Origin: Pseudomonadota bacterium
Lineage (GTDB): Bacteria; Pseudomonadota; Gammaproteobacteria; GCA-001735895
Assembly: GCA_022566015.1 (NCBI GenBank)
Contig: JADFJT010000015.1
Location: 1-39,471, forward strand
Direction of reading: 5' to 3'
Length of the DNA: 39,471 nucleotides
Shown here in pieces: positions 1-39,471 of the stretch (its first letter is position 1; each line of letters begins with the position of its first letter). The notes under the pieces were generated by a model. That model had not been told where the DNA came from and did no database searches. It saw only the letters and a program-made list of their open reading frames with translations. Position numbers and translations under genes: made by a program.

Positions 1-20
1 TCCGATATAAATTGTCGAAC

Positions 21-890
21 ATGAATTCCTCAATAAAACAAAAACTAGTTTTGTATGGGGAGTTGATCCGTCTCCAAAAGCCGATTGGAACTTACCTGCT
101 GCTTTGGCCGACTTTATGGGCACTTGCGATTGCTGGTGAAGGAGCGCCCGATCTCAGGGTGTTACTGATCTTTGTTGCCGGGGTATTCCTGATGCGCTCG
201 GCCGGGTGCGCGATCAATGATTTCGCCGATCGTGATATTGACCTGCATGTGATACGCACCAAAGACCGGCCTCTTACCAATGGCCTTATCAGTGGGAAGG
301 AAGCTTTGGTGATTTTCGCGCTATTGTGTTTTCTCTCGTTTATATTAGTGCTCGGTTTGAATCGCTTGACTATCTGGCTTTCTATAGGTGGCGTGTTACT
401 CGCCGCCAGCTATCCTTTCATGAAGCGATACCACTATTTGCCTCAGGTGCACCTTGGGGTTGCTTTCGGGTGGGCGGTGCCGATGGCGTTTGCGGCGCAG
501 ACTGAAAGCCTGCCTAAACAGGCCTGGCTATTGTATCTTGCTACATTGGTGTGGACAGTGTCGTACGATACTATGTATAGCATGGCCGATCGCGAGGACG
601 ATTTAAAAATTGGCCTCAAATCGACTGCGATCCTGTTCGGAAAATATGACCGAGCTATGATTGGTTTGTTTCAAATTCTGTTTATTCTGACTCTCTGGTT
701 GATCGGCCGTGAACTGGAATTTTCTGGAATCTATGTTTATGCGCTAGTCGTTGCGACGGCATTTCTGATTTATGAGCAGCTAATGATCATGTATCGTGAA
801 CCCGAAGATTGTTTTAATGCTTTCTTGCATAATCACTGGGTTGGAGCGATCGTGTTTAGTGGAATTATCGGGCACTATTATATGGCCTGA
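21..890 (+). CDS. ubiA: 4-hydroxybenzoate polyprenyltransferase UbiA
   Basis: This integral membrane enzyme attaches the polyprenyl chain to 4-hydroxybenzoate in ubiquinone synthesis. The first Asp-rich motif, NDFADRDID, lies at about residues 66-74 and is followed by KDRPL. The second motif, around DREDD, is at residues 190-194. The rest is a series of hydrophobic helices, and 289 aa is the usual family length. A reading frame opens three codons earlier with TTG at 12, but ATG at 21 gives the family-like start. Only 20 bases of upstream sequence are in the window, so the promoter and any ubiC neighbour cannot be seen. The family assignment is secure, and presence of the gene points to a respiring, ubiquinone-using proteobacterium. 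Confidence 0.95.
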   Translation: MNSSIKQKLVLYGELIRLQKPIGTYLLLWPTLWALAIAGEGAPDLRVLLIFVAGVFLMRSAGCAINDFADRDIDLHVIRTKDRPLTNGLISGKEALVIFALLCFLSFILVLGLNRLTIWLSIGGVLLAASYPFMKRYHYLPQVHLGVAFGWAVPMAFAAQTESLPKQAWLLYLATLVWTVSYDTMYSMADREDDLKIGLKSTAILFGKYDRAMIGLFQILFILTLWLIGRELEFSGIYVYALVVATAFLIYEQLMIMYREPEDCFNAFLHNHWVGAIVFSGIIGHYYMA

Positions 891-916
891 TTCAAAACGG
901 CAACAGGGGTCATATT

Positions 917-2071
917 ATGCTAATCCATACTAATGAAAAGGCAACACCCTTCGAGTTTACCGGGCGTGGTGGTGAGTATTTTCGCATCTGGATTGTTAAC
1001 ATTGTACTCACGCTACTCACGCTGGGGATATATTCGGCCTGGGCGACGGTACGCAAACGACGTTATTTTTATGGTAACACCCGGCTCGATGGCACCGAAT
1101 TCGAATATCTGGCCACGCCCTGGATGATTTTGAGGGGCCGCCTGATCGCGATAGCAGTGCTAATCCTCTACTTCGTGCTCGGGCAATTTTACCCCCTGGC
1201 GGCGGGCATTTTAGCAGTTTTGTTGATACTGGCTATGCCCTGGATAGTGTGGAATTCGATGCGTTTCCAAATACGCATGAGCCAATATAGAAACGTGCGA
1301 TTTAGCTTCAATGGCCGGCTCCGCCCGGTATATTTTTATATGCTGATTTTACCATTCATTCCAGTGTTAATATTAGCCGCTGTGGTCGCTGCGCTTTATT
1401 TTTCGTCACTGGTAGATCCCGGCCGGATAGCGCCATTGGCGGGTCTTGGCCTATTGAGTGTTTATCTGATCATTCCACTGATTCAGGCTAAAATTGCTAA
1501 TTACTATATCAATCACGTCGCTTTCGGCCAGGGAAAGTTTGCCGCCACAATTACTTCGGGTACCTACTACATGACTTACCTCAAGGTTTTCCTGATTTTC
1601 ATGTTGGTGATAGTGGCGAGTGGCTATATTGGTTTCCTGGTTTTAGGCAAAGGAATTTTTACTGGCATGCAGGCGCAGCAGATGCCTGAGAGTGGGATGC
1701 TTGGCGTGTTTGGCTGGATCTATCTGCTGTTTATCCTGTTCGGTATCTGGCTGCGCGCTTATGTGGGCGTTAAGATTCGAAACTACCTGTTTGACAGCAC
1801 CAATCTGGATAAAAACCTGCAACTGCATTCGGCCATGAAAGTAACAGGATTATTTGGTGTTTACCTCGGAAATATCATTCTACTGATCGTCACCCTCGGG
1901 CTTGCGTATCCCTGGACCGCAGTCCGAATCGCGCGTTACAAGATTAATAATACCTTCGCTCTAATTGAAGGAAACCTGTCCAAGTACGTAACCAAACAGC
2001 AGGAATACCAATCTGCAATAGGCGATGAACTAGGTGATGCACTGGATTTCGATATGGATATCGCCCTTTGA
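917..2071 (+). CDS. YjgN-family DUF898 membrane protein
   Basis: The 384-aa protein has the DUF898 (YjgN) signature: an N-terminal FEFTGRGGEYFRIWIVN segment, then repeated blocks of hydrophobic helices separated by conserved aromatic and basic stretches such as RKRRYFYGNT. The pattern recurs near residue 280-340 (RNYLFDSTNLD), as expected of this internally repeated inner-membrane family. The biochemical function of the family is unknown. The stop codon overlaps the start of the downstream M48 peptidase by a few bases, so the two are very likely co-translated. DUF898 and M48 proteins are a recurrent pair in proteobacteria, suggesting a shared envelope role (inference). Confidence 0.9.
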   Translation: MLIHTNEKATPFEFTGRGGEYFRIWIVNIVLTLLTLGIYSAWATVRKRRYFYGNTRLDGTEFEYLATPWMILRGRLIAIAVLILYFVLGQFYPLAAGILAVLLILAMPWIVWNSMRFQIRMSQYRNVRFSFNGRLRPVYFYMLILPFIPVLILAAVVAALYFSSLVDPGRIAPLAGLGLLSVYLIIPLIQAKIANYYINHVAFGQGKFAATITSGTYYMTYLKVFLIFMLVIVASGYIGFLVLGKGIFTGMQAQQMPESGMLGVFGWIYLLFILFGIWLRAYVGVKIRNYLFDSTNLDKNLQLHSAMKVTGLFGVYLGNIILLIVTLGLAYPWTAVRIARYKINNTFALIEGNLSKYVTKQQEYQSAIGDELGDALDFDMDIAL

Positions 2072-3126
2072 TCGAACTGACAGGATTCTGGTTCCCGGAA
2101 CATAGCTCGGCACAAGCTACTGCGGTACTTGAGCTCGATCAGCAGACTTATCGATTGCAGGTCGATGTTCAGGTTCTCCAGGGCCAACAGGACAGGCTAA
2201 GTTTCAGTCACCGCATTGGGAATATTCCTCGTCGTATCACCTTTGCCGATGGTTCGGTATTTGTCTGCGAAGACAACGACGCGATAGACCGTTGGCTACT
2301 GCAGACAAAGCACAGCGATGGTCGTCACCATCTGTTGCACCAGCTAGAAAGCCAATGGCGTTGGGTGATTCTGTCGGTCATTGTCGTAATAATGGTTAGC
2401 GGTGGCTTTATCTGGAAAGGAATACCCTGGATTTCGACCGAAATCGCGCGTTCGATGCCGGTCGGGGTTTATCAAAAACTCGGTAGTGGCACGCTGGCCG
2501 GGCTCGATAAGTGGATATTGGGAGATTCGGTACAATCGGACGAAGTCCGTGCGAGAATCAATCAACGTTTTGAGCGCATATTGGAAAGCATCGACCAGGA
2601 CGAATACCGGTTTCAATTGCATTTCAGGTCGATGAAGAACCTCGCCAATGCGTTTGCCCTGCCTTCGGGAGACATCGTCGTCACCGACGCGCTACTGGAG
2701 CTCGCTGAAAATGACGAAGAAATCGATTCGGTATTAATGCATGAAATTGCGCATGTGGTGCTACGCCATAGTTTGCAGCAAATTATCCATTCCTCGGCCC
2801 TTACGGTTATTATTGCGCTGTTACTCGGTGATGCGACTGCGCTGTCCAATATCGTGATTGCACTACCGGCTTTCCTGCTCAAGAGCAGTTATTCGCGCCA
2901 ACATGAAACCGAGGCGGACGATTACGCGTTAGAGAAAATGGTCCAGGCCGGAATCGACCCCGTACATTTTGCCAACATGATGCGTAAGTTCATGGCACTC
3001 GAAACGGCGGGTAGCGCCATAGCAAAAAGCACGCCCCCCAAAGAAAACAAAATCAACAATTATCTATCGAGTCACCCTGCGACTGAAGAACGAATCAGGC
3101 ACGCACTCGAATATGGCAAGTATTAA
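2068..3126 (+). CDS. M48-family membrane metallopeptidase
   Basis: This is a 352-aa zinc peptidase of the M48 (HtpX/Ste24-like) group. The zinc-binding HEIAH motif is at residues 225-229, and the distal Glu ligand is probably E282 within ETEADDYA. A transmembrane segment at about residues 98-117 precedes the catalytic domain, and another hydrophobic stretch follows HEIAH. The N-terminal 95 residues form a separate soluble region. The start chosen is TTG at 2068, which overlaps the TGA of the DUF898 gene. That implies translational coupling, although a later start cannot be excluded. The likely role is envelope protein quality control, inferred from the family. Confidence 0.88.
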   Translation: MIELTGFWFPEHSSAQATAVLELDQQTYRLQVDVQVLQGQQDRLSFSHRIGNIPRRITFADGSVFVCEDNDAIDRWLLQTKHSDGRHHLLHQLESQWRWVILSVIVVIMVSGGFIWKGIPWISTEIARSMPVGVYQKLGSGTLAGLDKWILGDSVQSDEVRARINQRFERILESIDQDEYRFQLHFRSMKNLANAFALPSGDIVVTDALLELAENDEEIDSVLMHEIAHVVLRHSLQQIIHSSALTVIIALLLGDATALSNIVIALPAFLLKSSYSRQHETEADDYALEKMVQAGIDPVHFANMMRKFMALETAGSAIAKSTPPKENKINNYLSSHPATEERIRHALEYGKY

Positions 3127-3200
3127 CGAACTGTCGTCCTGTCGCTCGACCGCCCGGTTCCCAGTGGGTCGAAGTCACAGCATCGCTGTTGCTTCTCCAG

Positions 3201-3215
3201 GGGAACCTCTGATTA
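3201..3215 (+). repeat. Fragment of MITE terminal repeat
   Basis: GGGAACCTCTGATTA here matches the left terminal inverted repeat of the element at 24644-24822. No matching right end follows before the SDR gene, so this is a half-element or decayed copy in the gap after the M48 peptidase gene. Confidence 0.5.
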
Positions 3216-3260
3216 GATAAATAGATTTATAATCTTTTTTGCATTAACTTTATATTTCCT

Positions 3261-3288
3261 GTCATCCGCGGTCGAACCGCGGGATGAC
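3261..3288. repeat. REP-like GC-rich hairpin
   Basis: GTCATCCGCGG (3261-3271) and CCGCGGGATGAC (3277-3288) form a stem with one bulged base around a five-base loop. There is no T-tract after it, so it looks more like a dispersed palindromic repeat than an intrinsic terminator. It lies 29 bases before the SDR start codon. Confidence 0.5.
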
Positions 3289-3316
3289 AATGTAAAATTT
3301 AACTCGGAGTTATCTT

Positions 3317-4072
3317 ATGCCTTCTAGTGTCTCCATTTTAATTACAGGCGCATCGGGTGGAATCGGAAGTGCCGCAGCCATGGAATGTGCGAGCAAAGGT
3401 GCCAGAATTGGAATTCACTATCACAACAACCGTGAGCGTGCAGAGGCGTTGTTGAACAAATTACCCGGCGAAGGGCATCGCCTGTATCGATGCGATATTG
3501 TCGATCCAGAATCGGTTAGCCAGTTAATCGATCAGGCTGACCAGGACTTCGACGGTCTGGACGTACTGGTTAATAATGCTGGAATTTCCGAGCGGTATCG
3601 ATTTGAAGATATCGATTACGCAACCTGGCAGGATACCTGGCGACGAATCGTCGACACTAACCTGACTGCGGCGAGCAATTTATGCTTTTGCGCAGGCAAG
3701 AAAATGATAGCCCGAGGTGGCGGTAAAATTGTCAATGTCTCGTCGCGCGGTGCCTTCCGGGGTGAACCGCAGATGCCGTGGTATGGGGCCTCTAAAGCGG
3801 GCATGAATGCGATGGGTCAATCGCTTGCCCAGGCCCTCGGTCCTCTGGGAGTTTTTGTTTACACGGTTGCCCCGGGATTCGTCGAAACTGAAATGGCACA
3901 GAAAACTCTTTCCTCGCCGAACGGGGACAGTATTAGAAATCAAAGCCCTATGGGCCGAGTGGCCCGACCCGAAGAGATCGCCAAAACCATAGGGTTCCTG
4001 GCGCTGGAGGCCCCTGAATTTATGACCGGCTGCATTATCGACGTAAACGGCGCTTCGTACCTGAGGTCTTAA
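3317..4072 (+). CDS. SDR-family NAD(P)-dependent oxidoreductase
   Basis: This 251-aa classical short-chain dehydrogenase has the cofactor motif TGASGGIG at residues 10-17 and the structural motif NNAG at 86-89. A catalytic Ser lies at about 142-143, with Tyr156 and Lys160 in YGASK. The C-terminal half resembles 3-oxoacyl-reductase-type members (PGFVETEMA, then GRVARPEEIA and the TGCIIDVNG ending). The substrate cannot be told from sequence. A GGAG at 3306-3309 supports the ATG. The gene stands alone between two stretches carrying repeat fragments, so operon context gives no hint of function. Confidence 0.9.
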   Translation: MPSSVSILITGASGGIGSAAAMECASKGARIGIHYHNNRERAEALLNKLPGEGHRLYRCDIVDPESVSQLIDQADQDFDGLDVLVNNAGISERYRFEDIDYATWQDTWRRIVDTNLTAASNLCFCAGKKMIARGGGKIVNVSSRGAFRGEPQMPWYGASKAGMNAMGQSLAQALGPLGVFVYTVAPGFVETEMAQKTLSSPNGDSIRNQSPMGRVARPEEIAKTIGFLALEAPEFMTGCIIDVNGASYLRS

Positions 4073-4119
4073 CACCGACAACTTTCTTTTTATACTATCG
4101 GGCGTAGTATGTAATATTA

Positions 4120-4174
4120 AGGAGCCTCTGATATGGGCACAAGTTGATCGTTCGTGACTGAATCAGAGCTGCCT
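4120..4174. repeat. Internally deleted MITE relic
   Basis: The left end (GGAGCCTCTGAT from 4121) and right end (GACTGAATCAGAGCTGCC at 4156-4173) resemble the two ends of the element at 24644-24822. The intervening bases also match its right flank (ATGGGCAC, then CAAG, TG, TCGTTC, TGACT). Only about 55 bp remain. It ends about 16 bases before the TPR protein start and may contribute to that gene's leader. Confidence 0.5.
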
Positions 4175-4190
4175 TTACTTTGGCAAATCC

Positions 4191-5339
4191 ATGAAATCGA
4201 AAGCATTCCCGTCGGATCCGGTTGTTATTATCGCTTTGGTCACGCTGGTGATCTGCGTACAGTGGTTGATATTTGGCGACAGCTTAAAACCGTCCTACAG
4301 CAGCCCTGTTTCTGAGCAGGCTTTCGAAGAGGAGCCAATTGTTTTACCCCCCGCGAAGGAAATCGATACCCAGATTAGCGAACTGGGATTGATTGATCAA
4401 AATCTGGAACAGCAAATTCGTGGTCTGTTGCACGATGGTCGGTTCAAACAGGCGCGTACCCGGTTGCTCGAATTGGCGGCATTGGCCGTTACCAGGGGCG
4501 ATGAAAAACAGGTCAGCAATACGCTCTTATTACTGGGCGAAGTGGCGATCGATGAGCAGGAGCTGGCCAGCGCCGAAGTGTTCTTACAGGAAGCGCTCGA
4601 TATCGCCATGCGGCAGGGTGATGTGATGACTATCGCACATAGCTACCGGCAGCTGGGGCGATTGAATATCAAATCAAGAGAGCTGGCGCGCGGTGCCGGA
4701 AATACCTACGACAAGCTATGGGTTGTACGCAGCCAAATTTATCGAGGTGAATACCGCGATGTAATACCGGATCTGGAACGTATAATCGATGCGAGTCTGC
4801 AAATCCGTCGGTACGGTGCGGCCGCCAGCGCATGGGAAACTCTGTCGAATTTTCATTTTCGGTTTCACGACATTTATCTATCCGAACAGGCGGCCTTCGA
4901 AGCGGCCAATCTGTACGCCTCGTCAGGGCAGTTAGCTTACGCGCATGCGGTAGTCGACCGCCTGAAGCGCAATGGCGCGCAGCAAAGTCAACTGGAAATT
5001 CTTAATCGGGAGATTCAGGTCCAGTTTGCGCAACACCAGGAAGACGTAATACAAACCTCACAGGCCAAAGATTTACAAATGCTCTATCGCCATTACAAGG
5101 CTAAAGGCGAATATGAACGTGCCTGGAAATTAAGAATAAAGGCCAGTCAGGCGCTTGCTAAAACCAGCGAAAGGTCGATGTACCAGCGCCAGTCGGAAGT
5201 CATGGCAATATTATATAGTTCGAATTTTGCGATGAATAAGGCGAAGCGTTATTTGAGCCAGGCCGGTGAGTTGTATGCGGCCGAGGGGGCAGACAAGCTG
5301 TCCCTGGATGCCCAGGATATGCAGGCGTTAATTTATTGA
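4191..5339 (+). CDS. Membrane-anchored TPR-repeat protein
   Basis: This 382-aa protein has an N-terminal hydrophobic anchor at about residues 10-28 followed by mostly alpha-helical sequence. Helix-turn-helix repeats of about 40 residues with TPR character begin near residue 65 (for example ALAVTRGDEKQVSNTLLLLGEVA and ASAEVFLQEALDIAMRQGD). The topology predicts a periplasmic scaffold, or a cytoplasmic one tethered by its N-terminus. No catalytic motif is visible. There is no strong ribosome binding site before ATG 4191. The alpha/beta hydrolase gene starts three bases after its stop, so the two are likely co-transcribed. The specific function is unknown. Confidence 0.75.
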   Translation: MKSKAFPSDPVVIIALVTLVICVQWLIFGDSLKPSYSSPVSEQAFEEEPIVLPPAKEIDTQISELGLIDQNLEQQIRGLLHDGRFKQARTRLLELAALAVTRGDEKQVSNTLLLLGEVAIDEQELASAEVFLQEALDIAMRQGDVMTIAHSYRQLGRLNIKSRELARGAGNTYDKLWVVRSQIYRGEYRDVIPDLERIIDASLQIRRYGAAASAWETLSNFHFRFHDIYLSEQAAFEAANLYASSGQLAYAHAVVDRLKRNGAQQSQLEILNREIQVQFAQHQEDVIQTSQAKDLQMLYRHYKAKGEYERAWKLRIKASQALAKTSERSMYQRQSEVMAILYSSNFAMNKAKRYLSQAGELYAAEGADKLSLDAQDMQALIY

Positions 5340-5342
5340 TCT

Positions 5343-6155
5343 ATGCCGACTAACCTGACCCAGTACATAACCGACCAGGGCACAGCCTACGTTGAATCAG
5401 GTCGAGGAGAACCATTGGTTCTAATACATGGTGTAGGTCTCAACAAGCAGGTCTGGGAGCCTCAATTAAATGCATTTTCCAATCAATATCGTGTCATAGC
5501 TTACGATACGCTGGGTCATGGCAAGAGCCCGGTACCTGGTGAAGACCTGACATTAGACGACTATTTCAAACAACTAGTCGATTTGCTCGATACACTCGAA
5601 ATCGATCGTATCAATCTTTGTGGGCATTCGATGGGGGCGCTGATTACGATTGGATTTGCCCTGAGATATCCTCGACGCGTAATCCGAATTATCCCAATGA
5701 TGGGGGCGTTTGACCGAAGCCCCGAACACCAGAAACGGTCGCTCAGGGTGGCCGATATTCTTGCTGGGCCCGAGGCGAAGACCTTGTTAGAGTCGACACT
5801 AAAACGTTGGTTTACACCAGAGGATAATGGCGACATTGATCGCGTAGAAAAAATTGCCCAGGTAGAGGCATGGCTAAATCAGGCTGACAAGTCGGGATAT
5901 AGCCGTGCTTACCGGGTGTTTGCGCATAATGGTGAAACCTACGTCGGCAAGCTAGGCGATATCTCGCAACCGGCTCTGTTTATTACTGCCGAAAACGATC
6001 CTAATTCGACCCCTGCAATGTCAACGCGCATGGCTGCCGAGGTGCAACAGGGCAAGGTTCATATCTTGCTCAATGAGCGTCACATGGGGCAATATCTGGC
6101 AGCGAAGAAAATAGAACCAATCCTGCGCCAATTTCTGGCTACCCCGATATTTTGA
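5343..6155 (+). CDS. Alpha/beta-fold hydrolase
   Basis: This 270-aa alpha/beta hydrolase has the nucleophile elbow GHSMG with Ser96. The oxyanion-hole HG is at residues 29-30, the likely acid is Asp219 in ENDPN, and the catalytic His is about residue 247 in NERHMGQ. The domain layout resembles 3-oxoadipate enol-lactonase-like and esterase-like members, but no substrate can be assigned. It sits between the TPR gene (3-base gap) and the flavin reductase gene (12-base gap). Hydrolase plus flavin reductase pairs occur in ring-cleavage and amide catabolic pathways, but no oxygenase partner is present here. Confidence 0.85.
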   Translation: MPTNLTQYITDQGTAYVESGRGEPLVLIHGVGLNKQVWEPQLNAFSNQYRVIAYDTLGHGKSPVPGEDLTLDDYFKQLVDLLDTLEIDRINLCGHSMGALITIGFALRYPRRVIRIIPMMGAFDRSPEHQKRSLRVADILAGPEAKTLLESTLKRWFTPEDNGDIDRVEKIAQVEAWLNQADKSGYSRAYRVFAHNGETYVGKLGDISQPALFITAENDPNSTPAMSTRMAAEVQQGKVHILLNERHMGQYLAAKKIEPILRQFLATPIF

Positions 6156-6167
6156 GGGAACTATTTG

Positions 6168-7124
6168 ATGGATGATGAAGATGCGATAATACCGCTCGAC
6201 CCACTCGATTTACGCCGTGCTTTCGGTACCTTTGCGACAGGGGTTACTATAATAACCACGGTTGACGAAGCGGGTGAAGTATACGGATTCACTGCCAACT
6301 CGTTTTCATCGGTTTCGCTCGACCCTCCGCTATTGCTGGTTAACATCGCGAAATCAGCCTACGGGTTAAAGGTATTTGGCAACGCCGAGGGATTTGCAGT
6401 CAATATTCTTGCCGAAAATCAACGCGAACTATCGAATACTTTTGCGACGAAAGGCACTGACAAATTTGCCGGGTCGAGCTGGAGTTCGAAATTTACCGGT
6501 TCACCAGTGTTTGACGGGGTGATCGCCTGGTTTGATTGCGAAAGCTTCCAGCAAGTCGATGCGGGTGATCACTTGATCTTAATCGGGAAGGTACTGGAGT
6601 ACGATTATAACTCGGATGCACCGCTCGGATTTTGTCGTGGTGCTTATGTGTCCTATGGCCTATCGCCGCAAATGCTGCAACTGGTGTCTTCAACCGGCTC
6701 ACTTCGGGTGGGAGCAGTGGTTGAAGTCAAGGGCAATATTTTGCTGGAAACTGATCCCGATAGCGATGAAGTGCGCATACCGGTGGCCGATAACGTGGGC
6801 GATATCCATTCGCCCGATAGTTTGCTTGGCAAGCTTGCGAGCACGGGTCTTGAAGCGAAGTTACCTTTTCTATATGCGGCTTATCACCACGGTGATACTC
6901 GATTTATTTATTACCGTGGCGAAGTGCTATCGATGAAAGGCATTAACGAGTCCCCCCATCTGCATTTTTTTGCGTTTGACGCGATTCCCTGGGATGCTAT
7001 TCACGATACTGCCGTTACCTCGATGCTCAAACGTTATATCACCGAGCGCTCGATGGGCAACTACAGCGTCTACCTCGGTGGGCACGTTAGCGGTGAAGTC
7101 TACCCGGTAAAGACCGGGGATTGA
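6168..7124 (+). CDS. Flavin reductase-like protein with C-terminal extension
   Basis: Residues 14 to about 165 of this 318-aa protein match the FMN-binding flavin reductase (RutF/HpaC-like) fold: RRAFGTFATGVTIITT, then GFTANSFSSVSLDPPLLLVN and GDHLILIGKV. The family is usually 160-200 aa, and here a second region of about 150 aa follows with no motif I can name with certainty. It may be a Nudix-like domain. The preferred start is ATG 6168, preceded by GAGGGAA, rather than the in-frame TTG one codon upstream. Such proteins supply reduced FMN to two-component monooxygenases, but no monooxygenase is nearby. Confidence 0.82.
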   Translation: MDDEDAIIPLDPLDLRRAFGTFATGVTIITTVDEAGEVYGFTANSFSSVSLDPPLLLVNIAKSAYGLKVFGNAEGFAVNILAENQRELSNTFATKGTDKFAGSSWSSKFTGSPVFDGVIAWFDCESFQQVDAGDHLILIGKVLEYDYNSDAPLGFCRGAYVSYGLSPQMLQLVSSTGSLRVGAVVEVKGNILLETDPDSDEVRIPVADNVGDIHSPDSLLGKLASTGLEAKLPFLYAAYHHGDTRFIYYRGEVLSMKGINESPHLHFFAFDAIPWDAIHDTAVTSMLKRYITERSMGNYSVYLGGHVSGEVYPVKTGD

Positions 7125-7350
7125 CGATATGAATTTTTAGCTAAATCGTCAAAATATATTGGAATTGATCAGCTTCCCACTAAAGCGGTCGTAAAAACGG
7201 AAAAATCGGTATTTTAAGCACTTTTTACCAGGTGTCGCGTTTCGGTAATCTGAAGTCGCTGCGATGTCAGATTATTAGGCTTGCAATAACTATTCTGCAT
7301 TTATAGATACTGCCCATAAAGGCGGCTTACTCTCGCTTGAGGATTATTAA

Positions 7351-8064
7351 ATGGCTGATTACGACGACGATGATTATGATGACGAAGAGGATCTCGATCT
7401 CTCGACGTTACCTGATGATGAACTCGTCGAACAAATGCATGATGATCTTTATAACGGGTTGAAGGAAGAAGTCGCCGAAGGCACCGATATACTGCTAGAG
7501 CGCGGGTGGAGTGCCAACAAGGTCTTGAACCAGGCACTGGTCGACGGCATGACTATTGTCGGCATCGACTTCCGCGATGGCATATTGTTTGTCCCCGAAG
7601 TACTGATGTCTGCGAATGCGATGAAGGCGGGTATGGCAATCCTTAAACCTCTTCTGGCTGAATCAGATGAACCGGCGGCTGGAAAAATGGTGATCGGTAC
7701 GGTCAAGGGCGATATCCACGATATCGGCAAGAACCTGGTATGCATGATGATGGAAGGCGCCGGTTTTGAAGTCATAAATCTCGGTATCAATACACCCGTG
7801 GAATCTTATCTGGCCGCACTTGAAGAACACAAACCCGATATCCTCGGCATGTCTGCGCTGCTGACTACCACGATGCCTTACATGAAAGTCGTGATCGATA
7901 CGATGAAAGAAAAAGGCATCCGTGATGATTACATTGTCATGGTCGGTGGTGCGCCGCTGAACCAGGAATTTAGTGAAGCAATAGGAGCGGATGCTTATTG
8001 TCGAGACGCAGCGGTTGCAGCAGAAACCGCCAAGCAATTAGTGGCTGAAAAGCGTGCGAAATAA
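7351..8064 (+). CDS. Corrinoid (B12-binding) methyl-carrier protein
   Basis: This 237-aa MtbC/MtgC-like protein carries the methyl group on cobalt between methyltransferases. A helical cap domain (residues about 25-110, including GIDFRDGILFVPEVLMSANAM) is followed by the B12-binding Rossmann domain. The latter has DIHDIGKN (His123 as lower axial ligand), Ser168 in GMSALLTTT and the GG pair at 199-200. The N-terminus is extraordinary: 11 of the first 16 residues are Asp or Glu, and acidity continues to about residue 32. GAGGA precedes the ATG. It is the first gene of the operon running to 13621. A B12 riboswitch signature is not visible upstream. Confidence 0.95.
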   Translation: MADYDDDDYDDEEDLDLSTLPDDELVEQMHDDLYNGLKEEVAEGTDILLERGWSANKVLNQALVDGMTIVGIDFRDGILFVPEVLMSANAMKAGMAILKPLLAESDEPAAGKMVIGTVKGDIHDIGKNLVCMMMEGAGFEVINLGINTPVESYLAALEEHKPDILGMSALLTTTMPYMKVVIDTMKEKGIRDDYIVMVGGAPLNQEFSEAIGADAYCRDAAVAAETAKQLVAEKRAK

Positions 8065-8083
8065 TCGAAATCGCAAGGGCGAT

Positions 8084-8698
8084 ATGGAAAAGGCAGTCTC
8101 GATTCTGGTGATTACCTGCGCCGCAGTCGCACGGGAAGTGAATGACATAAAAAAATTCAGCCAGTGGGCACAGATGGATTTACAAAGTATCACTGCTGAT
8201 CTGCACGCAACACCCGAAAAAATCCCACAGGCGGTGGCTGACAAGATCGACCAGGCGCGCGATTCCTACGACCATATATTTGTTGCCTATGGCGATTGTG
8301 GTACTAGCGGTGAGCTGGACCGAGTATTACAGGAACGCGGTGTGAGCCGTTTACCTGGGGCACATTGTTATGACTTTCTCGCCGGTGAAAAAACATTTGC
8401 GCAGTTGCAGGAGGATGAACCCGGCACTTTTTACCTCACCGATTTTCTCGCGCGACATTTTGATCGGCTGGTGATTGGAACTCTGGGGATAGACCGGCAT
8501 CCTGAGCTCATGCCGATGTACTTTGGTAATTACAAGCGCGTGGTTTACCTGGCGCAAACCGATTCGGACGAATTGACCCGGATGGCGCAGCAGGCAGCGG
8601 ACAGGCTTGGACTGCAGTTCGAACGAATTTTTACCGGTACTGGTGAAATGGTGCCGGCACTCGATGCTGCGATGCAGAAGGCTTTGTGGCAAAAATAA
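8084..8698 (+). CDS. DUF1638-family protein
   Basis: This 204-aa protein shows the full DUF1638 pattern: an N-terminal VITCAAVARE, then YGDCGTSGELD, GAHCYDF, a pGTFYLTDFLARHFD block, HPELMPMYFGNYKRVVYLAQT, and a final GLQFERIFTGTGEM. Conserved Cys12, Cys72, His94 and Cys95 could bind a metal or corrinoid, but this is inference and the family has no established reaction. ATG 8084 with AAGGGCG upstream is preferred over GTG 8054, which would overlap the corrinoid gene. The next gene overlaps its 3' end. Members recur beside MttB-type methyltransferases and corrinoid proteins, so an accessory role in methyl transfer or cofactor loading is likely. Confidence 0.85.
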   Translation: MEKAVSILVITCAAVAREVNDIKKFSQWAQMDLQSITADLHATPEKIPQAVADKIDQARDSYDHIFVAYGDCGTSGELDRVLQERGVSRLPGAHCYDFLAGEKTFAQLQEDEPGTFYLTDFLARHFDRLVIGTLGIDRHPELMPMYFGNYKRVVYLAQTDSDELTRMAQQAADRLGLQFERIFTGTGEMVPALDAAMQKALWQK

Positions 8699-9000
8699 AA
8701 ATAGTCTACTGGCGTGATATTCCGGGCCAGGTAGTGGTGCGCAAAGGTCGGCGCAGTACGCGTTTGCGTCTTCCCGCAAGATTTTTGAGAGCGATCGAAC
8801 GGGCAGCATATCGCTTGAAGAAACATCAGGAAGATGCCTGGTTTGAGCCGTGGCATGACGTCGAGCAGCCGTTTAAGGGGGATGCAACGGAGCAGGCAAA
8901 CAAGCTTGTCCAGCAACTGAAAGAACACTATTCCGAAGCGGTTCTGGACAAATTAATTCGTGCGAGTGGCAAAGACGATACTCGCACTATAGGCGGCTGA
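8686..9000 (+). CDS. Small basic 'virulence factor'-family protein (PF13769-like)
   Basis: This 104-aa protein begins KIKIVYWRDIPGQVVVRKG, which matches the small family labelled 'virulence factor' in domain databases. Despite the name, its recurrent setting is corrinoid one-carbon clusters. Residues 18-47 are strongly basic (RKGRRSTRLRLPARFLRAIE and onward), and the C-terminal half is helical and more neutral. The start is GTG at 8686, overlapping the DUF1638 stop by 13 bases, so translation is coupled. The function is unknown. A possible role as a partner of the acidic corrinoid protein is my inference from charge and context only. Confidence 0.75.
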   Translation: MAKIKIVYWRDIPGQVVVRKGRRSTRLRLPARFLRAIERAAYRLKKHQEDAWFEPWHDVEQPFKGDATEQANKLVQQLKEHYSEAVLDKLIRASGKDDTRTIGG

Positions 9001-9012
9001 CGGGAGCCATCC

Positions 9013-9480
9013 ATGTACAAGATCCGCCAGTGGTCGGTAACTCATTCGAGAAAACTCGAAGCAATCTACACTGTTTTTGAGGCGATTCTTGTCGGCCTAC
9101 ATCCATTGTTTAACTTGATCGGATACGAACGTCTGGAAAAACCGGTGCGAATAGTCGAGAAGTTTTTCAAAGGGCTGATGTTCGATTGCCAGATGTGCGG
9201 ACAATGCGCATTGAGTTCTACAGGTATGTCCTGTCCAATGAATTGCCCGAAATCAATTCGCAATGGTCCCTGTGGCGGCGTGCGACTCGATGGTCATTGC
9301 GAAGTAAAGCCTGAGATGCGTTGTGTCTGGATCGAAGCCTGGCGCGGCAGCCAGCAAATGCGAAAAAGCGATGCGATTCACAGGGTACAGGTGCCGGTTA
9401 ATTTCAGCTACCAGGACAGTTCCTCCTGGTTGCGGGTCGTCAGAAATGAAATGGCTGTGCATGATAGTGAGATAGCCTGA
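9013..9480 (+). CDS. Cys-rich MetV-like protein (MTHFR C-terminal domain family)
   Basis: The 155-aa protein matches the 'methylene-THF reductase C-terminal' family that includes MetV of acetogens. It has eight cysteines in a conserved pattern: Cys59, 62 and 65 (CQMCGQC), Cys74, Cys78, Cys87 within NGPCGG, Cys96 and Cys104. These can bind Fe-S clusters or zinc. In MetVF-type enzymes this subunit accompanies the flavin-containing MetF subunit and connects it to other electron carriers. Here its TGA overlaps the ATG of the metF-like gene by one base, a strong sign of a complex. GGGAG lies six bases before the ATG. Which electron carrier it contacts is unknown. Confidence 0.88.
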   Translation: MYKIRQWSVTHSRKLEAIYTVFEAILVGLHPLFNLIGYERLEKPVRIVEKFFKGLMFDCQMCGQCALSSTGMSCPMNCPKSIRNGPCGGVRLDGHCEVKPEMRCVWIEAWRGSQQMRKSDAIHRVQVPVNFSYQDSSSWLRVVRNEMAVHDSEIA

Positions 9481-10472
9481 TGATAGCGTTCGAAAAATTG
9501 AATCCAGCCGAACCCCTGTCTGTATTAGAAGGTCATGTGTCGAGAGGCCGATTCGAGCGTTTGCTAAAATCGGGATATTTCGCAGTGACCGCAGAACTGG
9601 CGCCACCCGATTCTGCGCTTGCCGAGGATGTCTACGAGCGTGCCCGGATATTTGACGGTTATGTCGATGGAATGAACGCAACCGATGGCTCGGGCGCTAA
9701 TTGCCACATGTCTAGTGTGGCGATGTGTGCATTGTTAATCGGTGCTGGCTATTCACCGATCATGCAAATTTCGTGTCGCGACAAGAACCGAATCGCGATA
9801 CAGGGAGACGTGCTCGGTGCGGCCGCAATGGGGGTGTGCAATGTTCTATGCCTGAGCGGAGATGGCGTGCAAGTGGGTGACCACCCGGAAGCCAAGCCGG
9901 TGTTTGACCTGGACAGTATCTCCTTACTGAACGCGATCAAAACTATGCGTGACGAGTCAAAATTTATGAGCGGGCGTCCAATCACTACGCCCCCAAAGAT
10001 GTTTCTTGGTGCAGCGGAAAATCCATCTGCTCCGCCGATCGATTTTCGACCCTATCGACTCGCGAATAAAATTGCCGCCGGGGCGGATTTTATTCAGACG
10101 CAGTATATTTTTGATGTGCCACAGCTTAAAGAATTTATGTCGCGGGCGGGCGATATGGGCTTACTGGAGAAATGTTTTATTTTACCCGGCGTTGGTCCAC
10201 TCGCGTCTGCCAGAACCGCGACCTGGATCCGCGATAATGTGCCGGGTATTTATATCCCGGATCATATTATCGAACGCCTCGCGGGTGCGGAAAATCCTAA
10301 ACAAGAAGGTCAGAATATCTGTGTTGAATTGATGCAACAGATTCGCGAAATACCGGGCGTTAGCGGTATTCACGTGATGGCCTATCGGCAGGAGCAGGCG
10401 GTTCCGGATATTATCCAGCGGTCCGGCGTGCTTGATGGTCGCAAACCCTGGTATCCGGGCTGTGAGGATTAG
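9480..10472 (+). CDS. Methylenetetrahydrofolate reductase-family protein (MetF-like)
   Basis: This 330-aa TIM-barrel flavoprotein interconverts 5,10-methylene-THF and 5-methyl-THF. Visible hallmarks are the catalytic-type Glu39 in AVTAELAPP, DGMNATDG, the CRDKNR element, NVLCLSGD and FIQTQYIFD. The stop and start codons of the preceding MetV-like gene and this gene share one base, so the two are translationally coupled. In a demethylation pathway it would run in the oxidative direction, turning methyl-THF into methylene-THF (inference). It is more like the MetVF-type subunit than the stand-alone E. coli enzyme because of the partner gene. A 59-base gap separates it from the methyltransferase. 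Confidence 0.9.
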   Translation: MIAFEKLNPAEPLSVLEGHVSRGRFERLLKSGYFAVTAELAPPDSALAEDVYERARIFDGYVDGMNATDGSGANCHMSSVAMCALLIGAGYSPIMQISCRDKNRIAIQGDVLGAAAMGVCNVLCLSGDGVQVGDHPEAKPVFDLDSISLLNAIKTMRDESKFMSGRPITTPPKMFLGAAENPSAPPIDFRPYRLANKIAAGADFIQTQYIFDVPQLKEFMSRAGDMGLLEKCFILPGVGPLASARTATWIRDNVPGIYIPDHIIERLAGAENPKQEGQNICVELMQQIREIPGVSGIHVMAYRQEQAVPDIIQRSGVLDGRKPWYPGCED

Positions 10473-10531
10473 TCAGGCAATGATCGAGAGCAAACTTTCC
10501 AATTTAAACCAGTATACCCCGAGGGCACTCT

Positions 10532-11446
10532 ATGACCGAAACGGTTGTCAGCTCTGCTACTAAAGAATTAGTCATTGGCTTCGATCGTCCGTTCGTGATT
10601 ATCGGCGAACGAATCAATCCGACCGGTCGGAAAATTATGGCCGAGGAAATGAAAAATGGCGACTATAGCCGCGTCGAGGCCGATGCGATAGCCCAGGTTC
10701 AGGCGGGTGCGCACATGCTCGATGTGAATGCGGGCATTCCGCTTGCTGACGAGCCTCGTATTCTGGCAGAGGCTATTCAACTGGTGCAAAGCCTCACCGA
10801 TGTGCCGCTCAGTATCGACTCGTCGATCATCGAAGCACTGGAGTCGGGGCTTTCGGTATACCAGGGTAAAGCTCTGGTGAATTCGGTGACCGGAGAAGAC
10901 GAGAGTCTCGATCGAGTACTTCCACTGATTAAAAAATACGGTGCAGCAGTGGTGGCGATTTCGAACGATGAAACCGGCATTTCCGAGGATATTAATGTTC
11001 GTTTTAAGGTAGCGGAAAAAATAGTAAATCGAGCATCGGACTATGGCATTCCTGCCTGTGACGTCGTGGTCGACCCGCTGGTGATGCCAATCGGTGCGAT
11101 TAATACAGCCGGTAGAGAAGTGTTGAAATTAATCCACCGTCTGCGTACTGAATTAAAAGTCAATACCACTTGCGGTGCATCGAATATCAGCTTTGGCCTG
11201 CCTAACCGCAACGGATTTAACGGGGCCTTTATCAGTATGGCGATTCAGGCAGGCATGACCTCGGCAATTACCAATCCATTACACTCAGAAGTGATTGCGG
11301 CCAGTATGGGTGCGGACGTGATGTTGGGTAAAGATCCAGATTGTGGACGCTGGATTAAACAGTTCCGCGAACCCCTGCCCGAAGGAGCGATTGCTCGAGG
11401 TACCGGGCGCAGAGCAGGGCGCAGACGCCGCGCAGCAGTAGGATAA
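10532..11446 (+). CDS. Methyl-THF:corrinoid methyltransferase (pterin-binding, AcsE/MtvA-like)
   Basis: This 304-aa protein of the dihydropteroate-synthase-like TIM-barrel family transfers the methyl group between corrinoid protein and tetrahydrofolate. Motifs are GERINPTG (25-32), LDVNAG (63-68), SIDSS (94-98), NSVTGE, and NTTCGASNISFGLPNR (211-226), the last containing the conserved Asn that contacts the pterin. The C-terminus is odd: RGTGRRAGRRRRAAVG, an Arg-rich tail beyond the barrel. GAGG at 10521-10524 supports the ATG. The upstream MetF-like and downstream RACo-like genes fit methyl entry into the folate pool. Confidence 0.92.
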   Translation: MTETVVSSATKELVIGFDRPFVIIGERINPTGRKIMAEEMKNGDYSRVEADAIAQVQAGAHMLDVNAGIPLADEPRILAEAIQLVQSLTDVPLSIDSSIIEALESGLSVYQGKALVNSVTGEDESLDRVLPLIKKYGAAVVAISNDETGISEDINVRFKVAEKIVNRASDYGIPACDVVVDPLVMPIGAINTAGREVLKLIHRLRTELKVNTTCGASNISFGLPNRNGFNGAFISMAIQAGMTSAITNPLHSEVIAASMGADVMLGKDPDCGRWIKQFREPLPEGAIARGTGRRAGRRRRAAVG

Positions 11447-11450
11447 TTAT

Positions 11451-11603
11451 ATGTGGGGGTCTCTAGTTAATTGGATTTATTCGGCAGAGCAAGGAAGCAC
11501 CGCGCGCAAGATCGAAGTGTATGCGAAAATACATGAGGATCTGAGCACCGGGGTGAGGCAGCATTCGTGGGAAACGACAATAGATAGAAACCTCCAGAAA
11601 TGA
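11451..11603 (+). CDS. Small 50-aa ORF between methyltransferase and reactivase genes
   Basis: This unrecognised 50-codon ORF starts MWGSLVNWIYSAEQGSTARK and ends RNLQK. It has a good ribosome binding site: AGGA ends at about 11443, next to the upstream stop. Its TGA overlaps the ATG of the RACo-like gene as ATGA (11600-11603). The RACo-like gene itself lacks a clear Shine-Dalgarno sequence, so this ORF may deliver ribosomes to it. It could be a real small protein, with a hydrophobic aromatic N-terminus and a charged helical body, or a translated coupling leader. No homolog is known to me. Confidence 0.55.
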   Translation: MWGSLVNWIYSAEQGSTARKIEVYAKIHEDLSTGVRQHSWETTIDRNLQK

Positions 11604-13621
11604 GCGACGAAGTAAGCATATTATTCATGCCCTCGGGATTGAGGGGGCGAGTCCAGATTGGAACTTCAGTGCTACAGGCGGCGCAACGCCTGGGCGTGGA
11701 TCTGGAATCCATTTGTGGTGGTCAGGGAAAGTGTCGAAAATGCCAGGTGTCGCCTCAGGAGGGAGAGTTCCCCAAACACGGTATAACCTCGCGCCTCGAG
11801 CACCTGTCCGAATTTACCGAAACCGAACGTCACCACCAGGCTAAGAATCGGCTCAAGGAAGGTCGGCGCCTCGGATGCAATGCTCGCATTCTTGGCGACC
11901 TGGTCATCGATGTCCCAGAAGAAAGCCAGCATCACGCACACCATATTTCCAAGGCCGTGACAGCTTACGATATTCAGGTGCAACCGGCGCTGCGCCTGTA
12001 TACCGTTACCTTGCCAGAGCCTGATATGCACGCCCCACTATCGGATAAACGACGACTGCAACAGGCACTCGTACAGGACTTCGATCTACCAACACTGGAT
12101 TGCGAAATGTCGCAAATCCGCCTAATACAAAAAGCACTCGAAAAATCAGGGCGTTGCATCACCGCAGCGGTATATCAGCACGAACAGATTATTGGCATCT
12201 GGCCGGGAGAAAAAAAGAAAGCCTACGGGCTCGCCATTGATCTCGGTTCTACCACTATTGCGGCCCAATTGTGCGACCTGGATAGTGGAGAAGTGATAGC
12301 GACTGCGGATACGATGAATCCACAGATTCGCTTTGGCGAAGATTTAATGAGCCGAGTTTCTTATGTGATGATGAACGAAGGCGGTGATGTGGCGCTGACG
12401 ACTGTGGTACGCGAGGCATTCAACCTACTTGCCAAACGCGCGGCTAAATCAGCCGGCATTGCGCTGGACGAAATTCTAGATATGACTGTGGTGGCGAACC
12501 CGATTATGCACCATCTGTTTCTCGGAATCGATCCGACACCACTGGGGACTGCGCCATTTACCCTCGCCACCGATCAAACTACTGTGGTGCGTGCTGCAGA
12601 CCTCGATATTTACTTGCACCCGGAATCCCGAATATGTGTTTTACCCTGTATAGCAGGTCACATCGGTGCCGATACCGCTGGTATGATTTTAGCCGAGCGT
12701 CCAGACCTGGCTGAAGAATATGTTTTGCTGGTAGACGTAGGTACCAACGCCGAGATTGTACTCGGCAACCGAAATCGCTTGCTAGCGGCATCGAGTCCAA
12801 CCGGGCCCGCGTTCGAAGGTGCGCAAATTAGCGCGGGCCAGCGCGCTGCGCCCGGGGCAATTGAGCGGGTTCGTATAGACCCTGAAACACTGGAGCCAAA
12901 GTTTCGGGTGATCGGTTGCGAGGTCTGGTCTGATGACCCAGAATTCGCGCAGAAAAGTGCCAATGTCGGGGTCAGCGGAATATGTGGTTCTGGCATTATC
13001 GAAGTAATTGCAGAGATGTTTTTGGCCGGGATCATCGACCAGGACGGTGTAATCGGTCTGGTAGAAGGCAAGGATAGTAGCCGCGTGGCACTCGATGGTC
13101 GAACTTATTCTTACCTGTTGTACGAAGGTGACAAAACCCTGCGGGTGACGCAAAATGATGTGCGCGCGATCCAACTCGGCAAGGCTGCTTTGCATGCGGG
13201 AACGCGCTTATTGTTCGACCGCATGGGCATTACCAAGGTAGATCGGATTGGATTTGCAGGCGCGTTTGGCAGCCATATCGATGTCAAATACGCGATGGTG
13301 TTGGGCCTGATCCCGGATTGTAAGCTGGAAAATGTCGGCTCGGTTGGCAATGCGGCAGGTACCGGTGCGCGCATCGCATTGTTAAATATGCCCTCACGCA
13401 TCGAGATCGGTGAAATACTGCCCAAAGTGGAAAAAATAGAAACCGCGCTCGAACCAAAGTTTCAGGAATATTTCATCGAAGCGATGGCGCTACCCCACAA
13501 AGTCGATAAATACGAAGAACTATCCAAGGTGGTAAAGATTCCGCCGCCGAAACCCAAAGCCGAAAGTGATAGGGCAAACGGTAGTAAACGCAAGTCCCGC
13601 AGGCGACGTAAGCAGGTTTAA
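11600..13621 (+). CDS. Corrinoid reactivating protein (RACo/RamA-like, ferredoxin plus ASKHA domain)
   Basis: This 673-aa protein reactivates accidentally oxidised Co(II) corrinoid using ATP. The N-terminal [2Fe-2S] ferredoxin domain has Cys39, Cys45, Cys48 and Cys93 (ICGGQGKCRKC and LGCNARI). A linker precedes the ASKHA ATPase domain (DUF4445), starting with GLAIDLGSTTIAAQL and including LLVDVGTNAEIVLGN, CGSGIIEVIAEM and GFAGAFGSHID. The C-terminus is a basic tail (KRKSRRRRKQV) not needed by the fold. The start overlaps the small ORF stop as ATGA. It is the last gene of the operon, followed by a hairpin. The physiological electron donor is not encoded here. Confidence 0.93.
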   Translation: MSDEVSILFMPSGLRGRVQIGTSVLQAAQRLGVDLESICGGQGKCRKCQVSPQEGEFPKHGITSRLEHLSEFTETERHHQAKNRLKEGRRLGCNARILGDLVIDVPEESQHHAHHISKAVTAYDIQVQPALRLYTVTLPEPDMHAPLSDKRRLQQALVQDFDLPTLDCEMSQIRLIQKALEKSGRCITAAVYQHEQIIGIWPGEKKKAYGLAIDLGSTTIAAQLCDLDSGEVIATADTMNPQIRFGEDLMSRVSYVMMNEGGDVALTTVVREAFNLLAKRAAKSAGIALDEILDMTVVANPIMHHLFLGIDPTPLGTAPFTLATDQTTVVRAADLDIYLHPESRICVLPCIAGHIGADTAGMILAERPDLAEEYVLLVDVGTNAEIVLGNRNRLLAASSPTGPAFEGAQISAGQRAAPGAIERVRIDPETLEPKFRVIGCEVWSDDPEFAQKSANVGVSGICGSGIIEVIAEMFLAGIIDQDGVIGLVEGKDSSRVALDGRTYSYLLYEGDKTLRVTQNDVRAIQLGKAALHAGTRLLFDRMGITKVDRIGFAGAFGSHIDVKYAMVLGLIPDCKLENVGSVGNAAGTGARIALLNMPSRIEIGEILPKVEKIETALEPKFQEYFIEAMALPHKVDKYEELSKVVKIPPPKPKAESDRANGSKRKSRRRRKQV

Positions 13622-13625
13622 TTTT

Positions 13626-13646
13626 CCCTCTCCCTCTGGGCGAGGG
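13626..13646. terminator. Hairpin between convergent genes
   Basis: CCCTCTCCC (13626-13634), a TCT loop and GGGCGAGGG (13638-13646) form a nine-base stem with one mismatch. It sits in the 35-base gap between the convergent RACo-like and GlxA-family genes and could terminate both. It belongs to the same dispersed CCCTCTCC palindrome type as 23938-23960. There is no long T-run. Confidence 0.45.
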
Positions 13647-13656
13647 GCTACCTTAT

Positions 13657-14667
13657 CTAACTCGCCAGGCCCGCTGCAGGTACGTCCTGCGCCTGCGAGT
13701 TTTGCAATTTACGGCGCTCATCGCGCGGTGGAATACCGTACATGTCGCGGTAACATTTGCTGAAATGGGGTGCCGAAATAAATCCGCAGGCGAGTGCGAT
13801 ATCGACGATGGACTTGCTAGTCTGGAGTAGTAACAGGCGTGCGCGGTTCAGGCGCAAATTCAGGTAGTAACGGGTTGGGACGCAGTTCAAATGTTTCTGG
13901 AACAATCGCTCGAGTTGCCTGCAGGAAATACCCACGTAATTGGATAACTCGTTAAGACCGATCGGCTCTTCCAGATTAGCTTCCATCAGTGTAACTGCCT
14001 CGGTGAGCTTCGGTTGATTGGCACCGAGGTGTAATTGCAGGGGTATGCGCTGGCGATCGTCGGTTCCGCGAATACGTTCGCACATGAATTGCTCGGATAT
14101 TTTTGCAGCCAGTTTTGGCCCGTGGCGATCGGTGATTAGTTTGAGCATCATATCAAGAGAAGACTGTCCGCCAGCGCAGGTAATTCGATCACGATCGAAC
14201 TGAAATAAATCGTCTGAAAATTGCGCGTTTGGGAATTCTTCGCGTGCGCTGGCTATATTTTCCCAGTGTATCGTGCACTTGTATCCATCGAGCAAACCAG
14301 CGCGTGCGAGCAGATAGCTGCCGGTGCATAGTGCGCCGAGGATAATACGGCGTTTTGCTATTTTGCGTATCGCGAACTGGAACGACTTATTCCAGCTATC
14401 TGAAATATCGACGCCACCACAAACGAAGAATATTGAAACATTGCTCACCGAATCGATGCCGAAGTCTGGGGTGATTTCGATCCCGTTGCTGGCCTTTATC
14501 GGCAGTCCATCGATGCTATAAATAGACCAGGTATAGAGTGTTGACTGGGCCGCCCGGTTAGCCATACGCAAACACTCGATGGCCGAGGTGAAAGCTATCA
14601 TCGAATAGTTGTGGACTAGCAGGAAGCCGAAATGATCAGGTTTCACTTCGGTGTTTTTTTCACTCAT
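13657..14667 (-). CDS. GlxA-family transcriptional regulator (GbdR/CdhR-like)
   Basis: This 336-aa protein has an N-terminal DJ-1/PfpI-like ligand domain (HFGFLLVHNYSMIAFTSAIECLRMANR, then GALCTGSYLLARAGLLDGYKCTIHWEN). The C-terminal AraC-type domain has two HTH motifs, near LNELSNYVGISCRQLERLFQKHL and IVDIALACGFISAPHFSKCYRDMYG. Regulators of this subfamily in Pseudomonas (GbdR, CdhR) sense glycine betaine, dimethylglycine or carnitine. The start at 14667 (MSEKNTEVKPDHF) is preferred over an upstream TTG at 14733. It faces the corrinoid operon and shares strand with the mttB-like gene, so control of methylamine catabolism is the likely job (inference). Confidence 0.9.
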   Translation of the reverse strand: MSEKNTEVKPDHFGFLLVHNYSMIAFTSAIECLRMANRAAQSTLYTWSIYSIDGLPIKASNGIEITPDFGIDSVSNVSIFFVCGGVDISDSWNKSFQFAIRKIAKRRIILGALCTGSYLLARAGLLDGYKCTIHWENIASAREEFPNAQFSDDLFQFDRDRITCAGGQSSLDMMLKLITDRHGPKLAAKISEQFMCERIRGTDDRQRIPLQLHLGANQPKLTEAVTLMEANLEEPIGLNELSNYVGISCRQLERLFQKHLNCVPTRYYLNLRLNRARLLLLQTSKSIVDIALACGFISAPHFSKCYRDMYGIPPRDERRKLQNSQAQDVPAAGLAS

Positions 14668-14993
14668 AGGCGAACTACAGGCTTTTATGCGACCAAACCC
14701 AAATAATTTGATCAATATATGACCAGGGACCAATAAAATACTAGTCGGTAATTCATGCTATTGCACGAAATATTTAAAATTGTGAATGGTAGTAGCCTTA
14801 TTACGGCGGCATTTTGCTTGAAAAATAGACTGCAGGTTGTCCTCTTGCCAAAGTGCTAGATTCAGTCACCAGCCTAATATAACCGAATGAATGAATCTGC
14901 GAGATGCGTCTCACAGATCCGCTATTGAATGGCGGGATCAGAGCCGGTGGTAATTTCTCTATCACCCCTCCATTTGTGCGTGGCTGGAAATTC
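14668..14993. other. Non-coding gap upstream of the GlxA-family gene
   Basis: About 326 bases lie between the regulator's start and the 3' end of the cupin pseudogene. A plus-strand frame at 14904-15131 is open, but it runs antisense to the pseudogene and has no recognisable protein pattern. The region presumably carries the regulator's promoter. No clear promoter, repeat or RNA was identified. Confidence 0.4.
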
Positions 14994-15405
14994 TCACTCC
15001 TCTGGAACCATCAAGGGTTTGCCAGGGTCACCTATCTGAAAGATTATAGCTTCCAGGTCGTCGGATGCGCTTGCATTTCTACCCACCATCGCTACTTTCG
15101 GGGAAAAAATATCCCGCCTTATAGAGGGTAAATTGACCATTCATATCCACGGTAAGCTCGCCCGCGACCACGTACACATAGAAAGCTCCAGGATGCGTGC
15201 GTATGCTTGGGGGTAGCAAATCCAGGTGGGCCCGATAAGCGAACTATTATTATTTCTTTCCCCGCTATACCAGGGAGAGGAGCCTGGTATATTTTTCCAA
15301 CACCGCTTTCCGCCCGGTTTCGTGAGCATTTACTGCCTGGAAACTCACTATTCCAGTCATTATTAATGAAGCCAGCACGATTTTGATAATACTAATTAAT
15401 TTCGT
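14994..15405 (-). pseudogene. Decayed secreted cupin-domain protein
   Basis: Reading the minus strand, AGGAG (15416-15412) precedes KLISIIKIVLASLIMTG and then FQAVNAHE, a clear signal peptide, but the expected start triplet at 15405-15403 is ACG. The protein then breaks three times. A shift near 15290-15275 leads to PGIAGKEIIIVRLSG and PKHTH. A one-base shift near 15197 leads to HPGAFYVYVVAGELTVDMNG, the cupin metal-site motif. A shift near 15080 leads to RNASASDDLEAIIFQIGD and VPEE, with TGA at 14996-14994. Together they make one short periplasmic cupin of about 130 aa. It lies downstream of the SAM methyltransferase on the same strand. Confidence 0.8.
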
Positions 15406-15482
15406 TTATTTCTCCTATATTTGGGTGCCATAGTGCACCTGTAGTTTTGTATACAGCATTAAACGTAATAAGTTTGGGTCTT

Positions 15483-16316
15483 TCATCGGCTTTTTTGCGC
15501 AATCATTTCTATGGGTGCTATGAAATTGGTAGCGATATTTTCAACCATGTTTTTGACTTTCTCAGCAGTGGATTCCTGCATCAGAACATGCAGTCCGAGA
15601 GGTGGTGGATTAACATTAGCGGCTAATTTTGCTTTTAACTGGTTGAAAAATTCAAGCGCGAATTCTCGTCGGTTATTCTCTTTAGTGACTTTAAATCCGG
15701 CTTTATCCAGTGTTCGCCTGTATTCATCGGGTGACGCTAAACGGCTGGTAGTGGCTGCTGTGGCCCAGGGCACCGGATAGGACAGTTCACCCGCATTAAC
15801 CTGCATAACATCATAAACGCCGAAACAGGCGCCTGGGCGTAACACACGATAAATCTCGGTAAAAAGTTTCTCTTTATCCTCGATATTCATACCGACGTGC
15901 AACATTAAAGCACCATCGAATGATTCATCTCCGAACGGCATAGAAAGTGCGCTTCCCTGGTGAAGGGTGATTTGATTATCGAGACCGACCCAGGAACAAA
16001 GGGTATTTCCGACCCTGATATATTCCTCGGTTAAATCGATTCCAGTCACACGGCTATTAAGCTGGTTTGCTATCAGCCGTGATGTGCCGCCCAGACCACA
16101 GCCAACATCAAGAATATGATCAGGGTAAGAAAAATTTAGCTGGTCTAGTAAATTGGCGGTCGCAATGCGTCCACCCGTATGAAATTCGTCAATCGGACCG
16201 AGGTCGTCTACTGTTACATTATCGGTTGTTTTACCCAGTTTGGTAATTGCCGCTTCGATTACCCCCATTAAATTTCCGTGGGTATAGTGCTCTGAAACGG
16301 CATTTTCATAAGACAT
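15483..16316 (-). CDS. Class I SAM-dependent methyltransferase
   Basis: This 277-aa methyltransferase has motif I as ILDVGCGLGGTSRLIA, then TGIDLTEEYI, a motif around FDGALMLHVGMNIEDKE, and a RVLRPGACFGVYDVM motif. Before the Rossmann core is DEFHTGGRIATANLL, typical of the sarcosine/dimethylglycine- and tocopherol-type methyltransferase branch. The substrate is unknown. The start at 16316 (MSYENAVSEHYTHG), with AAGAG upstream, is chosen over a TTG at 16358. It lies 117 bases downstream of the mttB-like gene on the same strand. A methyl-adding enzyme next to a methyl-removing one is odd. It may act on a different amine or on a pathway intermediate. Confidence 0.88.
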   Translation of the reverse strand: MSYENAVSEHYTHGNLMGVIEAAITKLGKTTDNVTVDDLGPIDEFHTGGRIATANLLDQLNFSYPDHILDVGCGLGGTSRLIANQLNSRVTGIDLTEEYIRVGNTLCSWVGLDNQITLHQGSALSMPFGDESFDGALMLHVGMNIEDKEKLFTEIYRVLRPGACFGVYDVMQVNAGELSYPVPWATAATTSRLASPDEYRRTLDKAGFKVTKENNRREFALEFFNQLKAKLAANVNPPPLGLHVLMQESTAEKVKNMVENIATNFIAPIEMIAQKSR

Positions 16317-16433
16317 ATTCAATCTCTTTATAGCCTTTACTACCGCCGAAATCGCCAACCCGGATGAAATTAAAAGACTCGAACAGGGGGCCTACTCTAA
16401 TGTCCTCTCGATCACACTGATCGCGGCAATCGT

Positions 16434-18008
16434 TCAATAAGCCGAATCGGGCATAGAATCCTTGCGTTGCTTGATGAAATCCAGCAGGGCCTCGTCGATT
16501 GCAGGGTCTAGTTCCGGCGCCTGATATTCGGCCAGAAGCTTTTTGTAGCGAGCGTTGGCACGTTGCGCATGGTCCAGGCTACCTTCCGATTCCCACTGCT
16601 CGAAACTATTATTGTCGGCGATCGGAGAACGGTAAAAAGCAGTCTTGAAGTTAATTTGAGTGTGTTTGCACCCGAGGAAATGTACCCCTGGCCCAACTTC
16701 ACGTATCGCATCCATCGCCTGACCGTTTTCGGACAGATCGATGCCGCCTAACAGAATTTCCATCATCGCAGCCTGATCGACGTCCATGATAAATTTTTCA
16801 TAGCCCATGGATAGACCGCCTTCCATCCAGCCCGCAGCGTGTAATATGAAATTGACCCCAGCGTGCACCGCAGGTAACAGGGTATTAGCTGCTTCGGATG
16901 CCGCCTGTGCATCGGGCAATTTCGAAGCGCATAATCCGCCACCCGAACGAAAAGGAACGCCCAGGCGTCGCGCCAGCGCTGCCATTGCGTAGAGAACCAA
17001 TGCGGGCTCGGGTGTGCCGAAAGTTGGTGCGCCGGATTGCATCGACATCGAGCTGGCGAAGCTGCCAAAGATCATCGGTGCACCGGGGTTGACCAGTTGC
17101 ACAAAGGTCATGCCCGCGAGTCCTTCGGCCAGTGATTGAGCCGCAGTGCCCGCTACTGTCACCGGTGACATTGCCCCGGCCAGAATAAACGGAGTAATAA
17201 TGCAGGCCTGATTATTTTCGGCGTATACCTTGGCCGCGCCGAGCATGGTATCGTCGTAAGTCATCGGTGAATTGGCATTAATCAGGCTCGTGGCATAGGT
17301 TCTCGGCCTGCCGGTTTCCGGGTCAATATAATTATCGCCCGCCAGGATCTTGATCATTTCGACCGTGTCCTGTGCGCGTTCCGGTGCGGTAACCGAACCC
17401 ATGAATGCCTTGTCCGAAAATTTAATATGCGAATACACCATGTCGAGGTGACGCTTATTTACCGGCACGTCTACCGGCTCGCAAATAGTACCGCCTGACA
17501 AATGCATGCTCGGAGAGACATAAGCGAGTTTGACAAAATTCTGGAAGTCTTCCAGCGTTGCATAACGTCTGCCTTTATCGAGATCAAATACAAAGGGGCT
17601 GCCGTAAGCGGGAACGAATACAGTGTGCTTTCCACCGATGCGTACGTTTCTAGCCGGGTTTCGAGCGTGTTGGGTATATTCGGCCGGCGCGGAAGCCTGG
17701 ATGATCGAACGACATAATCCGCGTGGGAATCGAACGCGTACCCCGTCGATCTCGGCACCGCCTTTTTTAAGAATATCCAGCGCCTCTGGCATGTCGCGAA
17801 ATTCGATCCCAATCTCTTCGAGAATAATGTCGGCATTCGTTTCGATCAGCGACAGTCCTTCCTCATCGAGAATTTCGAAACAGGGTATTTTACGTGTGAT
17901 ATAAGGCGCACTAGGGGCTACGATTTTACTTTCAGCAAGGCGCGCTGCACGACCACCTCGACCACGGCCTCGACGTGATTTGCGCCCTGATTTCAGGCTT
18001 TCACTCAT
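16434..18008 (-). CDS. MttB-superfamily corrinoid methyltransferase, non-pyrrolysine
   Basis: This 524-aa protein belongs to the trimethylamine methyltransferase superfamily (COG5598). It demethylates a quaternary or tertiary amine onto a corrinoid protein. Visible blocks are PCFEILDEEGLSLIETNADI, FVPAYGSPFVFDLDKGRR, FGTPEPALVLYAMAALAR and the late barrel segment NFILHAAGWMEGGLSMGYEK. It reads through without an in-frame amber codon, so it is of the MtgB type rather than Pyl-containing MttB. GGAG lies six bases before ATG 18008, which is better than TTG 18020. Residues 9-23 form an Arg/Gly-rich tail (RKSRRGRGRGGRAAR). The substrate is unproved: glycine betaine, proline betaine, carnitine and similar are candidates. 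Confidence 0.93.
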   Translation of the reverse strand: MSESLKSGRKSRRGRGRGGRAARLAESKIVAPSAPYITRKIPCFEILDEEGLSLIETNADIILEEIGIEFRDMPEALDILKKGGAEIDGVRVRFPRGLCRSIIQASAPAEYTQHARNPARNVRIGGKHTVFVPAYGSPFVFDLDKGRRYATLEDFQNFVKLAYVSPSMHLSGGTICEPVDVPVNKRHLDMVYSHIKFSDKAFMGSVTAPERAQDTVEMIKILAGDNYIDPETGRPRTYATSLINANSPMTYDDTMLGAAKVYAENNQACIITPFILAGAMSPVTVAGTAAQSLAEGLAGMTFVQLVNPGAPMIFGSFASSMSMQSGAPTFGTPEPALVLYAMAALARRLGVPFRSGGGLCASKLPDAQAASEAANTLLPAVHAGVNFILHAAGWMEGGLSMGYEKFIMDVDQAAMMEILLGGIDLSENGQAMDAIREVGPGVHFLGCKHTQINFKTAFYRSPIADNNSFEQWESEGSLDHAQRANARYKKLLAEYQAPELDPAIDEALLDFIKQRKDSMPDSAY

Positions 18009-18124
18009 TTCAGACTCCAAAATATACTCACAGGTCGCGGATGATTTACGAGTTCAACGCCCTGAGTCTCGAAAAACTATTTTATCGAAATTCCCGTTCT
18101 AATTAAGTATGATTTTTGCCCTTA

Positions 18125-18143
18125 TACTGGGCTAACCCAGGTA
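18125..18143. promoter_or_regulatory. Inverted repeat in the mttB-like/glxA divergent region
   Basis: CTGGG (18127-18131) and CCCAG (18136-18140) are separated by CTAA, and one-gap symmetry extends outward to TAC and GTA. It overlaps a possible -10 hexamer TATACT (18123-18128) in the 202-base region between the divergent start codons. An activator or autoregulatory operator is possible. The signal is weak. Confidence 0.25.
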
Positions 18144-18210
18144 CGACCCTGATCTGTTTGCGAGCGTCATTTGTGGCCTTAGCGGATTCATAATTGAGTT
18201 GTCGGTCAGC

Positions 18211-19233
18211 ATGTATAGGATAGAATGGGGAATCAATAACAACGCAAACACCGCTAGGGTTTCCCGTATTTCCATTCAAACTGAAAAAATTGGCATCTTG
18301 TTGATCGATGGTTACCCGTTGATCCCATTTAGCTGCGTCGTGGATGCGTTACGGGTCGCCAACCGGTTGTCAGAAAGCGAGTTATACGAATGGGAATATT
18401 TTGCACCCAATGGCGATCCGGTGTCGGCCAGTAGTGGAATCCTGGTTCCGACTCTGCCTCTCACCGAAGCCAAAAATCTGGTAACACTGGTAATTTGTGC
18501 CCCGAATACGGCCCAGCATTTCACCGATGCCAGCACCCTGAATATCCTCAAAAGCCTCGACAGACAGGGGGTCAATCTCGGCAGTGTGAGCTCGGGTAGT
18601 TTTCTTTTGGCGAAGGCTGGTTTGCTCGATAATTGCCGATGCACGATACACTGGGAAAACATTCCAGTGTTTAAGGAACTTTACCCGCAAATAGACGTGA
18701 CTTTTACTCTCTACGAAATCGATCAAAAGCGCTTCACCTGTTCGGGCGGTACTGCGGCACTGGATATGATGCTGAAATTAATCGAAAATCAGTATGGCCG
18801 GGTGTTGGCGCAGGAAATTTCAAGGCAGTTCCAACACGATCGAATTCGTACCGAAATTGACTCACAGCAGATGGCGGATCGAATCGACCTGGCAATGAGA
18901 GCGCCCCGGCTGATCGATGTGATCAAATTGATGGAATCCAATATAGAAGTACCGCTCTCGTTACCGAGTATCGCTAATCAATGCAATTTATCGCTTCGAC
19001 AGATCGAGCGATTATTCCACAAGTATCGCAGTATGACGCCCAGTCAGTATTACCTGTCATTGCGATTAACGCATGCAAAACAATTATTATTAAATACTAC
19101 TAGCAGTGTCATCGATATCTCAATCGCCACCGGCTTCGAGACTCAGTCTTATTTCACTGCCTGTTATCGCAAGGTGTTTGGCCAGTCGCCGCGTAGCCAT
19201 CGTTCCCAAGTAGCAACCGAGCGACAGGGTTAG
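18211..19233 (+). CDS. GlxA-family transcriptional regulator (GbdR/CdhR-like), second copy
   Basis: This 340-aa protein has the same architecture as the regulator at 13657-14667. The DJ-1/PfpI-like sensor domain carries KIGILLIDGYPLIPFSCVVDALRVANR and GSVSSGSFLLAKAGLLDNCRCTIHWEN. The AraC-type HTH pair lies near LPSIANQCNLSLRQIERLFHKYR and VIDISIATGFETQSYFTACYRKVFG. The canonical Cys of the nucleophile elbow position is replaced by Ser (SVSSGS versus ALCTGS in the other copy), so the two may read different ligands. ATG 18211 is preferred over TTG 18199. It is divergent from the mttB-like gene, which makes that gene its most likely target. Confidence 0.9.
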   Translation: MYRIEWGINNNANTARVSRISIQTEKIGILLIDGYPLIPFSCVVDALRVANRLSESELYEWEYFAPNGDPVSASSGILVPTLPLTEAKNLVTLVICAPNTAQHFTDASTLNILKSLDRQGVNLGSVSSGSFLLAKAGLLDNCRCTIHWENIPVFKELYPQIDVTFTLYEIDQKRFTCSGGTAALDMMLKLIENQYGRVLAQEISRQFQHDRIRTEIDSQQMADRIDLAMRAPRLIDVIKLMESNIEVPLSLPSIANQCNLSLRQIERLFHKYRSMTPSQYYLSLRLTHAKQLLLNTTSSVIDISIATGFETQSYFTACYRKVFGQSPRSHRSQVATERQG

Positions 19234-19270
19234 TGGTCCAGTAACAGGCTGCGTAATTTCACTGGTTTCA

Positions 19271-19361
19271 GATCAATGGGGTCAGTATCGATTGATTTTT
19301 TTGACAAAAACCTATTGTGACTTTGTTCTTTAGAAATCAATCGATACTGACCCCATTGATC
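19271..19361. repeat. 28-bp perfect inverted repeat with 35-base loop
   Basis: The arm at 19271-19298 (core AATGGGGTCAGTATCGATTG) is the exact reverse complement of 19334-19361. The whole would fold into a long hairpin. Sequences with an AATGGGGTCAG core are familiar as flanks of REP-associated (RAYT/TnpA-REP) elements in gammaproteobacteria, and the spacer here codes for nothing. It lies 37 bases after the GlxA-family gene and could also act as a transcriptional barrier. No transposase is in the window. Confidence 0.75.
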
Positions 19362-19494
19362 CATAGATTATTTATATTTTCTAACGACGCTCTGTACAAA
19401 ATCGACTATCAAAGTGCAAGGTATCTGATTTTAATCCGGTAAGCAGTCGATCGAGGACGGATACTAATATTGTCAGAATTAAACCCTATATTAT

Positions 19495-19524
19495 TTGCCG
19501 TGGCGGGGTAAATTCGAATATGAT
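19495..19524 (+). promoter_or_regulatory. Candidate sigma70 promoter of the PatB-like gene
   Basis: TTGCCG (19495-19500) and TATGAT (19519-19524) are spaced by 18 bases, and the start codon lies 48 bases downstream. The matches are 4 of 6 and 5 of 6 to consensus. This is a prediction from inspection only. Confidence 0.3.
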
Positions 19525-19572
19525 CCGTGCACGATTTTTCACCACCTGGCCTGATCGAAAACCTATCTGAAG

Positions 19573-20730
19573 ATGAATATCCGGATAAACTTTGATGCCG
19601 AGGTCGAGCGCAACGGCACCAGCAGCGCAAAATGGGATCGTTATCGAGGTACCGATATCTTACCTATGTGGGTAGCGGACATGGACTTCGAGGTATCGCC
19701 GGAAATTGCCAAAGCCATGCAACAACGGCTGGCGCATGGGGTGTTTGGTTATACCAATAAACCAGACAATATTAATGAATTGGTTGTGGAGCGTTTGCAC
19801 CGACTTTACCAGTGGCGCATTGAGCCAAACTGGCTGGTCTGGTTGCCCGGTGTTATCAGTGGCATGCACATGGGTACGCGTTGTATCGGCTCCAGTGGTG
19901 ATTCAGTGCTGGTTCCGTCGGTGATATACCCTCCAGTAAAATCGATTCCGGAATTGTGCGCCCGCAACGCCCAGACCGTTCCAATGGTAAAAAATGAGGG
20001 TCGATGGGTACTCGATCTGGATTGGATAGAAGCGAATATCAATTCGGAAAGTCGGGTTTTATTATTGTGTAACCCGCAAAATCCGGGTGGGTCTGTTTAT
20101 ACAGGAGATGAGTTAGGCCGACTGGCGGATCTTGTTGTTGCGCATGATTTGATTGTCTGCTCGGACGAAGTTCATTGCGACCTGATCCTGGAGCCAGGCC
20201 GAGCGCATATTCCGATAGCGTCGTTGAATCAGGAAATTGCCAAACGCAGTATCACCTTGATGGCGTCGAGCAAAACCTTTAATACGGCTGGCCTGAGCTG
20301 CGCGTTCGCTGTCGTCCCGGATGTCAGCCTGCGTCGTCGATTTAAAAATGCTGGGGAGGGAATTGTGCCTTACGTGAATGTGTTTGGTTATAATTCAACG
20401 CAGGCAGCTTACCAAACCGGTGATGACTGGAACCGGCAGCTAGTCGAGTACCTCAAAGCAAATCGGGATTACCTGGTGCAGGAAATCAATGCAATCCGAG
20501 GTCTCAAACTAGATTTGGTTGAAGCGACTTATCTGGCCTGGATCGATATTTCTGACCTCGGGCTCGACCATCCAAAGTCTTTCTTCGATAAAGCGGGTGT
20601 CGGCCTGTCACCCGGACGGGAATTCGGTGACGATCGATTCATGCGCCTGAACTTTGGCTGCCCACGTTCACGGGTCGAAGAAGCAGTCACCCGCATACGG
20701 CTAGCAGTCAGCGATTACCTTGGTAATTGA
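19573..20730 (+). CDS. MalY/PatB-family PLP-dependent C-S lyase or aminotransferase
   Basis: This 385-aa fold-type I PLP enzyme has Lys234 in SSKTFN as the Schiff-base lysine. It also has CNPQNPGG with Asn170, SDEVHCD (Asp198, His201), LPMWVADMDF near the N-terminus and a C-terminal GDDRFMRLNFGCPRS. The MalY/PatB group is mostly cystathionine beta-lyase-like, with some aminotransferases. Which applies here is not visible. CTGAAG precedes the ATG. The downstream neighbours are DDAH and a GNAT, so it may act on an amino acid released in this catabolic island, but that link is inference. Confidence 0.9.
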   Translation: MNIRINFDAEVERNGTSSAKWDRYRGTDILPMWVADMDFEVSPEIAKAMQQRLAHGVFGYTNKPDNINELVVERLHRLYQWRIEPNWLVWLPGVISGMHMGTRCIGSSGDSVLVPSVIYPPVKSIPELCARNAQTVPMVKNEGRWVLDLDWIEANINSESRVLLLCNPQNPGGSVYTGDELGRLADLVVAHDLIVCSDEVHCDLILEPGRAHIPIASLNQEIAKRSITLMASSKTFNTAGLSCAFAVVPDVSLRRRFKNAGEGIVPYVNVFGYNSTQAAYQTGDDWNRQLVEYLKANRDYLVQEINAIRGLKLDLVEATYLAWIDISDLGLDHPKSFFDKAGVGLSPGREFGDDRFMRLNFGCPRSRVEEAVTRIRLAVSDYLGN

Positions 20731-20856
20731 TGCGCTCGCTGAACCGAAAAGCCCGCAGAAGAATAGCTAATTATAATCCGTTTGAGTAATAACCTGTGTG
20801 AGAGGCTATGTTTTCTGCCTGTACCCGCAAGAATATTGGAAGAGTAAAATCAAATT

Positions 20857-21618
20857 ATGTTTAGTATGGCTATAGTACGTACCCCAGCGAAAAGTCTGGT
20901 CGATGGCATTACCACAGCAGGACTGGGAAAGCCGGACTATGATCTGGCGTTGGAACAGCATCGAGATTACATCCGGACGCTCGAAGCCTGCGACCTGTCA
21001 GTGATAATACTCGATGCTGACGAGCGCTACCCAGATGCCCAGTTTGTTGAAGATGCCGCGCTGTTATTGCCCCGTGGTGCAATATTCACCCGCCCGGGAG
21101 CCGAGTCCCGGCGCGGAGAAGTGGCAGCGGTCAGATCAGTGTTGGACGATTTTTATGACCAGATAGATACCGTAAAGGCACCCGGAAGCGCAGATGCCGG
21201 AGATATTATGGTGGTCGGCGATCATTGTTATATTGGCTTATCAGAACGCACCAACCACGAAGGAGCGTCACAAATAATCAGCGCACTGGAATCGCATGGC
21301 TACACTGGTTCGACCCTATCGATTAGTGAAGCCTTGCATTTGAAATCTTCGGTGTCTTATCTGGAAAATAATCGCCTTGTGGTGTCCGGTGAGCTGTGCG
21401 ATGCCGTAGAATTTTCCGGTTTCGATCAAATACGCCTGGATCAATCCGAGCGTTATGCAGCCAATTGCGTGTGGATTAATGACCGCGTGCTGGTAGCGCG
21501 AGGTTATCCGAAAAGCATCGAAAAGATTGGTGCGACAGGGCTTGAGATTATCGAACTCGATGTGTCTGAATTTTGCAAACTCGATGGCGGATTAAGCTGC
21601 TTATCGTTGCGATTTTAA
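20857..21618 (+). CDS. Dimethylarginine dimethylaminohydrolase (DDAH)
   Basis: This 253-aa enzyme of the guanidino-group-modifying family hydrolyses N-omega-methylated arginines to citrulline and methylamine or dimethylamine. It has Asp60 in YPDAQFVEDAALL, DAGDIMVVGDHCYIGLSERTN, His161 in LHLKSSVSYL, and catalytic Cys248 in the terminal LDGGLSCLSLRF. These match the known Cys-His catalytic layout and length of the family. A GGAAGAG lies upstream at a slightly long distance, and a second ATG at 20866 is possible. Dimethylamine release links it to the methylated-amine theme of this region (inference). Citrulline would feed arginine metabolism. Confidence 0.88.
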   Translation: MFSMAIVRTPAKSLVDGITTAGLGKPDYDLALEQHRDYIRTLEACDLSVIILDADERYPDAQFVEDAALLLPRGAIFTRPGAESRRGEVAAVRSVLDDFYDQIDTVKAPGSADAGDIMVVGDHCYIGLSERTNHEGASQIISALESHGYTGSTLSISEALHLKSSVSYLENNRLVVSGELCDAVEFSGFDQIRLDQSERYAANCVWINDRVLVARGYPKSIEKIGATGLEIIELDVSEFCKLDGGLSCLSLRF

Positions 21619-21626
21619 CGCCTACC

Positions 21627-22091
21627 GTGCAAATTAAACCCATTATAAAACTATCCCAGGATATCGTCGCGCTCATTCAGCAGTCACGCCAGCATATGGC
21701 TGATCTTTATCCGGCCGACAGTATTCATCAGGAAGATATCTGCTGTCTGCTCGAATCAGATGTATATTTTGTTGGTGGTTATCTCGATTCCGAATTGACC
21801 GGAATAGGAGCTGTGAAAAAATTCGATACCCGCCCGCGCTACGGGGAAATAAAGAACCTTTTTGTCGACCGAGAGTACCGTGGACGAGGCGTTTCACGCC
21901 TGATCATGGGGGCGTTGGAACAGCACCTGATCGAGCAGAAAATTACTTTATGCCGGCTCGAAACTGGTGTGAGCCAACCCGAGTCGATCGGCCTTTATCG
22001 CACCCTGGGATACACCGAGACAACAGTTTATGGCGCCTATAAACCCGATCCGTTTAGTGTATTCATGCAAAAAGAAATTCTTCCTGATTAA
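21627..22091 (+). CDS. GNAT-family N-acetyltransferase
   Basis: This 154-aa acetyltransferase has the acetyl-CoA-binding motif A as IKNLFVDREYRGRGVSRLIM. It is followed by ALEQHLIEQKITLCRLETG and the YRTLGYTET motif B region. The open frame extends 5' to a TTG at 21573, overlapping the DDAH gene. GTG 21627, just after the DDAH stop, gives a more typical GNAT N-terminus (QIKPIIKLSQDIVALI), although its ribosome binding site is poor. It is probably co-transcribed with DDAH. The substrate is unknown, with free amino acids or amines being possible. Confidence 0.8.
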   Translation: MQIKPIIKLSQDIVALIQQSRQHMADLYPADSIHQEDICCLLESDVYFVGGYLDSELTGIGAVKKFDTRPRYGEIKNLFVDREYRGRGVSRLIMGALEQHLIEQKITLCRLETGVSQPESIGLYRTLGYTETTVYGAYKPDPFSVFMQKEILPD

Positions 22092-22383
22092 AATTTTTAC
22101 TTGTCCGCCTCCCTACTGTGGTTCTGGCCCACGAACCGGAATCGATCGGACCGATTACTCCGATAGCAAAAGATTCCGGGTCGAAGGCTGGAATGTCGAT
22201 TATGGGTTTATTTTTTGAGTGAGTGCGACCAGCCTCATCCTTTATTTGCCATGTCGTAATTTGCTCTAGATGAGTCGTTCCTGTTCTGCGCGGGGGGAGG
22301 TAATTCGGATATTCTTTTTTCCATTGGGAAAACCAGAATGGATTAATTCATCGGTTCTCTTAAATCAACTGGAGCTATGAGAC
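22092..22383. other. Intergenic region before the FAD oxidoreductase
   Basis: Of these 292 bases, GGAG near 22370 serves as ribosome binding site for ATG 22384. A short frame crossing the GNAT gene's end shows no protein pattern. No repeat, RNA gene or confident promoter was recognised. Confidence 0.35.
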
Positions 22384-23727
22384 ATGGCGATACCAACGAA
22401 AGTAAAATATCTAATCGTCGGGGCAGGCATCCACGGATTGAGCACGGCGTATCATCTGGCCTTGCAGCTAAAAGCTCAGGGTAAGGGCGATGGACGCGAT
22501 ATTTTGATCGTTGATAAAGGCGGTATAGCCGCCGGTGCCTCCGGTATTGCCTGCGGCGTGGTTCGTAATAACTACTTTCAACCGGCGATGCGCGAGCTCA
22601 TGGCGCACAGTGTCGCTGTCTGGGAAACCGATCCAGAGGGTTATAGTTACCACTCGGTGGGCTATTTGCAAATCAGCCCCGAAAGCATGCACGCGGATGT
22701 GGCTACGATTGCCCAGCAGCAAAAAGACATCGGTTACGAGTCCACATTCATCGAAGGCGAGAAAGAGTCCTCCGATTACATGAAAAGCCTGTTCCACGAC
22801 TGGCAGGCCAAAGGTATTACTTCGGTACTGCATGAAAAGCGTGGCGGTTATGCGAATAACACCAGGGCCATGTATGCGCTCGCCACAAAGGCTGAGAATG
22901 AGGGGGTTAGAATAATTACTGGTTGTACCGTCACCGGATTCAAGAGCGACTCCGCCAGCGGCGCGATCAAGGCAGTCGAGACCGACAAGGGCGAAATTGG
23001 CTGTGACCAGGTCATAATAGGTGCTGGTCCCTGGGTCAAAACAATCTGGGATATGCTCGAACTACCTAAAACCGTCAGCATTAAAGGCAAGGACGGGAAC
23101 ATGCACCACGACATCCCGATGTGGATTTACTGGTCACTGCAGGAAGGCACGCTCGGGGTCGATCCTGATTTACAAAAAACCAACGACGGTAGGTTTCCAC
23201 CGGTGATCCACGTCGACAGTAACGAACCGCTGTACTCCGACTCCGATGGATCGCTGATCACCGACAAGATGTGGGGCATTTACTACAAACCTGACTTTCA
23301 CTTCGGCGGTATACAGGGCGGAGCGGCACCCTATGCAATCAAAACCGACCCCGATGATGTGGCCGTCGACCCCTATGGAGTCGACTCCCCCGACTTTATC
23401 GTCGGTGAAGACTTTGCCCACATGTGGACATCTGCGCTCGCGCACTGTCAAAAACGTTTCGAAGGTCAGTTCGAGTATTACAAGAACGAACCCTCGGGTG
23501 GTATTGGCTCGTTTACCCCGGATAGTTTTCCGGTTTTTGACGTATTCCGTGAAAACTGTTACCTGATCGCCGATTCGAATCACGGCTACAAGATGCTCGG
23601 TGTCGGCAAGCTGGTCGCAGAAGAGATCTGTGGAATGAAGAGCTCATTACTCGAACCCTTCCGCTTCTCGCGGTACGAGCAGGGCAAGTTACACCCGGTG
23701 TCGAGCAGCCCTTTTCCCTGGAGTTAG
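22384..23727 (+). CDS. DAO-family FAD-dependent oxidoreductase (sarcosine/dimethylglycine oxidase-like)
   Basis: The 447-aa flavoprotein has the dinucleotide-binding motif YLIVGAGIHGLSTAYHLA and the second half of the FAD site in ILIVDKGGIAAGASGIACGVVRNNY. The DAO-fold continues with QVIIGAGPWVK and a C-terminal DSNHGYKMLGVGKLVAEEI. The family oxidises the C-N bond of amino acids such as sarcosine, dimethylglycine, proline or D-amino acids. The exact substrate is not visible. The SGIACGVVRNN segment is close to the His-flavin attachment region of sarcosine oxidases, but no such His is there. In context, a secondary demethylation step after the MttB-like reaction is plausible. Confidence 0.85.
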   Translation: MAIPTKVKYLIVGAGIHGLSTAYHLALQLKAQGKGDGRDILIVDKGGIAAGASGIACGVVRNNYFQPAMRELMAHSVAVWETDPEGYSYHSVGYLQISPESMHADVATIAQQQKDIGYESTFIEGEKESSDYMKSLFHDWQAKGITSVLHEKRGGYANNTRAMYALATKAENEGVRIITGCTVTGFKSDSASGAIKAVETDKGEIGCDQVIIGAGPWVKTIWDMLELPKTVSIKGKDGNMHHDIPMWIYWSLQEGTLGVDPDLQKTNDGRFPPVIHVDSNEPLYSDSDGSLITDKMWGIYYKPDFHFGGIQGGAAPYAIKTDPDDVAVDPYGVDSPDFIVGEDFAHMWTSALAHCQKRFEGQFEYYKNEPSGGIGSFTPDSFPVFDVFRENCYLIADSNHGYKMLGVGKLVAEEICGMKSSLLEPFRFSRYEQGKLHPVSSSPFPWS

Positions 23728-23880
23728 TTGCACCCAGTGATTCGGATTTCGTAGTACCTCCGACGATTACCTGCGTTTTAAATTCAATTTGAACACAGGA
23801 TTTTTTGCCCAAATTTATTTAGCGGTGGATCGGTATACTACCGCTGTGACACGCTGTGAATACATCCGTGTAAGCTCGGA

Positions 23881-23898
23881 TGCCGCATCCCTGCGGCA
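23881..23898. repeat. Short GC-rich intergenic hairpin
   Basis: TGCCGCA (23881-23887) pairs with TGCGGCA (23892-23898) across a TCCC loop. It is part of an intergenic stretch from about 23820 that also holds an AGCGGT/ACCGCT pairing. It looks like a dispersed repeat in the gap between the convergent FAD oxidoreductase and aquaporin genes. Confidence 0.45.
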
Positions 23899-23937
23899 TA
23901 ACGGTCACAACAGTAATATTCCGATCACCAATTCAAC

Positions 23938-23960
23938 ACCCTCTCCCTTTGGGAGAGGGT
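23938..23960. terminator. Hairpin downstream of the aquaporin gene
   Basis: ACCCTCTCCC (23938-23947), a TTT loop and GGGAGAGGGT (23951-23960) form a perfect ten-base stem between the convergent FAD oxidoreductase and aquaporin genes. It is one of the widespread CCCTCTCC palindromes, so it may be a dispersed repeat that also terminates transcription. Confidence 0.5.
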
Positions 23961-23978
23961 TGGGGTGAGGGATAGCAG

Positions 23979-24641
23979 TCAGTCTGTTTCCAAATCCTCA
24001 GAAAACAACCATCCCCCCAGCCACGCAGCCAACCCGGCACCAATCAACTGCGCGACAATAAAATAAGGCGCGTCTGCCGGCGCGATGCCGCTAAAGGTAT
24101 CGGTGAGTGTTCGTCCAATAGTAACCGCGGGATTGGCAAACGAAGTCGACGAAGTAAACCAGTAGCCAGCGCTAATGAATAAGCCTACCGCGTAGGCCAC
24201 GCTCTCTGGTCTGAATCGAATACAACCAAAAATCGTCATTACTAGCCCAAAAGTCGCGACGATTTCTGCACTCCATTGCGCAATGCCATACCGAACTCGG
24301 GTCGATGCATCGATTAGAGGTAACTCAAACATATGGTGTGCCAGTATTGTCCCGAGTACCGCGCCAATTATCTGTACCGGCCAATAAGCGCAGGCGGTCC
24401 TGAAATCGATCTCGGTGCGAATCAAAAAGGCCAGTGTCACAGCAGGATTAAAATGCGCGCCGGAAATTGGCCCAAAGATTAAAATCAACACCACCAGGAT
24501 CGCACCGGTGGCCAGGCTATTTCCAAGCAGGGCAATGGCGTCATTTCCCTGCGACAGATTTTCTGCCATGATGCCGGAACCAACCACCACGGCTACGAGC
24601 ATCAAACTTCCCAGCCCTTCGGCGACAAGGCGTTTTTTCAT
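23979..24641 (-). CDS. Aquaporin / MIP-family channel
   Basis: This 220-aa channel has six hydrophobic helices and the two pore motifs: NPA at residues 65-67 in AHFNPAVT and NPA at 170-172 in FANPAVTIGR, with the selectivity-type Arg177. The length is short for a glyceroporin and closer to AqpS/AqpZ-like bacterial aquaporins. The transported solute (water, glycerol, metalloid or small amine) is not visible. Its start codon abuts the MITE-like element (24644-24822). The element's end reads AGAGGTTCCC on the coding strand eight bases before the ATG, so the repeat may supply the ribosome binding site. It is divergent from betA. Confidence 0.88.
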   Translation of the reverse strand: MKKRLVAEGLGSLMLVAVVVGSGIMAENLSQGNDAIALLGNSLATGAILVVLILIFGPISGAHFNPAVTLAFLIRTEIDFRTACAYWPVQIIGAVLGTILAHHMFELPLIDASTRVRYGIAQWSAEIVATFGLVMTIFGCIRFRPESVAYAVGLFISAGYWFTSSTSFANPAVTIGRTLTDTFSGIAPADAPYFIVAQLIGAGLAAWLGGWLFSEDLETD

Positions 24642-24643
24642 CT

Positions 24644-24822
24644 AGGGAACCTCTGATTAAGTCTGGGCGAATCAGATTGTGATTCAAAATGATGAAGATC
24701 AAGGCGTGGAACGCAAGCCCGAGTTAAATAGACATGGGCACCGCTATTGCTCAGTTTCACAACGCAGAGATTGATTGTTTTGGGCGCAAGATGTTCGTTC
24801 ATGACTTAGTCAGAGGCTCCCT
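24644..24822. mobile_element. MITE-like element with 20-bp imperfect terminal inverted repeats
   Basis: The left end, AGGGAACCTCTGATTAAGTC (24644-24663), and right end, GACTTAGTCAGAGGCTCCCT (24803-24822), are inverted repeats with two mismatches. The interior is about 139 bp and has no coding capacity. Related ends occur at 3201-3215 and 4120-4174. No transposase is present and no target-site duplication is evident. It fills most of the gap between the divergent aquaporin and betA genes. Confidence 0.75.
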
Positions 24823-24908
24823 GGATTGCTACCATCCAAAAAAAGCGTATTCTCACATCTTGCTGGTAAAAATTCCTTAAATTAATTAATCGTTACAGAG
24901 AAATATCC

Positions 24909-26579
24909 ATGGCGCAGGCATACGATTACATCATCATCGGTGCGGGATCGGCAGGCTGTGTATTGGCCAACCGACTCAGTGAAGATCCGAATACCTCGGT
25001 GTTGGTACTTGAATATGGCGGTAGCGATCGAAGTATTTTTATTCAGATGCCGACAGCGCTGTCGATCCCGATGAACATGCCTAAATTTAACTGGGGTTAC
25101 GAGTCGCAACCCGAACCTTATTTGGATAATCGGCGTATGAATTGTCCACGCGGCAAGGTGCTCGGTGGCTCCTCGTCGATTAACGGTATGGTTTATGTGC
25201 GCGGCCATGCGATGGACTATGACCAATGGGAAGAACAGGGCGCCAAAGACTGGGGGTACCGACATTGCCTGCCCTATTTTAAGAAAGCCGAAGACTGGGC
25301 TTTTGGTAGCGACGATTATCGGTCGCAGCAGGGCCCATTGTCGGTCAATAATGGCAACAATATGCAAAACCCGCTCTACCGCGCATTTATAGAGGCGGGT
25401 GCGCAGGCGGGCTATATGAAAACCGACGACTACAATGGACGGCAACAGGAAGGATTTGGTCGGATGCACATGACGGTCAAAAATGGGGTTCGCTGGTCGA
25501 CTGCGAATGCTTATTTAAAACCGGCACTACAACGTCCCAATTTACGAGTGATTACCAACGCCTTAACCCGGCAAATATTGCTGGAAGGTAAAAAGTCGGT
25601 TGGTGTCGAATTTGAACAGGCCGGACGTGTGCAAACAGTGCAGGCTAATCGTGAAGTATTGCTCAGTGCCGGACCTATCGCTTCGCCCCAGCTATTGCAA
25701 GTATCCGGTATTGGTCCAGCGGATGTGCTGAACGAGGCGGGTATAGCGGTAAAGCACGAACTTCCCGGTGTCGGCCAGAATTTACAGGACCACCTGGAAT
25801 TATATTTTCAGTTTCGCTGCAAACAGCCCATCACTCTGAATGGTAAATTGGATCTATGGAGCAAATTTTTAATTGGATTGCGCTGGATACTAACCAAAAA
25901 GGGGTTGGGTGCGACCAATCATTTCGAGTCCTGCGGCTTTGTCCGATCCAGAGCCGGGGTCAAGTGGCCCGATATTCAGTTTCATTTTTTACCCGCAGCG
26001 ATGCGTTACGATGGCAATGCAGCATTCGATGGGCATGGTTTTCAGGTTCATGTGGGTCACAATAAACCACAGAGCAGAGGGACTATCAGGGCACAATCGC
26101 CGAATGTTAAGGATAAGCCAAAAATTATTTTCAACTACTTGCAGCAGCAGGAAGATATCGAAGTTTTTCGTGCCTGCGTACGACTAACCCGAGAAATTAT
26201 CGCGCAAAAAGCGATGGATCCTTATCGTGATTCCGAAATTCAACCTGGCGAAGCAATTCAAAGCGACGAAGAAATCGATGCGTTCGTCCGCGGTGCAGTC
26301 GAAAGCGCCTATCACCCCTCCTGCGCCTGCCGCATGGGAGAAGACGACGGAGCAGTAGTCGATTCCAAAACCCGAGTACATGGAATAGATAATTTGCGCG
26401 TGGTCGACTCGTCGATTTTTCCGGTAATACTCAATGGAAATCTGAACTCTCCAACCATCATGCTCGCAGAGCGAACGGCCGATATAATCAAGGGAAAAGG
26501 GATGCTAGAGCCTTCCGATGCGGCAGTTGCTTTGGGAGAAGACTGGGAAATTAAGCAGCGCTCGACCAGCGCGAATTAA
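24909..26579 (+). CDS. betA: Choline dehydrogenase (GMC oxidoreductase)
   Basis: This 556-aa flavoprotein, exactly the usual BetA length, oxidises choline to betaine aldehyde at the membrane. It has the FAD motif [21 protein letters not shown] (GAGSAG at 11-16), GMC signature 1 in [19 protein letters not shown], and signature 2 in [16 protein letters not shown]. The late [13 protein letters not shown] segment has His near 469, and [12 protein letters not shown] is the terminal motif. No betB or betI gene is adjacent, so assignment to choline rather than another alcohol rests on similarity alone. Betaine made this way could feed the corrinoid pathway. Confidence 0.87.
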
Positions 26580-26588
26580 TTTCATCCC

Positions 26589-27617
26589 TCATCCCTCCAG
26601 GTGATATTCAAAAAATTTAGCGTCTGGGCCTTTCCCTTTTCTGACGTGCATTTTCTGTTGTGCCAGCTCCATTACAATGGTGCATATTGTTCCGAGTTCA
26701 TGCACCGAATCATCGGGAATATACTCTCGATAAATAGGCAGGGAGCGATCAGAATCGTCAGATAGCAATGCACGCATTCCCGCTACACTTCGCTCTTTGT
26801 TTTCGGAGAGAATTTGCGTCGCTTTGTTGAGGCGGGCGTACGAACTAGAAAAACTGGGATCTTTCTCGGAGTTAATCGGGCTGTCCAGATAATGATTGGT
26901 ATGTAATAAATAATCCGATTCCGCGACCAGACGATACGAGTTCTCACCGCAAAATTCTATATTGAATCCAGCGCCACCGGCATCGGCAACCATTATATTG
27001 CTGGCTTTTCCGCCCCCATGGCTAGCCAACAGCGAATCGACTTGTGCGAGCGAATGGCAGTCCAGGATTGCACGCAAAAATATATGGACAGGTAATCCGT
27101 CAAGCAACCTGCCCAGTGTCAATATATTCAGACAAACACCCAGGCCGGCGCTATTCATGCCAATTTTGCCGATAATACCTGGCTCGGTGAGCATGAAGAT
27201 TATATGCCCATCGGTTTGCACGATTTTCATCAGTACACTCAGTGACTCGAGTGCCTTTCCCCAGTCCCAGTTTTGTCCGAGGATCGCCGACCCGGAATAA
27301 TACACAGACGTGCACTCGTTACTTACACCAGCACAATGGGAAAGGATTTCAGTGCGCGCATTGAGCGCAATTATCCATAGTAGGTCGACTCCAGCACCCT
27401 GAGCAATTCCGTCTATTTCTTCGATGTAGGTTGGGTTGAATCGCTCGATAATAGCGCGAAAAAAATCTGCCCGATGCAGGATTTCTGATTCTGGTAAAGC
27501 AAAAATCGAACGATAAAAATCGATGGTGCGAGAGATCTCTACACTAAGCTGTTTGCCGTGTTGTTTGCCGCGCTCAACTGGCTCCCCAGAAATAGTGATA
27601 CGTCGAAACTGATTCAT
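26589..27617 (-). CDS. C45-type Ntn hydrolase (acyl-CoA:6-APA acyltransferase-like)
   Basis: This 342-aa protein has the layout of the C45 peptidase / penicillin acyltransferase (AAT) family. It has an N-terminal GEPVERGKQHGKQL segment, IDGIAQGAGVDLLWIIALNARTE, then ECTSVYYSG with Cys102 as the expected autoproteolysis nucleophile. This is followed by LGQNWDW and NSAGLGVCLNILT. These enzymes self-cleave before the Cys and then hydrolyse or transfer amides. The natural substrate in proteobacteria is mostly unknown. The gene follows oadB after 106 bases on the same strand and may be read from the oad promoter. Confidence 0.85.
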   Translation of the reverse strand: MNQFRRITISGEPVERGKQHGKQLSVEISRTIDFYRSIFALPESEILHRADFFRAIIERFNPTYIEEIDGIAQGAGVDLLWIIALNARTEILSHCAGVSNECTSVYYSGSAILGQNWDWGKALESLSVLMKIVQTDGHIIFMLTEPGIIGKIGMNSAGLGVCLNILTLGRLLDGLPVHIFLRAILDCHSLAQVDSLLASHGGGKASNIMVADAGGAGFNIEFCGENSYRLVAESDYLLHTNHYLDSPINSEKDPSFSSSYARLNKATQILSENKERSVAGMRALLSDDSDRSLPIYREYIPDDSVHELGTICTIVMELAQQKMHVRKGKGPDAKFFEYHLEG

Positions 27618-27723
27618 TTACCGAATACTCTGTCAGACTACGGATTATCCGCATGCCCTCTCGGTGCAGGCTACGAAGTATTAAAAGTCTTGATGCACCA
27701 TTTTTTTTGGCAAAGTTTTAAAG

Positions 27724-28857
27724 CTAACCCACGATAGCCAACAAAACTCCAGCCGCCACAGCCGAGCCAATAACCCCGGCTACATTCGGGCCCATCGCGT
27801 GCATGAGTAGAAAATTATGCTGATTGGCGTCGAGGCCAACTTTATTTGCCACGCGCGCGGCCATTGGTACTGCGGAGACACCGGCGGCGCCGATCAATGG
27901 GTTGACCTCGCCACCGGTAAATCGATACATTATTTTGCCCATGATTACCCCCGCTGCGGTACCAATTGAGAAGGCCACGATGCCAAGCAGTAATATACCA
28001 ATCGTTTCGGGGGTAAGAAACTTGTCCGCTGCCAGTTTTGAACCGATCGCAAGACCGAGGAATATGGTCACGATATTGATCAATTCATTTTTTGCGGTAT
28101 TGCTCAGGCGGTCAACCACGCCGCATTCCTTCAATAAATTTCCGAAACAAAGCATTCCGATTAGCGGCGTAGCGGAGGGTAAGAGCAATATGGCGACCAA
28201 TAACAGTGTCAGTGGAAATAGTATTTTCTCCAGTTTTCCAACGTGGCGTAACTGGGTCATTTTGGTTTGCCTTTCTTTTTCTGTGGTGAGTAGCTTCATG
28301 ATCGGCGGTTGAATGATGGGTACCAGTGCCATATATGAATAGGCTGCTACTGCAATCGCACCCAGTAACTCTGGAGCGAGCCTGGACGCGACATAGATTG
28401 CGGTCGGCCCGTCGGCCCCACCGATGATGGCTATCGCGGCGGCGTCGGCCAGGGAAAATTCTATACCCGGGATAAAATTCATCGCAATTGCACCAAACAG
28501 GGTGAAAAATATGCCAAATTGCGCGGCTGCACCGAGAATCATCAAACTCGGTCTTGCCAGCAATGGACCGAAATCGGTCATCGCACCGACACCCATGAAT
28601 ATCAATAACGGGAATACGCCGCTCTCGATACCAGAATGGTAGAGAATCCCAAGCAAGCCTTCGGGCCCGGCAATAGCGGCCACTGGAATATTAGCCAGAA
28701 TGCCGCCGAATCCTATCGGAATAAGCAACAGTGGTTCGAATCCTTTGGATATGGCGAGAAATATCAGAATGCCACCGATAGCGATCATGAATACCTGACC
28801 GATGGTGAGATTATAGAGACCGGTAGAGGCCCAAAGTTGCAGAAGACCCTGTTCCAT
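27724..28857 (-). CDS. oadB: Oxaloacetate decarboxylase beta subunit (Na+ pump)
   Basis: This 377-aa polytopic membrane subunit decarboxylates carboxybiotin and couples that to Na+ export. It has conserved segments [26 protein letters not shown] and [18 protein letters not shown] with the family Asp, plus [22 protein letters not shown] near the C-terminus. Its ATG is one base after the oadA stop, so translation is tightly coupled. The length is shorter than enterobacterial OadB (about 430 aa), as in many GcdB/MmdB-like versions. With oadA and oadG it forms a complete pump, typical of marine gammaproteobacteria. Confidence 0.94.
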
Positions 28858-28858
28858 G

Positions 28859-30643
28859 TTAACCGATGGTCATCAGAACTTGATCAGCCCGAATGGCGTC
28901 GCCCCGGCTGATTGCAATCGATTGAACGACCCCATTACAGCTGCTTCGAATTTCCGTTTCCATTTTCATCGCCTCAATAATAATGACCGGATCACCTTCC
29001 TCGACCTGCTGACCAACCGACACCAGGATATCGATTACACTGCCTGTCATCGGTGCATTGATGGCCGTGCCTGCGACTGTTGGCGTGGTTGGCGCAGACC
29101 GGACTGCGCTGGGGGCGATTTGGCTGATATCGCCACTTCCACTGGCAACGACAACATCGTATTCGGTGCCATTGACGGTGACCCGGTAACTTTCGGCTTC
29201 TCCAGAAGGGCTAGAACTTGCTACATTAATTGATGCTGCGACAGGTTCAGGCTCGCTGTCAGGGGCCGGTTCGAATGCGTCAGGGTTATTGCGGTTCTTG
29301 AGAAAATTGATCCCGACCTGGTTAAACAGGGCATAAATCAATACATCATCGATTTCATTCTTGGCGAGTTTAATGCCTTCTTCCCTGGCCAGGGCCTTCA
29401 ATTCAGAGGTCAGACGTTTCATTTCCGGTTCGATCAAATCGGCAGGGCGGCAGGTGATGGGTTCGCCCCCATCGAGGACGCGTTGTTGCAATTCCTGGTT
29501 CACCGGGGCCGCTGTGGCGCCGTATTCGCCTTTCAGCACGCCCGCCGTTTCCTTGCTGATCGTTTTGTAACGTTCGCCGCTTAATACGTTGAGTACCGAT
29601 TGTGTCCCTACGATTTGCGAGGTTGGTGTTACCAGCGGAACATAACCGAGGTCTTTGCGTACCGACGGGATTTCCTTTAATACTTCGTCGAGTTTGTCTT
29701 CGGCATTTTGCTCTTTCAACTGGATTTCCAGGTTGGTGAGCATGCCGCCGGGAACTTGCGCGGTGAGAATGCGCGGGTCGACCCCTTTGAGGGATCCTTC
29801 GAATTTAGCGTATTTTTGACGTACTCCGCGAAAATACAGCGATATTTCTTCGAGTAATCCCAAATCCAGTCCGGTGGCTCGATCGGTATCTTCAAGAATC
29901 GAAACAAAGGTCTCGGTAGGCGAATGGCCGTAGGTCAGGCTCATCGATGAAATCGAAGTATCGAGCATATCGATTCCAGCCTCGATCGCCTTCATATAAG
30001 TCGCGGTCGAAAGACCCGTGGTCGCATGGCAATGCATCGACAGCGGTAGGTCACAGCATTCCTTGATCTTGCCCACCAACTCCTCGGCAACATAAGGCTT
30101 AAGTAATCCAGCCATATCCTTGATGCAGATAGAATGGCAGCCCATATCCTGTAGACGTTTGACCATGTCAATCCACAGGTCGATGTTATGGACCGGACTC
30201 AAGGTATAGGCAATACATCCCTGGGCGTGCTTACCGCTTTTTATCGTTGCCTTGATTGCCGTTTCAATATTTCGCATATCATTCATCGCATCAAAGATAC
30301 GAAATACATCCACACCACTGCTCGCTGCGCGCTCGACAAATGCTTCGATTACATCGTCGGCATAATGCCGGTAACCCAGTGCATTTTGTCCACGCAGCAA
30401 CATTTGCATTGGCGTATTAGGCATTGCCTTTTTTAGTTTTCTCAGACGCTCCCAGGGGTCTTCGCCGAGAAAGCGGATACAGGCATCGAAAGTTGCGCCG
30501 CCCCAGGTTTCGAGAGACCAGAAGCCAACCCGGTCGAGCTTTTCCGCAATGGGTAACATATCTTCGATACGTATGCGTGTTGCAAACAGTGATTGAGAGG
30601 CATCGCGCAGTACGACATCGGTGAGCAAAAGAGGCTTAGTCAT
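28859..30643 (-). CDS. oadA: Oxaloacetate decarboxylase alpha subunit
   Basis: This 594-aa subunit has an N-terminal carboxyltransferase TIM barrel ([42 protein letters not shown]). A middle PYC/OADA conserved domain ([13 protein letters not shown]) follows. After a Pro/Ala/Ser/Glu-rich linker comes a C-terminal biotinyl domain with EAMKME and biotin Lys560. It transfers the carboxyl group of oxaloacetate to biotin, giving pyruvate. It is flanked by oadG upstream and oadB one base downstream. A biotin ligase is not in the window. Confidence 0.95.
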
Positions 30644-30674
30644 GAACTGGATACCTGGTAAATGGATAGGCTAG

Positions 30675-30905
30675 TTAGCGAGATTTTCTATACTTGTGGA
30701 TCGCTGCCTGAATCGCGGCAATGTGCTGATGACCAGGCTTTGAGAGTCTATCGGAGGGGACAGGTATTACATCGGGCTGTTCTTCGGGAACTATTTTCGA
30801 TACTGCCCAGATGATGCAAATTAACAGGGTCAATATAATAAACACGGCACCCATTCCAAGGCCAAGTAATTGCAAACTTTGCATCATGAGCTGTTCTATG
30901 TCCAT
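30675..30905 (-). CDS. oadG: Oxaloacetate decarboxylase gamma subunit
   Basis: This 76-aa membrane protein has one transmembrane helix at about residues 10-34 (GLGMGAVFIILTLLICIIWAV) and a C-terminal helix ending AAIQAAIHKYRKSR. Both are typical of the small subunit that assembles the OadAB complex. The ORF opens upstream with a TTG at 30965, but ATG 30905 has GGGGA six bases before it and gives the normal length. It is the first gene of oadGAB. The upstream region is AT-rich and contains near-palindromic segments (30931-30960) that could be promoter or operator. Confidence 0.88.
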   Translation of the reverse strand: MDIEQLMMQSLQLLGLGMGAVFIILTLLICIIWAVSKIVPEEQPDVIPVPSDRLSKPGHQHIAAIQAAIHKYRKSR

Positions 30906-31087
30906 TGTTTCCCCGGATGGTTGGCGTACCGACTTTTGCAAAAAGTATACTATAAAAGTAAACAAACTCTGATTTATTCGGAGGTTCCTTAATATTTATT
31001 AATACCCATTGATATTGTCGATCACTGTCATTGCTGTTAATGATCGTGCCTGTGATATCCTGAAATTGCCGTTAATTGAGGGATTTG

Positions 31088-31335
31088 ATGACTAGCGACC
31101 AGTTTTTCTTTTTAGCCTGTCCGGCGTGGTATTCGCTCTGCTGATCTGGGGCAGGAACCATTACGACATGGTTGCCTTCGGCGCTTTTCCGACACCTGTT
31201 AGCCCCAAAAACAATACCATCATCATGGGTCCGGGTGGCTATAGCTTCGGCGACTACTGGCGTATGGGACTGCCGCTGGAAATATTGGTATTGGTGGCGT
31301 TGGTGCCGACCATATTGTATTTCTGGCCACTTTAA
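31088..31335 (+). pseudogene. SLC13/DASS transporter remnant: both termini, centre deleted
   Basis: GAGGGA precedes ATG 31088, which opens MTSDQFFF. A one-base shift in the T-run near 31105-31112 then gives LSGVVFALLIWGRNHYDMVAFGA, the first helix of SLC13-type anion permeases. This is joined directly to TPVSPKNNTIIMGPGGYSF and GDYWRMGLPLEILVLVALVP, the last helix region, ending at TAA 31335. A normal SLC13 protein is over 400 aa, so roughly the middle 80-90% is gone. A short GTG-started frame (31126-31335) could still be translated. The gene sits next to oadGAB, where a dicarboxylate importer would make sense. Confidence 0.72.
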
Positions 31336-31341
31336 TGCTGT

Positions 31342-33018
31342 TTAGCCTGACCTGTCACGCAACGATTCTATAGTTATGGTCGGTGTCAGCAAATCCCGGT
31401 CGAGTTGAACTTCGATCAGGGCTGGTCGGCTGGCAGACATGGCTCGCCCGAATGCAGGGGCAAACTCTTCGGTCGTAGTCACCAGCTCAGCCTGAGCACC
31501 GTAAGCTTCTGCGAGTTTACAAAAATCCGGGTTGACTATATCGGTTCCGATCACTCGCTCGGGATAGTCGCGTTCCTGATGCATACGAATGGTCGCGTAG
31601 ATTCCATTGTTGACCACGATAATAATAATATTGGCCCCGTATTGCATCGCTGTCGCCAGTTCCTGGCCATTCATCATGAAATCGCCGTCGCCAGCAAACG
31701 CGACCACGGTTCTATCTGGATACATCAGTTTCGCCGCAATAGCAGCTGGCACACCGTAGCCCATCGTGCCGCTGGTTGGCGCAAGCTGCGTCCTATATTC
31801 GCGAAAACGATAAAAACGGTGAAGCCAGGACGTATTATTGCCGGCACCATTGCAAATAATCGTATCGTCAGCAGAATTTTGTTCGACTGTTTTGATGATA
31901 TCGGATAATTGTACCGGGCCTTTTACGCTGATTGAGCTATTCCAGGATTCGAATTCCTGCCGCGCCAGCGTCACTTGTGATTGCCAGTCGCTACCGTTTG
32001 TTGTTGGAACCTCGTCGGTCAGTAAGGATTCTACGAAGACTCCCGACGACGCATTGATCGCGAGGTCAGGTTGATAAATATGTCCCAGCTCTTCAGCCCC
32101 AACGTGTACATGAATCAAGGTTTGTTGGGGATTGGGGATATCGATCAGACTAAACCCACCGGTAGTCATTTCGCCCAGCCGAGCGCCGATGACCAGCAAC
32201 AGGTCGCTCGCGCGGACTCGCTGCGTTAAGGCCGGATTGATACCAAGTCCGAGGTCGCCGATATAATTGGGGTGATCGTGGCTGAAATAGTCCTGGCAAC
32301 GAAATGAATTGGCGACAGGTAACTTAGCGGCTTCGGCGAAAAGCTGTAACTGTTGGCGGGTTTGTTCGCTCCAACCGCTGCCACCGACAATAATCATCGG
32401 GCGTTTAGACTCGGCGAGCAGATGGTAAAGTTTTTGCATGTCCTGCGGCACCGGAGCGGTAAGCACTTGTTGCCAGGGTTTAGCGTCAACCGCGGTCGTC
32501 ATGTCGGTGAGCATATCTTCGGGCAGGGCGAGCACAACCGGTCCAGGGCGACCGCTGGTCGCAGTGGCAAAGGCGCGCGTCAGGTATTCGGGAATACGGT
32601 CGGCGTCTTCGATTTGTGCAGTCCATTTAGCAAGCTGACCGAACATGCGCCGATAATCGATTTCCTGGAACGCTTCGCGGTCCATGTCTTTGCGCGCAAT
32701 CTGGCCGATCAACAAGATCATCGGCGTCGAGTCCTGCATTGCCACGTGCAGACCACAACTGGCATTGGTAGCGCCCGGTCCACGGGTAACAAAGCAGACA
32801 CCGGGTATACCGTTAAGTTTGCCATAAGCCTCGGCCATATACGCAGCACCACCTTCGTTGCGACAAACAGTGAGCATAATTTCGGGGCTGTCATACAGTG
32901 CGTCGAGCGCGGCCAGGAAACTTTCGCCCGGGATGCTAAATATTCGATCGACACCGTTGATTTTTAAAGCCTCGATCAGAACCTGGGCTCCGGTTCTGGA
33001 ATTGATGGGGTGATTCAC
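31342..33018 (-). CDS. Thiamine pyrophosphate-dependent enzyme (acetolactate synthase-like)
   Basis: This 558-aa protein of the large ThDP family has the N-terminal Pyr domain with catalytic Glu55 in CRNEGGAAYMAEAYGKL, a central domain (IIVGGSGWSEQTR), and the C-terminal PP domain. The last carries the ThDP-Mg motif GDGDFMMNGQELATAMQYGANIIIIVVNN. No small regulatory subunit is adjacent, so biosynthetic acetohydroxyacid synthase is unlikely. A decarboxylase, carboligase or similar catabolic member is more probable. The start is GTG with GGAG upstream. The gene is convergent with the SLC13 remnant and divergent from iadA. Confidence 0.85.
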   Translation of the reverse strand: MNHPINSRTGAQVLIEALKINGVDRIFSIPGESFLAALDALYDSPEIMLTVCRNEGGAAYMAEAYGKLNGIPGVCFVTRGPGATNASCGLHVAMQDSTPMILLIGQIARKDMDREAFQEIDYRRMFGQLAKWTAQIEDADRIPEYLTRAFATATSGRPGPVVLALPEDMLTDMTTAVDAKPWQQVLTAPVPQDMQKLYHLLAESKRPMIIVGGSGWSEQTRQQLQLFAEAAKLPVANSFRCQDYFSHDHPNYIGDLGLGINPALTQRVRASDLLLVIGARLGEMTTGGFSLIDIPNPQQTLIHVHVGAEELGHIYQPDLAINASSGVFVESLLTDEVPTTNGSDWQSQVTLARQEFESWNSSISVKGPVQLSDIIKTVEQNSADDTIICNGAGNNTSWLHRFYRFREYRTQLAPTSGTMGYGVPAAIAAKLMYPDRTVVAFAGDGDFMMNGQELATAMQYGANIIIIVVNNGIYATIRMHQERDYPERVIGTDIVNPDFCKLAEAYGAQAELVTTTEEFAPAFGRAMSASRPALIEVQLDRDLLTPTITIESLRDRSG

Positions 33019-33164
33019 TGCTACTCCGTAACGGTAGGGGTTTATAGTGTACGGGGATGTTTATATCACGCGATACAGGATTGAACAACTTACCCGCCGA
33101 TCTAACGCGAATTGAGATCGTGTACGGTCATTGTGGTATGTCTGCTGGCACGCTATTTGTGCCG

Positions 33165-33178
33165 TTAATCATGATCAA
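33165..33178. promoter_or_regulatory. FNR/Anr-like box
   Basis: TTAAT-CATG-ATCAA matches 9 of 10 positions of the FNR consensus TTGAT-N4-ATCAA. It lies about 92 bases before the iadA start and 147 bases from the divergent TPP-enzyme start, a plausible location for oxygen control. No FNR gene is visible in the window, so this is a prediction. Confidence 0.28.
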
Positions 33179-33269
33179 TAAATAAAAAAATGTAGCGGTT
33201 TTTTTCTCAGGCTTACTTTAAAATACCCGATTGGTAATATATAGGCTCTCGTATTCCTAAGTTGAATTC

Positions 33270-34433
33270 ATGTTCGAACTAATCATCAATGCCGATGTAT
33301 ACGGCCCGAAGTCGCTGGGTATTCAGAATCTTCTGGTTTGCGCGGGTAAAATTGTCTATCTCGGAGAGCGGGTTCCACAACTTGACGAGAGTTTATCGGT
33401 ACAGGTAACCGATCTGGACGGCGCAAGGTTGATACCGGGGTTTATCGATGCGCATGCGCATATTACTGGCGGTGGGGGCGAAGCCGGGCCTTCAACCCGG
33501 GTGCCGCCGTTACCTTTAAGCCAGTTCACCCGGGCGGGTGTGACCAGCGTCGTGGGATTGCTCGGCACCGACGATCTGACCCGAAACACGCAAACGCTAT
33601 TAACCCAGGTGATGGGATTGCGCGAAGAAGGCATATCCGCCTGGTGCTATACCGGCGGATACCACCTGCCAGCCACTACTTTGACGCAGTCGGTGCGTAG
33701 CGATATTGTGAATCTCGAGCCAGTGATCGGTGTTGGCGAAGTGGCAATCAGCGATCATCGTTCGAGTCAGCCGACGCGAGATGAAATATTGCGACTGGCG
33801 AGTGAGGCGCATGTCGCGGGACTGATGACAGGCAAAGCCGGTATCGTGCATTTTCATCTCGGTGATGGCGAGCGCGGCCTGTCGATGATTCGTGAATGTC
33901 TGGAGCAGTGTGAAATCCCGGCGCGCGTATTCAACCCCACCCATGTGAACCGAAACAAGGCTTTGTTTGAACAAGCCTGCGAATTGACGACACGTGGATG
34001 CACTGTCGATTTAACTGCATTTCCTGCCGACAATGTCGAATCCGGCTGGTCGGCAGAAGCGGCGGTCGCTCGATATATTGATAAAGGGGGTGATTTGCAA
34101 AAGCTAACCATCAGTTCCGATGGTGGTGGTTGTATGCCGAGCTTTGATGCACAGGGAGAGCTATTGAAAATGGAATTTGCTCATTCTTCGGCGATGGCGA
34201 TTACTTTCAAGGCGATGCTCGATATGAACTTGGCAATGGAAAAAATATTGCCGTTGATGACCAGTAACGTTGCCGACCTGCTCAGATTTCATCGTAAGGG
34301 CCGTATCGATACCGGATTCGATGCCGATCTATTAGTTTTAGATGGTCACCATGGCATACAAGGCGTAATGGCGAATGGCGTCTGGCATGTTAAACAGGGT
34401 CAGCAATTAGTGAAGGGTTTATTTGAAGAATGA
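33270..34433 (+). CDS. iadA: Isoaspartyl dipeptidase
   Basis: This 387-aa metal-dependent amidohydrolase cleaves beta-aspartyl dipeptides. It has His62 and His64 in IDAHAHITGGGGEAGPSTR, VGVGEVAISDHRSSQPT, HFHLGDGERG, NPTHVNRNKALF and TISSDGGGCMPSFD, a full match to IadA (peptidase M38). The last four bases overlap the start of the cyanophycinase gene as ATGA. In this cluster it would split the beta-Asp-Arg dipeptides released by cyanophycinase into aspartate and arginine. Confidence 0.93.
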   Translation: MFELIINADVYGPKSLGIQNLLVCAGKIVYLGERVPQLDESLSVQVTDLDGARLIPGFIDAHAHITGGGGEAGPSTRVPPLPLSQFTRAGVTSVVGLLGTDDLTRNTQTLLTQVMGLREEGISAWCYTGGYHLPATTLTQSVRSDIVNLEPVIGVGEVAISDHRSSQPTRDEILRLASEAHVAGLMTGKAGIVHFHLGDGERGLSMIRECLEQCEIPARVFNPTHVNRNKALFEQACELTTRGCTVDLTAFPADNVESGWSAEAAVARYIDKGGDLQKLTISSDGGGCMPSFDAQGELLKMEFAHSSAMAITFKAMLDMNLAMEKILPLMTSNVADLLRFHRKGRIDTGFDADLLVLDGHHGIQGVMANGVWHVKQGQQLVKGLFEE

Positions 34434-35254
34434 GTCTGTCTCCCAGGAAGAAAGGCCATACCCGTGGCTACGTGATACCGATTGGCGGTGCCGAAGAGCA
34501 AACCGGTTCACAAAAAGTATTAAAACGCTTCGTCAAGTTATGCGGTGGCAGGAAGGCTCGTATTGCGATCATTCCGACTGCGTCAAACCTGTCGGATACC
34601 GGCGATAAATATATCGAAATATTCGAAAAAATAGGAGTTAGCAAGGCCGTCTCGCTTACCATCAACGATCGAGCCGAAGCCAGTCGGCAGGATTATCTGG
34701 ATCAACTAGAACAGGTAGATGGCATATTTATTACGGGTGGAAATCAGCTGCGCCTTTCTACCATTCTTGGCGGCACAGAAGTCGCACAAAAAATTCGGCG
34801 CATGAATGCCAGAGGTGTGCACATTGCCGGTACCTCAGCTGGCGCCGCAATAATGCCCGAACACATGATTGCGGGCGGGGCTACCGGTTCGATACCCTCG
34901 GGAGACGGTGTCAATCTCGCACCCGGTCTGGGCTTGACCAACGCGCTGTTAATCGACCAGCATTTTAGCCAGCGCGACCGACTCGGACGCCTGTTGACCG
35001 CTATATCCTATAACCCGTTCGTGCTGGGCGTTGGATTAGACGAAGATACCGCCATTTTTATCGACCCGGAACATAGTTTTGAAGTCGTCGGTAGTGGCGC
35101 AGTGACAGTGATCGACCCAATCCATTTGAGCTACTCGTCGATGAGCAAGGCATCGAAGAAAGAGGCCTTGAGTATGCTCGATTTAAAGCTACATATTTTA
35201 TCGAAAGGTTGTACTTTTGATATAGAAGAAAGGAAGCCATATCCACCCAAATAA
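34430..35254 (+). CDS. cphB: Cyanophycinase
   Basis: This 274-aa S51-family serine peptidase hydrolyses cyanophycin to beta-Asp-Arg dipeptides. It has YVIPIGGAEEQ, the nucleophile Ser136 in HIAGTSAGAAIM, TGGNQ at about 102-106, and DQHFSQRDRLGRL with the catalytic-type His. The start overlaps the iadA stop by four bases, so degradation enzymes are co-translated. The cphA gene follows after 198 bases. No signal peptide is seen, so it acts on cytoplasmic granules. Confidence 0.94.
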   Translation: MSLSPRKKGHTRGYVIPIGGAEEQTGSQKVLKRFVKLCGGRKARIAIIPTASNLSDTGDKYIEIFEKIGVSKAVSLTINDRAEASRQDYLDQLEQVDGIFITGGNQLRLSTILGGTEVAQKIRRMNARGVHIAGTSAGAAIMPEHMIAGGATGSIPSGDGVNLAPGLGLTNALLIDQHFSQRDRLGRLLTAISYNPFVLGVGLDEDTAIFIDPEHSFEVVGSGAVTVIDPIHLSYSSMSKASKKEALSMLDLKLHILSKGCTFDIEERKPYPPK

Positions 35255-35387
35255 TTATTTCCTTTGAGAACAGGTAAGCGATTTGTAAAAGCAACAAGGA
35301 CTGTCATTCCGGCCCGCTCAGACCAGAACGAACTTATGTGCTCTCGCGGTAGAGGTGCTATTTGCTACCAGATAATCTTGGTGTACT

Positions 35388-35407
35388 CTGTAACAAATTA
35401 CTTACAG
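35388..35407. promoter_or_regulatory. Dyad CTGTAA-N8-TTACAG upstream of cphA
   Basis: Two perfect six-base arms, CTGTAA (35388-35393) and TTACAG (35402-35407), lie 46 bases before the cphA start. An inner dyad GTAA-CAAA-TTAC overlaps the left arm. It could be an operator that uncouples synthesis from degradation of cyanophycin. The regulator is unknown. Confidence 0.35.
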
Positions 35408-35452
35408 CGAATAAAGGGTTTAAAAATACCCAAGGCACCAACAGGATAAACG

Positions 35453-38257
35453 ATGAAAATTACCGCGACCAATGTCTATGTAGGCCCTAACATTTATGCC
35501 AATTTTCCGGTTATCCGCATGGTGCTGGACATAGGTGTACTGGTGGACTGGCCTTCGGTTAAATGTGGTAAACCTTTTACCGACGGATTGCAGGCCGCAA
35601 TCCCAAGTCTGGCCGAGCACGGCTGCTCCTATCGCGAGCCGGGTGGTTTTCTGCGTCGGCTGACCGAAGACGATGGCACCTGGATGGGACATATTATGGA
35701 ACACGTCGCACTCGAAATTCAAAATATAGCCGGTTCTGGTGTTTCTTTCGGACGCACGCGCACCACGGGTGAAACTGGTATGTACAACATGGTTTATGCC
35801 TATAAACAACGCGACGCCGGTGTCGAAGCAGGTCACCTTGCATTGCGTTTATTAATGCATTTACTGCCAAAGAAATTACAAAAACAGGTCGAGCATAAAA
35901 TCGATCAGGATTTTAATTTCGAAGCGGAACTTGAAAATTTTGTGCTTCGCGCCCAGCGTCGTGAATTCGGCCCGAGTACGCAGTCACTCGTCGACGCCGC
36001 GGTAGAACGTGGTATCCCCTGGCTGCGATTAAACGAGTACAGTCTGGTGCAGTTTGGCCACGGAAAGTACCAGAAGCGTATTCAGGCCACGGTCACCAGT
36101 GATACCGGTACTATATCCACATCGCTCGCGAGCGATAAGGAAGGTACGCATAGTTTGCTTAAAGATATGGGTTTACCGGTGCCGAAGCAAAGGATGTTTG
36201 CCACCGAAGACGAAGCAGTTCATGCCGCCAATAATATTGGCTATCCGATAGTGGTAAAGCCGTTGGACGCGAATCACGGGCGTGGCATCAGTATTAATTT
36301 AACTACCGACGAACAGGTGCGTAAAGCATTCCATTTCGCCAAAGAACAGGGCAGGTCTAGATCGGTGTTAGCCGAAAGCTTCATCACTGGATCCGATCAT
36401 CGAATGCTGGTCATTAACAACGAGCTAGTCGCGGTTGCCAAGCGCGTGCCGGGACACGTGATTGGCGATGGTAAATCCACGATTTCCGAATTGATCGACA
36501 TCGTCAATTCTGACCCACGCCGTGGGATCGGTCACGAAAAGGTTTTAACCCGGCTCGAAATCGACAAGCAGGCAACGGATTTGATGACAAAGGCTGGATA
36601 CAATAAAACTACTGTATTGAAAAAAGGTGAGAAGTTTTTCTTAAGATCCACCGCAAACCTGTCAACTGGAGGTACCGCGATCGATTTAACCGATGTGGTG
36701 CATCCGGACAACCGCGAGATGGCGATTCGAGCGGTGCGGGCGGTTGGTCTCGATATTGGTGGAGTGGATTTCCTCACCGATGATATTACCCATTCATATA
36801 AAGACGTCGGCGGAGCCATCGTCGAAATCAATGCTGGCCCGGGTTTCCGCATGCACGTCGCGCCCAGTGAGGGCGAGCCGCGTGATGTCGCCGGTAAAGT
36901 GCTCGACATGCTCTACCCGCCAGGTGCGCCGGCTCGGATTCCGGTCGCTGCGGTGACCGGTACAAATGGCAAGACCACCACCACGCGAATGCTTTCGCAC
37001 ATTATGAAAACCAGTGGGCACGTTGTCGGAATGACCTCGACCGGTGGTATTTATGTGGATGGACGAATTACTGTCAAAGGCGATATGACCGGGCCGCAAT
37101 CGGCGCAAATTGTGCTGCGTGATCCAACCATCGACTTTGCTGTACTGGAAACCGCGCGCGGCGGTATCTTGCGCGCTGGCCTCGGTTACAGTGAGTGTGA
37201 TGTTGCCGCCTGTATCAACATTTCGTCCGATCATATGGGGATGGGTGGTATCGAAACTCTGGAACAATTGGCGCGCGTCAAAGAGGTAGTAGTACGCATC
37301 GCCAACGATACCGTAGTGCTTAATGCGGACGATAAACTTTGTCTGAAAATGGCCGATAACTGTCGGGCCAAACACCTGTGCTATGTGACCATAGATCCCA
37401 CCCATGGACTGGTACGCGAACACATTCGCGCCAATGGCCGCGCCGTGGTACTGGAAAAAGGCATTAATGGTGAGATGATTACGATCTACGATAAAGGCGC
37501 GCACATCCCGTTACTATGGACGCATTTGATACCGGCGACGATCGAAGGCAAAGCGATGCACAATGTACAAAACGCGATGTTTGCGGCGGCAATGGCGTTT
37601 AGTTTTGGCAAGGATCTGGACGAAATACGAAACGGCCTGCGCACTTTCGACACCTCGTTTTTCCAAAGCCCGGGGCGTACCAATATTTACAACGAACACC
37701 CGTTCAAGGTAATACTCGATTACGCGCATAACCCGGCTGGTTTCCGTGCCATGGCCGAACTCGCCGACAAGCTCGACCCGGTCGGCAATCGAATACTGGC
37801 AATCTCTCTCCCTGGTGACCGACGCGACCAAGACCTGCGTGAATCGGTCGAGGCCTGTCTGCCGCAATTCACCCATTTTGTGTGCAAGTCCGACGCCAAT
37901 CGTCGCGGTCGAGGCGATGATGAAGTTCCTCAATTGATCCGCGGCTATTTACTCGATCTAGGGGTAGAAGACAGCAACATTGTAGTGATTGCCGACGAGG
38001 AACCTGCAGTCGACTACGCTTTGAATATGGCGCAGGAAGGCGACCTACTGGTGATTACAGGCGATGATTTACAGCGCACCTGGAAGCAAATTATTAATCT
38101 GAATAGCGACAAAGAGACACACAAGAAAACCATTCCTGGCACCAAGGTGTTTGTTCAGGAGCGGGCTAAACGTTACGTACTGGATCAGGATGAAGAATTG
38201 ATCGTCGACGAGCGAGGGGTACGGTTGGCGAGGACTGAGCCTGAAGACGCAGATTGA
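35453..38257 (+). CDS. cphA: Cyanophycin synthetase
   Basis: This 934-aa ligase makes multi-L-arginyl-poly-L-aspartate with ATP. A family-specific N-terminal domain (to about 160) is followed by the ATP-grasp domain (about 220-480, with YPIVVKPLDANHGRGI and GGVDFL, VEINAGPGFRMH). The Mur-ligase domain starts with the P-loop GTNGKTTT at 503-510 and includes LETARGGILRAGL, NISSDHMGMGG, SPGRTN and ILDYAHNPAGF. The length is slightly above the usual 870-900 aa because of a charged tail. AGGA lies six bases before the ATG. Product and precursors link arginine, citrulline and aspartate metabolism. Confidence 0.96.
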   Translation: MKITATNVYVGPNIYANFPVIRMVLDIGVLVDWPSVKCGKPFTDGLQAAIPSLAEHGCSYREPGGFLRRLTEDDGTWMGHIMEHVALEIQNIAGSGVSFGRTRTTGETGMYNMVYAYKQRDAGVEAGHLALRLLMHLLPKKLQKQVEHKIDQDFNFEAELENFVLRAQRREFGPSTQSLVDAAVERGIPWLRLNEYSLVQFGHGKYQKRIQATVTSDTGTISTSLASDKEGTHSLLKDMGLPVPKQRMFATEDEAVHAANNIGYPIVVKPLDANHGRGISINLTTDEQVRKAFHFAKEQGRSRSVLAESFITGSDHRMLVINNELVAVAKRVPGHVIGDGKSTISELIDIVNSDPRRGIGHEKVLTRLEIDKQATDLMTKAGYNKTTVLKKGEKFFLRSTANLSTGGTAIDLTDVVHPDNREMAIRAVRAVGLDIGGVDFLTDDITHSYKDVGGAIVEINAGPGFRMHVAPSEGEPRDVAGKVLDMLYPPGAPARIPVAAVTGTNGKTTTTRMLSHIMKTSGHVVGMTSTGGIYVDGRITVKGDMTGPQSAQIVLRDPTIDFAVLETARGGILRAGLGYSECDVAACINISSDHMGMGGIETLEQLARVKEVVVRIANDTVVLNADDKLCLKMADNCRAKHLCYVTIDPTHGLVREHIRANGRAVVLEKGINGEMITIYDKGAHIPLLWTHLIPATIEGKAMHNVQNAMFAAAMAFSFGKDLDEIRNGLRTFDTSFFQSPGRTNIYNEHPFKVILDYAHNPAGFRAMAELADKLDPVGNRILAISLPGDRRDQDLRESVEACLPQFTHFVCKSDANRRGRGDDEVPQLIRGYLLDLGVEDSNIVVIADEEPAVDYALNMAQEGDLLVITGDDLQRTWKQIINLNSDKETHKKTIPGTKVFVQERAKRYVLDQDEELIVDERGVRLARTEPEDAD

Positions 38258-38551
38258 TTGCTTCAAATCCCGTTTCTGTGGCAATCGTCGATTTCGAGCA
38301 ATATTCAACGCGGCAGCGCGCCGAGCATAATCAATGTAATATTGAATCACGCTTGCCTCGATTCGGGCATAGCTGGAAGCCAGCTTGGTTATGCCGGTTT
38401 ACCCTGGTTGGCATTGAATCTCGCATTGGCGAACAGGTGGGTAATTGACCGGGCCTGTTGTTTGTATTGTCCGAGAGGGGCGAAGGTATCGTCGATGTTT
38501 ACCAGTAATCATGAATACTATGCTTTGCCATCTATTAAATTGGAGTCATAA
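38258..38551. other. Gap after cphA, no convincing gene
   Basis: These 294 bases carry a plus-strand frame from the cphA stop to 38551, but its translation shows no domain pattern, has no ribosome binding site and uses a TTG start. GGAG near 38541 serves the next gene. No terminator hairpin with a T-tract was found. Confidence 0.35.
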
Positions 38552-38872
38552 ATGATTAGCAACTTAATCAAGAATATGCTCGACGATTGGGAACGCCAAT
38601 CCGCCCGTGTTCAGGAGCAGGTCAGTACCGACATTGTCCTCAACAAGGAAGACCTGATCAAGGTACAGGCGCTGGCAGAAACCTACCAATTACCTGCTAC
38701 TGATTTGCTCGCGAACCTGATAAACACCGCATTGCAACAAGTAGAGGTGCAAATCCCCTACGTCGCCGGAACCAGGGTAATTCGCACCGAAGAAGGCGAT
38801 CCAATATACGAAGACGTCGGGCGTACGCCTGCCTATCTGGCTGCAAAAGCGAAGCTGGAAAGCGGTCACTAA
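38552..38872 (+). CDS. Conserved hypothetical protein, 106 aa
   Basis: This is a small soluble protein without signal peptide or membrane segment. It has a helical N-terminal region (LDDWERQSARVQEQ, then LNKEDLIKVQALAETYQLPATDLLANLINTALQQVE) that resembles a ribbon-helix-helix-like or short helical domain. A conserved-looking C-terminal segment follows, IPYVAGTRVIRTEEGDPIYEDVGRTP. I recall similar short proteins in pseudomonads labelled pilin assembly protein, but I would not assign that function. GGAG lies seven bases before the ATG. No operon partner is visible. Confidence 0.7.
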   Translation: MISNLIKNMLDDWERQSARVQEQVSTDIVLNKEDLIKVQALAETYQLPATDLLANLINTALQQVEVQIPYVAGTRVIRTEEGDPIYEDVGRTPAYLAAKAKLESGH

Positions 38873-38926
38873 ACCAGTACCACAATCGCCGAAATATTGA
38901 TCATTAGCTGAGTCAAATTGCGAGAT

Positions 38927-39471
38927 TCAGAAAGCCAGCATCACGAGTCCCCAGCCGAGCAGCACCACTCCGGTTGTCCTTCCGATCCAATCTCCCCAGG
39001 GCAACAGCTTTTCTACCAGAACGTAAAACGCAAGACCCACAATCCAGTAGAGGTTCATCACACCGCCAACAAATAACAGGGCCATCAAAAACCAGCAGCA
39101 TCCAAGACAGTAGCTGCCGTGCTCGGCTCCCATCAAAAGAGCGCCCCTGTTTCCGGGACGGCGTCGACGCGTGAGAAACTCGACCGGGGATCGACAGTGT
39201 CGCAGGCAGGCTTGTTTGATGGGCGAGAGTTGCCATGCACCTGCCGCGATGAGTAATCCCGCGGTCAGGAACTGATTCTGACTTTGCATCATCGCTGACA
39301 ACTGGCCTGCATTCTGTAAAAACCACTGGGCGGTAACGGCTACGGCGCTGAAAAAAAGCCAGGCAAGCAAATAACCGAAGGTGAAGAAGCCGGTATTACC
39401 GAAAGGTGGTTGCTCAGAGGTAGAGCGGTTGTTGAGGGCGGCGGCGAGCAGGATCGTAGGTGCTGGGCTCG
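38927..39471 (-). CDS. DUF2182 predicted metal-binding membrane protein (5' end cut by window)
   Basis: The reading frame is open from the window edge to TGA at 38929-38927, so the N-terminus lies outside. The visible 180 or so residues begin SPAPTILLAAALNN, continue TFGYLLAWLFFSAVAVTAQW, and contain the DUF2182 hallmark SPIKQACLRHCRSPVEFL. MGAEHGSYCLGCCWFLMALLFVGGVMNLYWI follows, with conserved Cys and His residues. The family is predicted to bind metal, possibly copper, in the membrane. Its function is unknown. An internal TTG at 39370 is not the real start. Confidence 0.88.
   Translation of the reverse strand, partial: SPAPTILLAAALNNRSTSEQPPFGNTGFFTFGYLLAWLFFSAVAVTAQWFLQNAGQLSAMMQSQNQFLTAGLLIAAGAWQLSPIKQACLRHCRSPVEFLTRRRRPGNRGALLMGAEHGSYCLGCCWFLMALLFVGGVMNLYWIVGLAFYVLVEKLLPWGDWIGRTTGVVLLGWGLVMLAF

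What the first reader, a model, noticed from the sequence alone, without database searches (positions are those of the whole stretch)
7351..18008. Complete corrinoid/THF methyl-transfer pathway in a ubiquinone-type gammaproteobacterium
One region encodes a non-pyrrolysine MttB-like methyltransferase, corrinoid carrier, methyl-THF:corrinoid methyltransferase, MetF/MetV-like reductase and ATP-dependent reactivase. Such systems are best characterised in anaerobic archaea, acetogens and Desulfitobacterium. Here the neighbours (UbiA, FAD oxidoreductase, choline dehydrogenase, DDAH) suggest aerobic oxidation of methylated amines instead of the usual Rieske-type glycine betaine monooxygenase. The substrate and how Co(I) survives oxygen are open questions.
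Basis: partly seen in the sequence, partly recalled or inferred. Interest (0 to 1): 0.75.

Follow-up and report, generated by a model that had tools for sequence, protein, structure and literature searches.

The report
Aerobic glycine betaine demethylation gene cluster
These genes very likely let an oxygen-breathing bacterium strip methyl groups from glycine betaine with vitamin B12 and burn them for energy, a route already published in 2025; what seems new is a small partner protein, mislabelled a virulence factor, that nearly always goes with this route.

Summary
A seven-gene core lies at 7351-13621: corrinoid carrier, DUF1638, a small PF13769 protein, MetV, MetF, methyl-THF:corrinoid methyltransferase and reactivase. 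A non-pyrrolysine MttB lies at 16434-18020. Best reading: aerobic glycine betaine demethylation. MttB methylates the carrier, the THF enzyme takes the methyl group, MetV/MetF oxidise it. No recognisable GbcA. An Azoarcus plasmid carries the same core and a 78%-identical MttB near betaine transporters, betAB, FolD, PurU, ETF and ETF-ubiquinone oxidoreductase. The pathway is not new: Mausz et al. 2025 (PMC12478193) showed it genetically in Ruegeria and reported it in Gammaproteobacteria. Here one carrier probably serves eight MttB genes; a classical MetH is also present. The fresh lead is the small 'virulence factor' protein (8686-9000). Among 299 genomes of the phylum all 28 with its family have MttB, 29 having MttB; among 369 of the class, 22 have each above cut-off, 21 both. 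Where found, DUF1638 is always upstream of it and the THF enzyme downstream. Paper searches found no such role for it. No function was tested.

The parts
7351..8064 (+). corrinoid carrier (MtgC-like); the only PF02607 protein found in the genome besides MetH
8054..8698 (+). DUF1638 protein, predicted to help reactivate cobalamin
   Evidence: Price 2018 passages
8686..9000 (+). PF13769 'Virulence_fact' small protein (104 aa), proposed undocumented partner of the carrier/THF methyltransferase step
9013..9480 (+). MetV-like (DUF5981), eight Cys
9480..10472 (+). MetF-like MTHFR, proposed to oxidise methyl-THF
10532..11446 (+). methyl-THF:corrinoid methyltransferase (MtgD-like)
11600..13621 (+). 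ATP-dependent reductive reactivase (RACo/AcsV/RamA-like, Fer2 domain)
13657..14733 (-). GlxA/AraC-type regulator, GbdR-like (choline/glycine betaine regulator), just below the model cut-off
15483..16358 (-). class I SAM methyltransferase, no match in 80 ortholog loci at the thresholds used; probably not part of the conserved system
16434..18020 (-). non-pyrrolysine MttB (MtgB-like); likely glycine betaine:corrinoid methyltransferase
18199..19233 (+). second GbdR-like regulator (329.7 bits against cut-off 480)
22384..23727 (+). DAO-family FAD oxidoreductase, distant sarcosine-oxidase-beta relative; possible later demethylation step
24909..26579 (+). choline dehydrogenase BetA (choline towards glycine betaine)

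Best explanation
The window holds the shared core of an aerobic corrinoid/tetrahydrofolate demethylation system whose principal substrate is glycine betaine. MttB (16434-18020) moves one methyl group from glycine betaine to the Co(I) corrinoid on the carrier (7351-8064), leaving dimethylglycine. The THF enzyme (10532-11446) passes the methyl group to THF; MetV/MetF (9013-10472) oxidise methyl-THF to methylene-THF, which goes on to formyl-THF and formate. Co(II) formed by oxidation is returned to Co(I) by the ATP-dependent reactivase (11600-13621) with DUF1638. Dimethylglycine and sarcosine are demethylated by flavoenzymes coded elsewhere. The single carrier probably serves seven further MttB proteins in this genome with other substrates. 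The PF13769 protein is proposed to be a regular part of the core, acting at the carrier/THF-methyltransferase step. Shown here: gene content, order, conservation, co-occurrence. From the Ruegeria genetics: need for carrier and THF enzyme. Inferred: substrate, direction, single-hub use, PF13769 role.
For: Domains and motifs intact. MttB is 66% identical to PDB 4YYC and 48% to the D. hafniense protein of PDB 2QNE (glycine betaine methyltransferase MtgB by the passage; 9YCE, same family, bears that name); the other seven own MttB proteins are 27-39% identical to it. 4YYC is encoded at the same operon on S. meliloti record CP090106 (100% over 512 aa). Azoarcus KH32C plasmid pAZKH carries core, MttB (78%), betA, betB, glycine betaine ABC transporter, FolD, PurU, ETF, ETF-ubiquinone oxidoreductase and a large FAD oxidoreductase within 48 kb. 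Of 80 ortholog loci, 61 carry DMGDH/Sox-like, BetA or GbdR-like genes and 39 carry carrier, DUF1638, THF enzyme or reactivase genes in the flanks held. GbcA not recognisable: seven PF00848 proteins score 125-157 bits against a cut-off of 670. Fhs present. Mutants of mtgC and mtgD in Ruegeria lose growth on glycine betaine (PMC12478193, Results part 1).
Against: No enzyme of this genome has been assayed. In the tree the D. hafniense enzyme falls outside a group holding both the window clade and four paralogs, with long branches, so orthology to the proven enzyme is not shown. A count of residues shared only with MtgB does not single out the window protein (16, against 19 for a divergent paralog). 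The carrier is below both NCBIfam MtgC cut-offs (219.6 against 370; 178.9 against 310). Another paralog (contig 33) lies beside a DMGDH-like gene and could be the glycine betaine enzyme. The GbdR-like scores are below cut-off. 19 of 80 ortholog loci showed none of DMGDH/Sox-like, BetA or GbdR-like genes in the flanks held.
Confidence: 0.8

Rival explanations
1. The same machinery, but this MttB demethylates another quaternary amine (proline betaine, carnitine, choline, a sulfonium), while the contig-33 paralog beside a DMGDH-like gene handles glycine betaine.
For: Eight MttB genes in the genome; MttB relatives differ in substrate; the contig 33 paralog is beside a DMGDH-like gene; the tree does not tie the window clade to MtgB alone.
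Against: Highest identity of the eight to D. hafniense MtgB (48%); linkage to GbdR-like regulators (35 of 80), DMGDH/Sox-like genes (33 of 80), BetA (10 of 80); betaine transporter island in Azoarcus.
Confidence: 0.17
2. The core works mainly as a split methionine synthase (carrier + THF enzyme + a BHMT-like MtgE), not in catabolism.
For: Split synthase proven in Phaeobacter and dual use in Ruegeria (PMC5764234, PMC12478193); a BHMT-like protein over its cut-off (467.3 against 338) lies on contig 34 next to MetH; BHMT-like genes in 12 of 80 ortholog loci.
Against: A classical MetH is present (its first 824 residues already score 1497.9 against 1497); the core is linked to MttB and catabolic genes, and no PF02574 gene lies in the window.
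Confidence: 0.1
3. The PF13769 gene is a passenger that travels with the operon by joint inheritance and has no role in methyl transfer.
For: Small protein, no conserved Cys or His, no detectable fold relative; the words PF13769 and virulence do not occur in Price 2018, which names the methionine-rescued genes; a second copy in this genome lies away from the core; the window copy is only 31-41% identical to all but its four closest relatives.
Against: Near-perfect co-occurrence with MttB in two genome samples, also where PF13769, DUF1638 and MttB genes are dispersed (G083, G205, G226); fixed operon place, 34 of 38 copies upstream of the THF enzyme on the same strand within 3.5 kb; invariant W-R-D, P, F residues.
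Confidence: 0.35

Closest known systems
MtgBCD of Ruegeria pomeroyi and other aerobic marine bacteria (Mausz et al. 2025, PMC12478193)
   Same: MttB-family enzyme, cobalamin carrier, pterin enzyme, MetF-like enzyme, RamA-like and DUF1638 proteins; no recognisable GbcA; several MttB paralogs (paper: up to seven); the paper reports it in Gammaproteobacteria and says core genes are often co-located.
   Different: Here MetH is present as well; MetV/MetF pair, where the paper names MetF2; eight MttB genes; the paper's main text mentions neither PF13769 nor MetV (supplements not seen).
S. meliloti core cluster with the PDB 4YYC MttB
   Same: Same gene order from carrier to reactivase, MttB 67% identical.
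   Different: Extra formyl transferase and small genes between DUF1638 and PF13769; its PF13769 protein is nearer to the common form (58.8% over 68 aa to Pseudomonas L020; window copy 38%).
Azoarcus sp. KH32C plasmid pAZKH island
   Same: Core in the same order, MttB 78%, GlxA regulator.
   Different: Adds glycine betaine transporter, betB, FolD, PurU, ETF and ETF-QO near by; on a plasmid typed mobilizable.
Desulfitobacterium hafniense MtgBAC
   Same: Non-pyrrolysine glycine betaine methyltransferase, 48% identical.
   Different: Anaerobe; carrier here below the MtgC model cut-offs; D. hafniense MtgA was described as lacking sequence identity with known structures (abstract start of PMC7154762 in a search listing), whereas the THF enzyme here matches solved CFeSP methyltransferases.
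Phaeobacter inhibens three-part methionine synthase (Price 2018, PMC5764234)
   Same: Carrier, pterin protein, RamA-like and DUF1638 reactivation proteins (passages).
   Different: Here tied to catabolic genes, with MetH present.

Membership tests
Aerobic MtgBCD glycine betaine demethylation system | PF06253 methyltransferase without pyrrolysine | tested here: met
   754 bits, no internal stop, Leu363 at the presumed Pyl position
Aerobic MtgBCD glycine betaine demethylation system | separate cobalamin carrier with DxHxxG | tested here: met
Aerobic MtgBCD glycine betaine demethylation system | separate pterin-binding methyltransferase | tested here: met
   PRK07535 351.7 against 259
Aerobic MtgBCD glycine betaine demethylation system | RamA-like and DUF1638 reactivation proteins | tested here: met
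Aerobic MtgBCD glycine betaine demethylation system | MetF-like oxidation of methyl-THF | tested here: inconclusive
   MetV and MetF families present; the oxidative direction cannot be tested here
Aerobic MtgBCD glycine betaine demethylation system | methyl transfer from glycine betaine | not testable with these tools
   needs enzyme or mutant work
D. hafniense-type MtgB/MtgC (glycine betaine specific) | MttB grouping with proven MtgB to the exclusion of other paralogs | tested here: inconclusive
   48% identity but MtgB outside the window-plus-paralog group, long branches, midpoint root
D. hafniense-type MtgB/MtgC (glycine betaine specific) | carrier over the NCBIfam MtgC cut-offs | tested here: not met
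   219.6 against 370; 178.9 against 310
Pyrrolysine trimethylamine methyltransferase MttB | in-frame amber codon and model cut-off | tested here: not met
   no internal stop; TIGR02369 264.3 against 525
Glycine betaine monooxygenase GbcAB route | GbcA over its cut-off in the genome | tested here: not met
   seven PF00848 proteins at 125-157 bits against 670; genome 96% complete, so a missed gene is possible
Split methionine synthase | carrier, pterin protein and a separate homocysteine-binding subunit | tested here: met
   BHMT-like protein on contig 34 (467.3 against 338); use in methionine synthesis not tested and MetH is present

The most novel reading that the evidence does not exclude
The small PF13769 'virulence factor' protein is an undocumented, regular component of the proteobacterial (aerobic) MttB/corrinoid demethylation machinery. 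It docks on the carrier or the THF methyltransferase and keeps methyl transfer running in air, for example by shielding Co(I) during hand-over. This would make it a missing piece in the question how such anaerobe-like chemistry works in aerobes. In favour of the aerobic link: the one control genome with PF06253 and DUF1638 (Methanosarcina acetivorans) shows no PF13769 match; other anaerobes were not tested.
Probability: 0.45. Interest if true: 0.7.

Novelty: new member of a known kind. Interest (0 to 1): 0.47.

Why it matters
Glycine betaine is an abundant osmolyte and its aerobic demethylation feeds carbon, nitrogen and C1 units in sea and soil. The cluster adds a bacterium with one carrier and eight MttB genes to a route published in 2025, and the same full core stands in Azoarcus, Pseudomonas and Halomonas records. 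The tight tie between PF13769 and MttB turns a misnamed family into a testable partner and warns against reading it as a virulence gene in these bacteria.

Tried and rejected
Fold searches for the PF13769 model (mean pLDDT 89.3) gave no clear relative: best Foldseek E 0.74, best VIA-align Z 3.3. The DUF1638 model (pLDDT 93.1) gave only weak matches, led by transcarbamylases (best E 1.2e-3, TM at most 0.43 in the 50 rows shown). Neither absence is evidence of a new fold.

A count of residues shared only with D. hafniense MtgB was meant to single out the window protein and did not.

The 'nine MttB genes' are eight: contigs 146 and 17 share 275 identical bases at their ends within one gene.

Paper searches: PF13769 found no paper (the name 'Virulence_fact' was not searched apart); 'virulence factor' with MttB or DUF1638 gave 14 papers, none on this operon by title or abstract start except Mausz 2025, which lacks the word virulence; a CvfC/YpgR search gave nothing of use in the 10 of 304 papers listed; searches with corrinoid, quaternary amine, DUF1638 and MtgD led back to the known papers at the top of the lists shown. 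Only open-licence PMC papers are held; supplements could not be read. Ticak 2014 is not held. Passages of PMC9842639 and PMC12155760 were seen; the first names 2QNE as MtgB, the second was not used.

Considered and dropped: trimethylamine with pyrrolysine (no amber codon); DDAH-derived dimethylamine as substrate (DDAH in 1 of 80 loci).

PF13769 is known to me from Gram-positive 'conserved virulence factor C' proteins; this is recalled, apart from the B. subtilis control match.
Full report
WHAT IS THERE. The window is contig 139 of a 2.97 Mb, 197-contig assembly, 96.2% complete. Seven genes in one direction at 7351-13621 encode a corrinoid carrier, DUF1638, PF13769 ('Virulence_fact'), DUF5981/MetV, MTHFR/MetF, a pterin-binding methyltransferase and a RACo-type reactivase; several overlap or nearly touch. 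A GbdR-like regulator (13657-14733), a SAM methyltransferase (15483-16358) and MttB (16434-18020) follow on the other strand. The MttB has no internal stop and has Leu363 at the presumed pyrrolysine position.

ORTHOLOGS ELSEWHERE. In their flanks, which differ in length, tblastn with window proteins found GbdR-like regulators in 35 of 80, reactivase 32, THF enzyme 31, carrier 30, DUF1638, MetV and MetF 26 each, PF13769 23, choline dehydrogenase 10, the DAO oxidoreductase 8, UbiA 1, DDAH 1. At slightly different thresholds 19 of 80 hold all seven core genes, 39 any of carrier, DUF1638, THF enzyme or reactivase, 33 a DMGDH/sarcosine-oxidase-like gene, and 61 at least one of DMGDH/Sox-like, BetA or GbdR-like. 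The 19 with the full core include Pseudomonas borbori, Pseudomonas sp. sp1636, Billgrantia campisalis, Halomonas lysinitropha and marine gamma proteobacterium HTCC2148. Two annotated records show the same order: S. meliloti CP090106 and Azoarcus KH32C pAZKH.

SUBSTRATE. The best context is pAZKH: within 48 kb it carries ETF-ubiquinone oxidoreductase, FolD, MttB, a choline transporter binding protein, betA, betB, a glycine betaine ABC transporter, the core, PurU, a GlxA regulator, ETF subunits and a large FAD oxidoreductase (names mostly as annotated). I read this as choline to glycine betaine, methyl groups to formate through THF, electrons to ubiquinone. The window itself has betA (813 against 732.1). 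The window MttB is 48% identical to the D. hafniense enzyme of 2QNE and 66% to 4YYC, which is the S. meliloti protein at the operon (100% over 512 aa). Against a firm assignment: in a 32-row tree the D. hafniense enzyme lies outside a group of the window clade plus four own paralogs, and several branches are very long; a residue count was not decisive. GbcA is not recognisable in the genome: seven PF00848 proteins score 125-157 bits against 670.

WHOLE GENOME. Nine PF06253 places are eight genes, since contigs 146 and 17 overlap by 275 identical bases inside one gene. PF02607 proteins: only the window carrier and MetH. So eight MttB proteins probably share one carrier; this is inferred. Neighbours, partly named by eye and partly by family: contig 33 lies beside a DMGDH-like gene broken by a stop and a frame change; contig 138 near a Rieske protein and PhyH-like proteins; contig 74 beside an aldehyde dehydrogenase and a probable GabT and near SoxA (1406.6 against 1164), with genes that look like the beta-hydroxyaspartate cycle (label recalled); contig 127 beside a DMGDH-like protein; contig 146/17 between an old-yellow-enzyme-type flavoprotein and an aldehyde dehydrogenase; contigs 96 and 82 (divergent, 19-28% identical to the other rows) beside DMGDH-like proteins. 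These suggest different substrates, none tested. A DMGDH-like query matched 11 places in nine genes, itself included, some only through the GCV_T part and one (374 aa) probably GcvT. Fhs is present. A BHMT-like protein lies on contig 34 beside MetH. The paralog number is not exceptional: other genomes in the phylum sample show up to 14 candidates, although at most four were scored per genome, and a genome of the same genus shows 25 candidates.

PRIOR ART. Mausz et al. 2025 (PMC12478193; I read the abstract, Results part 1 of 2, Discussion, and passages of the rest) show by proteomics and mutants of mtgC and mtgD that Ruegeria pomeroyi demethylates glycine betaine this way, link it to methionine synthesis, report mtgBCD in Alpha-, Gamma- and Deltaproteobacteria with up to seven PF06253 genes, and note that genomes with both metH and mtgBCD are typically Hyphomicrobiales, SAR324 and certain Alphaproteobacteria. 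Price et al. 2018 (PMC5764234; passages) show RamA-like and DUF1638 proteins are needed with the split methionine synthase of Phaeobacter.

THE LEAD BEYOND THE LITERATURE: PF13769. In 299 genomes of the phylum PF06253 occurs in 29 and PF13769 in 28; all 28 are among the 29, and the odd one, G088, has only a 57-bit fragment. DUF1638 is broader: 44 of 299, including the same 28. MetV is narrower: 15 of 299, 14 above cut-off; 13 of the 15 are in genomes with MttB. In 369 genomes of the class PF06253 occurs in 22 and PF13769 in 23, one of them below the curated cut-off; 21 are shared. MttB alone: G624, with only a divergent 322-bit MttB. PF13769 alone: G614 (44.9 bits) and the sub-threshold G497. 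The two samples overlap in part, and genomes are related, so the hypergeometric values (1.6e-38 and 5.4e-32) overstate the case; but the pairs fall in many families, and relatives without MttB in the same families (G443, G046, G050) lack PF13769 too.

Place of the gene: 38 loci with PF13769 were examined (24 of the 80 MttB loci and 14 stretches taken around PF13769 hits, so not a random sample). Carrier (27) and DUF1638 (29), when found, are always upstream on the same strand; the THF enzyme, found in 35, is always downstream, within 3.5 kb in 34 and at 3,516 bases in one; reactivase is within 3.5 kb downstream in 28. In seven loci of one family, f49 (L123-L126, L133-L135), the gene precedes the THF enzyme with no carrier or DUF1638 gene found nearby. 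In L076 (SAR324) and L073 it lies directly before the THF enzyme, without MetV/MetF between. One locus, the second copy of this genome on contig 115, has no core gene around it. The protein has invariant W9, R10, D11, P13, L29, F33, A36, G95 and no conserved Cys or His, so it is unlikely to be a redox or metal protein; an adaptor or docking role is my inference. The model is confident (pLDDT 89.3) but has no clear relative among solved structures. The window copy is diverged; the contig 115 copy has the usual motif, and two genomes of the same genus also have two copies. Among the 14 control genomes M. acetivorans matches PF06253 and DUF1638 but not PF13769; B. subtilis matches PF13769 but not PF06253, so outside this phylum the family has other contexts.

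VERDICT. A real, intact, well-conserved aerobic glycine betaine demethylation core, a new member of a published kind. The pathway claim is strong, the exact substrate of this MttB fairly strong, the single-hub use plausible. The PF13769 association is strong as a correlation; its function is open.

Noticed in passing
G000 contigs 33, 138, 74, 127, 146/17, 96, 82 (L089-L096): Seven further MttB genes lie beside or near flavin demethylases, aldehyde dehydrogenases, a Rieske protein or Sox genes, suggesting different methylated substrates fed into one carrier (partly named by eye).
   Followed up: partly
L122:6068-6367 (G000 contig 115): Second PF13769 gene with the usual motif, away from the core; two genomes of the same genus also have two PF13769 genes.
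   Followed up: partly
L138 (Azoarcus sp. KH32C plasmid pAZKH, 138000-186000): A plasmid typed mobilizable carries a near-complete choline/glycine betaine-to-formate island with this core; a possible route for horizontal spread.
   Followed up: partly
window 14800-15400, minus strand: Short overlapping ORFs with cupin-like pieces (by eye) look like a decayed gene; with the SAM methyltransferase at 15483-16358 they fill the space between GbdR-like gene and MttB, which is shorter in several close relatives.
   Followed up: no
G000 contig 33: 8206-10553 (L089): The DMGDH-like gene next to an MttB paralog is broken by an in-frame TAG and a frame change; either a pseudogene or an assembly error.
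   Followed up: no
L096:5763-7088: A URO-D family protein (24.3 bits against 23.9) beside a divergent MttB and DMGDH-like gene; URO-D relatives include corrinoid methyltransferases (recalled).
   Followed up: no
window 33270-38257: Adjacent genes that read as isoaspartyl dipeptidase, cyanophycinase and cyanophycin synthetase (by eye, not searched): nitrogen storage near a betaine catabolism cluster.
   Followed up: no
L123:6566-7510: The 315-aa protein between PF13769 and the THF enzyme in a same-phylum genome has no Pfam match; perhaps the MetF2 type of Ruegeria.
   Followed up: no
L064, L042: Records titled Klebsiella pneumoniae MAG and Planktophila lacus MAG carry this proteobacterial-type MttB at 73-74% identity; probably misnamed or mixed bins.
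   Followed up: no
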